From: a virus
IMG/VR virus record: IMGVR_UViG_3300007538_007380
Coordinates: 1-49,140 of that record
Strand: one strand, 5' to 3'
DNA: 49,140 bases
This document shows positions 1-49,140 of this stretch, piece by piece. A program made the position numbers and the translations under genes. Below the pieces are notes generated by a model. It ran no database searches and had not been told where the DNA came from. It was given only the letters and a program-made list of their open reading frames with translations. Positions within the stretch are counted from its first letter, which is position 1; every line of letters starts with the position of its first letter.

Positions 1-58
1 AAGGCGGCCTAATACACCCGCTCCACACACAGAAAATTCCCAGAATATAACCTTATCC

Positions 59-133
59 TTAGCTAACCCTTAGCTATCCCTTAGCTATCCCTTTGCTAAC
101 CCTTTACTATCCCTAGCTATCCCTTTGCTATCC
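59..133. repeat. Tandem 11-bp repeat array (TTAGCTATCCC type)
   Basis: Seven head-to-tail units of 10-11 bp occupy the leader before the first gene. Units 70-80 and 81-91 are identical (TTAGCTATCCC). The others differ at one to three positions (TTAGCTAACCC, TTTGCTAACCC, TTTACTATCCC and similar). The period is close to one DNA helical turn, so each unit would present the same face to a bound protein. No open reading frame uses the array. It could be a binding array, an iteron-like element or a slippage product; the sequence does not decide between these. Confidence 0.8.
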
Positions 134-217
134 TTATATTTCCATAAACTAAAACTTATTTATAATATTTGGTAGTAGAAAAATTCCTCAGGAAAAATTT
201 CAGATTCTTTTAATATA

Positions 218-227
218 ACTATTTAAT
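218..227 (+). promoter_or_regulatory. Candidate phage promoter motif ACTATTTAAT
   Basis: ACTATTTA shared with other gene-proximal sites in this window (2065, 5721, 10313, 11994, 39301, 42590). Here it ends 2 nt before the ATG of the kinase-like gene, with no Shine-Dalgarno sequence in between. If it acts like a -10 element, the transcript would be nearly leaderless. Function is inferred from recurrence only. Confidence 0.35.
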
Positions 228-229
228 AC

Positions 230-1618
230 ATGATGAAACTTTTATTCGAGAATTTTAGAAAGTTCTTAAGACCAATTAACGAAGTCAAAGATGAAAAAAC
301 AAATTTTGATATAACTTTGGAAAATGCTGGATACCCAAAAGAATGGATTTTAACAGATCGTCTTGGCAAGGGAGCTTATGGTGTAGTATATACCATTGAA
401 AATCAAAAAACTGGTGAAAGAAGGGCTGCAAAATTTTTGAGCGGTGATGATTCTAAGGAATTTGAAAATTATAAGTGGGTTAAAGATAATTATGACTCTT
501 TGCCAAAAGAAGTATCAAAGTTTCTTCCTGTAGTTTATGATATTCATATACCTACAGAAAGAAAATATCCCTTTTTTGGTTTTATTATTATGGAGCAGTT
601 GATTAAACCACCTAAAGAAGAGTTGAAAACATTGGTTTTGCCACCTCAGTCTATTCATACGAGAATGGGAGAACCATCAAAAAGAATAACTGATCTTCTT
701 CAAAATCCGGAATTTGTTTATGAAACTTTAGATACCTTACTTTATAATATATTTTTTATATTAGATTTACAATCAAATGTTGTAATACAACAACAAGGTT
801 TATCTGGCTTTGCAAATAAATCTGGTTCTTTGGGCAATGATGGCGCGCAAAAAAAGCCACGGGCGAAGAAACTTAAAAAACAAGATCTGTATGATTTAAT
901 TGATAAATTAAAACAAGAAATAATTCGTGATTTTATGATTTCAAGCAATGACATAAAAAATAAAAATCGTTTGGAACAATTGGCAATTATTGTGGCGAAA
1001 ATAATTTCCCCATATGTTCCGGAAGAGAAAGAATGGAAATTTAAATTAAAAGAATTAGCAATAGAATATATTAAAGATGAATTAAACATATCTGTACTTC
1101 CTCTTTCTACTATTGATAGCTCTTGGAGTCATAAGCAAGTTCCAAGAAAATATCAAAAAAAATTCACAGAAGCAGAAGGAATTTTGAAAGCTATTAAATA
1201 CTTGAAAGGAAAAAATTTTTATGCTTCCGATCTCCACGGAGAAAACATCATGATGAGACCAAATACAAATGAATTTGTTATTGTAGACTTGGGACTTTTT
1301 TCTTTGGGCGAATATAGCTCCGGCGAGGACGTTGAAACAATTTCAAAAATCCCGCAAACAACAATTTCAAATTCTTCAGTTATAAACGAATATGTGGTAC
1401 CAATGGGTTATTCATTGACCGCTTGGAAGTCTTATAAAAAAAAGAATAATATTACAAATTCTGAATTCCATGAACAGAAAAAAAATAGAAAATGGAAAGT
1501 TGTCCATGGACACAAAGAAGGCTCAATCGGTAAGCCTATTAATGACAAAGCAAAAAATTTATCATATGATAAAGCAAATAAAATGCACTCTGCTATTGCA
1601 ATAAACAAAACAAAATAA
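230..1618 (+). CDS. Protein-kinase-like protein
   Basis: 462 aa. The N-terminal part has a glycine-rich nucleotide loop (GKGAYG, residues 46-51, followed by VVY) and a candidate ATP-anchoring lysine in AAKFL (K68). The C-terminal part has a catalytic-loop-like DLHGEN (334-339) and a DLG metal-binding motif (D353) in place of DFG. This is the motif order of the protein-kinase fold. About 265 residues separate the two lobes, more than usual, including a low-complexity basic stretch near residues 190-220, so it is a divergent kinase-like protein. The N-terminus (LLFENFRKFL) resembles the short amphipathic starts of other phage proteins. The stop overlaps the ATG of the CPBP protease gene (TAATG), which suggests the two are co-translated. 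Possible roles are modification of host proteins or an anti-host or anti-phage function; the substrate is unknown. Confidence 0.7.
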   Translation: MMKLLFENFRKFLRPINEVKDEKTNFDITLENAGYPKEWILTDRLGKGAYGVVYTIENQKTGERRAAKFLSGDDSKEFENYKWVKDNYDSLPKEVSKFLPVVYDIHIPTERKYPFFGFIIMEQLIKPPKEELKTLVLPPQSIHTRMGEPSKRITDLLQNPEFVYETLDTLLYNIFFILDLQSNVVIQQQGLSGFANKSGSLGNDGAQKKPRAKKLKKQDLYDLIDKLKQEIIRDFMISSNDIKNKNRLEQLAIIVAKIISPYVPEEKEWKFKLKELAIEYIKDELNISVLPLSTIDSSWSHKQVPRKYQKKFTEAEGILKAIKYLKGKNFYASDLHGENIMMRPNTNEFVIVDLGLFSLGEYSSGEDVETISKIPQTTISNSSVINEYVVPMGYSLTAWKSYKKKNNITNSEFHEQKKNRKWKVVHGHKEGSIGKPINDKAKNLSYDKANKMHSAIAINKTK

Positions 1619-2064
1619 TGATAGGAAAAATAAAAAATACCATAATATCTGTATTTGGTGGAATTTTATTTAATATAGCCTTAACATTAATTCAAATTTT
1701 ATTAATTACAAAACAAAGTTCTGGTAATAATGAAATTGTAGAATTCTTAACATTATCTAGCAATTTTGAAAAAATTATATTTATCATTATTACTGTTTTA
1801 ATATCTCCTATTATCGAAGAGATTATATTCAGAGGATATATTTGGCGTATTTTTAAAACAAGGATTACAAAAAATAAAAAATTAATTGTTTTATTAATTT
1901 CGTTAATATTCGCTTTATTGCACGGATTTCAGGATGCACCTTTTATATTTATATTCTCTTTATTCTTGGGTTATTTGCGACAAAAACATAATCATATATG
2001 GTTTGGTATAGTATCGCATATATCTTTTAATTTAACTGGTCTTATTATATTTATGTTTTTTTAA
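1618..2064 (+). CDS. CPBP family intramembrane protease (Rce1/Abi-like)
   Basis: 148 aa and very hydrophobic, with about four membrane segments. It carries the three CPBP motifs in order: EEIIFRG (E67, E68, R72), FALLH (H102) and HISFN (H134, N138). These are the catalytic and substrate-binding positions of the glutamate-type membrane proteases related to Rce1 (Pfam CPBP/Abi). Family members cut or process membrane proteins, and some bacterial ones are linked to bacteriocin immunity or prenyl-protein processing. It begins inside the stop of the kinase-like gene, so the two are probably made together. It is shorter than most family members, but the core is intact. The natural substrate is unknown. 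Confidence 0.82.
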   Translation: MIGKIKNTIISVFGGILFNIALTLIQILLITKQSSGNNEIVEFLTLSSNFEKIIFIIITVLISPIIEEIIFRGYIWRIFKTRITKNKKLIVLLISLIFALLHGFQDAPFIFIFSLFLGYLRQKHNHIWFGIVSHISFNLTGLIIFMFF

Positions 2065-2074
2065 ACTATTTATA
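2065..2074 (+). promoter_or_regulatory. Candidate phage promoter motif ACTATTTATA
   Basis: Fills most of the 12-bp gap between the CPBP protease gene and the next gene, ending 2 nt before its ATG. The reverse complement reads TATAAATAGT, which contains the T4 late-promoter core TATAAATA. On the + strand it would give a leaderless or near-leaderless transcript. Inferred. Confidence 0.35.
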
Positions 2075-2076
2075 TT

Positions 2077-3126
2077 ATGCCCAATGATCGATGTACTAAA
2101 ATAGCCAAGCGTAAATATAAAAAATGGCCTTCTGCTTACGCATCAGGTGCAGTAGTGCGTTGCAGAAAAGGAAAAATTTGGAAAAATATAAAAGAGCAAG
2201 AAGAACTTGGTCTTGAAGAAAATGAATATTTAGAATATCTAGATGAAGAACTTCATCTCGAAGAACAAAAAAAAGCAGGTTCTGAATCTTCCAAAGAAAA
2301 AAGTTTGCACGACTGGTTTAAAAGAAAAGGAGAATCTGGTAAAAAAAGTGGCTGGGTAGATTGTAATACTTGCCGCAAAGACAAGAAAACAGGAAGAACC
2401 AAATGCAAAGCATGTGGGCGAGAACAGGACGAAAAACGATCAAAATATCCTGCTTGTAGACCAACACCCGCAGCATGCAAAGAAAAGGGAAAAGGTAAAT
2501 CCTGGGGCAAAAAATCTAATATGAAAGAGGAAACAAAAATGAACAAAGAATATCTAAAACAAATTATTAAAGAAGAAATAATCATATCTACTTCTAACCC
2601 TGGTTTTAAATATCATTTTGAAAATCAAATTCCTCTTACTGAAAATATCTATCGTCCTGGTTCTCCATGTTATTTTAATGTGATTAAAGAAGCAAGAAAG
2701 TTTTTTAAAGCAGGCTATTATCAACCTTTAAACGAAGAAGAATATAATTTGCTTGAAAATTCTGATCTTGGTGAATGGTCGATATTCGAAGGAGAAAGAG
2801 TACCACTTGATTTTCCTATGTTTGAAGATGAAACACTTGACGAATCAAAAAAGAAAAAAGATCCTCCATTAAATAAGCCAACAAAAAATGTTGGTTCTGG
2901 TAAGAAATGGAAAGTTTATGTTCGTAATCCAAAAACCGGAAATATTAAAAAGATAACTTATGGCGATGCCAAAGGTGGTCTTAAAGGGAATTGGAATAGT
3001 GCAGAAGCACGCAAATCTTTTGCTGCTCGCCATGATTGCATAAATAAAAAAGATAAGACGACGGCCGGCTATTGGGCTTGCAGAGCACATAAAGATTTCG
3101 GCCCAGGAATAGGTAGATTCTGGTAA
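2077..3126 (+). CDS. Basic multi-domain phage protein with DUF5872-like region
   Basis: 349 aa in three parts. Residues about 1-40 are basic (KYKKWPSAYASGAVV, then RCRKG). Residues about 65-150 contain GKKSGWVDCNTCR and several further Cys/Arg/Lys motifs that resemble DUF5872. The C-terminus contains ARHDCINKKDKTTAGYWACR, a module often seen in marine phage and giant-virus proteins. All three are small, basic and Cys-containing, which fits nucleic-acid or metal binding, but no function is established. An in-frame ATG at 2539 follows an AGAGGA ribosome-binding sequence by 7 nt and starts MNKEYLKQIIKEEI, so a shorter 195-aa product is possible. Its stop overlaps the next start. Confidence 0.75.
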   Translation: MPNDRCTKIAKRKYKKWPSAYASGAVVRCRKGKIWKNIKEQEELGLEENEYLEYLDEELHLEEQKKAGSESSKEKSLHDWFKRKGESGKKSGWVDCNTCRKDKKTGRTKCKACGREQDEKRSKYPACRPTPAACKEKGKGKSWGKKSNMKEETKMNKEYLKQIIKEEIIISTSNPGFKYHFENQIPLTENIYRPGSPCYFNVIKEARKFFKAGYYQPLNEEEYNLLENSDLGEWSIFEGERVPLDFPMFEDETLDESKKKKDPPLNKPTKNVGSGKKWKVYVRNPKTGNIKKITYGDAKGGLKGNWNSAEARKSFAARHDCINKKDKTTAGYWACRAHKDFGPGIGRFW

Positions 3127-3539
3127 TGTCTGGTAATTTTAAATACACATATGGATTAGGTCATGTTCCTTCTTATCAAGTTTCTTGTCGGCCATTCTTT
3201 ACATCATCTTTGGTTGTTCCAGCATCAGGTTCAGAACCATTAGAAATTCCTTTTGACTCAATATCAAGATTTATCGTTGTTACAAATAATACTTCTATTT
3301 CTGGTCCTTCTGTACCGATTCGTTTTGGAGCTTCTTCTAATGGTGTCAAAGGTTTGGAAAATAGTAATTATGGTATTTTACAAAACGGACAATCTTTTGA
3401 AGGTGAATTTAAACTTACAAAAATTTATTTAATGTCAGATACAATCAACCAAGCAACTGCGTCAGTTATAGCAGGTTTAACCGGTATAGAATCTAATCAT
3501 TTAAGTAATAATTGGTCTGGTTCATTAGGAGTAGGATAA
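3126..3539 (+). CDS. Small virion structural protein (putative)
   Basis: 137 aa, rich in Ser, Gly and Asn, with no hydrophobic signal or catalytic motif. The pattern SYQVSCRPFFTSS, then a beta-rich FIVVTNN segment, then SVIAGLTGIE near the C-terminus matches small virion proteins I associate with marine phages, possibly decoration or fibre-associated. It is flush with the next gene, a larger structural-type protein of similar composition. The structural role is inferred from composition, context and pattern recognition. Confidence 0.6.
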   Translation: MSGNFKYTYGLGHVPSYQVSCRPFFTSSLVVPASGSEPLEIPFDSISRFIVVTNNTSISGPSVPIRFGASSNGVKGLENSNYGILQNGQSFEGEFKLTKIYLMSDTINQATASVIAGLTGIESNHLSNNWSGSLGVG

Positions 3540-3540
3540 G

Positions 3541-5073
3541 ATGGGTTTTACTAAAATTACAGATACAAATACTTCAGCAAATGGAGCAAATAAGGTTTAT
3601 GTCGATGGACCATCATCAACATTTGGTGAATTAAAGATTATTTCTAATGTACCACAAGCTCAAGGTGATTTTGTTTATGGTATTAACAAACAAATTTTTA
3701 CCACATCTTCTTTTGATGGAGGAACTGTAAGCGTAACTGACGGATTATGTGTTTTAGACAGTGGTGTTAATGAGACTGGTTCAGCTACGGTACAATTGAG
3801 AAGAAACTTAAAATATAGACCAGGACAAGGTTCTTTAATGCGTGGCACCGCTATATTTGATACTCCAGATGCTAACAATGCTCAGTTTATAGGAGCAGGA
3901 TCGGCTGAATCTGGTTATTTTATTGGCTATTTCGGTGGTTATTTTGGTATTCTTCACAATCAAAAAGCTCAAAGAGAAGTAAGAAAAGTAAATATTACAA
4001 CAGGAGCAGGAACAGAAAATGTAACTGTAACTTTAAATGGAAATTCTATTGTTGTTCCTGTAACCGGTGGTTCTGATACTACTCAAACAGCATATCAACT
4101 AACTATAGCTGATTATTCTCAAATTGGAGATGGTGGGTGGCTAGTCGATGTTGTTGGTTCTGATGTTTATTTTATTTCCGCGCGGGCCGCGGAAGGTTTA
4201 GATGGGACATATTCAGTAAGTGGTTCTAATATCTCAGGTACTTTTTCACAAGTAAAAGATGGTACAGCAGCAACAACCACTTTTATACCATCTTCTTCTT
4301 TTAATAAAGATACTTTAGATGGTTATGGCCCTTCTGAAATGGTTTTGGATCCAACTAAAGGAAATGTATATGGTATTCAATTTCAATATCTAGGTTTTGG
4401 AGATGCAAATTTTGAAATAGAAGATCCAAATACAGGTAAGTTTTTTGATTTTCATATTATAAAAAATGCAAATTCTAGAATAATACCTGTTTTAAAGAAT
4501 CCTAATACTTCTGTTTTGGTTACAAGTGCTAATACTGGAGGTACAACCAACAAAACAGTAAAGGTTGGATCTTTAGCTGCTTTTACCGAGGGCAATGTTG
4601 TTGCATTAGATCCAAAATTTTCACATTCTTTTTTAATAAGTTCTGTATCAACATCATCGACTTATAAACCATTAGGGGCTATAAAAGTAAATAGAATTTT
4701 TAATAATGAAAGTTGTTTTGGTGAAATTGATCTTCTAAATATATCCTTGGCTAATACAGTCAATAACAAGTATTATTCAATTGGTTTTTTCAGAGATTTT
4801 AGAATTAGTGGAGATGTAAATTATCAGTATGTTAATGAGACTGATAGCATAGCATCAATAGCAACGTTGGATCCAGCAACAAATACAATATCTAATTTAG
4901 CAAATATTAAACCTTTCTACGAAGTTACAATTGGAGGAGATCAATCAAAAACTATTGATTTATCAGATTTAAAATTTACTTTCGGCCTTGGAAGAGGAGA
5001 GGTATTATTTGCTATAAAAGGTAATGGTTCTGTTACTGGTGATTTTATTATTAATTGGTTTGAGCAGCAATAA
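3541..5073 (+). CDS. Virion structural / tail-fibre-like protein
   Basis: 510 aa, beta-rich, with high Gly, Ser, Thr and Asn. A distinctive block near residues 85-145 includes LKYRPGQGSLMRGTAIFDTP and GYFIGYFGGYFGILH, a pattern I associate with large viral structural proteins and fibres. There is no enzyme motif. It starts one base after the preceding stop and overlaps the next start. It probably forms part of the virion surface or a fibre. A short GC-rich palindrome (4176-4194) lies within the coding sequence and encodes the ARAAE stretch. Confidence 0.65.
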   Translation: MGFTKITDTNTSANGANKVYVDGPSSTFGELKIISNVPQAQGDFVYGINKQIFTTSSFDGGTVSVTDGLCVLDSGVNETGSATVQLRRNLKYRPGQGSLMRGTAIFDTPDANNAQFIGAGSAESGYFIGYFGGYFGILHNQKAQREVRKVNITTGAGTENVTVTLNGNSIVVPVTGGSDTTQTAYQLTIADYSQIGDGGWLVDVVGSDVYFISARAAEGLDGTYSVSGSNISGTFSQVKDGTAATTTFIPSSSFNKDTLDGYGPSEMVLDPTKGNVYGIQFQYLGFGDANFEIEDPNTGKFFDFHIIKNANSRIIPVLKNPNTSVLVTSANTGGTTNKTVKVGSLAAFTEGNVVALDPKFSHSFLISSVSTSSTYKPLGAIKVNRIFNNESCFGEIDLLNISLANTVNNKYYSIGFFRDFRISGDVNYQYVNETDSIASIATLDPATNTISNLANIKPFYEVTIGGDQSKTIDLSDLKFTFGLGRGEVLFAIKGNGSVTGDFIINWFEQQ

Positions 5074-5351
5074 TGGATTTTCCATTTACAGAAAAGAAGA
5101 TTAGTGATATATTATTTTTAAGAGAATTCAAAGGAGACGTTGCTTCAGAAGAGTTAGTTTGGCATCAGGACAGAGAAGACCGAAGGATTAAAGTTATTGA
5201 ATCTAATGGATGGATGTTACAGATGGATAATGAACTTCCTGTTCTATTAAAAGAAGGAACTGTTTACAGCATACCAGCCTATGAATTTCATAGAGTTATC
5301 AAAGGCAACGGTACATTAAAGATTATGGTTGAAAAAAATGAAAAACAATAA
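5073..5351 (+). CDS. Small cupin-fold protein
   Basis: 92 aa. The alternation of short beta segments with glycines, and the terminal pattern GTVYSIPAYEFHRVIKGNG, match the second half of a cupin barrel. Similar small proteins occur in marine phages. The usual HxH of the first cupin motif is absent (WHQDRED has one His), so metal binding is uncertain. The start is the TAATGG overlap with the structural gene. The 3' end overlaps the TadE-like gene by 14 nt. Function unknown. Confidence 0.6.
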   Translation: MDFPFTEKKISDILFLREFKGDVASEELVWHQDREDRRIKVIESNGWMLQMDNELPVLLKEGTVYSIPAYEFHRVIKGNGTLKIMVEKNEKQ

Positions 5352-5712
5352 GGGTTCTAATTCTATTGAATTTGCTTTAATTCTACCTGTTTTATTAATA
5401 TTATTAGTTGGTATAATAGAATATGGTTTTTATTTTAATGAAAAACTACAATTTCAAAATTTAATAAATGAAACTTGTGGTGAAGATTATTATGAAAAGG
5501 CAGATTATTTATTTATTGATGTTTATAAACTATGTGGTGAATGTACCGTAGATATGTGGGAAGAAGAAAATTTTATATTTTGTTCTATGGAAAGAGATTA
5601 TAATCAAATGTTTGATTTATTTAATGATAATATGTTTCCAAAATTAATATTTGTAGAAGCTGTTAAAACAAAAGATGACGAAGAAGAAGATACAGCAGAT
5701 ACAGCTTTTTAA
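5338..5712 (+). CDS. TadE-like pseudopilin / membrane-anchored protein
   Basis: 124 aa from the ATG at 5338; a TTG at 5329 would add three residues. The N-terminus is the classic TadE/TadG signature: short and basic, then SIEFALILPVLLILLVGI followed by IEYGFYF, with the glutamate after a small residue as in type IV-like pseudopilins. The rest is acidic with five cysteines (CGECTVD and others), ending in a D/E-rich tail. TadE-like proteins are minor components of Tad (Flp) pili in bacteria, so finding one among phage virion genes is unusual. It could interact with host pili or a secretion machine, or simply be a membrane-anchored phage protein. The family call rests on about 25 residues. Confidence 0.6.
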   Translation: MKNNKGSNSIEFALILPVLLILLVGIIEYGFYFNEKLQFQNLINETCGEDYYEKADYLFIDVYKLCGECTVDMWEEENFIFCSMERDYNQMFDLFNDNMFPKLIFVEAVKTKDDEEEDTADTAF

Positions 5713-5720
5713 AACTTATT

Positions 5721-5730
5721 ACTATTTATA
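5721..5730 (+). promoter_or_regulatory. Candidate phage promoter motif ACTATTTATA
   Basis: In a 23-bp intergenic gap, 5 nt before the ATG at 5736, with no Shine-Dalgarno sequence. Ten bases are identical to the site at 2065. A start point about six bases downstream of the motif would fall on the A of the ATG. Inferred. Confidence 0.35.
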
Positions 5731-5735
5731 ACACG

Positions 5736-5978
5736 ATGAATAAAATAAAGTTACACTTTACTAACGAAGAGATAAATTATTCATTTAATATTAGTAATAT
5801 AGTATCTATTGAAGAAGGATATGATCCATTTGAAATAGTACAATTATTACAAAATAATATTGGATTATCTATATTAGATTGTAACGAAACATTAAAAGAA
5901 TATCTTTATACTTTTATATTTCCGGCCTCACAAGATTTAATACAAAATTATAAAATAGATGGTGGAGAAGTAATTTAA
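5736..5978 (+). CDS. Hypothetical protein (80 aa)
   Basis: Not recognised. 80 aa, acidic, no membrane segment and no Cys pairs; a likely small alpha/beta protein. It is bracketed by the candidate promoter at 5721 and a TAATG overlap with the next structural gene. The base and codon usage match its neighbours, and the tight packing supports it as a real gene. Confidence 0.55.
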   Translation: MNKIKLHFTNEEINYSFNISNIVSIEEGYDPFEIVQLLQNNIGLSILDCNETLKEYLYTFIFPASQDLIQNYKIDGGEVI

Positions 5979-6844
5979 TGTCTACAATCGTTTATCCATC
6001 AAAAGACGCTATTTTTGGAAAAACTGGCGCTGTTGCTGGCTCTTGGGGGTCTGTTAGAGATGCCAGTATTGCCACCACTGTTGGAAATGCAGACAATCGT
6101 TCTGCTTTATCAGTATTAGAACAATTTTCCTCTTCTGTTAATCGATACACAATAGGAAGAACGGTATTTATATTTGATACTTCAGGTATAGACGGTGAAG
6201 TTACATCAGCTACTTTTAAAATCTATGGTTACTCAACTACAAACGCTGGTATTGTTGGTTTAAAATATGACTTAAATGCCTCTACCGGTAGTGTTTCAAG
6301 TAATTTTACAGAAGAGGATTTTGATGCTATATATGGGTTTGTACCTGGGGACACAATGGGCGGTAATGTTACCGCATATACTAATGTTATTAATAGCTGG
6401 TCTACTAGTACTAGTAGTCCAAATGAAATTACTCTTAATAGTACTGCTCTATCAGATATGTATACACAAGATGCTTTTGGTATTATATTCGTGGGTACTC
6501 AATATGATTATGCAAATAGCGCACCACCTAATACATCTAAAAAAACCGGTATGTATTATGTCGATGATACAACCTATAAACCTTTTATAACATACGAAGG
6601 AGGATCTAGTACTAAATTGCAAGAAACTCCCGGTTGTAATTCATTAATTAGACCCTCGGATTTTAATATACAGCGTTTTAATGTTAACTGTTTAAGTGTA
6701 CAATATGATAGATATAAAGGAAATGGTTCTGTTTCACCAGAGCAAGTTCCATTTATTATGGGAATTCCAGGGCCCCTTTCCTTAAGAAGAGGCTCTTTTA
6801 ATGATCCGACTCCATCTGTTGTGGCTACTGGAGATAAAAAGTGA
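5978..6844 (+). CDS. Virion protein with DNRLRE/CBM96-like beta-sandwich domain
   Basis: 288 aa. Residues about 1-205 follow the pattern of DNRLRE-type beta-sandwich modules: an aromatic and Ser-rich start, then RTVFIFDTSGI with SATFKIYGYS, an NVINSW stretch and a terminal YYVDDTTYKPFITYEGG. Such modules bind carbohydrates or act as passive structural domains. The last 80 residues are unrelated. A structural or adhesion role on the virion is likely; the 500-aa protein at 41127 has a similar pattern. Its stop overlaps the GTG start of the lipoprotein gene. Confidence 0.6.
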   Translation: MSTIVYPSKDAIFGKTGAVAGSWGSVRDASIATTVGNADNRSALSVLEQFSSSVNRYTIGRTVFIFDTSGIDGEVTSATFKIYGYSTTNAGIVGLKYDLNASTGSVSSNFTEEDFDAIYGFVPGDTMGGNVTAYTNVINSWSTSTSSPNEITLNSTALSDMYTQDAFGIIFVGTQYDYANSAPPNTSKKTGMYYVDDTTYKPFITYEGGSSTKLQETPGCNSLIRPSDFNIQRFNVNCLSVQYDRYKGNGSVSPEQVPFIMGIPGPLSLRRGSFNDPTPSVVATGDKK

Positions 6845-7236
6845 ATAAAATAACGAATTTATTATTATTTGCCTTTTTATTCTTTTTAATAGCTTGCTCA
6901 AAACAACTTATTTATTTTACTCCACAAGAATTAGTAACTGATTTTGAAAATCATTGGTGGTATGTTCAGGAATTAGAAGATAATTGTATATTTTTTGATA
7001 ATTCTGTAGATAAAAAAGAAAACGAAGATGGTAAGATTTTTGTTTATACTTACGAAAATGATAAGATTTACTATTTAACTTTTTTTGATAGAATTGATGG
7101 AGGGTATTATATAGAAGAAATGGATATATTTATACTAATCTTTATCAATAAAGATGGAGAAAATGTAGCAAAAATTACTTCTGGTTTATTACATAAAGAA
7201 ATTATGTTTTATGAGTGTGAGGAACATTATTTCTAA
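6841..7236 (+). CDS. Predicted lipoprotein
   Basis: 131 aa starting at a GTG that overlaps the previous stop (GTGA). Residues 2-18 form a signal peptide (basic start, then hydrophobic) ending in the lipobox LIAC, with Cys19 as the predicted lipidation site. The mature part is acidic and aromatic with two further cysteines (CIFF and YECEE). Phage-encoded lipoproteins such as T5 Llp can block surface receptors against superinfection. That role is possible here, but nothing in the sequence identifies a receptor. No relative was recognised. Confidence 0.7.
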   Translation: MNKITNLLLFAFLFFLIACSKQLIYFTPQELVTDFENHWWYVQELEDNCIFFDNSVDKKENEDGKIFVYTYENDKIYYLTFFDRIDGGYYIEEMDIFILIFINKDGENVAKITSGLLHKEIMFYECEEHYF

Positions 7237-7481
7237 TGACACCTAAAACAGAAATATTCGGAAACATTAATAATGTTAAGGTTGGAGATCTTGTTACCTG
7301 GTCCCGATTATCTATTAATTTTATCGGAATAGTAAAACAGGTTTATTTAGAAAATTTTGGTGGAAGAAAAATAGCATTTTCCTCTGTTTTTTGCTTTAAA
7401 AATGAAAAATCTTACGAGGTTTTGTGTTTAAATCTCTCACTTATGAAAAAAGGCGAATTTCATCACAAAGAAACTAATTAA
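7236..7481 (+). CDS. Conserved small phage protein (SH3-like beta barrel?)
   Basis: 81 aa. The pattern NNVKVGDLVTWSR, followed by GIVKQVYLENFGGRKIAFSS, resembles a small beta-barrel (SH3/KOW-like) found in marine myovirus genomes. Function is unknown. It starts at the end of the lipoprotein gene (TAATGA overlap). Confidence 0.55.
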   Translation: MTPKTEIFGNINNVKVGDLVTWSRLSINFIGIVKQVYLENFGGRKIAFSSVFCFKNEKSYEVLCLNLSLMKKGEFHHKETN

Positions 7482-7496
7482 TAATGGGGTTTCAGC

Positions 7497-8351
7497 ATGA
7501 AAAATAAGATAATAAACAACTCTGATGTTGATTTTGATAAATTTTCTCCTTTTTTAAGGAGTTTATTAGATTTTGCTCGTCAAAAATTAGGTTTTCAACA
7601 CTCAGTTTGCATAAAATTGTCTCATGATGATGAAAATGCTTCAAATTATCTTGGAAAAACAGGTTTTTACGAACCTTCTTCTAAAACAATCACGGTCTTT
7701 ACAGCTAATAGACACCCAAAAGACATTTTACGTTCTATTTCACATGAATTAGTTCATCATAACCAAAATTGCAATAATAAATTTGTAGATAACAAACCAT
7801 TAGAACAATTTTATTTTCAAAATAATGATGAAATGAAGGAATTGGAACGTGAAGCTTATGAAATAGGTAATATGACATTTAGAGATTGGGAAGAAAAGTA
7901 TAGAAAACAACTAAAAGAATCTATTTATTACAATAAAGGGGAAACTAAAATGAAAATTAACGAATGGAAGTCATATGAAATGTTTTCACGTTTATCGGAA
8001 GCATTTGGGTATGGTTCTAACAATTTAGAAGAATCATCTTGCGGTGATAATATGCAAGAATCTAACTGTGGAAGCAGAATGGAAGAAGGTATATGTCCTG
8101 TTTGTGGTGAAACACCATGCGCTTGCGTAATGGAAGAAGGTATGTGTCTTGTTTGTGGAGAAAAACCATGTTCTTGTAATATTGAACATACCGAAGAAAC
8201 CTGTAAACAATGTGGTAAATCTCCATGTATGTGTCCTCCAATAGTGGAGAAAAAAGCAAAAAATCAAATATCAGAAGCGCAACTTCGTAAATTTATACGC
8301 GCAGCAATAAAAAGCACTCAAATAATCTCAAAGGTAAACAAAAATGAATAG
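7497..8351 (+). CDS. HExxH metallopeptidase-like protein with Cys-knuckle repeats
   Basis: 284 aa, start preceded by ATGGGG. The N-terminal part (1-145) contains FTANRHPKDILRSISHELVHH, here split as a conserved HPKDILRS followed by the zinc-peptidase motif HELVH (H83, E84, H87), then EREAYEIGN with a candidate third-ligand or glutamate region. This arrangement is common in marine phages. The C-terminal part has three CxxCGxxPCxC units (for example CPVCGETPCAC), two of which form a 51-bp tandem duplication, and ends with an LRKFIRAAIKS helix. An internal ATG at 7950 sits 7-8 nt after AAAGGGGA and begins MKINEWKSYEMF, so a separate 133-aa Cys-rich product is possible. The substrate is unknown. 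Confidence 0.72.
   Translation: MKNKIINNSDVDFDKFSPFLRSLLDFARQKLGFQHSVCIKLSHDDENASNYLGKTGFYEPSSKTITVFTANRHPKDILRSISHELVHHNQNCNNKFVDNKPLEQFYFQNNDEMKELEREAYEIGNMTFRDWEEKYRKQLKESIYYNKGETKMKINEWKSYEMFSRLSEAFGYGSNNLEESSCGDNMQESNCGSRMEEGICPVCGETPCACVMEEGMCLVCGEKPCSCNIEHTEETCKQCGKSPCMCPPIVEKKAKNQISEAQLRKFIRAAIKSTQIISKVNKNE
8079..8181 (+). repeat. 51-bp tandem duplication encoding Cys knuckles
   Basis: Two adjacent 51-bp copies (8079-8129 and 8130-8180) encode MEEGICPVCGETPCACV and MEEGMCLVCGEKPCSCN. A third, more diverged unit follows (CKQCGKSPCMC). The copies remain similar at the DNA level, indicating a fairly recent expansion. Confidence 0.85.
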
Positions 8352-10350
8352 TTTTTTATTGGAGGGTGGTGTCGCAGGACATATGAATCATCTCTATGAT
8401 AATCCTGAATTGACATTTAAAAAAATAAAAGATATTTTGATTTCTGCTGCTTCTGGTAAATTATACGGAACTGAAAAAACAGACGGTCAAAATATTCAGC
8501 TGTCATATGACGTTAAAACAGGCACCGCGCGTGCTGCAAGAAATAAGGGCAATATTATATCAGGTGGCCTGGACGCGGAATCTTTAGCAGAAAAGTTTGG
8601 AGGAAGAGGCGCTTTAGAGGCTGCATTTACAGAGGCTTTTGCTGCTTTTGAAGAAGTTGTTTCTAAATTTAGTGAAGAAGAGAAAATAGATTTATTTGGA
8701 CCAAATGTTAATATTTATTACAATGCAGAAATTCAAGATCCTAGAAATGCTAATGTAATTAATTATGATGTACCTAATTTAGTTATTCATAGAGTTGGTC
8801 ATAAAGAATATGATAGAGAAACAGGTAAACCAACTAATAGAGATCTCACACAAAATGCTATAAAATTAGAAAATATTCTAGACCGTCTACAAAATAAAAG
8901 AGAAAGTGGAAAATTTCTTGTACAAATGAACGCAATTAGAAATCTTGAAGCTGTTACAGATGGCAGTATACTTTCAAAAACACTTAATTCTCTAGAAAAA
9001 GCTATTTCAAATGAAGGAATATCTGATAATCAAACAATTGCCGAATATCTTGTTGCTAGAATTGATAAATTGCTGGAAATTTATGATTTTGAGCCACAAG
9101 TAAAAACCATGGTTATGAAAAGAATTTTAAGTTCTTCATCAGTTTCTTTAAATACTATTAAAAAGTCTACAACACCAGAAATTTATATGCAAGTAAAAGA
9201 CATTGTTGCAAATGCTTCTAATCTTCTTAAACAAGCAATTGCTCCAATAGAATCCATAATTCATGATTTTGCAGTAGAAATGCTCAGAGGGTTACAAAGC
9301 GCTTTTATTTTAGATAACAAATCAGAAGTAGGAAGGTTACGCAATGAACTCGACACGGCTATCGCTGCTATAAAAGATAGCAATAATGATGAAGCTATGG
9401 ATATCCTTTCGAGACAAATGGAAAAACTAAAAACAATTGAAAATGTTTCTACAGCCGCAGAAGGCTTTGTTTTTGATTATGAAGGAGTGACATATAAATT
9501 TACTGGCAATTTTGCTCCTATGAATCAATTACTCGGTTTATTTAAATATGGTCGTGGAAATATTCCACCTTTAAAACGTTTAAATGAAGAAGAAATAGAA
9601 ATTATTGACGATGAATTAGTAGAAATTATTGACGATGAATTAGAACAACCAGATATAAAGAGAACAATTGCTCTTGTACCAGGTGCTTTTAAACCACCAC
9701 ATAAAGGCCACCTTAATATGGTAAAACATTATGCAGATATGGCTGATAAAGTTGTTATTATGATATCACCTCTCTCTAGGAAAACTCCAAGTGGTGATGA
9801 AATAGGGTACGAAGTATCTAAAGCTATTTGGAAAATATATTTAAAAAATGCTGGCTTAATTAACAAAGTTGATATTATCCGTTCTCCTGTCAATTCTCCT
9901 GTCTCTGCTACATATGCCTTTGTTGAGAATAAAGATAATGATCCATCAATGGCCCAACCAGGAGATAGAATTATACCTGGATGTAGTACAAAAGGAGGCG
10001 ATGAAGGAAGATTTAAAGCAGATTTTAATAAATATGCAAGAGAAGGAGTAGTTATTTCAGATCCTTTGAGTTGTGCATTTATAGCAGATAACGAAAATGC
10101 TTTAAGTGCTAGAGATTTTAGAGCCGCACTAGATAAAGCCAAAAATGATAAAAATGCTAAAAATGAATTAATGAATTTTATACCTGATGAAACAAACCCT
10201 AATGAAATTTTATCAATTCTTGGAAGTTTAAATGAATCTTCTTCCGTATCTAATGGTGCCATATCTGGTTTTTCTCGCAAGCTAGAAGAAAAGTTGATTA
10301 ATGAAGTATTAAACTATTTATTAAGTAAAGGTAGAAAGGATATTTTATAA
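8344..10350 (+). CDS. Fusion: KxDG ligase-like domain + HxGH nucleotidyltransferase
   Basis: 668 aa. The N-terminal part begins LLEGGVAGHMNHLYDN and has KTDG (K45-G48), which matches motif I (KxDG, the adenylated lysine) of ATP-dependent ligases. Around residues 372-390, AEGFVFDYEGVTYKFTG matches motif IV (E373-G374) and motif V (K385). The family resembles DUF6267 proteins of marine phages. An acidic linker with a 24-bp duplication then leads to a second enzyme: PGAFKPPHKGHLNMVKHYAD carries the HxGH motif (H453, H456) of the cytidylyl/NMN-adenylyltransferase superfamily. Both halves handle nucleotides. Possible roles are nucleic-acid end sealing with NAD or nucleotide synthesis, but neither substrate can be read from the sequence. 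It starts 8 bp inside the previous gene. Confidence 0.72.
   Translation: MNSFLLEGGVAGHMNHLYDNPELTFKKIKDILISAASGKLYGTEKTDGQNIQLSYDVKTGTARAARNKGNIISGGLDAESLAEKFGGRGALEAAFTEAFAAFEEVVSKFSEEEKIDLFGPNVNIYYNAEIQDPRNANVINYDVPNLVIHRVGHKEYDRETGKPTNRDLTQNAIKLENILDRLQNKRESGKFLVQMNAIRNLEAVTDGSILSKTLNSLEKAISNEGISDNQTIAEYLVARIDKLLEIYDFEPQVKTMVMKRILSSSSVSLNTIKKSTTPEIYMQVKDIVANASNLLKQAIAPIESIIHDFAVEMLRGLQSAFILDNKSEVGRLRNELDTAIAAIKDSNNDEAMDILSRQMEKLKTIENVSTAAEGFVFDYEGVTYKFTGNFAPMNQLLGLFKYGRGNIPPLKRLNEEEIEIIDDELVEIIDDELEQPDIKRTIALVPGAFKPPHKGHLNMVKHYADMADKVVIMISPLSRKTPSGDEIGYEVSKAIWKIYLKNAGLINKVDIIRSPVNSPVSATYAFVENKDNDPSMAQPGDRIIPGCSTKGGDEGRFKADFNKYAREGVVISDPLSCAFIADNENALSARDFRAALDKAKNDKNAKNELMNFIPDETNPNEILSILGSLNESSSVSNGAISGFSRKLEEKLINEVLNYLLSKGRKDIL
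9598..9642 (+). repeat. 24-bp period microduplication in domain linker
   Basis: Two copies of the 21-nt string encoding EIIDDEL (9598-9618 and 9622-9642) are identical and 24 bp apart, giving EIIDDELVEIIDDELE. This lies in the acidic linker between the ligase-like and HxGH domains, and fits a recent replication slippage that is tolerated in a flexible region. Confidence 0.85.
10313..10322 (+). promoter_or_regulatory. Candidate phage promoter motif ACTATTTATT
   Basis: Within the last codons of the fusion gene, 27 nt before the ATG at 10350. Spacing leaves room for a start point and the GAAAGGA ribosome-binding sequence (10334-10342 region), which fits a leadered transcript for the next gene. 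Being inside a coding region, it could be chance. Confidence 0.25.
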
Positions 10351-11132
10351 TGAAAAATCGCATAGAAATTATTGAAGAAATTGTTTTAAGAGAAAATATT
10401 AGAAAAATATTATCTATTCATAGAAAAAAAGAAATTAAAAAAGAAAATTTAGAAGAAGCAACTTTAAGAAGAATAATTCGTAATATTTTAGTAGAAAAAA
10501 TAGCTGTTGGTGATGAAGCTCCTCATGTAAATACTGGAATTAATAAATTAAGAGATACGCTTAAGAAGATCATACCACAAATTCGCGATGCTTATCTAGA
10601 TTTGACTACTGATAGAGAACAAAGAGTGTCCTATATTAACCACTTAATTAATGGTATCAAGAATCTTTTAGCTCCTATTGATATTAACATCGATGCTGGA
10701 TCTAAGCAAGAAGAACTAGAAGAAAAAATCGATATTTCTATTAACAGAGAAGAAGATAAATTTATTGACATTGGTGATAATATAATACCAAATAATGAAA
10801 AAGAAGAAGAAATTTCTGATGATGAAAAAATGATAATAACTGGCTTAGAAGCTTCTGATAATGATTTAACTGGAAGAAATACGGCTTTAGAAACATTTAA
10901 ACAAATACAGAATCAAATTGTAAATGATTTTAGTTTGCTGGCTAATGATGATGATCGAGAAATGTATTATGATTATTTGTTAACAAATATTTTATTATGG
11001 AAAGATAGATTCGAAGAAATTTTAACATCTAATGCAGGTGAAGAAATTACTACTGACGAATACGAAAAAGAAAAAGAAAAATCATCTGTAATAAAAGAAA
11101 AAAATGAATATATAATTGAAATATTAGATTAA
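10350..11132 (+). CDS. Hypothetical phage protein with LRxIIR helices
   Basis: 260 aa, mostly helical and charged. The first 55 residues contain two copies of a basic amphipathic pattern (LRENIRKIL and EATLRRIIRNILVEKI), also seen in other genes in this window. A block GINKLRDTLKKIIPQIRDAY follows, then an acidic region (about 120-165) and a helical C-terminal half. Function unknown. It begins one base into the stop codon of the previous gene. A virion or head-associated role is possible but not shown. Confidence 0.55.
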   Translation: MKNRIEIIEEIVLRENIRKILSIHRKKEIKKENLEEATLRRIIRNILVEKIAVGDEAPHVNTGINKLRDTLKKIIPQIRDAYLDLTTDREQRVSYINHLINGIKNLLAPIDINIDAGSKQEELEEKIDISINREEDKFIDIGDNIIPNNEKEEEISDDEKMIITGLEASDNDLTGRNTALETFKQIQNQIVNDFSLLANDDDREMYYDYLLTNILLWKDRFEEILTSNAGEEITTDEYEKEKEKSSVIKEKNEYIIEILD

Positions 11133-11134
11133 TA

Positions 11135-11521
11135 ATGTCTTGGAAAAGAAAAAGAAGAGTAATTGGTCGCAATACCTACTATAGCATTAGCACAAAGCTT
11201 CGTCAAGAACAAAAATCAAATGATGAATTTGAAGTAATGTTAGCTAATTTATCTTTAGAAGAAATAATTGCTTTAAAATTAGAATTAGCTAGCAAACCTG
11301 TTAATGGAAGACTTTACGGATTTCCCATATGGAAAAACTTGACAGACATAGTTAAGGATGCTATGTTTAGGTATGCCTACTCAGCTACTCGTTCACAACT
11401 AGAAGCTATGAGGTTCTTGGGCCTAAGAGAAGTAGATTTCTTAAAATATAAAAAAAGATATTCTATTATTTCTTATTTTGAAAACGATAAAGGGGATGCA
11501 ACGGCTTCGACAGGGCAATAG
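11135..11521 (+). CDS. Small HTH-like protein overlapping the tmRNA gene
   Basis: 128 aa. Basic N-terminus (MSWKRKRRVIGRNTYY), then LEEIIALKLELASKPVNGRLYGFPIWKN (split here as a conserved LALKLELA-type block and LYGFPIW), then a helical segment RYAYSATRSQLEAMRFLGLR and VDFLKYKKRY that resembles a Fis-like helix-turn-helix. It may be a DNA-binding regulator. The last ten codons and the stop (11519-11521) lie inside the tmRNA gene, which starts at 11492. If the tmRNA 5' end is cut from this transcript, the remaining mRNA has no stop codon. Confidence 0.65.
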   Translation: MSWKRKRRVIGRNTYYSISTKLRQEQKSNDEFEVMLANLSLEEIIALKLELASKPVNGRLYGFPIWKNLTDIVKDAMFRYAYSATRSQLEAMRFLGLREVDFLKYKKRYSIISYFENDKGDATASTGQ

Positions 11522-11953
11522 AAGAGGAAAGTGCAAGCAGTCATGATGACTTTAAAAATCAAAAACAAATTAGTTGCCAATAACAACTCACATTTCGAAG
11601 TAGCTTTAGCAGCATAATCGAGGAGGTTGAATAGTACCTCCTGTCCAAACTATTCAAAACAACAGATAAGTTGTAAAAATTAAAAATGGTTACCCTCATG
11701 GTAAGTAGTAAGGTGGTATTACACAGGGTTCTACTGACAATAAACGACCCGGTTCTAGAAATAAGAGTCAATTATAGGAATACTTGAACACATATAGGTT
11801 TTAATCCTATTACTACATGTAGAGGTGGGCTTCCTAGGCTACATAAGAAGAGGGATTTTGTAGCATACCTTCTAATTGGTTTAATTAGACAAGCTTGTGA
11901 ATGACTTAAATTAGATATCGCTGTGGACGTGGGTTCGACTCCCACCATCTCCA
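11492..11953 (+). ncRNA. ssrA: tmRNA (transfer-messenger RNA), phage-encoded
   Basis: The 5' end GGGGATG pairs with CATCTCC (11946-11952) as a 7-bp acceptor stem with a G3-U70 wobble, the alanine identity element. The conserved 5' segment GGCTTCGACAGGG (11503-11515) and the T-arm GTGGG/TTCGACT/CCCAC (11929-11945) are typical of tmRNA. A11953 is the discriminator; CCA is not encoded. The mRNA-like part starts after TTAGTT with resume codon GCC at 11576. It reads ANNNSHFEVALAA and stops at TAA 11615-11617, ending in the ALAA protease signal. A stem follows directly (11621-11627 with 11636-11642). The molecule rescues ribosomes stalled on broken mRNAs and tags the product for degradation. Its 5' end overlaps the previous gene by 30 nt. 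tmRNA genes are known in a few phages. Confidence 0.95.
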
Positions 11954-11993
11954 TAATATATTTTATTAATTAATTCTTTTTTTATATAAAATA

Positions 11994-12003
11994 ACTATTT
12001 ATG
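11994..12003 (+). promoter_or_regulatory. Candidate phage promoter motif ACTATTTATG
   Basis: In the 79-bp gap between the tmRNA and the gene at 12033, 29 nt before its ATG. An AAAAGGA ribosome-binding sequence (12016-12022) lies between them. The gap also holds a T7 run (about 11977-11984) without a convincing GC stem, so no terminator is called. Confidence 0.35.
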
Positions 12004-12032
12004 ATATATATTATTAAAAGGAATAATAATGA

Positions 12033-12320
12033 ATGCCATCAAATACAAATAATCCTATAAATTTTGATAAAATATGGAAGATTTTAACATTATTTTTATC
12101 TGTTATTATATTACCATTGTTTGCATGGGTTTGGGATACAAATACATCTTTAGCGGAACTTAATAATGATCTAGGAGACGCTGAAAAAGTAATTATTAAT
12201 CTTGAAACTAAAATTAAAGAAGCAGATGATAATACAAAATCAATAATTTCAATTGAAAAGGATATAGAATATATGAAGGGTTCATTAGAACGTATTGAAA
12301 GGATTATAGCAAATGGTTAG
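12033..12320 (+). CDS. Single-pass membrane protein with coiled coil (holin-like?)
   Basis: 95 aa. One transmembrane helix (about 15-34, WKILTLFLSVIILPLFAWVW), then a long coiled coil with a DLGDAEKVI heptad-like pattern and IISIEKDIEYMKGSLE at the end. This architecture (one helix plus coiled coil) is common in marine phage genomes and also in XhlA-type holin accessory proteins, but lysis function is not shown. An ATG at 12029 opens only a 7-codon frame that overlaps the real start, so 12033 is chosen. Confidence 0.6.
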   Translation: MPSNTNNPINFDKIWKILTLFLSVIILPLFAWVWDTNTSLAELNNDLGDAEKVIINLETKIKEADDNTKSIISIEKDIEYMKGSLERIERIIANG

Positions 12321-12696
12321 TTATGCAATTTTAACTTTACTTTTAAGTGGTACAGAAGCAGATAAAAAAGAACCAGATACAATTATTCCAGTTAAAACAT
12401 ATTCTTATACCATGCAAGAGGTTTCACAATTTTATTCGAATATCGACAATCAAGATGAAATAGATATCTCAGATGAAGTAAAAGAAACAGAACAGATAAC
12501 ATTAGAATTAAGAAATAAATTATTAGGTTTAGAAATGTTTTTAACAGATAAATCTCTTTATGAAAAATTCTGTTATCCACAAATTAGCTGGACTCAACCA
12601 GAATTGTGCGATTATCAGAAAGAGCCAAAGAGCAATTTACCTAAAGAATGTTTGGATTTGATTGTTGATACAGAAAATCAAAAAAATAATAATTAG
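12313..12696 (+). CDS. Hypothetical, possibly exported protein
   Basis: 127 aa. A short hydrophobic start (MVSYAILTLLLSG) could be a weak signal sequence. The rest is acidic and soluble, with paired cysteines (FCYP, LCDY, ECLD) consistent with a periplasmic protein. It overlaps the preceding gene by 8 bp and the following small membrane-protein frame. Together with its neighbours it may form a lysis or envelope set, but no spanin signature was found. Confidence 0.5.
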   Translation: MVSYAILTLLLSGTEADKKEPDTIIPVKTYSYTMQEVSQFYSNIDNQDEIDISDEVKETEQITLELRNKLLGLEMFLTDKSLYEKFCYPQISWTQPELCDYQKEPKSNLPKECLDLIVDTENQKNNN

Positions 12697-12712
12697 TCTA
12701 TTCAAGAAAAAC

Positions 12713-12859
12713 ATGTTTTTTATTTTTGGTATGCTTTATGGATCTATAGTGGCCACGTTGATAACCTATGGATTATTTAGTATATTGTATGGTCAACCAA
12801 AAACAAAAGATATTTTAGCCGTGCAGAAATGTTTGCAAGCAAATATTATTGATGAGTAA
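12713..12859 (+). CDS. Small membrane protein
   Basis: 48 aa from the ATG at 12713. A TTG at 12662 in the same frame would add a basic 17-residue lead (KKIIISLFKKN), which also looks natural. One transmembrane helix (about 2-24, FFIFGMLYGSIVATLITYG) precedes a short soluble tail with one Cys. Neither start has a clear Shine-Dalgarno. Function unknown; placed after a holin-like protein it could belong to a lysis cassette. Confidence 0.45.
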   Translation: MFFIFGMLYGSIVATLITYGLFSILYGQPKTKDILAVQKCLQANIIDE

Positions 12860-12868
12860 TACTACTTA

Positions 12869-12891
12869 TTATAGATCTGCGAGATCTATAA
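12869..12891 (+). promoter_or_regulatory. 10-bp inverted repeat in the PhoH leader
   Basis: TTATAGATCT (12869-12878), loop GCG, AGATCTATAA (12882-12891): a perfect 10-bp palindrome with a 3-nt loop. It ends just before the ribosome-binding sequence GGCAGGA (12893-12899) of the PhoH gene. It could act as an RNA hairpin at the translation start, or as a DNA operator. No U-run follows, so it is not a typical terminator. Confidence 0.6.
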
Positions 12892-12905
12892 AGGCAGGAA
12901 ATTAA

Positions 12906-14273
12906 ATGGCTAAAAAAACATATGTCCTTGATACTAGTGTTTGCCTAACTGATGCTGATAGCATATACAATTATGGCAACAATGATATTATACTTCCTAT
13001 TAAAGTATTAGAAGAAATAGACAAACACAAAAAAAGACAAGATAGTGTAGGTATTAACGCTAGAAAAATAATAAGGTCTCTAGATGAGTTAAGAGCCAAA
13101 GGATCTTTGCAAAATGGTATAAGATTAGGAAAAGGAAAGGGAATAATTAGAGTATCCTCTGCCAGCCCTGAATCTCTTCCAAATTCACTAGATATAACGA
13201 TTCCTGATAATCAGATTATTTCTGTAGCTATATGCGAAGCACAAAAAACTCCAAATATTAAAAAAGTAATTCTTGTTAGCAGAGATATTAATATGCGAGT
13301 TATATGTGATTCGCTTGGTATTACTAGTGAAGATTACGCTGAAAATGAAATTATTAAGAAAGAAACCGGTTTATATCCTGGTTTTTCTACAATTGTAGTG
13401 GATGATCAGACTATAGATCATTTTTATAATGGTGAAAGGATAAAAATTTCTAAAGAAGATAAGAAAGATTTATCACATAACGAATTTGTATTGTTGGTAT
13501 CTTCTTCAAATGAAAAGAAATCTGCTGTTTGTAAATTTATTTCCTATAATGAACCTTTAGAACCTATTAAAGAATTTAAAAAAGGTGTATGGGGAGTTAA
13601 AGCAAGAAACAAAGAGCAAATGTTTGCACTTGATCTATTAATGGATCCAGAAATACAAGTTGTTTCCTTGGTTGGAAAAGCTGGTTCAGGTAAAACTTTA
13701 ATTGCTATCGCGGCAGGATTAGAACAAGTAGTCTCACAACTAGATGCTAAATATGGTTTAGTCGACTATGACAATAAGCCTTCCAAAAAGAAGGCTTATA
13801 AGCGTCTTGTTGTTTCTAGACCCGTTATGCCTATGGGTAAAGATATCGGCTTCCTGCCCGGCACTATGGAAGAGAAAATGGCACCCTGGTTGGCTCCTAT
13901 ACAAGATAACTTGAAGTTCTTAACTGGTGATGACCAAACTACGCTCGATGATTATATGGAAAGAGGCTTAATAGAGATTGAAGCACTTACATATATCAGA
14001 GGAAGATCTATTGCAAATGCGTTTATAATTATAGATGAGGCGCAGAATCTAACAGCACACGAAGTTAAGACAATTTTAACCAGAGTGGGAGAAGGGACAA
14101 AAATAGTATTGACAGGCGATATAGAACAAATAGATAACATCTATGTTAATGAAATGTCTTCTGGTTTAACACACGCAGTAGAAAAAATGAAATCTTATGA
14201 TATAACTGGACACGTTACCTTAAAGAAAGGTGAAAGATCAGAAGTAGCAACATTGGCAGCAAAAGTATTATAA
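12906..14273 (+). CDS. phoH: PIN domain-PhoH ATPase fusion
   Basis: 455 aa. The N-terminal PIN domain (about 4-150) has YVLDTSVCL (D9) and acidic residues typical of PIN RNases. The C-terminal PhoH ATPase has Walker A GKAGSGKT (257-264) and Walker B IIIDEAQN (D377, E378). This PIN-PhoH architecture (PhoH2/YlaK type) is linked to RNA unwinding and cleavage. PhoH-family genes are common in marine phages, often of unclear role. A hairpin sits in the leader, and a clear SD (GGCAGGA) precedes the ATG. The frame is complete. Confidence 0.93.
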   Translation: MAKKTYVLDTSVCLTDADSIYNYGNNDIILPIKVLEEIDKHKKRQDSVGINARKIIRSLDELRAKGSLQNGIRLGKGKGIIRVSSASPESLPNSLDITIPDNQIISVAICEAQKTPNIKKVILVSRDINMRVICDSLGITSEDYAENEIIKKETGLYPGFSTIVVDDQTIDHFYNGERIKISKEDKKDLSHNEFVLLVSSSNEKKSAVCKFISYNEPLEPIKEFKKGVWGVKARNKEQMFALDLLMDPEIQVVSLVGKAGSGKTLIAIAAGLEQVVSQLDAKYGLVDYDNKPSKKKAYKRLVVSRPVMPMGKDIGFLPGTMEEKMAPWLAPIQDNLKFLTGDDQTTLDDYMERGLIEIEALTYIRGRSIANAFIIIDEAQNLTAHEVKTILTRVGEGTKIVLTGDIEQIDNIYVNEMSSGLTHAVEKMKSYDITGHVTLKKGERSEVATLAAKVL

Positions 14274-14278
14274 TTTAT

Positions 14279-14307
14279 TTGACAACATAGAAAACTTGTT
14301 ATATATA
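14279..14307 (+). promoter_or_regulatory. Sigma-70-like promoter
   Basis: TTGACA (14279-14284), a 17-bp spacer, then TATATA (14302-14307), with an upstream A/T tract. The -35 box matches consensus exactly, and the -10 region overlaps GTTATATATAA. It lies in the only real gap between PhoH and the next gene and would be read by host RNA polymerase, i.e. an early or middle promoter for 14326 onwards. Confidence 0.7.
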
Positions 14308-14325
14308 AAAATTATGGAGTTTGAT

Positions 14326-14598
14326 ATGCAAAATAATGACACATTAACGCAAAGAGTCGATACAGAAACGCCTATTAAAAAATGGTTGGTTAATTACGTT
14401 GGATTAGAATTTGAAAGTAGACAAGACACAAATTTTGATAATTCTGTAACAGTAGAGATGATTGTTGAAGTAATGATGAAACAATTTCCTGAATTTGTTT
14501 TAGCAATCGCGGAAGAGAATTTTATCCGGGGATATAAACAAGCGCTCTTTGATATAGAATACACAAATAATTTAGAAGAAGAATTACAACATGGATAA
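14326..14598 (+). CDS. Hypothetical protein (90 aa)
   Basis: Start chosen at ATG 14326 (MQNNDTL), 6 nt after TGGAG; upstream ATG 14314 and TTG 14296 lie in the promoter leader. Acidic, with VEMIVEVMMKQFPEFVLAIAEE followed by FIRGYKQALFD in short helical blocks. No recognised family. It overlaps the next gene by 8 bp and is probably co-expressed with it. Confidence 0.6.
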   Translation: MQNNDTLTQRVDTETPIKKWLVNYVGLEFESRQDTNFDNSVTVEMIVEVMMKQFPEFVLAIAEENFIRGYKQALFDIEYTNNLEEELQHG

Positions 14599-15289
14599 AG
14601 ATGAAACTATAAGAAAGATCATTCGTGAATCTTTAAATAAAAATAATCAATTTAGAAAAGAATTTTTATTAAATGGGATTATGTTTTATATTCAAGAAGC
14701 TTTCAAAGGAGACATTAATCTAGATTTTGTTATTAAGAAGATAGAGAATTTAATACCAAAAAGATTATTTAATGAAGTAGATATGATAATGGTTGGAGAA
14801 TATGATTTTCTTACAAAAAGAAGTTTAGATGCGTTATATAACGAAGGAGCAATTTATCTAAGTCCAAACATATATTCTGAAAAGGAAATAATTGAAAATA
14901 TTGTACATGAATTAGCACACTCTTTAGAAGAACCAAATGTGCTATTAATTTATGGTGATTCGTTATTAAGAAGAGAATTTCTTGTTAAAAGAGAGTTATT
15001 GAAGAGAGTATTAGAAAATAAAGGCTTTGATATTAGTAAATACGATTTTGAAGAAACTGAATATGATATAGAGTTTGATAAATTCCTATACGAAGAAGTT
15101 GGTTATATCAATCTAAGAGTCTTAACGAGCAGTTTTGTTTTTCGCCCTTACTCATTAACAAGCCTAAGAGAATATTGGGCGTCTGGGTTTGAGGATTACT
15201 ATCTCAGCGAAAAGGTAGAAACTATAAAAGAATTAAGTCCAGTCTTATATCAAAAAATTATAGATATTGATGAAGTATATGAAGTATAA
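14591..15289 (+). CDS. HExxH zinc metallopeptidase-like protein
   Basis: 232 aa. The N-terminus MDKDETIRKIIRESLNK carries the recurrent LRxIIR-like helix. The core has DMIMVGEYDFL, then GAIYLSPN, and then the zinc motif HELAH (H106, E107, H110). A downstream EYWASGFEDYYL gives candidate third-ligand acidic residues. The layout resembles anthrax-lethal-factor-like (ATLF) peptidases of phages. It could process virion or host proteins; the target is unknown. The frame overlaps its neighbour on both sides. Confidence 0.7.
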   Translation: MDKDETIRKIIRESLNKNNQFRKEFLLNGIMFYIQEAFKGDINLDFVIKKIENLIPKRLFNEVDMIMVGEYDFLTKRSLDALYNEGAIYLSPNIYSEKEIIENIVHELAHSLEEPNVLLIYGDSLLRREFLVKRELLKRVLENKGFDISKYDFEETEYDIEFDKFLYEEVGYINLRVLTSSFVFRPYSLTSLREYWASGFEDYYLSEKVETIKELSPVLYQKIIDIDEVYEV

Positions 15290-15617
15290 TAAATTTGAAA
15301 TTACAATAACCGAAGAACAAGTTTTAGTATCTGTTTCTGTTTTAGAAATGAACTCATTTAATAAAATAGGAAGAATTACAATAGAAACTAACGAAGTTAT
15401 AGAAGAATTAGAGAAAAGAAATATAAAAATAGGCACATGTATCCAATCTGTTACTCTTAAAAACTGGAAAAACTTTACAAGAGAAGGAACATGGATTTTT
15501 AATAAACCAGAAATACTTGACAATGAAACTCATGATGTTATACTAGAAGAGGAAGAGATTCCAAGAAGAAGAAATAGAAGAAGAAAATTAGAGCAATTTA
15601 TAACAGAAGAGGAATAG
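15279..15617 (+). CDS. Hypothetical protein (112 aa)
   Basis: Start ATG 15279 (MKYNKFEIT) chosen over 15270; neither has a strong SD, and both overlap the previous stop. Beta-rich N-terminal half, with an acidic and Arg-rich tail (IPRRRNRRRKLEQ). The tail sequence AGAGGA also provides the ribosome-binding site of the nuclease gene that follows. Not recognised. Confidence 0.55.
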   Translation: MKYNKFEITITEEQVLVSVSVLEMNSFNKIGRITIETNEVIEELEKRNIKIGTCIQSVTLKNWKNFTREGTWIFNKPEILDNETHDVILEEEEIPRRRNRRRKLEQFITEEE

Positions 15618-16385
15618 TTGTCGCACGTTTCATATTCAGAGATAAAGATTTGGCATGAGTGTCCTTATAAACATAAACTACAATATATTGATTGTATATC
15701 CGGTTTTGTTGGTAATGAACACACTGTATTTGGAACTGCTATTCATAGTGTTTGCGAGCATGGTTTACTTAATGAGAATTTAGACAAAGAAGAACATTTT
15801 AAATCTGAATTTGAAAAAGGAATTAATGATTTAAAAGAAAAAGAAGTTACATTAAATTATAAACTTATCGAAGAAATGATGGGTCAATATAAACCCATCA
15901 TTTCTTCTTTTAGTAATGAATTAGAGAATTATTTTGGTCCATATGAAATAATAAATACAGAAGAAGAATTATATGAAGATATTGAAGGTTTTGATAAAAA
16001 GTTTAAAGGCTTTATAGACCTTGTTATTAAAACCAAAACAGATGATAAATATCATATTTTAGACTGGAAAACTTGCTCTTGGGGTTGGAATGCTAAAAAG
16101 AAAGCGGATACGATAATTAACTATCAGTTAATATTGTATAAGTATTTTTGGTCTAAAAAACACAATATACCTTTAAACAAAATAGAAACACATTTTGGTT
16201 TATTGAAGAGAACCGCCAAAAAAGATAACGTTGAAATATTTCGTATTACAAGCGGAGAAAAAAAGATAAAAAATGCCTTGACATTTTTAAATAAGGCTGT
16301 TACTAATATTATTAGAAATGTTGTTATAAAAAATAGACTATCTTGTACATATTGTCCGTTTTACAAAACACAGCATTGTAAATAA
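15618..16385 (+). CDS. PD-(D/E)XK nuclease, Cas4/RecB-like with Fe-S cysteines
   Basis: 255 aa, starting at TTG 15618, which lies about 5 nt after AGAGGA, an unusual but well-supported start. SYSEIKIWHECPYKHKL is the typical RecB/Cas4 N-terminal box (C15). GTAIHSVCEHG is motif I, and ILDWKT is the D-x-K part of the catalytic core. The C-terminus CTYCPFYKTQHCK adds three cysteines, so with C15 it could hold a 4Fe-4S cluster as in Cas4 and AddB nucleases. Likely an exonuclease in DNA recombination, repair or host DNA breakdown. It precedes the glycosyltransferase island. Confidence 0.82.
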   Translation: MSHVSYSEIKIWHECPYKHKLQYIDCISGFVGNEHTVFGTAIHSVCEHGLLNENLDKEEHFKSEFEKGINDLKEKEVTLNYKLIEEMMGQYKPIISSFSNELENYFGPYEIINTEEELYEDIEGFDKKFKGFIDLVIKTKTDDKYHILDWKTCSWGWNAKKKADTIINYQLILYKYFWSKKHNIPLNKIETHFGLLKRTAKKDNVEIFRITSGEKKIKNALTFLNKAVTNIIRNVVIKNRLSCTYCPFYKTQHCK

Positions 16386-16394
16386 GGATTATAA

Positions 16395-17660
16395 ATGGAA
16401 AAAAAGAAAATATTGGTCATTTCTGACCACCCATTGGCTCCTTCTGGAGTTGGGACACAAACAAATTATGTTATAAGCGCTTTATTGCGTACCGGAAGAT
16501 ATAAAGCCGTTTGCCTAGGTGGCGCGGTTAAACATCATTCTTACGAACCACAAATTATCAAGGGAGAAGAATGGGACGATGGAGATTGGGTAGTTTATCC
16601 TGTTGATGGCTATGGAACCCCAGACATTATCCGTTCTATTCTATGGACAGAAAAACCAGATTTACTTTGGTTTATGACAGACCCAAGATTCTATACTTGG
16701 CTTTGGCAGATTGAAAATGAGGTCAGACCGTTAGTTCCAATGGTTTATTATCATGTTTGGGATAATTATCCTCTTCCACATTTTAATTCAAAATGGTATC
16801 GTTCAACAGATGTTATTGCTTCTATTTCAAAAGTTACATATGATATTGTTAATAAAGTAGCGCCTGAAGTTGAAAATCATTATATTCCACATGCCGTTAA
16901 TCAAGATATATTTAAGAAACTACCAGAAGAGGTAGTTGCACAATTCAAGGAAAATAACTTTCCAGAGCATAATAATAGAATGATCTTTTTCTGGAACAAT
17001 AGAAATGCCAGAAGAAAACAATCAGGTACATTAATTCATTGGTTTAATAAATTTGCAGAAAGAGTAGGTCCTGATAATGTTTGTTTAATAATGCATACAG
17101 ATCCAAAAGATCAAAGCGGACAAGACTTAGAAGCGATACTAAAAAATTTCAATATAGATGATGGAAGAATTGTTATTTCCAGAGATAAAATGCCATCAGA
17201 AGGTTTAGCTCTTATGTATAACATGGCTGATTGCACAATCAATATTGCTGACGCCGAAGGTTTTGGACTAGGTACCTTAGAATCATTATCATGTGGTACT
17301 CCTATTTTTGTTAATATGACTGGTGGCCTACAAGAACAAGTAACAGACGGAAATAATTGGTTTGGTATTGGTTTAGAACCTACTTCTAAATCCATGATTG
17401 GTTCGCAAGATGTTCCTTATATCTACGAAGATAGATTAAACGAAGATCAATTTGTTGATGCTTTACAGACCTTTTACAATACATCCAAAAATGAAAGAGA
17501 CGAAATGGGTAATCTTGGCATAGAACATGTTAATAAAAATTATAATTTCAATACTTTTATTAATAAGTGGATTGAACTAATAGATGATGTTACTGTAAGA
17601 TTAGGTTCTTGGGATACAAGACAAAATTATCAATCTTGGGAATTAAAGGAAATAGTATGA
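16395..17660 (+). CDS. GT4-like glycosyltransferase A
   Basis: 421 aa, with AAGGA before the ATG. The N-terminal Rossmann domain begins ILVISDHPLAPSGVGTQTNY. The C-terminal domain has IFFWNNRNARRKQ and the donor-binding pattern AEGFGLGTLESLSCGTP with a conserved E after GFG, as in GT-B family 4 enzymes. The donor is probably a nucleotide sugar made by the nearby genes, which is inference. It is the first gene of a long translationally coupled operon; its stop overlaps the next ATG (ATGA). Confidence 0.85.
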   Translation: MEKKKILVISDHPLAPSGVGTQTNYVISALLRTGRYKAVCLGGAVKHHSYEPQIIKGEEWDDGDWVVYPVDGYGTPDIIRSILWTEKPDLLWFMTDPRFYTWLWQIENEVRPLVPMVYYHVWDNYPLPHFNSKWYRSTDVIASISKVTYDIVNKVAPEVENHYIPHAVNQDIFKKLPEEVVAQFKENNFPEHNNRMIFFWNNRNARRKQSGTLIHWFNKFAERVGPDNVCLIMHTDPKDQSGQDLEAILKNFNIDDGRIVISRDKMPSEGLALMYNMADCTINIADAEGFGLGTLESLSCGTPIFVNMTGGLQEQVTDGNNWFGIGLEPTSKSMIGSQDVPYIYEDRLNEDQFVDALQTFYNTSKNERDEMGNLGIEHVNKNYNFNTFINKWIELIDDVTVRLGSWDTRQNYQSWELKEIV

Positions 17661-18913
17661 AAAAAACAATTTTGGTTAGAGGTCCCGTTTTAACACAATC
17701 TGGTTATGGAGAGCATACCCGTTTTGTGCTTCGTGCCCTAAGAACTCGCGAGGGTGAGTTTGATATTCATATTCTTCCTACTCGCTGGGGAGAAACTGGA
17801 TGGTTAGCAATAGACGATGAATTTAGAACTTGGGTAGATACTAGGATTAATGCGGCGACAGTGCAATTGCATAATAAAATTCCATATGATATATCTATAC
17901 AAGTAACAATACCGAATGAATGGCAGAAGCTAGCTGCTATTAATATTGGTGTTACTGCTGGCATAGAAACAAACAAAGTCTCACCGGTATGGTTACAACA
18001 AGCAAATTTAATGGATAAAATTATTACTATTTCTGAACATTCTAAGACTGGTTTTGATGTAGTATATACAGGACAACATCCACAAACTGGTCAACCAATT
18101 CAACTTTCAACAAATACTCCAATCGAGGTTTGTCATTATCCAGTTAAGAAATTTGAATCACTACCAGATATTAATTTAGAACTAAAACATGATTTTAATT
18201 ATCTTGTAGTAGCACAGATGGGCCCTAGAAAAAATCTACAAAATTTAATCAAATGGTTCGTTGAAGAAAATTATGATCAAGAAGTAGGTTTAGTAGTTAA
18301 GACAAGTATTAAAAATAATGCTATTGTAGATAGAGATTTTACAACTACTAGTTTATTAAATTCTATTCCGAATATTCCAGATCGTAAATGTAGTGTCTAT
18401 CTTTTACATGGAGATATGACAGATGCAGAAATGCACGCTCTCTATAAACATCCAAAAATAAAGGCTATGGTTTCACTTACGCATGGTGAAGGATATGGTT
18501 TACCTTTGTTTGAAGCAGCCTATAGTGGTCTTCCTATAATCGCTCCTGGATGGTCCGGCCAATGCGACTTCCTATATATGCCTTTTGATTCAAAGTCTAA
18601 GAAAAAGAAACAGAAGATGAAGGCAATGTTCGCTAATGTAGATTATACACTTGGACCAGTACAAGAAAGCGCTGTATGGCAAGGTGTTATTGAAAAGGAT
18701 ACTATGTGGTGTTATCCTGCCGAGGGCTCCTTTAAGACCCGTTTACGTCAAGTAAGAAACTATTATGACAAGTGGTTGGCAAAGGCTGAAGATCTTCAGG
18801 CTTGGGTTTGTGAAGAATTCGAATGGGAAAAGAAGCATGAGGGACTAGCTACGCTCCTAGACCAAGAATGTAATTCTTTGTCTGCTCAGGAAGAAGGATT
18901 TATGGTACTTTAG
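17657..18913 (+). CDS. GT4-like glycosyltransferase B
   Basis: 418 aa from ATG 17657 (MKKTILVRGPV), after AAAGGAAA; the frame is open further upstream, but only to a TTG. The N-terminal GxxxxSGYGEHTRFVLRAL resembles family 4 acceptor domains. QMGPRKNLQNLIKWF and then GEGYGLPLFEAAYSGLP form the donor-site pattern. A WCYPAEGSFKTRLRQ region follows. It overlaps its upstream neighbour by 4 bp. Likely acts in the same glycan as its two paralogues. Confidence 0.83.
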   Translation: MKKTILVRGPVLTQSGYGEHTRFVLRALRTREGEFDIHILPTRWGETGWLAIDDEFRTWVDTRINAATVQLHNKIPYDISIQVTIPNEWQKLAAINIGVTAGIETNKVSPVWLQQANLMDKIITISEHSKTGFDVVYTGQHPQTGQPIQLSTNTPIEVCHYPVKKFESLPDINLELKHDFNYLVVAQMGPRKNLQNLIKWFVEENYDQEVGLVVKTSIKNNAIVDRDFTTTSLLNSIPNIPDRKCSVYLLHGDMTDAEMHALYKHPKIKAMVSLTHGEGYGLPLFEAAYSGLPIIAPGWSGQCDFLYMPFDSKSKKKKQKMKAMFANVDYTLGPVQESAVWQGVIEKDTMWCYPAEGSFKTRLRQVRNYYDKWLAKAEDLQAWVCEEFEWEKKHEGLATLLDQECNSLSAQEEGFMVL

Positions 18914-20137
18914 ATGAAAAATGTTGTGTTTATAGGACAAGTTACTGACATTTCCGGCTACGGAAACGCAGCTAGAAGCTATTTGCAAAGTCTTTTGGCG
19001 TTACACACAGAAGGAAAGATCAGTTTAAAAATTATTAACTTTTCGTTTGAAAAAGCAAAAGTTGAAATTAGTAAAGAAATCGAGCATCTGTTTTTAAGCG
19101 AACAACAAGTAAGAGATATTTTATTTGAAGAATATGAAGTAATTTTCTTTTTAACAAATGACAACCTCCTTCTAGGAAAGGATAGGGAGGAGTTATTTTT
19201 TGGTTGGTTTGGAAAAATAAGACCAAATCTTTATAAAGTCTGTAAAAATGCAAAAAATCTTTTTCCATGTGTCGTATGGGAGACTGAAAAGGTTCCTTTA
19301 GGCGTTCAAAACGCATATCAAGAATTTAAAAATATAAATACATTATTGTGTGCATGTTCGTGGAATAAGGATGTATTTCTAAAGCAAACAGGTATTCCGT
19401 GCGTAGTAATCCCATACACGCTTGTAGGGTCAGGGACAACATTTGATGCATCCACGTTTCAAAGGCTTACAGAGATTAAAGACGAAAGATTTTCTTTCTG
19501 CTCTGTCTCCCAATGGGGATACAGGAAAGGTTTCGACATACTGATAAAATCTTTTCTCATAGAGTTTCAAGATGATCCAGTTGATTTAGTCCTAAAAACA
19601 TATATTAATAAAGCCTTTACTTTTAAGGATGAAACATCTATAATAAAAAAAGAGATAGATGACATTAAGGCAAAGCTTTTTCTTAACCAAGTAGAACCAC
19701 AGTGCAGGATCATTGTTATAAACTCTCTTATGAAAAAGGAAGAAATAAACTCTATCTATAGAAGTTCAGATTGTTATGTCACCTGTACTCGCGGCGAAGG
19801 CTTTGGGCTACCAATAGCAGAATTTATAAATTTTTCAAAACCTGTGATCGTTCCAGATAAGGGTGGCCACTTGGATTTTTGTTCGAGAGAAAACTTCTTT
19901 ATAGAAAGTAGATACGAGCCTTTTACGGAACCCCCGCACACTCTTTATGAGCCTAGAATGAGAATTGTAGAGTCAAGTATGTCTTCTACAATGGAAAAAA
20001 TGCGAGAAGCATATAACCTGTTTAAACAAGACAATGAGACTTACTTAGAAAGAGGTAAAAAGTCTAGAGAATTTTTATCAAATTACTTAGATGCCAAGCA
20101 GAATACAAAACTTTTTAAAAAGCTATTGGAGAAATGA
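18914..20137 (+). CDS. GT4-like glycosyltransferase C
   Basis: 407 aa. VVFIGQVTDISGYGNAARS begins a GT-B N-terminal fold; GYRKGFDILIKSF and TRGEGFGLPIAEFINFSKP mark the donor domain, and a PHTLYEPRM-type loop follows the FGGH-like HLDFC region. Codon usage is less AT-biased than in the flanking structural genes. The stop overlaps the start of the dehydratase gene. Confidence 0.82.
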   Translation: MKNVVFIGQVTDISGYGNAARSYLQSLLALHTEGKISLKIINFSFEKAKVEISKEIEHLFLSEQQVRDILFEEYEVIFFLTNDNLLLGKDREELFFGWFGKIRPNLYKVCKNAKNLFPCVVWETEKVPLGVQNAYQEFKNINTLLCACSWNKDVFLKQTGIPCVVIPYTLVGSGTTFDASTFQRLTEIKDERFSFCSVSQWGYRKGFDILIKSFLIEFQDDPVDLVLKTYINKAFTFKDETSIIKKEIDDIKAKLFLNQVEPQCRIIVINSLMKKEEINSIYRSSDCYVTCTRGEGFGLPIAEFINFSKPVIVPDKGGHLDFCSRENFFIESRYEPFTEPPHTLYEPRMRIVESSMSSTMEKMREAYNLFKQDNETYLERGKKSREFLSNYLDAKQNTKLFKKLLEK

Positions 20138-21111
20138 TGGAAAAAATTGCTGTTGTTAGCGGAGTAACCGGTCAAGACGGGAGTTACCTTACTGAATTGT
20201 TACTGAAAAATAACTACACAGTAGTTGGCCTAGAAAGAAGAACAGTATGCGAAAATGCAGACAAAAGAAAAAACATCAGCCACTTACTAGAAAATAAAAG
20301 ATTCATCCTGGAAGATGCAGATGTTAGCGATTTTGCGTCCATTCAACGTATCATTTCTGAATATAACCCAGAAGAAGTGTATAACCTAGCTGCGCAATCA
20401 CATGTTGGTAATAGTTTTAAAACTCCTATTTCAACAAGTCAAATAAACTACTTCGGCTGTTTGAACTTTTTGGAATCAATCCGACTAACTAACCCAAAAA
20501 TAAAGTTTTACCAAGCCTCTACCTCGGAAATGTTCGGTGATAATATAAAGTGCCCGCAGAATGAAAACACTACATTCTCCCCAGTGTCGCCATACGCTTG
20601 TGCAAAGTTGGCCTCACACCATGTTGTGGGTACTTATCGAAAATCATATGGTATTTTTGCTTGTTCTGGAATCCTATTTAACCATGAATCGCCCCGACGA
20701 GGTGAGGATTTTGTAACCAGAAAGATAACAAAAGCAGCGGCAAGAATTAAACTCGGATTGCAAGATGAATTAAGGCTAGGAAATTTAGAGGCTCAAAGAG
20801 ATTGGGGTTTTGCAGGTGACTACGTTGAGGCAATGCATTTAATGCTACAGCACCACTGTCCAGATGATTATGTTGTTGCTACAGGTGAAACAAATTCAGT
20901 TAAACAATTTTTGCATTATATATTTGATTATGCTGGACTTGATGTAGAAAAGTATGTTATTATAGATCCAAAGTTCTATCGTCCATGTGAAGTACCAAAA
21001 CTATGGGGAGATCCGTCCAAGGCAAGAAGAATTCTCGGATGGGAACCAAAAGTTACCTTTAAAGAACTGGCAATTATGATGTATGAAGAGGAATTAAAAA
21101 GTTTAAAATGA
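20134..21111 (+). CDS. gmd: GDP-mannose 4,6-dehydratase
   Basis: 325 aa. The NAD(P)-binding motif GVTGQDGSY, AAQSHVGNSF, the STSEMFG loop and YACAK (catalytic Tyr/Lys) are as in Gmd, and NHESPRRGEDFVTRKI is nearly diagnostic of this family. It converts GDP-mannose (or, in relatives, GDP-manno-heptose) to the 4-keto-6-deoxy sugar. No dedicated reductase or epimerase of the Fcl type is seen in the window, so the keto sugar may be finished by host enzymes or by the nearby cupin. Start at ATG 20134, overlapping the previous stop (ATGA). Confidence 0.93.
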   Translation: MMEKIAVVSGVTGQDGSYLTELLLKNNYTVVGLERRTVCENADKRKNISHLLENKRFILEDADVSDFASIQRIISEYNPEEVYNLAAQSHVGNSFKTPISTSQINYFGCLNFLESIRLTNPKIKFYQASTSEMFGDNIKCPQNENTTFSPVSPYACAKLASHHVVGTYRKSYGIFACSGILFNHESPRRGEDFVTRKITKAAARIKLGLQDELRLGNLEAQRDWGFAGDYVEAMHLMLQHHCPDDYVVATGETNSVKQFLHYIFDYAGLDVEKYVIIDPKFYRPCEVPKLWGDPSKARRILGWEPKVTFKELAIMMYEEELKSLK

Positions 21112-21785
21112 CAGATTTTAGTTTTTGTATCATTACTGATAATAGCGTAGAAGCTTGCGAAAGAATAGTGCACATGGCACAATCAATTCTTGATCTGAAT
21201 ATTCCAAATTATGAAATATTAGTGATTGGTGGGCGAGGAAATAATTTTACAAGCGATATTTCTAGATTTAATATGCGTAAGTTTGATTTCGATGAGTCCA
21301 TCAGAAGAGCGTGGATAACGAAGAAAAAGAACACAATTGTTAAGAAGTGTAAATATGAGAATGTTGTAATGATGCATGACTACTTTCTCTTTCACAAAGA
21401 CTGGTATGTTCATTATAATAAATTCTTTAAAGAGAATGATTATGACGTATGCTGTAATCCAATTACTATGATAAACGGAGCGAGGGATTACACTGACTGG
21501 ATTTTGTGGGACCACCCAGAATATCGAAAACAATCTACTATTCCGTATTCCGATTGGGATAAAACAAAATGGCAATATATTAGTGGCGGCTACTTCTTGA
21601 TAAAGAAGCAATTCATGATTGATAATCCATTTAATGAAGAACTCGTAGCTGGAGATGAAGAAGATGTTGAGTGGAGTCTAAGAATCAGACAAAAGGCTAA
21701 AATTATATGTAATCCAGATTCACATGTCAGGCACAGCAAACGACATAGAAACATGACGATTAATGCACGGAGTAGGATGATATGA
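21108..21785 (+). CDS. GT2-like glycosyltransferase
   Basis: 225 aa. FSFCIITDNS starts a GT-A-type domain. MMHDYFLFHKDWY carries a DxD-like acidic site, and AGDEEDVEWSLRIRQKAKI matches the acceptor-side ED-x-E motif of family 2 enzymes. A short C-terminal HxxH region (HSKRHRN) ends the protein. It sits between the dehydratase and the phosphatase genes with ATGA overlaps on both sides. Confidence 0.72.
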   Translation: MTDFSFCIITDNSVEACERIVHMAQSILDLNIPNYEILVIGGRGNNFTSDISRFNMRKFDFDESIRRAWITKKKNTIVKKCKYENVVMMHDYFLFHKDWYVHYNKFFKENDYDVCCNPITMINGARDYTDWILWDHPEYRKQSTIPYSDWDKTKWQYISGGYFLIKKQFMIDNPFNEELVAGDEEDVEWSLRIRQKAKIICNPDSHVRHSKRHRNMTINARSRMI

Positions 21786-22306
21786 TCAAGTTAGTTATTT
21801 TAGATATTGATGGTGTCTTGACTGATGGCAGAAAATACTATGGGATAGACGGGATTCCATATAGTAAAACATACTGCGACAAAGATTTTACAGCAATTAA
21901 AAGAATGAGAGGATCTGGTGTTGAAGTGTGCTTCTTGTCCGGTGATGAAAGAGTAAACAAGGCTATGGCAAGTAATAGAAACATACCATTTTATTCTGCT
22001 CGTGGAAAAGACAAGGCAGAATTTGTAGAAATATATGAAAAACATTATAATGTTTCTAGAAAAGAGATGCTTTATATTGGTGATGACCTGTTTGATAAAA
22101 GCATTATGGAACAGGTTGGGCACGCATATTGTCCCAGTGACGCTTGCAGAGATATAAAAATGCTCTGCGGAGAAGCAAACACTCTATCAAATAAAGGTGG
22201 TCACAATGCAATTTGTGAATTATTTGATATCTTGTTAGATAGAAAGCTCATATCTGATTGCACAATGAAAGAAGTTGAAAATCTAGATAAAAAGGAAATG
22301 TTTTGA
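21782..22306 (+). CDS. KdsC-like HAD phosphatase
   Basis: 174 aa. HAD motif I DIDGVLTDG (D8, D10), motif II S53 (FLSGDE), the KDKAE lysine region (about 76-80) and motif IV GDDLFD (D101, D102) are complete. Size and lack of a cap domain match the C0 KdsC type, which removes phosphate from sugar phosphates such as KDO-8-P or related acids. In this operon it would dephosphorylate a sugar phosphate intermediate between kinase and nucleotidyltransferase steps, which is inference. Confidence 0.85.
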   Translation: MIKLVILDIDGVLTDGRKYYGIDGIPYSKTYCDKDFTAIKRMRGSGVEVCFLSGDERVNKAMASNRNIPFYSARGKDKAEFVEIYEKHYNVSRKEMLYIGDDLFDKSIMEQVGHAYCPSDACRDIKMLCGEANTLSNKGGHNAICELFDILLDRKLISDCTMKEVENLDKKEMF

Positions 22307-23013
22307 AAAAGATAGGTATAGTTGGAAAAAGATATGAAGACGTAAAACTTTATACTGAGCGTAACCAAATTGGTGAAAGCAACAACTGCCTAATACACGA
22401 AGAATCTCTAGGTGGAATGTATAATTTTCGGTCAACAGAAAAAGAAAATTTTGATTTGATTATGATGGAAAGCGGTATTAAGAAAGCATACATTGTCGAA
22501 GACAAAACAATGAGTACCAGAACTAGCTACACATATACTTCTAAACCATCTATAATTGATAACTCACTCACAGAAAAATTAAATTGTTTAGACTGGGTTC
22601 ATTTCGCTTATTTAGACGATCTGGAAGATATTGAAAATATTAAAAAAATAACAAAACCATACAGTATTGACTTTTGCATGAATAAAGATAGGCTCTCATA
22701 CTCTTGTTATATAGATGCTGCTAGTATTGTGTTTGATTCTAGGGAAAGAAAAAGCTTATATGATAGCATCAATACTGATACACCAATCATCTTTCATGAT
22801 GAAAAGGGATGTGAAGTTGTCATAGACGGTAAGATTATTTGTGAACATTTTTGTGAAACACTAAAAAACATTAGTGTAAATGGAGCAGGTGATATTTTTG
22901 CAAAATATTTTCTTAAAAAACATTTTATAGAGAATGATAGGATTGAAAACGCTAGTCAATATGCGCTACAAAACGCAACATTATTTTTAAAACTTAGGAG
23001 TATTAACAAATGA
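22303..23013 (+). CDS. Short PfkB-like sugar kinase
   Basis: 236 aa starting at TTG 22303, with AAAGGAA upstream; overlaps the previous stop. The N-terminal GG-x-x-N (LGGMYNF, about 36-42) and C-terminal NGAGDIFA (193-200, catalytic D197) are PfkB/ribokinase signatures. It is shorter than the family norm (about 300 aa), missing part of the central sheet, so it could be a minimal or partly degraded kinase. In heptose pathways a PfkB kinase (HldE-type) phosphorylates the sugar; that role is plausible here. Confidence 0.65.
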   Translation: MKKIGIVGKRYEDVKLYTERNQIGESNNCLIHEESLGGMYNFRSTEKENFDLIMMESGIKKAYIVEDKTMSTRTSYTYTSKPSIIDNSLTEKLNCLDWVHFAYLDDLEDIENIKKITKPYSIDFCMNKDRLSYSCYIDAASIVFDSRERKSLYDSINTDTPIIFHDEKGCEVVIDGKIICEHFCETLKNISVNGAGDIFAKYFLKKHFIENDRIENASQYALQNATLFLKLRSINK

Positions 23014-24176
23014 AAAAGTATAATTTGCTTCTCCCGATAGCAGGTCGAGCACAAAGATTTTTAGACGAAGGCTATACAATGCCAAAGCCTCTTATAATGG
23101 TTAAGGACAAACACATAATTGATTTGGCGATGGAATCAATCAGCACAGAAGATTGTAATATAATTTTTGCTGTTAGATTAGAGCATATTAACAATTTTTC
23201 TATTGATGATATTCTAAGAGAGAAGTTTGGTAACGAAATAAAAATAGTTGTGGTAGATCGGGTAACTGATGGTTCAGTTTCAACTTGTCTTCTAGCAAAG
23301 GAACATATTGATAATGAACTGCCACTGATTATTTACACCCCAGACGTATACTTTGAGAATCAGTTTGACCCAAATTCTATCTCTGAACAATTAGATGGTT
23401 TTCTTTTAACATTCAAGGCGAACAGCGCCGCTCATAGCTATGTTGAGATTGATGATGATAGTATGGCGATTAGAACTGCTGAAAAAGAAGTAATAAGCCA
23501 GAACGCAGCAGTCGGAGTGTATTACTATAAGACAGGTAAAATGTTTATAGAGTACGCTGAAGAGATGATCAATAAAAATATTAGAACAAAGAATGAGTTT
23601 TATATTTGCCCTATGTATAATTTGATGATCCGTGATGGCGCAAAGGTTTCAATAGGCCAAGTAGAAAAGATGCATGTGCTAGGTACACCCGCCGAGCTTG
23701 AATTTTTTGTAGACAATGTTATGGCTAGATTTGGTCAAAAGCCAGTCGCACTTTGTTGTGACCATTCAGGGTTTAACATGAAGGAATTGGCTAAGAAGCT
23801 TTTGGATAAAAATCAAGTTCCATACATAGATTTTGGCACATATGTTAAGAAAGATTGTGATTATAATGAATATGTTAAGGCAGCAATTGATGCCATTAAT
23901 AATAAAGATTGTGATTTTGGGTTAGGATTTTGTAGAACTGGTCAAGGTGTAAATATTCTAGCCAACCACTCAGAGGGGATTAGATCGGCATTGGTAATTG
24001 ATCAATACATGGCAGAACATGCTATTAGACATAACTGCACAAACTTCTTTGCAATACCAGAGAAGTATGTCTCTGAAGATGATCTAGACAAGATGATTAA
24101 AATATGGAAGAATACAACTTTTGATGGTGGAAGACATATGACAAGAATGAAGAAGACAATCGGAGCAAGAAAGTGA
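23010..24176 (+). CDS. Nucleotidyltransferase-RpiB isomerase fusion
   Basis: 388 aa. Residues 1-240 are a sugar-phosphate nucleotidyltransferase: LLPIAGRAQRFLDEGYTMPK has the G-x-G-x-R-like start and PKPL motif of the GlmU/RfbA superfamily. Residues about 244-388 match ribose-5-phosphate isomerase B: DHSGFNMKELAKKLL (D251, H252), GFCRTGQGVNILANH (catalytic-type Cys308), RHNCTNF and FDGGRHMTRM at the end. Both domains look intact. The fusion places an aldose-ketose isomerase on the same chain as the enzyme that activates the sugar, suggesting channelling of a pentose or heptose phosphate. The frame overlaps neighbours by 4 bp. Confidence 0.85.
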   Translation: MKKYNLLLPIAGRAQRFLDEGYTMPKPLIMVKDKHIIDLAMESISTEDCNIIFAVRLEHINNFSIDDILREKFGNEIKIVVVDRVTDGSVSTCLLAKEHIDNELPLIIYTPDVYFENQFDPNSISEQLDGFLLTFKANSAAHSYVEIDDDSMAIRTAEKEVISQNAAVGVYYYKTGKMFIEYAEEMINKNIRTKNEFYICPMYNLMIRDGAKVSIGQVEKMHVLGTPAELEFFVDNVMARFGQKPVALCCDHSGFNMKELAKKLLDKNQVPYIDFGTYVKKDCDYNEYVKAAIDAINNKDCDFGLGFCRTGQGVNILANHSEGIRSALVIDQYMAEHAIRHNCTNFFAIPEKYVSEDDLDKMIKIWKNTTFDGGRHMTRMKKTIGARK

Positions 24177-24793
24177 AAGACATAAGTTTGCACAAAAGAT
24201 TGCTAAAGTTGTTATATGAGCATAATGAAGAACATGTTGGCTCCTATTTCTCATGTATTGATATTATTGATGATATTTTTATTTTGTCTAATGGTCATGC
24301 TGCATGTGCACTATACAGTGTATTAGAGAAATATTATGATCATATTGATGCTGATGATCTGGTAGCCAAGCATGGCGGTCACCCTAATTGCGATGAAAAA
24401 AATCATATCTATGCTTCGACCGGCAGCTTGGGTATGGGAATTTTAATAGCGGTTGGCAGAGCACTAGCAAACCCCGACAGAGTAGTTCATGTTATGGTTA
24501 GCGACGGAGAAACCACAGAGGGTTCTGTATGGGAAGCTTTGCGATACATTGAAGAATGGAATGTCAAAAATATTGAAGTCTATGTTAATGCTAACGGATA
24601 CGCTTGTTACGACGAAATGGATATTGACTATTTAGAGCGCCGTTGCAAAGCTTTTTTACCGAGAATAAATTTCCATAGGACCACACAGCAGACTTTTCCA
24701 TTCTCATTTTTGCATGGATTGGATGCCCACTACATGAAGATAGATAAAGAGCAGCACGACGAGGCGCTAAGGGTATTAGAAAATGAGTGTTAG
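24173..24793 (+). CDS. Transketolase, N-terminal (TPP-binding) subunit
   Basis: 206 aa, starting at GTG 24173, which overlaps the previous stop. LSNGHAACALYSVLEKY, STGSLGMGILIAVGRALA and SDGETTEGSVWEAL, ending at VYVNANG, are the pyrophosphate-binding half of transketolase. It is split from the pyrimidine half, as in archaeal and some capsule-locus transketolases. The enzyme moves two-carbon units between sugar phosphates, making for example sedoheptulose-7-phosphate. It is shorter than the bacterial N-subunit norm (about 270 aa), with a compact C-terminus. Confidence 0.85.
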   Translation: MKDISLHKRLLKLLYEHNEEHVGSYFSCIDIIDDIFILSNGHAACALYSVLEKYYDHIDADDLVAKHGGHPNCDEKNHIYASTGSLGMGILIAVGRALANPDRVVHVMVSDGETTEGSVWEALRYIEEWNVKNIEVYVNANGYACYDEMDIDYLERRCKAFLPRINFHRTTQQTFPFSFLHGLDAHYMKIDKEQHDEALRVLENEC

Positions 24794-25262
24794 AAAAGTA
24801 TTCGTATAATTATTGCACAAAGCAATGAGAAAAAATAAAAACATAGTCTTTGTGATCGGTGACTTGGGCTACGGACACTTCGATGAAATCAGAGAAGAAT
24901 TCCCAGACAGGGTATACAATCCAGGCGCCGCCGAACAACTAATGTTAGGAATGGCTTGTGGGATGGCGCTAGAAGGGAAGATACCAGTTTGTTATTCTAT
25001 GACTCCCTTTATTTTGTACCGTCCATTTGAGATAATACGAACTTATATTGACCATGAAAAAATTCCGGTTATACTGGCAGCAGCCGGTAGAGATAAGGAC
25101 TATGGAGCCGCTGGCTTTTCTCATTGGGCAACAGATGATCGACTTCATTTAAATGGATTTAAGAACCTAAAGAAGCACTGGCCTGATGAAGAAGAGTTAG
25201 AAAATATATTTGATTCTGTGCTAGAGTCTAAGGAACCACACTATATCAACTTGAAAAGATAA
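24783..25262 (+). pseudogene. Transketolase C-terminal half with in-frame stop
   Basis: From ATG 24783 (overlapping the previous gene by 11 bp) the frame reads MSVRKVFV, then TAA at 24807-24809, then LLHKAMRKNKNIVFVIGD in the same frame. The stop falls inside the N-terminal block of a transketolase pyrimidine-binding domain where a sense codon, probably GAA, would be expected. The rest is intact: VIGDLGYGHF, PGAAEQLMLGMACGMA (catalytic Glu) and FILYRPFEIIRTYIDHE. A TTG at 24813 or ATG at 24825 could restart translation but neither has a Shine-Dalgarno. So it is either a recent nonsense mutation, a sequencing error or a gene that uses reinitiation. If nonfunctional, the N-subunit alone would lack a partner. 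Confidence 0.75.
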
Positions 25263-25276
25263 ACAAAGGGACTAAA

Positions 25277-25852
25277 ATGATTATAAATAGTGATAAAAAG
25301 TTTGTTTTTGTGGCTATAGCTAAAACTGCCTGCACTTCTATACATAGAAGGTTTGGCATTTATCGAGACCCAGTACCTAGTATATATCATATGCATCTTA
25401 GAGATATTTTAAAAGCATATCCAATGGTAAAAGACTATTATAAATTTGCTTTTGTGAGAAACCCATATGATAGATTACTAAGTGCGTATTATAATTTTAG
25501 ATTCTCGCCCGAACATTCCGAGTGGGCATATCCAATCTACAAGTACGATACATTTCGCGATTTTGTTTTAGATATAGAAAACTCTGGGTGCTTAGAGTTC
25601 ATACATCTCGCCCCCCAGTTTGATTTTTTGAAGGTAGGTAATGATATAGGGGCTGATTTTGTTGGTAGGTATGAAAACTTAAATGAAGATTTTGCAAAAA
25701 TTGAGAAACGTTTAGGGTTAAGGCATGTAAGACTACCAGTTGCAAGAACCTCCCAGCATCCTCATTATACAATAGCTTACGATAATGAAATGCGAAAAAA
25801 AATGCAAGAAGTATACGAAAAAGATTTTGAGGTATTTGGATATGAAAAATGA
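25277..25852 (+). CDS. Sulfotransferase family protein
   Basis: 191 aa, start after AAAGGGA. AKTACTSI (K16-S21 loop) matches the 5'-phosphosulfate-binding motif of PAPS-dependent sulfotransferases, and FVRNPYDRLLSAYYNF (R61, S69) matches the 3'-phosphate motif. The size and spacing suit the Sulfotransfer_2-like family that adds sulfate to glycans. Next to glycosyltransferases it may sulfate the island's product; the acceptor is unknown. Confidence 0.82.
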   Translation: MIINSDKKFVFVAIAKTACTSIHRRFGIYRDPVPSIYHMHLRDILKAYPMVKDYYKFAFVRNPYDRLLSAYYNFRFSPEHSEWAYPIYKYDTFRDFVLDIENSGCLEFIHLAPQFDFLKVGNDIGADFVGRYENLNEDFAKIEKRLGLRHVRLPVARTSQHPHYTIAYDNEMRKKMQEVYEKDFEVFGYEK

Positions 25853-26528
25853 TAAATTATGTATATTACTAAGTCATTTTTATGTAAAAGCGCAAGAAAA
25901 ATATAAATTTGACATATTAAATTATGTCTTAGATCACTACAGAAAGCAAGACTGTTTTATTATAGTTGTGGGTCATGGAGAATTAAAGATTCCTGATACT
26001 ATCATTGATAAAGTTGATGATTTTTACTGGGAAGACGGCATAGATGCATCTCAAATAGGCCGCGGCCATCCAAAATTCTGCATAAAAGGATACGAGATGG
26101 CAATGAAGCACGGATTTCAAAAAATTCTGAAGACAAGAGCGGAAGATCTAATCGCAGAAGAAGATGTTAAAAGTTTCTTAGATTTAAAATTAGGCAATAA
26201 AAAATTAATTGTATCTGAACAAACTAGTTTTTCAAACAGAATAATGGGAGACTTATTTCATTATGGGGATTTGCTGTTTATGCATAAATTATGGACCTCG
26301 ATGCCATGGAATCACAGCAAAGATGGGTTAACAAATTTATTTCACAATACAATGAATCATTTTCAATCTGATATTGACAAGATTAAAGAAAACCTTTCGT
26401 TTTTTAAGGTTGAAGAATTAAAATGGGTGTGTGTTACCGATTCGTGGGACAATTCAACTAAGCATCCAAACAACTTAATAAATTGTTACTGGGGTCGTAA
26501 TCGGTATAAATATATGGGAGGCTTTTGA
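25842..26528 (+). CDS. WavE-like putative LPS/capsule protein
   Basis: 228 aa from ATG 25842 (MKNDKLC), after GAGG; overlaps the sulfotransferase by 11 bp. LSHFYVKAQEKYKFDILNYV, then KTRAEDLI and LIVSEQTSF and GDLLFMHKLW recall WavE lipopolysaccharide-synthesis proteins (a KTR-type motif plus a D-x-F-type site). It has no transmembrane segment. The match is partial, so it could also be another glycosyltransferase-like protein. Confidence 0.5.
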   Translation: MKNDKLCILLSHFYVKAQEKYKFDILNYVLDHYRKQDCFIIVVGHGELKIPDTIIDKVDDFYWEDGIDASQIGRGHPKFCIKGYEMAMKHGFQKILKTRAEDLIAEEDVKSFLDLKLGNKKLIVSEQTSFSNRIMGDLFHYGDLLFMHKLWTSMPWNHSKDGLTNLFHNTMNHFQSDIDKIKENLSFFKVEELKWVCVTDSWDNSTKHPNNLINCYWGRNRYKYMGGF

Positions 26529-26965
26529 TGAACCTAATATCACATCGAGGCTACGAAGACGGAGAAAATACACTATTGGAGAACCACCCAACACAAATTA
26601 AAAAATTGCTAGAAATGGGAATAAATGTTGAGATAGATGTTTGGTATATTGATGGAAAGTATTTTTTAGGCCATGAAGGGCCTAAATACCAAGTTGAGGA
26701 ATCTTTTTTAAAACTAGATGGGCTTTGGTGCCATGCTAAGAACGAGCAAGCTTTAGAGCAAATGTTGGCTTGTGAGGCACATTGTTTTTGGCATCAAGGA
26801 GATGACTATACGATAACCTCTAAAGGTCAAATCTGGGCTTATCCCGGTAAGAAAACCAGTGGGAAAAATACAGTTTTTCTGTTCCCAGAGAAATACCCGC
26901 ATATTGATGAACAAAAATATGATTATATTTGTACGGATTATGTTATAAAATATTTGAAAAATTAA
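26528..26965 (+). CDS. GDPD-like (glycerophosphodiester phosphodiesterase family) protein
   Basis: 145 aa from ATG 26528 (MNLISHRGYE). SHRGYEDGENT has the GDPD His-Arg-Gly start and E-N-T, and NVEIDVWYIDGKYFLGHEGP matches the second motif (E-x-D and H-D/E). It is about half the size of a full TIM-barrel GDPD, so it may be a compact or partial member, as seen in some capsule loci. It is the last gene of the coupled island. A 60-bp gap with a promoter follows. Confidence 0.62.
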   Translation: MNLISHRGYEDGENTLLENHPTQIKKLLEMGINVEIDVWYIDGKYFLGHEGPKYQVEESFLKLDGLWCHAKNEQALEQMLACEAHCFWHQGDDYTITSKGQIWAYPGKKTSGKNTVFLFPEKYPHIDEQKYDYICTDYVIKYLKN

Positions 26966-26982
26966 AAAAATTAAATAATAAC

Positions 26983-27010
26983 TTTACAAAGCAAAAAAGC
27001 GTGTTATATT
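26983..27010 (+). promoter_or_regulatory. Sigma-70-like promoter
   Basis: TTTACA (26983-26988), a 16-bp spacer and TATATT (27005-27010), followed by ATATAAAA. The preceding GTGT gives an extended -10-like context. It resembles the promoter at 14279. It would start transcription just before the duplicated MTDMYLADQ frame. Confidence 0.65.
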
Positions 27011-27025
27011 ATATAAAAGAGCAAA

Positions 27026-27106
27026 ATGACAGATATGTATTTGGCCGATCAGTCCCTCGGTTCATTAATAATATATGAAGAAGATTTGAAGCGTTTAAAG
27101 GAATAA
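27026..27106 (+). CDS. Truncated copy of the MTDMYLADQ small gene
   Basis: 26 codons: starts MTDMYLADQSLGSL and then diverges to IIYEEDLKRLKE. The first 27 nt are identical to the start of the gene at 27466, with about 38 of the first 42 nt the same. It lies directly downstream of a strong promoter. It is either a duplicated gene start left by recombination or a tiny gene. No classical SD (GAGCAAA) precedes it. Confidence 0.5.
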   Translation: MTDMYLADQSLGSLIIYEEDLKRLKE

Positions 27107-27107
27107 A

Positions 27108-27464
27108 ATGACTGCTTATGAAATTAAATTTGTTCCCAAGGGTTGGGGATTCGAAAAATGGATCGTAAACAGTGAAGAATACTGTGGAAAACTTTTATAT
27201 CTAGTAAAAGGAAAAAAGTGTTCTTGGCATTATCATAAATTAAAAGATGAAGTTTTTTATGTGCAATCTGGTAAAGTTTGTGTTATATATTCTATGGATG
27301 ATGATATTGATAAAGCATCATCACTAGTACTTGAAAAAGGCGATAATTTTCATGTTTTTCGTGGGCTTCGTCATAGAATAATTGCTTTAGAAGACACAGA
27401 GTTATTTGAATTTTCAACACAACATTTTGATTCCGATAGTCATAGAATAGAAAAAGGAGACTAA
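27108..27464 (+). CDS. Cupin-domain protein (sugar isomerase/epimerase-like)
   Basis: 118 aa. CSWHYHKLKDEVFYVQSGKV is a full first cupin motif (HxHx(4)E-like, then G), and RGLRHRII gives the second-motif His. This metal-binding pattern resembles mannose-6-phosphate isomerase type II and related sugar cupins. It begins one base after the short frame and lies between two similar gene starts. Given its position after a GDP-mannose dehydratase island, it may isomerise, epimerise or modify a sugar intermediate; this is inference. Confidence 0.72.
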   Translation: MTAYEIKFVPKGWGFEKWIVNSEEYCGKLLYLVKGKKCSWHYHKLKDEVFYVQSGKVCVIYSMDDDIDKASSLVLEKGDNFHVFRGLRHRIIALEDTELFEFSTQHFDSDSHRIEKGD

Positions 27465-27465
27465 A

Positions 27466-27657
27466 ATGACAGATATGTATTTGGCCGATCAGGCCCTCGG
27501 TGCTTTAATGATGGCGCTACAAAAATCCCTAATGGAACAGTCTGATATTGTACCAGTTCTAAAGGGTTTCAAGTTCCGTCTTTCGGACCAAGGTTTGGTT
27601 GTTATTAACCCACCTTTGGTGAAGTTTGAAGACAGTTCAGAAGAAGAAGAGGAATAA
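27466..27657 (+). CDS. Small conserved phage protein (MTDMYLADQ family)
   Basis: 63 aa. MTDMYLADQALGALMMALQK, then LKGFKFRLSDQGLVVINPP, and an acidic tail. A small protein with this pattern is common in marine T4-like phages, of unknown function. AAGGAGA precedes the ATG. Its first 14 codons are duplicated at 27026. Confidence 0.68.
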   Translation: MTDMYLADQALGALMMALQKSLMEQSDIVPVLKGFKFRLSDQGLVVINPPLVKFEDSSEEEEE

Positions 27658-27661
27658 TTTA

Positions 27662-27913
27662 ATGCCTTGCTATACTTATAGATGCAAAGCGTGCTTACAA
27701 AATTATCAAGCCGTTCATTCTATGTATACAAAGTTATTTGATTGTGAATTGTGTGGCACTATGGATTCATTAGAAAGAATACCACATGTGCCTTTTACAA
27801 TTTCCAGCAATGAAACTACTAATAAGCCTGGTGAAATAGTAAAAGAACACATAGAGGAAACAAGAGAGGCTATTAAAGAGGAAAAAAGAAACATGATGAG
27901 AGAAATAGAATAA
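27662..27913 (+). CDS. FmdB-like zinc-ribbon protein
   Basis: 83 aa from ATG 27662 (MPCYTYRCKAC). Two CxxC pairs (CKAC and CELC) give a CxxC-CxxC zinc ribbon as in FmdB-like proteins, followed by a helical acidic/basic tail. Probably binds zinc and perhaps nucleic acid; role unknown. The SD AGAGGA lies about 11 nt upstream. Confidence 0.75.
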   Translation: MPCYTYRCKACLQNYQAVHSMYTKLFDCELCGTMDSLERIPHVPFTISSNETTNKPGEIVKEHIEETREAIKEEKRNMMREIE

Positions 27914-28257
27914 TGTTAGAAGCTATAATTATTTTAATTTGTGTATTTGTAGTTTCGATTGGTTTAAATCTTGTCCAATTATGGTATACTAAAAATGTTT
28001 TAACTAACTTCATTGATACAATGGATAATCTAAAAGAAGTAACTGATGAAATTATTTTGTTTGATAGACACTTGAAAGAAGTATATGAATTGGAAATGTT
28101 TTATGGTGACGAAACTTTAAATAGCCTTTTAAAGCACTCTAAAGCATTGAGTGAAATGCTTACAGATTTTATTGATATTTATGCAATAACTGATGAAGAA
28201 GTAGATGAAGAACAAGAGGAAGAACCAGAAGATATGGAAGTATCTAATGATGCCTAG
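27913..28257 (+). CDS. Single-pass membrane protein with acidic tail
   Basis: 114 aa. One transmembrane helix (about 4-22, AIIILICVFVVSIGLNLV), then a helical region (NVLTNFIDTMDNLKEVTDEI) and a strongly acidic tail (EEVDEEQEEEPEDMEV). Overlaps the preceding stop (TAATG). Similar membrane/coiled-coil proteins are common in T4-like phages; the job is unknown. Confidence 0.6.
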   Translation: MLEAIIILICVFVVSIGLNLVQLWYTKNVLTNFIDTMDNLKEVTDEIILFDRHLKEVYELEMFYGDETLNSLLKHSKALSEMLTDFIDIYAITDEEVDEEQEEEPEDMEVSNDA

Positions 28258-28951
28258 TCCTAAACCTGTAAAACAAAGAAGAAAAAACAATAACTACTTT
28301 ACAAAAGAACATGAAAATGCAATCATAAAATATGTTAATTCTGAAAGTTTTTCTGAGAGGTCCTATCTTTATAACGAATTCATAGGTCCTGTTTTTGATG
28401 AAATGGTTGATAAGATAGTTTATACTTATAAGTTTTTTACCTTACCAAATATAGATGTTTTAAGAGACGAGTGCAAGATTTGGTTAATAACCGTCTTACC
28501 CAAATATGATAGCAATAAATCAAAGGCATTTTCATATTTTTCGGTTATAACTAAAAATTGGTTTATTCATAAAGTAAAAAAACAAACAAATAGAAAAAAA
28601 ACAGAATTAGAATTAATAGAGGAAATACCAAAAGATTTAGAATATAAATATGTTTCGACTATAAATCCTTATCACAAAGAAAGAGAACACCAAGAGTTTT
28701 TAGACTTCTTAAAAGAAGAGATTAGTTCTTGGGAAAGTTCAGAAATGAAAGAAAATGAAGAAAAAATACTTCAAGCAATAAAGATATTATTTGAATCAGC
28801 AGATGAAATAGAAATTTTTAATAAGAAAGCTATTTATTTATATATAAGAGAAATTACTGGTTTAAACACAAAACAAGTTGTTAATCATTTAAGCAAGATG
28901 CGTGTTAAATACAATACTTTCAAACAAAAATGGAATAACTGCGAATTATGA
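28247..28951 (+). CDS. gp55-like late-transcription sigma factor
   Basis: 234 aa from ATG 28247 (MMPSPKPVK), after GGAAG; the frame is open to ATG 28205 inside the previous gene. KYDSNKSKAFSYFSVITKNW is the region-2 hallmark of T4 gp55-type sigma factors (region 2 without region 4). The C-terminal helical part would contact the phage coactivator or clamp in the T4 scheme. It would direct host RNA polymerase to phage late promoters; the ACTATTTA sites here are candidates, not proven. Confidence 0.85.
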   Translation: MMPSPKPVKQRRKNNNYFTKEHENAIIKYVNSESFSERSYLYNEFIGPVFDEMVDKIVYTYKFFTLPNIDVLRDECKIWLITVLPKYDSNKSKAFSYFSVITKNWFIHKVKKQTNRKKTELELIEEIPKDLEYKYVSTINPYHKEREHQEFLDFLKEEISSWESSEMKENEEKILQAIKILFESADEIEIFNKKAIYLYIREITGLNTKQVVNHLSKMRVKYNTFKQKWNNCEL

Positions 28952-29232
28952 AAAAATTAGATCATTATCTAGAAGAAGCATTAAAAAATGTAAGAGAAGA
29001 TAGAGAGGTTACTAGACAACTTCTAGATGATGTAATCCGTTTTTTATCCAAAGACGAACAAAGACACACACAGGTAGGTTTAACTGCTGCTAAATATGTC
29101 GAAACTCTACAAAGAAGTAACGAACAACTTGTAAAATTATCATCTTTAATCCACAAACAACAATCTGGAAATTCTGGTTTGACAGAAGAGGATAAATCAG
29201 AAATATTTGATATTTTACAGGATAACAATTAA
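28948..29232 (+). CDS. Small coiled-coil phage protein
   Basis: 94 aa, almost wholly helical and charged (MKKLDHYLEEALKNVREDRE and KYVETLQRSNEQLVKLSSLI). No Cys, no membrane segment. Overlaps both neighbours. A similar small protein often sits between late sigma and tail genes in this type of phage. Function unknown. Confidence 0.6.
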   Translation: MKKLDHYLEEALKNVREDREVTRQLLDDVIRFLSKDEQRHTQVGLTAAKYVETLQRSNEQLVKLSSLIHKQQSGNSGLTEEDKSEIFDILQDNN

Positions 29233-30407
29233 TGGCATTAAAAAGAAACATTAACTACCCAGCAGCATCGAATTATAAACCTATTATTAGAAGAGATATT
29301 CTTCAAGATGACCCAATAGCTGCTTGGTCAGAAGCAACTAGACAATCAAGAGATATAAATATCTTTGAAGGTATTGAGTCTTTCTATGGAGTAATTTTAG
29401 GTGGTAGACTAGTAGCGGCAGAAGGTACGATTTTAGCTGCACTTCATCATGATGATGCCGACGACGAAAATGCTGTTAATAATATGTCTCAATTTGAATA
29501 TCAAGTAGGAATTTTTAACGGTGACGGCACTGGTCTTACAGATTGGATGGAAAATCCATTAGATATGACAGAAGGTAGTTTAAAACAACAGTTTTTTACT
29601 TCCTTGATTGATTATATACCAATGATTTTATCTACTGGTATTAATGAAAAAAAACTTAATAAAGGTTCTATTGTTAAAGTCAAATATACAAATTCAAATT
29701 TTACAGATGGTATAATAGTAGAAATAGTTAAAAAGAAAACTGAAACAGAAGGACAGGCCGGCGCGCCGCTCGGAGCGAAGACAGCAGTAAATAATCGTGA
29801 TAGCGCGCCAACGGGGGCTCTAAGTAACATGGAATGCCTCCCACAAGGTGTGAGTGCTAACCCTGGCGTCAAGCTTGGAACGGTGCAGATAGCATTTCTC
29901 GATGCGCTGCGCCAGGAGACCGACGCGCCGCTGTATGTGACAAGCGGAACGCGCACTGTAGATGAGCAAGCCGCGGCGATGAGGGATAAATACGATAGTG
30001 GAGGCATCAAGGAGATCGAGAAAGTCTACAAAAAAACGGTGGCCGACGCGGTGGAGGCCCGCACGGACGACACCCTCGCTAGCTGGTCGGCAGTAGTGCG
30101 GTACCTCATAAATATCAAACGCTTCAGTATCGAAACAGGCCACCTCGGCGCCGACGCGATAGACCTGCGGTCCAACAACCTGACCCCCGACCAGATCAAG
30201 GAAATCGTCGACGCGGCGAATGAACTAGGCGCGAAGGGATTCGAGGAGGGGAACCCCCCGCACATTCACATAGAGAAACTGTCGACGGCGTTGAAAAGCC
30301 TTGGTGTTAAACCTTCAGATTCATGCGACGATGCTAATAACAATGGAATTCCAAAAAATAACGAAGCGCTCGTCGGCGCTGGATTTGGTGGATATACACT
30401 TGAGTGA
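29232..30407 (+). CDS. Tail/baseplate protein with GC-rich M15-type peptidase domain
   Basis: 391 aa in two distinct parts. Residues 1-174 (AT-rich, like the rest of the phage) look like a baseplate-associated domain. Residues about 175-355 (about 29752-30300) are strikingly GC-rich with different codons (GCG, GAC, CTC) and encode an M15-type D-Ala-D-Ala peptidase-like domain: YVTSGTRT, TGHLGADAIDLR (H304, D311), PPHIHIE (H344, H346), the spacing of zinc ligands in Peptidase_M15 enzymes. It probably cuts the host peptidoglycan during DNA entry. The composition jump indicates transfer from a high-GC source. The C-terminal 35 residues return to AT-rich sequence. The gene is followed by remnants of another peptidase end. 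Confidence 0.85.
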   Translation: MALKRNINYPAASNYKPIIRRDILQDDPIAAWSEATRQSRDINIFEGIESFYGVILGGRLVAAEGTILAALHHDDADDENAVNNMSQFEYQVGIFNGDGTGLTDWMENPLDMTEGSLKQQFFTSLIDYIPMILSTGINEKKLNKGSIVKVKYTNSNFTDGIIVEIVKKKTETEGQAGAPLGAKTAVNNRDSAPTGALSNMECLPQGVSANPGVKLGTVQIAFLDALRQETDAPLYVTSGTRTVDEQAAAMRDKYDSGGIKEIEKVYKKTVADAVEARTDDTLASWSAVVRYLINIKRFSIETGHLGADAIDLRSNNLTPDQIKEIVDAANELGAKGFEEGNPPHIHIEKLSTALKSLGVKPSDSCDDANNNGIPKNNEALVGAGFGGYTLE

Positions 30408-30439
30408 GGCATAACAATGGAACTCCACAAAATAACTAG

Positions 30440-30523
30440 CTTATTGAAAATTCTAGAAACTTTGGTTTTTATACCATACCAAGTGAGCCTTGGCATTGGG
30501 AATATAGAGTTCATGAAGAATAA
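30440..30523 (+). pseudogene. Out-of-frame remnant of a VanY-like (M15) peptidase C-terminus
   Basis: After the stop at 30407, a different frame (codons from 30440) reads LIENSRNFGFYTIP, then SEPWHWEYRVHEE and stop (30521-30523). EPWHWxY is the conserved C-terminal zinc-site motif of VanY/M15 D,D-carboxypeptidases. There is no start codon and it is cut off upstream by a TAG at 30437. It looks like the abandoned C-terminus of the phage's own peptidase domain, left when the GC-rich domain was acquired. Confidence 0.7.
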
Positions 30524-30555
30524 GAATTTGATGTTAACCAGCAAGGTATAAATAA

Positions 30556-31725
30556 ATGTCTAATAATGATCCAAATATATGGTCTGGACAAAAGCCCAGT
30601 AAAAAAGAAATAAAAGTAGCAGAAGCGATTATGGATGAATCGCTTTCATCTGATAATAGTTTAGAACAATTAGCAGACGCAGGAGGGGGTATATTTCCAG
30701 AATCAATAAATACTACAATATCTCGTCCGGATATAGAACCAAGAGAAGATTCTTTAGCCAAAAATATAACATCTGGCCCTGGTAATACTCTACAGCCAGA
30801 AATAACACCAGAATATAATAAAGCAGATAATGAAATTGTTATTCCTAGTTTTGACCAGAGAGAAGGAAAAACTAATTCTATTATAGTATTTGGCAGAGAT
30901 AGGAATATCGGTGTAGAAACTGGATATGGTGGAAAAGGACATACTAAATCATCAGCAATAGATATAATAGTTGGTTTACAAGGTTTTGATGCTAGAGCAG
31001 GAAGTTCAGAGGACAAAACAGGAAAACGAATAGCAGGATATGCTAATAAAAACTTTGGTTCAATGAGAGCAGATAAACCAGGAGATGCAGCAAGAATTTT
31101 TATTTCTCAAAGATGCGATATAGATAATTATTTTGATATCGCTGAAGGTTCCGTAGGGAATTCAATAGCTGATTCCGCGATTGGTATGAAAGCAGATTCA
31201 GTAAGAATCATGGCAAGAAAGGGAATTAAATTAGTTACAGGCGGCACAACTGCAAGACTAGCAAATGATGGTAAAAAAGATGTAATTTATGGTATTGATT
31301 TAATAGCTGGTAATATAGATATTCAACAAGAATCTATCTTACCAATTGGAAAAAAACTAACAGAAAATGAAAGATTCTATTTACAACCTATTCCAAAAGG
31401 TTACAATTTAGAAGAATGTTTAGAAAAGATGAATGAACTAATTATGGTGTTGAATACTAAAATAAACAATGTTGTTAACTTAACCAATTTATTAACTTTT
31501 GCGGTTTCACAACCAATGGGTGGTGTAGCAGCACCAGCCGGATCAATACAAATAGTAGATAATTCACCTTGGGTAGAAGCATGGTTAACATATATTCAAA
31601 CAAGATTAAGAACAATTGGTGGAGAATTATATAAACATAGAATAGATATTATAGGTGTAACGGGCGATTATTTAAAATCTGGCTCCGCTGCTTATATAAA
31701 CAGCAAACATAATAGGACAAATTAA
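30556..31725 (+). CDS. Baseplate/tail structural protein
   Basis: 389 aa, start right after a gap. The N-terminal part is acidic and flexible. A core of the type GKGHTKSSAIDIIVGLQGFD, then KADSVRIMARKGIKLVTGG, resembles beta-helix or spike-like phage baseplate proteins of marine myoviruses. A helical C-terminus (NLEECLEKMNELIMVLNTKI) could trimerise. Context: between the peptidase-bearing tail gene and the giant protein. Function inferred from context. Confidence 0.6.
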   Translation: MSNNDPNIWSGQKPSKKEIKVAEAIMDESLSSDNSLEQLADAGGGIFPESINTTISRPDIEPREDSLAKNITSGPGNTLQPEITPEYNKADNEIVIPSFDQREGKTNSIIVFGRDRNIGVETGYGGKGHTKSSAIDIIVGLQGFDARAGSSEDKTGKRIAGYANKNFGSMRADKPGDAARIFISQRCDIDNYFDIAEGSVGNSIADSAIGMKADSVRIMARKGIKLVTGGTTARLANDGKKDVIYGIDLIAGNIDIQQESILPIGKKLTENERFYLQPIPKGYNLEECLEKMNELIMVLNTKINNVVNLTNLLTFAVSQPMGGVAAPAGSIQIVDNSPWVEAWLTYIQTRLRTIGGELYKHRIDIIGVTGDYLKSGSAAYINSKHNRTN

Positions 31726-31728
31726 ATC

Positions 31729-34700
31729 ATGGCTAAAAAGAAAAATAATCAAGGTAGGGAAAGCTTCGAAGCGTTTGCTGGGGATGAGAGTTTAAATATA
31801 GCAAACAGAGGAGCAGAGAAGAGTTTAAGAAAAAAAGCACAAGAATTTCTTGGAAATCCGAAAGGCGATAATGAGAAACAGAGACCACCAGCACGGAGCG
31901 CAGCACCTATGGCTGGTTCGGAAACGGCCATAGAAGCTTTCAAATTTCTAGAATGTGACCCGCTTATCCCAGGAGAAGAACCAGAACCTTGTCCGATTTG
32001 TCAAGAAAACCCATTTGCTTATGTCCCTGATTTTACCTTGATGGAAAATGGTGAAGTTTTCTTTGATGGAAAAAGGTGTTTACAAAGTATCGTTTTGACC
32101 GTCCCTTCACCAATATTAGAAGGACCAGATTATACAGAATTAAATAATCCAGCTTATATTCTTTCGAAAAAGGCAGAAGGTATTCGTTTAATTTTAGATT
32201 ATTATAATAAATCTGACATAGCAACTGTTTATTATTATGTTGAAAATGATAGTAAAGAGGGAGCAGGAGATACAATAGCTCAAGTGATAGGTGGACCTGC
32301 CGGCGAACAGGCCGTTGCACTATCCGCATTTATCCCAGTTATCCCAAACCCAATTCCAGGATATCAATTAGTTTCTGAGGAGAGAAATGTAGTTGAAGAA
32401 CTCCTACAATATACAGAATACGAATTTAGAATTCCAATTCAACAAAAAGCACAATCAAGAATTTTAATTTCAATACCCGTAGAATATTTAGACCGTTGCC
32501 CCGATAAAGCAATAACAGAACCAAAAACAATCTTTCAAACAGATTTGGAAGTTACAATTAATGGCGATGACTTTAAGCCATTCTTTCGAAGAGTCAATAA
32601 GGCATTTAGATTTTATCACAAACAACTACAACGTTGGTCTACTTTAGAAGGTGGAAAATTAGTAGAATTAACTGATAATGGTGAGCCAGGACCATCTGTA
32701 TTTCTTAATTTAGATACAGAGGCCAATTTAATTGATACATTCCAAAATACAATAGAGAATTTTATAGAAGATATAGGCTTATCGGTAGATCAATTTAAAC
32801 CAGCAAAATTAATAGAAAAAATAGTTTTAAAATTTGAACCAAAAGAAGATGCTAAACAAGGGATAAAATTAAAAGAGATTATTTTAAATAAACCTGGTTG
32901 TCCAGATATTGTTTTTAATGAGGTAAATGCTGATACAAGAGCAAAATTTATTCAACTCTTAAAACAAGCACCTATGGGCGAAAGTAGAACACTTTATTAT
33001 ATTGGTGCTTTACCAGAAATGGATATTGATTTAACTGCTTTAACTCCTGTACCATGGCTTGAATTTATAACAAAATATACTTGGCCAGGTTTACAAGTTT
33101 TTTATGGCGATAATTCAAATTCTATGTTGAATGATCCAACAATGGCAGCGTGTCTAGCATCTAGTACTTTTAATGCTGAATCTGACCAGACCGTAGATCA
33201 ATTTATGTCTTTTGTTTCTGATACTGCTTTGAGTTTACCAGATGCTATATTAGATAAGTTTTCACAAAATACTTGTTTAACTAGAGAAGATAAATTTAAA
33301 AATCCTTTTGAAGATTTTGATTCTATAGAAATAGCATTAGAAGAAGCAAAGAAAAGAATTGCTGGTGATAATCCTTATTTACAGAACTTTTTTAACACAT
33401 TAATAACTTCTTTGGCTATAACTGTCACACCACTTCCAGAACAAGATAGAGGAAAAGGGATCAAAAAAGGATTACAAAACTACATTTGGGAAGATTTTTT
33501 TGATCGCTTGAAATGGTGCGGTTGGATTTCATTAATGCTCAAGGCAGTTGAGTGTGTATCACAAAATCTTGGTGTTGAAGATGCACAAAAGGCATTGGTA
33601 GAAGCGGCTTTTAATGCTATGGAAACTGCTCATGTAGAACGTGTTTTAATAGGTTTACCACCTGAAGCACAACAAGCTGTTTTTGATTCTTTAGAAGAAG
33701 AACTAAAAAAATTACCTGCTCCTTGGGATCCTAACGGTTTAAATTCTATAGATTTACTGGGAAGACCAGAAGTAGGACAATCTCCTTATGAATATGTAGG
33801 AGAACGAATAAAGGAATACCTTTCTGATTCTTCAGGAGAAGAACCAGAAATATCAACTGCTCTTTCGAATACTAACGCTATTCCGTCAGCAGCCGGACAG
33901 TCTTTATTTGGTACTTCTTATAGCTCTGAAACAGGACAATTTTCATTTGGTTCGCAATCGAAAGGCTCTGGTGGTTCCTACGGCACAGCTTTAGGGAACG
34001 TACAAAAAGATATTGTTGATGCCTATAGAAATGCCGCATTACAAGCTGTCGGCGCCGACGTTTTATTAGAACAGATTAATAAACTTCCTGGAGCACCGAT
34101 AGTATCTAATTTCATCAAGCATATTCCTTGTAAACCAGTTCCTCCAATAGCGTTTGATCCAAGATTAGATTCATTTTTAAATACATTAGCGTTAGATTTT
34201 AATTTAGAAGAATGTAAATTTACAACTGATATTACAACGCCAAAATTACTTAGGATTGGTATTGGTAATCCGTTAGATTTATTAGCAAAATTGGCTAAAA
34301 TGGCATTGGAGGCGATTTTAGAAGCAGCATTGGCTATTGTTGTTAAAGCAATAATTTTAATATTAGAAAAACTATTTTCTTTAGCATGTGATATTCTATC
34401 TACACTTGGGGCGAATTTATTAGATCTTATCGATGGAAGTGATAAATTTAAAGATCTTTTAAAAGAAAATATGTGTCCAGACGCAACGGACGAACAACTT
34501 TATGACAGCTTAAAAAACATATTTGCTTCTGTTGGCGGTCCAGAATCAGATTGTTTAAGAACTCTTGCTAATGATGAAATGGCTAAGTTTATACAAGATG
34601 TTTCTTTAATGATGACACAAGGTCAATTAATACAATTATTAGAAGGAAATCCATCAAAAGAAACCCTACAACTTGCTAAAGAAGTAGCTGCTGTATCAGA

Positions 34701-37700
34701 TTCACAATGTATTCGCGATGTTTTTGGAGACGGAACAGCATTTAATAATCTTTTTCCAGCAGTTGCAAAGCTTATTCCCAATCTACAAGAAATAAAAGAT
34801 AATTTAGGAAGCTTTGATTTAAATCGTCCAATCTACCCATGCCCTCCTGAAGCAAAGAATAGAATAAACGAAATCAAGTGTAATCTACTACAAGAAAAAG
34901 GTTTATCACCTGAACAATGTAGAGAAGAACTAGCAAAATCTAGAGAACAAGCACTTTCAGATTTAAATGATTTATTAAATAATTTACAGAACGGTCCTCT
35001 AGCTAATTTCCCGCCTTTGGTTGGAGAACCAGGGGAATGCGCTAATGACGGATTTTTCCCGGCTATTGATCCTATGCAGGCTGATTTATCTGCTAGTATA
35101 ACGGAAAGCTTATTCCAAAAGATAGAAATAAAACATTTAAATGATTTATTAGATAATATAAATCCCTTTACTGGACAGGCTGGTGTTTTAAATATGATCC
35201 TTTCTGATACGAAAGGTAGGTCTTTAAAAAGGCACAATACTTGGGTGCGTTTCTTCGGGTCTCCATTAGCAAATGAATTAGGTTTTTTTGAAAGTTGGTC
35301 CGATGATGCTATTCGTAAACCAACCGGAGATGGACCAGTACCAGGAAATGATAATGTTCCTATTAATATTTATGGTGAAGAATTAAGTGGTGATTTAGGA
35401 GGAAAACAAACCTTTTTTGGTTATTCAGAAGGCGGATTTCCTCCAACAGTCGGTGCTTGGATGGCAAAACAATTAAGAGAACTCAACCCAGAATTCAAAA
35501 CAATTATAACACCGGAAGGGTTTGCAACTCTTGGAGATGCTAAAAATGCTTATAATACTATTGATTTAATCAATAAAAGCAGAATAGCAAATCGTTCGCG
35601 ATATGTAGAAGGATTTATAAATGAATTTGAATTAACAAATAATCCTTCCATGTTAGGTATGGTTCAAAATATTCGAGTCGCATTATCTGGTTCAGATTTG
35701 TTTATCAAAAGTGAAGATCCAAAAAAACAACCAGATTCAATCTCAAAAGATAGTGCGCAAGAAATAGTGAGAAATATTTTAAACGGTGAAAAAGTTAAAA
35801 TAAACGGTGAAACAATAGCAAATGCTAGCGAGAATACTCCGTCTAAATGGTCGACTTTTAATAAAGCATTCGTAGAAACAGAAGGAGAAATATTCACAAC
35901 TTTCTATGATGCACGAGAAGAATATGATTTAGTAACATATCCAGATACTTCTTCGGCAGATATAAGATTGAAATATAATTCATATCCGGAAAATAGTGGA
36001 GATGAAAGTGCTTTGCCGGGCTGGGAATATGAAATTCAATTAGATTATAACATGACTGATGATGAAGGAAATATTATACCAACAAACGAATACAATTTAA
36101 AAATTGTTGAAACTTCTCGTACTTCTGGGGCGGGAGGTGCAGAAGCAAGAAAAGAAAGAAGAAAACTAGAGAAATCAGGTGAATTACCTCCAGATTCTAT
36201 TTTAGAAGAAGGAGAATATGTTTTTACAAAACACGACATAACAACAAAAAACATTATTGATGGACAAATTGAAAAATATATTTCTTCATTAGAAATAAGT
36301 GATGTGGTAAAAGATTCTTATCAAATAGAAACATTTTATAGATTTTTAGCAAATCGTATTTTAGAAGCAACAGACGATCAAAAATTTGTAAAATTAGAGA
36401 TATTACAACCAGAATTTAGAGATTATTTTGCTAAAGGTTCTGGTGGGAAAGACCGTCTATACGATAGAATATCGAATGCATTTATTAAAAGAATTTCTAC
36501 AGTTGTTTCCACCGGTAAAGTAGATTATACTTTGCAAGAGGAACCAGAAGTAGAAAATGAACCAGGATTTTTAGAACCTGAAATACCAGATACTACAGTT
36601 GAACCAGAGCTTTCTAATACAGAAGAGAAGATTGCCGATGGTATTGATCTAGATGCAATTTCACCAGCATTCCATTTTGGTTATGACCCATATAAAGAAC
36701 CAGAAGTTATATTCCTTGATAATGAAACTTATGGTGGTTTATTAGGTAGATTATTCCCTGATAAGGTACCTCCACCTTTTTATGTCGGAGAACCAAAATA
36801 TACTGGATGGATGGATATTATGAATATTCTCGTACCAGAAGTTAATGGTTGTGAGCCCGCAAGTAAACAAATTTTTAATCTTGAAGATTTGATACAAAAA
36901 GCATCTGATTTAGCAAATCAACTCTTGCCAGATGAAAGATTGAATTATGATGTATTTTGTTCTCAAGAAGCTCCATTTGATAAAATAATGAATACTGCCG
37001 ATGCAGCAGATTTAGATAGTGCAATTAGAGCAATCATCCGCATCTATTTGGTAGATGTGTTTATCAGAGGAATTCCATCTTTTACAATATTCGCATTAAA
37101 TTCAGATAATTTTGGTGGCGTTTTAGAATCATTTATGGCCGATAGAATAAAGCAAGGTCTTTATGACGACGGCGCCGCTCGTTCTGGAAGAACAGATGAT
37201 ATGTATTATTATAAAGTTCTAGAACAATGTGTAAATACTATTGCAAGGAAAATTAAATCAGGTATTCTTACATTGGAAGAATTAAACAGTGAAGAAAGAG
37301 AAGCATTTACAATAATAGAACAGAAAGTATTAGAGTTCTATAATTTGAATGACGGTGCTTTAGGTGCTCTTTCTACAGCAGCTATTAAAAGTCAATCTAT
37401 GTTCCGTAGAACTTTTTCTACTACTGCTGCTTCTGAATATGTTGGGTTAGGAGCAGGTAGTACACAATTTAGTAAAACTGCTGCCAAGAAAGCAAAAGAA
37501 ATAGAATTTATATCAATGTTAGAAGAAACAGAACAATATGCAAATGTTCTATTCAAAAGATATATTCGTGAAGAATTTGAAGCAGTTTCTGAACTTTTTA
37601 ATGGTAAATTACAATCTTCTGTTTCGAATATTCATCATCTTTTCTTATTAAACGATACATGGATACGCGGAGGAGTTTTCGGAGGCGGTCCTTTCGATGT

Positions 37701-38880
37701 AATGTCAAACCCAAATGATTCTACAACTTACAACATCACAACTGGTGTTTCTACAAGTGTACAGAGTGCATTTGATAAACTAGGCGAAATTGGTGACTTA
37801 TTGGGGCAAGCAGTCTCAGAACAATTAGACGAATGGCCTTTTGTTCTTGAAAAATACATCATGGTAGAAGATAAATTTGTTCAACCATCCGAAGTACAAA
37901 GAAAAGAAAATTTATATAATATTATCAATATAAATGATTGGAAAGAGTATATAGATGAATTAAAATCTGACGGTTTAGAAGGATTTATTTCTGATTTTTG
38001 GGGTAATCCTGAAATAACTGGAGAGACATTATTAGAACAAGAACATACACATGAATACAGAATAGACGAAGAAGGTAATGGTAGAGCATTTGAATATTGC
38101 GGAGTAAGCGGACAATGCCATTATCATCGTATTATAAATGGTGTAATACAGGAAGCTGAAGGTGATAATGGACTACACACACATGAGATGGATATAATCG
38201 GTTGGAAATTTGGTTTAAGAATTTGTTATGTTCCAGAAAAGGATAAAAATAACATTTTCTCTTCGATGATTGATACAATTGGTAATGAAACAATAATGCT
38301 ACAAAAGGCTTATAAGTTAGCAAACCCAGAAGGAGGAGAGACTTATATGATTCCATTAGCCTCTGTTGAATTACCAATACCAGACCAAGATTTTACCTTA
38401 TTTGAACCTGATAGTTATGATGTATTCTGTTTAATCCAAGAACTAATTAAAACACCAGAATACAAAACTATGTTTAAATATGTTTTCCCACTTTCTACTT
38501 ATAACTCTATGATTGCTTTATATACTATTATGGGATTTTTTGATTCAATTGGTAATAGTGGATATCCCAATGACGGAGGAGATATGTGGGAAGTTCCTGG
38601 CGGAAGAAGAGGAAAAGGCTTTAGAAAATGGGTAAGGGGTCCGGGAACATTTAAAGCAACGCGGAGAGTAGCAAGAAATATTTTCTTAAACCTCTATGAC
38701 GCTACTCAAGATGTAGATTTTAGTGGAGACAGTTTAGATAATAATGAAGATACTAATCCGGTAGACAATATTCGTTCATTATTGCGACCAAAGGTAAACT
38801 TTGAAGATGGTCTGCGTTGGTGGCAAAGAGGAAGAAGAATAACACAAAAACCATTTAATCTAGATGGTGAAGAATGCTAA
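31729..38880 (+). CDS. Giant virion structural protein (2383 aa)
   Basis: One of two giant genes here, 7.15 kb, complete. Alternating globular acidic stretches without enzyme motifs. Several Cys pairs (CPICQENPF near residue 85). Hydrophobic stretch about residues 850-890 (LAKLAKMALEAILEAALAIV). Near the C-terminus three HxH pairs (H2106/2108, H2131/2133, H2150/2152) lie within HTHEYRIDEEGNGRAFEYCG and HYHRII and HTHEMD. This matches metal-binding HxH clusters of phage tail-tip proteins. It immediately precedes gp25-like and gp6-like baseplate genes, so it is probably a baseplate or tail-hub component. No sequence relative with known function is recognised. Confidence 0.75.
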   Translation: MAKKKNNQGRESFEAFAGDESLNIANRGAEKSLRKKAQEFLGNPKGDNEKQRPPARSAAPMAGSETAIEAFKFLECDPLIPGEEPEPCPICQENPFAYVPDFTLMENGEVFFDGKRCLQSIVLTVPSPILEGPDYTELNNPAYILSKKAEGIRLILDYYNKSDIATVYYYVENDSKEGAGDTIAQVIGGPAGEQAVALSAFIPVIPNPIPGYQLVSEERNVVEELLQYTEYEFRIPIQQKAQSRILISIPVEYLDRCPDKAITEPKTIFQTDLEVTINGDDFKPFFRRVNKAFRFYHKQLQRWSTLEGGKLVELTDNGEPGPSVFLNLDTEANLIDTFQNTIENFIEDIGLSVDQFKPAKLIEKIVLKFEPKEDAKQGIKLKEIILNKPGCPDIVFNEVNADTRAKFIQLLKQAPMGESRTLYYIGALPEMDIDLTALTPVPWLEFITKYTWPGLQVFYGDNSNSMLNDPTMAACLASSTFNAESDQTVDQFMSFVSDTALSLPDAILDKFSQNTCLTREDKFKNPFEDFDSIEIALEEAKKRIAGDNPYLQNFFNTLITSLAITVTPLPEQDRGKGIKKGLQNYIWEDFFDRLKWCGWISLMLKAVECVSQNLGVEDAQKALVEAAFNAMETAHVERVLIGLPPEAQQAVFDSLEEELKKLPAPWDPNGLNSIDLLGRPEVGQSPYEYVGERIKEYLSDSSGEEPEISTALSNTNAIPSAAGQSLFGTSYSSETGQFSFGSQSKGSGGSYGTALGNVQKDIVDAYRNAALQAVGADVLLEQINKLPGAPIVSNFIKHIPCKPVPPIAFDPRLDSFLNTLALDFNLEECKFTTDITTPKLLRIGIGNPLDLLAKLAKMALEAILEAALAIVVKAIILILEKLFSLACDILSTLGANLLDLIDGSDKFKDLLKENMCPDATDEQLYDSLKNIFASVGGPESDCLRTLANDEMAKFIQDVSLMMTQGQLIQLLEGNPSKETLQLAKEVAAVSDSQCIRDVFGDGTAFNNLFPAVAKLIPNLQEIKDNLGSFDLNRPIYPCPPEAKNRINEIKCNLLQEKGLSPEQCREELAKSREQALSDLNDLLNNLQNGPLANFPPLVGEPGECANDGFFPAIDPMQADLSASITESLFQKIEIKHLNDLLDNINPFTGQAGVLNMILSDTKGRSLKRHNTWVRFFGSPLANELGFFESWSDDAIRKPTGDGPVPGNDNVPINIYGEELSGDLGGKQTFFGYSEGGFPPTVGAWMAKQLRELNPEFKTIITPEGFATLGDAKNAYNTIDLINKSRIANRSRYVEGFINEFELTNNPSMLGMVQNIRVALSGSDLFIKSEDPKKQPDSISKDSAQEIVRNILNGEKVKINGETIANASENTPSKWSTFNKAFVETEGEIFTTFYDAREEYDLVTYPDTSSADIRLKYNSYPENSGDESALPGWEYEIQLDYNMTDDEGNIIPTNEYNLKIVETSRTSGAGGAEARKERRKLEKSGELPPDSILEEGEYVFTKHDITTKNIIDGQIEKYISSLEISDVVKDSYQIETFYRFLANRILEATDDQKFVKLEILQPEFRDYFAKGSGGKDRLYDRISNAFIKRISTVVSTGKVDYTLQEEPEVENEPGFLEPEIPDTTVEPELSNTEEKIADGIDLDAISPAFHFGYDPYKEPEVIFLDNETYGGLLGRLFPDKVPPPFYVGEPKYTGWMDIMNILVPEVNGCEPASKQIFNLEDLIQKASDLANQLLPDERLNYDVFCSQEAPFDKIMNTADAADLDSAIRAIIRIYLVDVFIRGIPSFTIFALNSDNFGGVLESFMADRIKQGLYDDGAARSGRTDDMYYYKVLEQCVNTIARKIKSGILTLEELNSEEREAFTIIEQKVLEFYNLNDGALGALSTAAIKSQSMFRRTFSTTAASEYVGLGAGSTQFSKTAAKKAKEIEFISMLEETEQYANVLFKRYIREEFEAVSELFNGKLQSSVSNIHHLFLLNDTWIRGGVFGGGPFDVMSNPNDSTTYNITTGVSTSVQSAFDKLGEIGDLLGQAVSEQLDEWPFVLEKYIMVEDKFVQPSEVQRKENLYNIININDWKEYIDELKSDGLEGFISDFWGNPEITGETLLEQEHTHEYRIDEEGNGRAFEYCGVSGQCHYHRIINGVIQEAEGDNGLHTHEMDIIGWKFGLRICYVPEKDKNNIFSSMIDTIGNETIMLQKAYKLANPEGGETYMIPLASVELPIPDQDFTLFEPDSYDVFCLIQELIKTPEYKTMFKYVFPLSTYNSMIALYTIMGFFDSIGNSGYPNDGGDMWEVPGGRRGKGFRKWVRGPGTFKATRRVARNIFLNLYDATQDVDFSGDSLDNNEDTNPVDNIRSLLRPKVNFEDGLRWWQRGRRITQKPFNLDGEEC

Positions 38881-38895
38881 AATAGGAGAAACCAA

Positions 38896-39288
38896 ATGGC
38901 ACAAGGAATATCAGTTAAGCTACCATTACAAATAAGCGAAATAGATGGAGCATATGGTCTAAATAAAAGAATTATAGAAATGGCAGCCCAAAACTTAAAA
39001 ATGATTGTTCTAACTTCTCCAGGTGAAAGAATAATGGAGCCCGAATTCGGTGTAGGAATTCGTAATTATTTATTTGAAAATAATACAAATAATACATTAA
39101 CAACAATTAAAAACAAAATAGGCGAACAAGTTGGAAGATATCTACCTTATATTGTCTTAAATGACCTTCAAGTTTCCAGTCCTGCTGCTATCTCTAACAC
39201 AGATAAAACAATCGTTATGATTAAAATTGCTTATACAGTACCAGCGGCAGGAGGCTCTTCTGTTTTAACGCTTCCAATAATAGGATAA
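38896..39288 (+). CDS. gp25-like baseplate wedge protein
   Basis: 130 aa, complete. NLKMIVLTSPGERIMEPEFG and the RNYLFEN that follows are the GPW/gp25 family core (lysozyme-like fold), ending in VLNDLQVSSPAA. T4 gp25 helps assemble the baseplate wedge and initiate sheath polymerisation. Start after GGAGAAACCAAATG. It is followed directly by the gp6-like protein, matching the order in many T4-like phages. Confidence 0.88.
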   Translation: MAQGISVKLPLQISEIDGAYGLNKRIIEMAAQNLKMIVLTSPGERIMEPEFGVGIRNYLFENNTNNTLTTIKNKIGEQVGRYLPYIVLNDLQVSSPAAISNTDKTIVMIKIAYTVPAAGGSSVLTLPIIG

Positions 39289-39300
39289 AATATAGATAAT

Positions 39301-39310
39301 ACTATTTAAT
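39301..39310 (+). promoter_or_regulatory. Candidate phage promoter motif ACTATTTAAT
   Basis: In the 42-bp gap before the gp6-like gene, 20 nt before the ATG, with GTGGAGA as SD in between. Identical in eight bases to the sites at 218, 2065, 5721 and 11994. Inferred. Confidence 0.35.
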
Positions 39311-39330
39311 AAGAGTGGAGAAATTTATTA

Positions 39331-41127
39331 ATGGCCAAAAGAAATGTACCTATACGCTATACTAGTAGAGACTTTGATTCAATAAGAACAGACCTCATTG
39401 AATACGCAAAGCGATATTATCCAGATACATTCCAAGATTTTAGCGAAGCTTCTTTTGGTTCATTAATGTTAGATACAGTAGCCTATGTAGGCGATATTAT
39501 GTCTTTTTATTTAGATTATCAAGTTAATGAATCTTTCATAGATACAGCGGTAGAATATGATAATATTATCCGTTTGGCTCAACAAATGGGCTATCGCCAC
39601 AAAGGTTCAGACTCCTCTACTGGTATGGTATCTTTTTATGTTATTGTACCGGCTAACACTACTGGTTTAGGACCAAATAACTCTTATTTACCTATTCTTA
39701 AAAGAAATACCGTTGTTTCTTCTGCTGGTGGAGGTAGTTATATTTTAACCGAAGATGTAAGATTCGATAATCCAAATAACGATGTTGTAGCTGCTACTGT
39801 AGATTCAGCAACAGGAATTCCAACCAGCTATGCTATAAAAGCACAAGGTCAGGTTATTTCCGGTCGTTTTGGAGTAAAAAACATTGATATTGGAGCTTTT
39901 GAGCGTTTTCGAAAAGTCTCTTTGGGTATTGCTAATATAGTTGAAATTATAAGCGTATTTGATTCTGAAGGAAATGAATATTATGAGGTAGAATATCTCA
40001 CACATGATGTAGTCTATAAAGCAGTACCTAATAAAGATGAAAATACAAGAGAAAATGTACCTTCTTTATTAAGACCGTTTGTTGCAGCGCGAAGATTTAT
40101 TACAAATAAAACTAGAACAAACTTTTTTCTTCAATTTGGATATGGTTCAGACTCACAGATATCTACTCCTACTTTAGCAGAACCTTCAAATACAATTCTA
40201 CAAAGACACGCTAAAGATTATACTACTGATATTGCATTCGACCCATCAGATTTATTAGGTACAGATAAACTTGGAATTGGTCCGGCAAATACAACTTTAA
40301 CAATTACTTATAGATTAAATACTTCTAATTCTGTGAATGCTGCTGTAAATTCTATAACCAACATAAATAATCCAATTGTAGAATTTAATGACCCTACAAT
40401 TGCCGGTTCTGCTACTGCTAGAACAGTTATCAACAGTATTGAATGCTCTAACGAAGAGCCAATAGTAGGCTCAGTAAGAGAACCAAATGTAGAAGAAATA
40501 AGAATGCAGGCTATGAATTTATTTCCTTCTCAAAATAGAGCAGTAACATCAACCGATTATGAAGCAATTGCTTACGCTATGCCTTCTTATTATGGCTCGA
40601 TTAAAAGATGCAGAGTGGTCAGAGATCAAGATTCTCTAAAAAGAAACTTAAATTTTTATATTATTTCTGAAGACGTTAGAGGAAAATTAATTCAATCAAA
40701 TTCAGCTTTAAAAGAAAACTTAAAAATTTGGCTAAATAAATATCGAATGATTAATGATACCGTAGATGTTTTAGATGCCAAAATAGTAAATATTGGGATT
40801 ACTTTTGAAGTAATAGCAAACGAAGAAGTTAATCGTTATGAGGTATTGGATAACGCAATTCGTGCTTTAAGGAATAAATTCTCACGGACAATGTTTATAG
40901 GCGAAAGATTTTATTTAACAGATGTTTATACAGAACTAAATAAAGTAAGAGGAGTTGCTGATACTGCTAAAGTAAAAATAATCAATAAAACAAGTGGCAA
41001 CTATTCATCATCAGCGTTTAATATAAATCAATTTACTTCTTTAGATGGTCGCTATATTTCGGTACCTGATAATGTAATTTTAGAAATAAAACACCCAGAT
41101 ATAGATATTAAAGGAACTGTAAGATAA
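39331..41127 (+). CDS. gp6-like baseplate wedge (baseplate J-like) protein
   Basis: 598 aa. RYTSRDFDSIRTDLIEYAK, FGSLMLDTVAYVGDIMSFYLDY and VTSTDYEAIAYAMPSYYGSI are typical of T4 gp6/baseplate J-type proteins, which form the backbone of the baseplate wedge. The order gp25-gp6 and the TAATG overlap with the next gene support the call. Confidence 0.9.
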   Translation: MAKRNVPIRYTSRDFDSIRTDLIEYAKRYYPDTFQDFSEASFGSLMLDTVAYVGDIMSFYLDYQVNESFIDTAVEYDNIIRLAQQMGYRHKGSDSSTGMVSFYVIVPANTTGLGPNNSYLPILKRNTVVSSAGGGSYILTEDVRFDNPNNDVVAATVDSATGIPTSYAIKAQGQVISGRFGVKNIDIGAFERFRKVSLGIANIVEIISVFDSEGNEYYEVEYLTHDVVYKAVPNKDENTRENVPSLLRPFVAARRFITNKTRTNFFLQFGYGSDSQISTPTLAEPSNTILQRHAKDYTTDIAFDPSDLLGTDKLGIGPANTTLTITYRLNTSNSVNAAVNSITNINNPIVEFNDPTIAGSATARTVINSIECSNEEPIVGSVREPNVEEIRMQAMNLFPSQNRAVTSTDYEAIAYAMPSYYGSIKRCRVVRDQDSLKRNLNFYIISEDVRGKLIQSNSALKENLKIWLNKYRMINDTVDVLDAKIVNIGITFEVIANEEVNRYEVLDNAIRALRNKFSRTMFIGERFYLTDVYTELNKVRGVADTAKVKIINKTSGNYSSSAFNINQFTSLDGRYISVPDNVILEIKHPDIDIKGTVR

Positions 41128-42629
41128 TGGCTATTAAAAGATATTACGCTGCAATAGACAATACAATAACAAATGCTTTTGAAGAAAATCTTTCTACTCG
41201 TGCTACTGGTTCTAATATGGGTGCTTCTGATATTTTAGAAATTTTTTCTATATATGGTCAGGCTAATTCATCATCAACAGAAGAATCAAGATTTTTAATA
41301 AAATTTAATTGTACGGCTTCATCAGATTCTATTAAAGCAGATAGAACATCAGGTGTAATACCAGCGAGCGGTAGTGTATCATTTTATCTTCGTTTACATA
41401 ATGCTCCACATGGCCAGACATTACCAAAATCTTATACAATGGATATATCAGCAATATCCGGTTCCTGGACAGAAGGTACAGGTTTAGATATGGAATCTTA
41501 TAGAGATATTGGAGTATCAAACTGGGTTTCATCTAGTAGTGGTGTAGGATGGAATACAGCCGGCGGCGATTATTTTACAGATGCATCTTCATCATTTACT
41601 GCTTCATTTGATAATGGAACAGAAGATTTAGAATTAAATATCACATCTTTAGTGGAGCAATGGTTAAATAGTGACGGAAACATTTTAGGTTCTAAAGAAG
41701 ATGAAGGAGTTTTAGTTAAATTATCATCTGCTTATTCTACTGATACTCGTTCTTATTATACAAAGAAGTTTTTTGCTAGAGGAACTGAGTTCTTCTTTAA
41801 GAAACCATGCATTGAGGCCCGTTGGAACTCTTCAATACAAGATGATAGAGGAAACTTCTTTTATTCAAGTTCATTAGCAACAGCAGAAGAAAACTTACAG
41901 ACACTTTATTTCTATAATTATTTTAGAGGAAAATTAAGAAATATACCAAGTATTGGAACAGGAGAAATCTATTTAAATCTTTATTCTGGTTCAACTGGAC
42001 CTACCGGTTCTGCTATTACTTTAGTGACAGATGGAACTTATGTAACTTCTGATTCACCTACATATGTAACAGGAGGTTGGGTTTCAACAGGTATTTATTC
42101 TGCTTCGTTTGCTATGACAGCGGCGGCGGCGCCATTAACCACTGTTTATGAAGTATGGAATAACGGTTCAGGAACAGAATTTGCTACTGGTTCATTTAAA
42201 CCAAAAGTTTTGAATGGTTCAGAAATAGCACCAGCAGAGCAATATTTTATTTCAATGACAAATCTTCGTCAGAGTTATCGCGATGATGAAACTGCTAGAT
42301 TTAGACTTTATACGCGCAAAAAAGATTGGAGTCCAACTATTTATACTAAAGCGGTGGCAACACCTGAAGTACAAATAGCAGAGAGTGGTTCATACGAAGT
42401 TTATAGAGTGATAGATGACCTTAAAGTCATACCATATGGGACAGGAAGTGATTTTCATACATTAATGTCATATGATTCATCAGGATCTTATTTTGATTTA
42501 GATATGAAAATGTTCGAACCTGGATATACATATGGAATAAAACTTTCTTTCTATAATCAAGATGTAGGAGCCTGGGTTGAAGAATCTGAACTATTTAAAT
42601 TTAAAGTCGAATCAAGGCAGAATAAATAA
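41127..42629 (+). CDS. Tail/baseplate protein with DNRLRE-like domain
   Basis: 500 aa. The N-terminal half (about 1-225) has a beta-sandwich pattern of the DNRLRE/CBM96 type (SRFLIKFNC, SVSFYLRLHNAP, NITSLVEQWLN, KFFARGTEF). The remainder is beta-rich with repeated Thr/Ser/Gly blocks. No catalytic motif. A related module is found at 5978. Likely a baseplate-associated or adhesin-like virion protein. The stop overlaps the next start. An ACTATTTA motif lies at 42590, 29 nt before the following ATG. Confidence 0.62.
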   Translation: MAIKRYYAAIDNTITNAFEENLSTRATGSNMGASDILEIFSIYGQANSSSTEESRFLIKFNCTASSDSIKADRTSGVIPASGSVSFYLRLHNAPHGQTLPKSYTMDISAISGSWTEGTGLDMESYRDIGVSNWVSSSSGVGWNTAGGDYFTDASSSFTASFDNGTEDLELNITSLVEQWLNSDGNILGSKEDEGVLVKLSSAYSTDTRSYYTKKFFARGTEFFFKKPCIEARWNSSIQDDRGNFFYSSSLATAEENLQTLYFYNYFRGKLRNIPSIGTGEIYLNLYSGSTGPTGSAITLVTDGTYVTSDSPTYVTGGWVSTGIYSASFAMTAAAAPLTTVYEVWNNGSGTEFATGSFKPKVLNGSEIAPAEQYFISMTNLRQSYRDDETARFRLYTRKKDWSPTIYTKAVATPEVQIAESGSYEVYRVIDDLKVIPYGTGSDFHTLMSYDSSGSYFDLDMKMFEPGYTYGIKLSFYNQDVGAWVEESELFKFKVESRQNK

Positions 42630-45600
42630 TGAGTATTAAAAAACTTTTTGATTCAAATAAACCTCAAAATGTTATTATAAATACAAGTTTAGAAGAAGAA
42701 ATTGTAAAGAAAGCACCGGAACTTGAATCAGCGGATAATGTTAGACAACAAATTAAAAGAATAAACCGCTTTATTCCGCAAGTAGACTTTAGTGATCCAA
42801 ATAATTTCGTTGTATACGGTTTAGCAAAATCTTATTATGAAGACTCAATGTCTCGTATCTGGAGAGAGTTTCCATATGATGGTTCAGAAGAAGAAATTAC
42901 ACGCTTCCACAATGACTCAAATTATTTAGATCTTTATCTTTTTGATAAAAGATATCCTAGAACAACTGGATATGCTATTTTCTCTTCAAATGGCTGGGGG
43001 ACAGCAGGAACTCCAATACAAGGTTGGGGCTCTTCTTCAATTCCAGAATATATTTCTTTTTTTGGCGGCCCAAATACAGCCTCAAATGGAATGGAGGCTG
43101 GAACGCTACATACCAATTTTACAGGTTCTAATTATTACGATACAGATATCTACACAACTGATGGAACATTACCATTAGATAGAGTTGGAACCCGTGAATC
43201 AAACTTAAAATTTGACCTATCAAACGGAATAACAACAGAATTCTGGTTAAAGAAAGATTCTTGGGTCTCTGCTTCTACTGAAAAAGAAGTTTTATTTGAC
43301 CTTTGGAATGGTGCAACAACATCTTCTGCTGATTATGGTCGTTTTCTACTTTATATGACTGCTTCTACTGACGGTAGTGAACCATTGAGACTGCATATGG
43401 GTTCTGGCTCAGTAGCAGTTGATTTGGAATTAGCATCAAGTGATATTACAACCGGTTCGATAGCAGACGGTTTATGGCACCATTACGCAGTTACAGTTTT
43501 ATCTGGTTCTGGTGGTTTAACTACCAAAATGTATATTGATGGAACTTTAAACAAAACACAAACATCTGCCGTAAATTTTGGAGAAGTAACAGGTTCTCTG
43601 ATAGGTTTTATGGGAGCCCTTCAAACTTCTCCTTCTGGTAGTGTTTATGACGGCGAAGTCATGGTTGGCTATGCTAAATTAACCGGTTCAATTGATGAAT
43701 TCCGTTATTGGAAATCAAAACGAGACGAAAAAGATATCCAATATAATTGGTGGACACAAGTTCGTGGTGGAACAAATGAAAAGATTTCAAACGCAGAACT
43801 AGGTGTTTATTATAAATTCAATGAAGGAATTACAGGTACTTCTTCAGTAGATTCTATAGTATTAGATTATTCAGGTAGAATTACAAATGGTACTTGGGTA
43901 GGATATCCAGGTTCTTCGGCTAGAAGCACAGGTTCGGCTATAAATTCTTCAACCATGGTCGTATCCGGAACAACTGAATATCAAGACCCTATTATTTATT
44001 CTTTCCATCCAGATGTTCTATCATTATATGACGAATTATCAACATCAGGTAGTGTATATGATGATGAAAATAATGCCTCTATTTTAGATTCAATTCCAGC
44101 ATGGATTATAGAAGAAGACGAATATAAAGGTACTAAACAACTTAAAAATCTAACTCAAATAATTGGTTCTTATTTTGATTCCTTAAACTCCAAGATAAAG
44201 GTTTTACCTGAATTAGCTGAACTATCTTATGTTTCTGCTAGCGCAAAACCTACACCATTTAATAGAAATTTATTAAGTGCTCGTGGTTTGGCTGTACCAG
44301 ACATATTTGTTGATGCCGAATTATTAGAATATTTTGCTAATAGAAGACAAGATAGAAAATATGATATTGATATAACAGAGGTTAAAAACCTTATTTATAA
44401 AAATATTTATAATAATTTAACTTATCTCTATAAAGCAAAAGGAACACAAAAAGCATTTCGAAATATTCTTCATTGTTATGGTATTGGAGAAGAAATAATC
44501 AAATTTAATGCGTATGGTAATAATACGACTTTTACTTTTGAAGATACTGATTATGAAGCAGTAACAAGAAAAAATTATATAGATTTTAACAATACAGATA
44601 GATTTGATGGAATAGTATATCAAAATTCTTCTTCAGCAAACTTAACAAATACATCAGATGTAACTTATATCTCAGGAACTTCAGGTGTTTTTGCTAATAC
44701 AGCAGAAATAGAAGTTATTTTTCCAAAGAAGTTTGCTTTTGAAAATTCACAATATTTTGATACTCCATTTGTAACAGCATCTATTTTTGGCCATCACGCC
44801 GCCGCCGCTGATCCAACAAATTTTGGTTTTGTTTCAACTGCAAACGATAAAAACTTTCAACTTTATTTTGTGAAAACAGAGAAAAATTCCAAAGATGGTT
44901 ACTTCTTACTAAAAGATAGAGCAGGAAACTTTGAACTTACCAGTTCAGTTTATAGTAATGTTTATGATAACCAAAAGTGGAATTTTGGTATTAAAATAAA
45001 AGATAAATTCTGGCCTTATTCCTCTGGAATTACTGGTTCTAATGTTAATAACGATTTAGAATTAGAATGGTATGGTGTGAATGTCGAATTGGGAGTAATA
45101 AAAAATGAATTTACTCTAACAGCCAGTAGTTTAGATAATAGTTATTTGTCTAATCGTAGAAGATATTATGCCGGCTCCGATAGAACAAATTATACTGGCT
45201 CTGTTATTACACAAACAGATGTACGAGTCACGTCTGTAAGACATTGGGCGACATATCTGGAAAATAGTGTAATTGTCGAACATGCAAAAGACCCAGACAA
45301 TATTGGTACCTTAAATCCATCTAAAAATGCTATTTTTGCTGTTGATGTTGGAGCATATGGAATAGATAATGTTTATTTCCCACAAGCAGCTACATTAGCA
45401 TTAAATTGGGACTTCTCACAAATAACCGGTTCAGATTCGAATGGTGAATTTACTGTTGAAGATGCTTCTTCTGGTTCAGTAGAATTAAGAACAAGATATC
45501 CCAATACCGCTTATTTAAGTAACATTGTAGCGAATCAATACGCTGGTAGAGGATATTTCCCAAATGCGGTTTCTTCTATTTCAGTAGTTAATAAAGATTA

Positions 45601-48600
45601 TATTGCGGTCGCTAAACAAAGATTACCTGAAGTCGTTAATAGTAACGATGCTGTTAATATCTTAACTCGTGATGATGATTTATACCCCAGAGAAAGAGCA
45701 ATATCACAAGTTTTCTTCTCTTTTGAAAAGAGTATGTATGGAATTATTTCACAAGAAATGATTAATATGTTTGCTACAATAACAGATTTTAATAATCTAA
45801 TAGGTAATATAGCAAACAAATATAGAAATAAATACAAAGATTTAGATGTTTTAAGAAATCTTTTCTTTGAAAAAATTCAAAATGATCCTGATTTAGATAA
45901 ATTTATTGATTACTACAAATGGATTGACTCATCTATTATTATTTTCTTACAACAATTTGTTCCAGCGTCGGCAAATGTTTCAGACGAAATCAGAACAATG
46001 GTAGAAGATCATATTTTAGGAAGAAACAAATATCGTCATCAATATCCTATGCTTGATTATAAGGGTAATGATCGATGGGGTGGAGACGAAACAAAACTTG
46101 AAGCAATTGTTAAAACTAACGATGAATTACTTTATAATTGGAAGTTTGGTCATGCCCCATTAAATAACGAACAAAGTTCAAGTGGTCGCTGGTGGAAAGA
46201 AAGAGCAGAACGTACAAATTCTACTTTTGGTACAACATCCACGATTGATTCAGCAAGACAAACAATAACAGATATTATTTTAAGTTTTAATTCTGCTTCT
46301 GCCGAAATATTTAATAATGGCTCCGGTGAAGGAGGAACTTATTCAGGTTCTACATATGCTATTCGTCAGTTTGCTAACCGTTCTAAAATTAGCACGTTTA
46401 TAGATAGACAAATAGGTGGAGGCTACAACTATAATAAATTTATTAAACCAGATGCGGTTTATTCAGTAATTAAAAGAGGTTCAGCAAGTTCGCAACTTAC
46501 GGTCTCAAAAGGCACATTTAAAGATGTAGTAATAGAAGAAGTAGGTCCACCAAGTTTACAAACTAAAAGGCAACATGATTCTCAACTAGCTACCGATTCA
46601 AATAATACAAATGGATATTCTACTGCTAAAGAAATAGTACCTTACACAGCATTTAGCTCATCAGCAGGTAATACCGGCTATCGGTCACAAACAAATGGTA
46701 TAGAGCTTGCTGGGTATCATAACGATTCTGTAGGCGAAGATTATGATATTCCAATGCAGGGTCCATTCACACAAATGCATGTTGGAGGTCATAGACACAG
46801 ACATACAGATTTAACAATTGATCCAACATTAACATCATCTGCAAATAGAGCAGAAGCTTGGAATTATAACTCAAATGTTTTCTCTGCTAATGATGCCAAC
46901 TACAATAAGCCTTCTACGTCCCCACAATATAATGAAGGCGCAAAACAACCTATTAATATTAAAAATATTCAACATAGAACTGGTTCTTCTACAATTAGTA
47001 TGGGCAACTTTAACAAGACATATGAGGTTGTAAATACGAATTCTAGAAGAACAAACAATAGTGCCTTTGTTAAACAGGAAGGCTTCTCAACGGCTTCTAT
47101 AACTTCTGATGTTACAGGGTATATAGACGGTCTTATTGATTATGCAAAGCCTATAAGGGGCCGTACAGAACACGTAATCGTTAACCGTTTCTCTGCTCCC
47201 GGTTCACCTGAAACGGCTGGAGATGCGAACGGCGGTGCTGGATTAGATTATGAATCTGCTGAAATAAGCCCTTACAATAATCTAAATTATAGAAATCTAA
47301 CTATCAGACAACCACTACAAAGTTTATTGACTGAAAAAAGTGAACAATTTGGCCTTCGTTCTGGCTCTTCTGTTTCAGAACTCGACTATTCAAGTGTTAC
47401 AGCAAGTTATCATAAAATTAATAGAAATGGATTAAAGAGAATCGAATCTGGTTCCTCTGGATATTTTACAGCTTCAGTATATGACAATTATTATGTTCAA
47501 CATGTAATTCCACAATCAGATTTCCAATATGCCTGGATTACCGAATCTTATGATTCAACAGAAACTTTAATCTATGGTTATTTACCTTATAATGGCTATG
47601 TTTCTACTTCTGCTGGGTTTGTAGGAGCAATAAATTTCGTTACTGGTAGTGATATTACTACTAATGGAATTTTTGTTGATTTTGTTAACTTAAATACTCT
47701 AATAACTGAACCTGTTTCTTCTTCAACACAAATTTTGGGATATCCTCTTGAAACAACTGTTGATAGCTATGCTAATAGCGAATTTGGTACGCTAGCAAAT
47801 TCGGAGATTCTTAACAGTCTTATAAATCATCGTGGAGGTCCTTTTGGATATTCTACTTGGAAACAGATAAGAATAGGCCAAGGTCAACTAGGTAGATATT
47901 TAAGAAATAATAACCTTTATTCTCATACTCCGGAAGGCACAGAAGATATAATCGTTAATCTTGCAAATAATGGAACAACTACAATAAGACCACGTTACGG
48001 AGAAAGCATCATAGCTACTCAATCAGTAGTAACTTCCAAATATCATCCAGTAGTGCATGAACTTATTGTACGCACAGGAAAAGATAAAAGAGGAAATGAT
48101 AAAACTTCTACTATTGTTGTACAATCAAGTTTTGCAAATAATCAGATTAAATTTGAAAATAAAGCCCTATCAGATTCATTAAATCTAAAAGAAAGTTTTA
48201 AGGATAGTGCTTATAAACAACTACTCAAAAATTATCAAGGTGAAGAATTAAATGATCCTTCAAATCCGATAGTTGGAATAGGATATATCAAATATAAAGA
48301 AACGGTCTATCCAGCAACAGATAATATGTATACAAGTAACATTCGCGGCAGAACAAATTATGATAATAATTTCTGGCGTGATTCGAGAACCGATAGAACA
48401 ACAAAAGGAGCAGATAAGAAGCCTACAAATTCTATGGGTAAGACAGTAAGCCAAAGTTCATGGGCTTTAGATGCTGATGAAAGCTTTACAACAAATACTT
48501 CCAACCCAACCGGAGGTATAGATGCAAACAATACAGATGGATTTAAACCCGGAGAATTACAAAATAAATATGCTCACTTTGTTCAGAGACAACCAGATGA

Positions 48601-49140
48601 CGACACTGGAACAGTCCCGGTAGGACAATTTAGAATAGGAACTCTATATGCAAGAAAGCATGTTATGCCATATACTGGTTCTGTTGCTCCTGCTTGGGGT
48701 ATGAGAGACAGTATAACGATAGATAATTTTGTTGCTGTATCTTATAATAATTACAGTATTTTAAGAAAAAATGCTATAGGTTCTGGTGAGGCTCATTGGG
48801 ATGCTCCAATATTATCCGGTAAATATACTGGCACAGGTAGCGTATTTACTACTTCTTCTAGAAATCCATTCTATGATAATTATTCATCTTATTTTGCTGA
48901 TATTCGTTCAAAAGGCAACAACTATTCTATTGTTCCAGAATTTAGAATAACAGAACATTTAGATTTTTATGAAACAAGTAGTGACTTCTTAAAAGAAAAT
49001 AATAAGTTCTTAACAATTGCAGGTACTCCAAGTGGTTCATCTATACCACAAAATAGTGATGAAGATAATTTCTTTAAAATATTTACAAATTCAGATTTTA
49101 TGAAATATTTTGAAATTATTGAAAAAGATCATAAAGGATA
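42629..49140 (+). CDS. Giant virion protein, incomplete at window end (>=2170 aa)
   Basis: The frame from ATG 42629 is open to the last base, so at least 2170 codons are present and the 3' end is outside. Residues about 190-365 form a LamG/concanavalin-like lectin domain (LSNGITTEFWLKKDSW, DGLWHHYAVTVL, GSIDEFRYWKS). Further on, YKAKGTQKAFRNILHCYGIG and an HRHRHTDL stretch (about residue 1387) recall gp7/gp10-like large baseplate proteins of marine T4-type phages. Many small Ser/Gly/Thr blocks follow. It is probably a baseplate wedge or fibre-network protein. The end of the gene and any C-terminal domain cannot be seen. Confidence 0.75.
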   Translation, partial: MSIKKLFDSNKPQNVIINTSLEEEIVKKAPELESADNVRQQIKRINRFIPQVDFSDPNNFVVYGLAKSYYEDSMSRIWREFPYDGSEEEITRFHNDSNYLDLYLFDKRYPRTTGYAIFSSNGWGTAGTPIQGWGSSSIPEYISFFGGPNTASNGMEAGTLHTNFTGSNYYDTDIYTTDGTLPLDRVGTRESNLKFDLSNGITTEFWLKKDSWVSASTEKEVLFDLWNGATTSSADYGRFLLYMTASTDGSEPLRLHMGSGSVAVDLELASSDITTGSIADGLWHHYAVTVLSGSGGLTTKMYIDGTLNKTQTSAVNFGEVTGSLIGFMGALQTSPSGSVYDGEVMVGYAKLTGSIDEFRYWKSKRDEKDIQYNWWTQVRGGTNEKISNAELGVYYKFNEGITGTSSVDSIVLDYSGRITNGTWVGYPGSSARSTGSAINSSTMVVSGTTEYQDPIIYSFHPDVLSLYDELSTSGSVYDDENNASILDSIPAWIIEEDEYKGTKQLKNLTQIIGSYFDSLNSKIKVLPELAELSYVSASAKPTPFNRNLLSARGLAVPDIFVDAELLEYFANRRQDRKYDIDITEVKNLIYKNIYNNLTYLYKAKGTQKAFRNILHCYGIGEEIIKFNAYGNNTTFTFEDTDYEAVTRKNYIDFNNTDRFDGIVYQNSSSANLTNTSDVTYISGTSGVFANTAEIEVIFPKKFAFENSQYFDTPFVTASIFGHHAAAADPTNFGFVSTANDKNFQLYFVKTEKNSKDGYFLLKDRAGNFELTSSVYSNVYDNQKWNFGIKIKDKFWPYSSGITGSNVNNDLELEWYGVNVELGVIKNEFTLTASSLDNSYLSNRRRYYAGSDRTNYTGSVITQTDVRVTSVRHWATYLENSVIVEHAKDPDNIGTLNPSKNAIFAVDVGAYGIDNVYFPQAATLALNWDFSQITGSDSNGEFTVEDASSGSVELRTRYPNTAYLSNIVANQYAGRGYFPNAVSSISVVNKDYIAVAKQRLPEVVNSNDAVNILTRDDDLYPRERAISQVFFSFEKSMYGIISQEMINMFATITDFNNLIGNIANKYRNKYKDLDVLRNLFFEKIQNDPDLDKFIDYYKWIDSSIIIFLQQFVPASANVSDEIRTMVEDHILGRNKYRHQYPMLDYKGNDRWGGDETKLEAIVKTNDELLYNWKFGHAPLNNEQSSSGRWWKERAERTNSTFGTTSTIDSARQTITDIILSFNSASAEIFNNGSGEGGTYSGSTYAIRQFANRSKISTFIDRQIGGGYNYNKFIKPDAVYSVIKRGSASSQLTVSKGTFKDVVIEEVGPPSLQTKRQHDSQLATDSNNTNGYSTAKEIVPYTAFSSSAGNTGYRSQTNGIELAGYHNDSVGEDYDIPMQGPFTQMHVGGHRHRHTDLTIDPTLTSSANRAEAWNYNSNVFSANDANYNKPSTSPQYNEGAKQPINIKNIQHRTGSSTISMGNFNKTYEVVNTNSRRTNNSAFVKQEGFSTASITSDVTGYIDGLIDYAKPIRGRTEHVIVNRFSAPGSPETAGDANGGAGLDYESAEISPYNNLNYRNLTIRQPLQSLLTEKSEQFGLRSGSSVSELDYSSVTASYHKINRNGLKRIESGSSGYFTASVYDNYYVQHVIPQSDFQYAWITESYDSTETLIYGYLPYNGYVSTSAGFVGAINFVTGSDITTNGIFVDFVNLNTLITEPVSSSTQILGYPLETTVDSYANSEFGTLANSEILNSLINHRGGPFGYSTWKQIRIGQGQLGRYLRNNNLYSHTPEGTEDIIVNLANNGTTTIRPRYGESIIATQSVVTSKYHPVVHELIVRTGKDKRGNDKTSTIVVQSSFANNQIKFENKALSDSLNLKESFKDSAYKQLLKNYQGEELNDPSNPIVGIGYIKYKETVYPATDNMYTSNIRGRTNYDNNFWRDSRTDRTTKGADKKPTNSMGKTVSQSSWALDADESFTTNTSNPTGGIDANNTDGFKPGELQNKYAHFVQRQPDDDTGTVPVGQFRIGTLYARKHVMPYTGSVAPAWGMRDSITIDNFVAVSYNNYSILRKNAIGSGEAHWDAPILSGKYTGTGSVFTTSSRNPFYDNYSSYFADIRSKGNNYSIVPEFRITEHLDFYETSSDFLKENNKFLTIAGTPSGSSIPQNSDEDNFFKIFTNSDFMKYFEIIEKDHKG

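Follow-up and report, generated by a model that had tools for sequence, protein, structure and literature searches.

A complete one-piece tmRNA gene with its own tag in an uncultured lineage of tailed phages

The tmRNA gene and its genomic setting

The window analysed here (positions 1-49,140 of the IMG/VR record IMGVR_UViG_3300007538_007380, from an uncultured phage) is a fragment of 49,140 bases that carries a tmRNA gene between an open reading frame (ORF) of 128 amino acids and a gene for a PhoH-like ATPase (Table 1). A tmRNA releases stalled ribosomes and marks their incomplete products for degradation. Using cmscan, we matched the Rfam tmRNA family RF00023 to 11492-11956 on the + strand with 76.8 bits (E 3.6e-28), compared to a gathering score of 47 bits. 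The match spans positions 1-374 of the 374 in the model and is not cut off, as for a complete gene with both ends present. Its final three bases (TAA) fall outside the molecule, which ends at the discriminator A at 11953 and has no encoded CCA. Because 11492-11498 pairs fully with 11946-11952 and is followed by this discriminator, the boundaries that the initial annotation had proposed for a complete tmRNA (11492-11953) are exact to the base, and the covariance search that it had suggested as a check returned a full-length molecule. The order along the strand (5' acceptor, tag, 3' acceptor) is unpermuted and rules out a two-piece tmRNA. A second, weak RF00023 match at 44836-44885 (11.7 bits) lies within a long ORF (42629-49138) and is spurious. 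The window yielded no riboswitch match, and a search of the tmRNA vicinity revealed neither an intrinsic terminator nor an outstanding promoter.

Table 1. Features of the tmRNA locus and other genes of the window (window coordinates)
Feature	Position	Strand	Evidence
Upstream 128-aa ORF	11135..11521	+	homologues 5' of the tmRNA in many relatives
tmRNA (ssrA), one-piece, 462 nt without CCA	11492..11953	+	full-length RF00023 match; covariation in 48 homologues
Acceptor stem, 5' strand GGGGATG, carries G3 of G3-U70	11492..11498	+	7/7 pairs standard
Helix H2, 5' strand GCAAGC, partner 11893-11898	11533..11538	+	100% of cells paired, 48 homologues
PK1, stem 1 AGTC/GACT, stem 2 TGAT/ATCA	11539..11561	+	8/8 pairs standard
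Tag CDS ANNNSHFEVALAA and TAA stop	11576..11617	+	translation; third-position excess in relatives
PK2, GGAGG/CCTCC and TTGAATAG/CTATTCAA	11622..11657	+	covariation
Small hairpin ACAAC/GTTGT	11659..11674	+	81.3% paired; 5/5 pairs with double changes
Candidate PK3, AGTAG/CTACT and GGGTT/GACCC	11704..11750	+	pairing search only
Candidate PK4, CTTC/GAAG and GCTACA/TGTAGC	11828..11864	+	pairing search (stem GCTACA/TGTAGC)
Closing hairpin TCTAAT/ATTAGA	11871..11889	+	89.5% paired; 6/6 pairs with double changes
Helix H2, 3' strand GCTTGT	11893..11898	+	pairing in window; covariation in homologues
T arm GTGGG TTCGACT CCCAC	11929..11945	+	100% paired; 4/5 pairs with double changes
Acceptor 3' strand and discriminator A; TAA next, no CCA	11946..11953	+	pairing
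PhoH-like ATPase, downstream syntenic marker	12906..14273	+	PHROG 2765, E 3.9e-113
ORF of 2,383 aa, 5' of the baseplate genes	31729..38880		no Pfam match
Baseplate wedge protein	39331..41127		

The window copy scores below its relatives (76.8 versus 103-127 bits), and its stretch from PK2 to the 3' domain is longer by about 100 bases, with candidate folds. Candidate PK3 falls within the added segment, which accounts for the greater length of this copy; the pairings of candidate PK4 are also visible in one relative (L195). ARAGORN called no tmRNA at 11492-11953, yet it called 24 of the 25 relatives' tmRNAs above the family cut-off. The one it missed (L106) is the longest of those 25 (431 nt without CCA), and length may also be the cause of the miss of the 462-nt window copy. 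ARAGORN thus misses at least some long tmRNA forms, and pipelines relying on it would overlook the window gene.

The baseplate wedge protein, the PhoH-like ATPase, the long ORF without a Pfam match, a PD-(D/E)XK nuclease and glycosyltransferases make up a gene content that points to a tailed, T4-like myophage with a probably large genome. Phage_integrase was found in none of 42 records (the window and 41 relatives). The nearest matches of the nuclease gene are in Flavobacterium phages at 28% identity, too distant to name the host. Elsewhere in the window, glycosyltransferases cluster with a GDP-mannose 4,6-dehydratase, an RpiB-like isomerase, a transketolase N-terminal domain and a sulfotransferase (16395-26965) in a sugar-modification island. 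Two other regions (1618-2064 and 5329-5712) encode CAAX protease-like (Rce1) and TadE-like small proteins, which are unusual for a phage.

The end of the 128-aa ORF runs into the tmRNA gene, which thereby contains the stop codon of the ORF (TAG, 11519-11521). The C-terminal half of the 128-aa protein is HTH-like in some relatives (best match HTH_8, E 2.6e-4); a domain search of the window copy returned no HTH match. The stop of the upstream gene also falls inside the tmRNA in L033, L050, L051 and L053, and other upstream ORFs likewise end within it in L133, L137 and L177. In the closest relatives, L003 and L058, the upstream ORF ends exactly before the first base of the tmRNA, which leaves the idea of a conserved regulatory-loop overlap unsupported. 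More speculatively, since the upstream stop lies inside the tmRNA, cleavage by RNase P at 11491/11492 would leave the upstream mRNA nonstop and, hence, a substrate of the tmRNA itself. The idea bears a formal likeness to the case of ArfA, where cleaved or prematurely terminated transcripts become nonstop messages that tmRNA handles (PMC8012679).

Selection on the RNA and on its tag

The structure that we tested (acceptor, T stem, H2, both stems of PK1 and of PK2, and two hairpins) is that of the window copy, where all 50 pairs are standard, and we examined it in an alignment of 48 non-redundant homologous tmRNAs. Most of the homologues were found through a tag pattern, so the test of the RNA is unbiased by structure. 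Across the alignment, 87.8% of the cells were paired compared to 74.0% in shuffles, and the covariation score was 0.413 versus 0.170 in shuffles, which do not keep relatedness, and 0.04-0.11 in slid controls, which do. Compensatory changes on both sides were present in 39 of the 50 pairs, pseudoknots included. In PK2, 11 of the 13 pairs showed such changes and the remaining two, both G-C, are invariant. PK1, which sits just 5' of the resume codon, is the weakest-supported helix set, with stems paired in 72.6% and 63.5% of cells and double changes present; alignment gaps are partly responsible for these values. The third acceptor pair, G3-U70, is the element by which tmRNA, like tRNA-Ala, is recognised for alanine. 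It is G-U in all 48 homologues, while the next four pairs down the stem covary. The window tmRNA is real and almost certainly functional, and the pattern of change in its relatives indicates a working gene under selective maintenance.

The tag starts at the resume codon GCC (11576) and runs through 11614 (GCC AAT AAC AAC TCA CAT TTC GAA GTA GCT TTA GCA GCA) to a TAA stop at 11615-11617, reading ANNNSHFEVALAA. To examine selection on this frame we used a separate set of relatives, which had been selected through PhoH independently of their tags. The 13-aa tags differed 154, 46 and 365 times at codon positions 1, 2 and 3, respectively (pairwise counts, which are not independent), and the codon differences, also counted pairwise, were synonymous in 296 cases versus 161 non-synonymous. 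Among 21 distinct tag sequences from the same PhoH-chosen relatives, 19 end in LAA. Both the codon-position pattern and the LAA ends are what a translated degradation tag would predict, and the coding selection seen in relatives supports the initial reading that the phage tmRNA has a tag of its own. One relative stands apart: at L068:988-1355, which adjoins seven tRNA genes, the tag read by ARAGORN is GNDNNQFALAA. Its resume codon is one for Gly, and both its initial residue and its terminus differ from those of all other relatives.

Distribution of the tmRNA and of its tag class

A search with PhoH fetched 80 viral loci at 60-78% identity. A tmRNA scoring above the family cut-off was present in 25 of the 50 PhoH-relative records examined, and its position is kept even where PhoH identity falls to about 60%. 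In relatives with both markers, the tmRNA follows the homologue of the 128-aa gene and precedes phoH; it is sometimes followed by genes for tRNA-Ile(TAT), tRNA-Arg(TCT) and tRNAs for Leu, Asn and Thr. Five loci (L013, L039, L040, L043 and L068) hold a tRNA island in this interval, with or without the tmRNA (content: Ile-TAT, Arg-TCT, Leu-CAA, Asn-GTT, Thr-TGT and Pro-TGG). The PhoH tree grouped the window with L003, L058 and L004 (support 97/90), and the smallest well-supported set around it (99/88) comprises eight rows, seven of them tmRNA carriers and one unknown. Both neighbour genes are kept and the tmRNA is absent in L011, L012 and L014-L016, which are related branches of the PhoH tree, and in L063 and L069, so some hosts or conditions allow the phage to do without the tmRNA. 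The simplest reading of this distribution is an old presence with losses; repeated acquisition at a single site is a less simple alternative.

In INPHARED, neither the window tmRNA (beyond its T arm) nor the tmRNAs of two relatives had a match; the sole matches to the window gene were pieces of the 3'-end T arm near the starts of Listeria phage records. No near-relatives of the tmRNA or of the 128-aa gene were found among sequenced phages. The lack of an INPHARED match beyond the T arm places the window tmRNA in an uncultured lineage.

To map the distribution of the tag class, we searched for the pattern TT-ANNN-x-[NDHY]-F-(1-4 aa)-LAA-TAA, which misses non-fitting tags, including those of some relatives. 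Among 2.9 million viral contigs the pattern recovered 109 stretches, compared to seven in 84,980 bacterial and archaeal species genomes (257 billion bases). Three of these seven are on contigs of phage origin (L114, L118 and L119) and four are in spirochaetes, where the tag is a shorter, 11-aa form (ANNNGNFALAA); the two spirochaete loci that we checked have no gene in common with the viral loci. Within the collections searched, the 13-14-aa form of the tag is, judging by these matches, known only from viruses. L118 (DQKQ01000192.1, in a Flavobacteriales MAG bin) and L119 (PBIO01000025.1, in a Halobacteriovorax MAG bin) are contigs of a related kind of phage, with phage-type tags and many genes in common with the viral loci. 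The L119 contig and the viral record of L134 have the same length (101,404) and carry an identical tag. In the Halobacteriovorax MAG that includes L119, a second tmRNA on a separate contig encodes a strongly dissimilar tag (ANNDFAPAMAA).

The tag that looks closest to that of the window, ANNNANFDVALAA, is the 'WOR-3' one (L114). It lies on a phage fragment of about 5.6 kb that is enclosed by two 100-N scaffold gaps in a MAG, just after a homologue of the 128-aa gene (55% identity). In CP070664.1, deposited as a WOR-3 chromosome, the tmRNA piece (1261719-1267356, with the 128-aa gene) and a phoH-to-glycosyltransferase piece (1484906-1489526) are separate fragments, each bounded by 100-N gaps, and these phage pieces of the window lineage are likely the result of mis-scaffolding. 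As the pieces are separate and gap-bounded, we reject WOR-3 as a host or prophage carrier.

The proposal that the host could be guessed by comparing the tag with bacterial tags was not borne out, as in the 84,980 species genomes searched the class was found only on contigs of phage origin and, in its shorter form, in four spirochaetes. Given its near absence from bacterial genomes and the different tag of Halobacteriovorax itself, the tag does not name a host; either the hosts are unsampled or the phage tags have diverged from those of their hosts. Divergence would be taken further if the phages had retuned the tag, so that ANNN-x-H/N/Y-F-...-LAA were a phage-evolved degron whose middle is read by host adaptors and proteases differently from the host tag. 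We regard this as a tentative and rather unlikely possibility. Were it so, the fate of the products rescued in infection would be set by the phage.

Ribosome rescue and alternative roles

Phage tmRNAs are already known: ten were listed in an earlier report (PMC4131195), a tmRNA database of 2025 holds 79 unique phage sequences (PMC11915505), and 402 of 18,146 phage genomes carry one (PMC9004378). The window gene resembles these 402 in being phage-borne, a likeness of kind. With bacterial one-piece tmRNAs (RF00023) it shares a full-length match, the G3-U70 acceptor, T arm, H2, PK1, PK2, the GCC resume codon and the ALAA tag end; unlike them, it is carried by a phage, encodes no CCA, is longer than its relatives and has a tag class not found in bacterial chromosomes except for the shorter spirochaete form. 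The Methylophilales phage Melnitz also has a tmRNA in a T4-like myophage, yet its molecule is two-piece, of the alphaproteobacterial kind and accompanied by a glutamine riboswitch, whereas that of the window is one-piece (PMC9004378). The tmRNAs of huge phages likewise come from large uncultured phages, in that case with SmpB (PMC7162821). Here, we found no SmpB gene in 50 related records (fragments of 50-293 kb), in a search that was positive for control bacteria. It is less expected that the gene is so deeply conserved and that its tag class is nearly confined to viruses.

We consider it highly probable that the gene encodes a genuine one-piece tmRNA, inherited vertically with losses in uncultured tailed phages and serving host-dependent ribosome rescue and tagging. 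The tmRNA would presumably be transcribed together with its neighbour genes, host RNase P and 3' nucleases would process its ends, and CCA would be added by a host enzyme, since none is encoded. Host AlaRS could then charge the molecule with alanine via G3-U70 and, with host SmpB, it would enter ribosomes stalled on cut or degraded mRNAs in infection. The ribosome would switch to the GCC resume codon, add (A)ANNNSHFEVALAA and be released at UAA, and the LAA end may direct the product to ClpXP-type proteases. Because neither SmpB (in 50 records) nor an integrase (in 42) was found, the host presumably supplies SmpB, AlaRS and ClpXP to the RNA; expression, charging, SmpB use, rescue and proteolysis are inferred. 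The expected benefit is that ribosomes would be freed and amino acids recycled when the infection or a host defence cuts mRNAs. The earlier suggestion of rescue or tagging during infection is consistent with an intact RNA and an apparently translated LAA tag, and stands as the best reading of the sequence.

Delivery of the tag, more than rescue, could be the purpose, with truncated host or phage proteins degraded for amino-acid recycling, as suggested for phage Melnitz (PMC9004378). Maintenance of the LAA ends and coding frame agrees with such a role, but one reaction yields both outcomes, making them inseparable by sequence, and we judge an emphasis on tagging improbable. A phage RNA that titrates host SmpB or competes with the host tmRNA would need no reading frame, yet the tag frame, LAA end and pseudoknots are all maintained. 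Such a decoy without rescue is quite improbable, even though host SmpB must be shared if the phage has none and DS6A-like molecules inhibit tmRNA (phage DS6A has a TLD-only tmRNA for which a decoy or inhibitor role was proposed; PMC4131195; PMC11915505). Although host ssrA is a common integration site that leaves fragments in prophages (PMC9004378), and the Listeria phage matches are 3'-end pieces, a functionless copy of host ssrA captured at integration is extremely improbable for a gene that is complete at both ends, conserved in position, heavily compensated in 48 homologues (unexpected of a dead copy) and found in a set of 42 records free of integrase.

These results show that one large uncultured phage lineage has long kept a tmRNA under selection, with a tag repertoire of its own, and that the gene is no recent acquisition. 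The tag is unusable as a simple host label; within MAGs, tags of this kind can serve to point out contigs of phage origin. The locus also makes two questions testable: what a phage gains from bringing its own ribosome rescue, and whether phage and host tags send their products to different protease fates.
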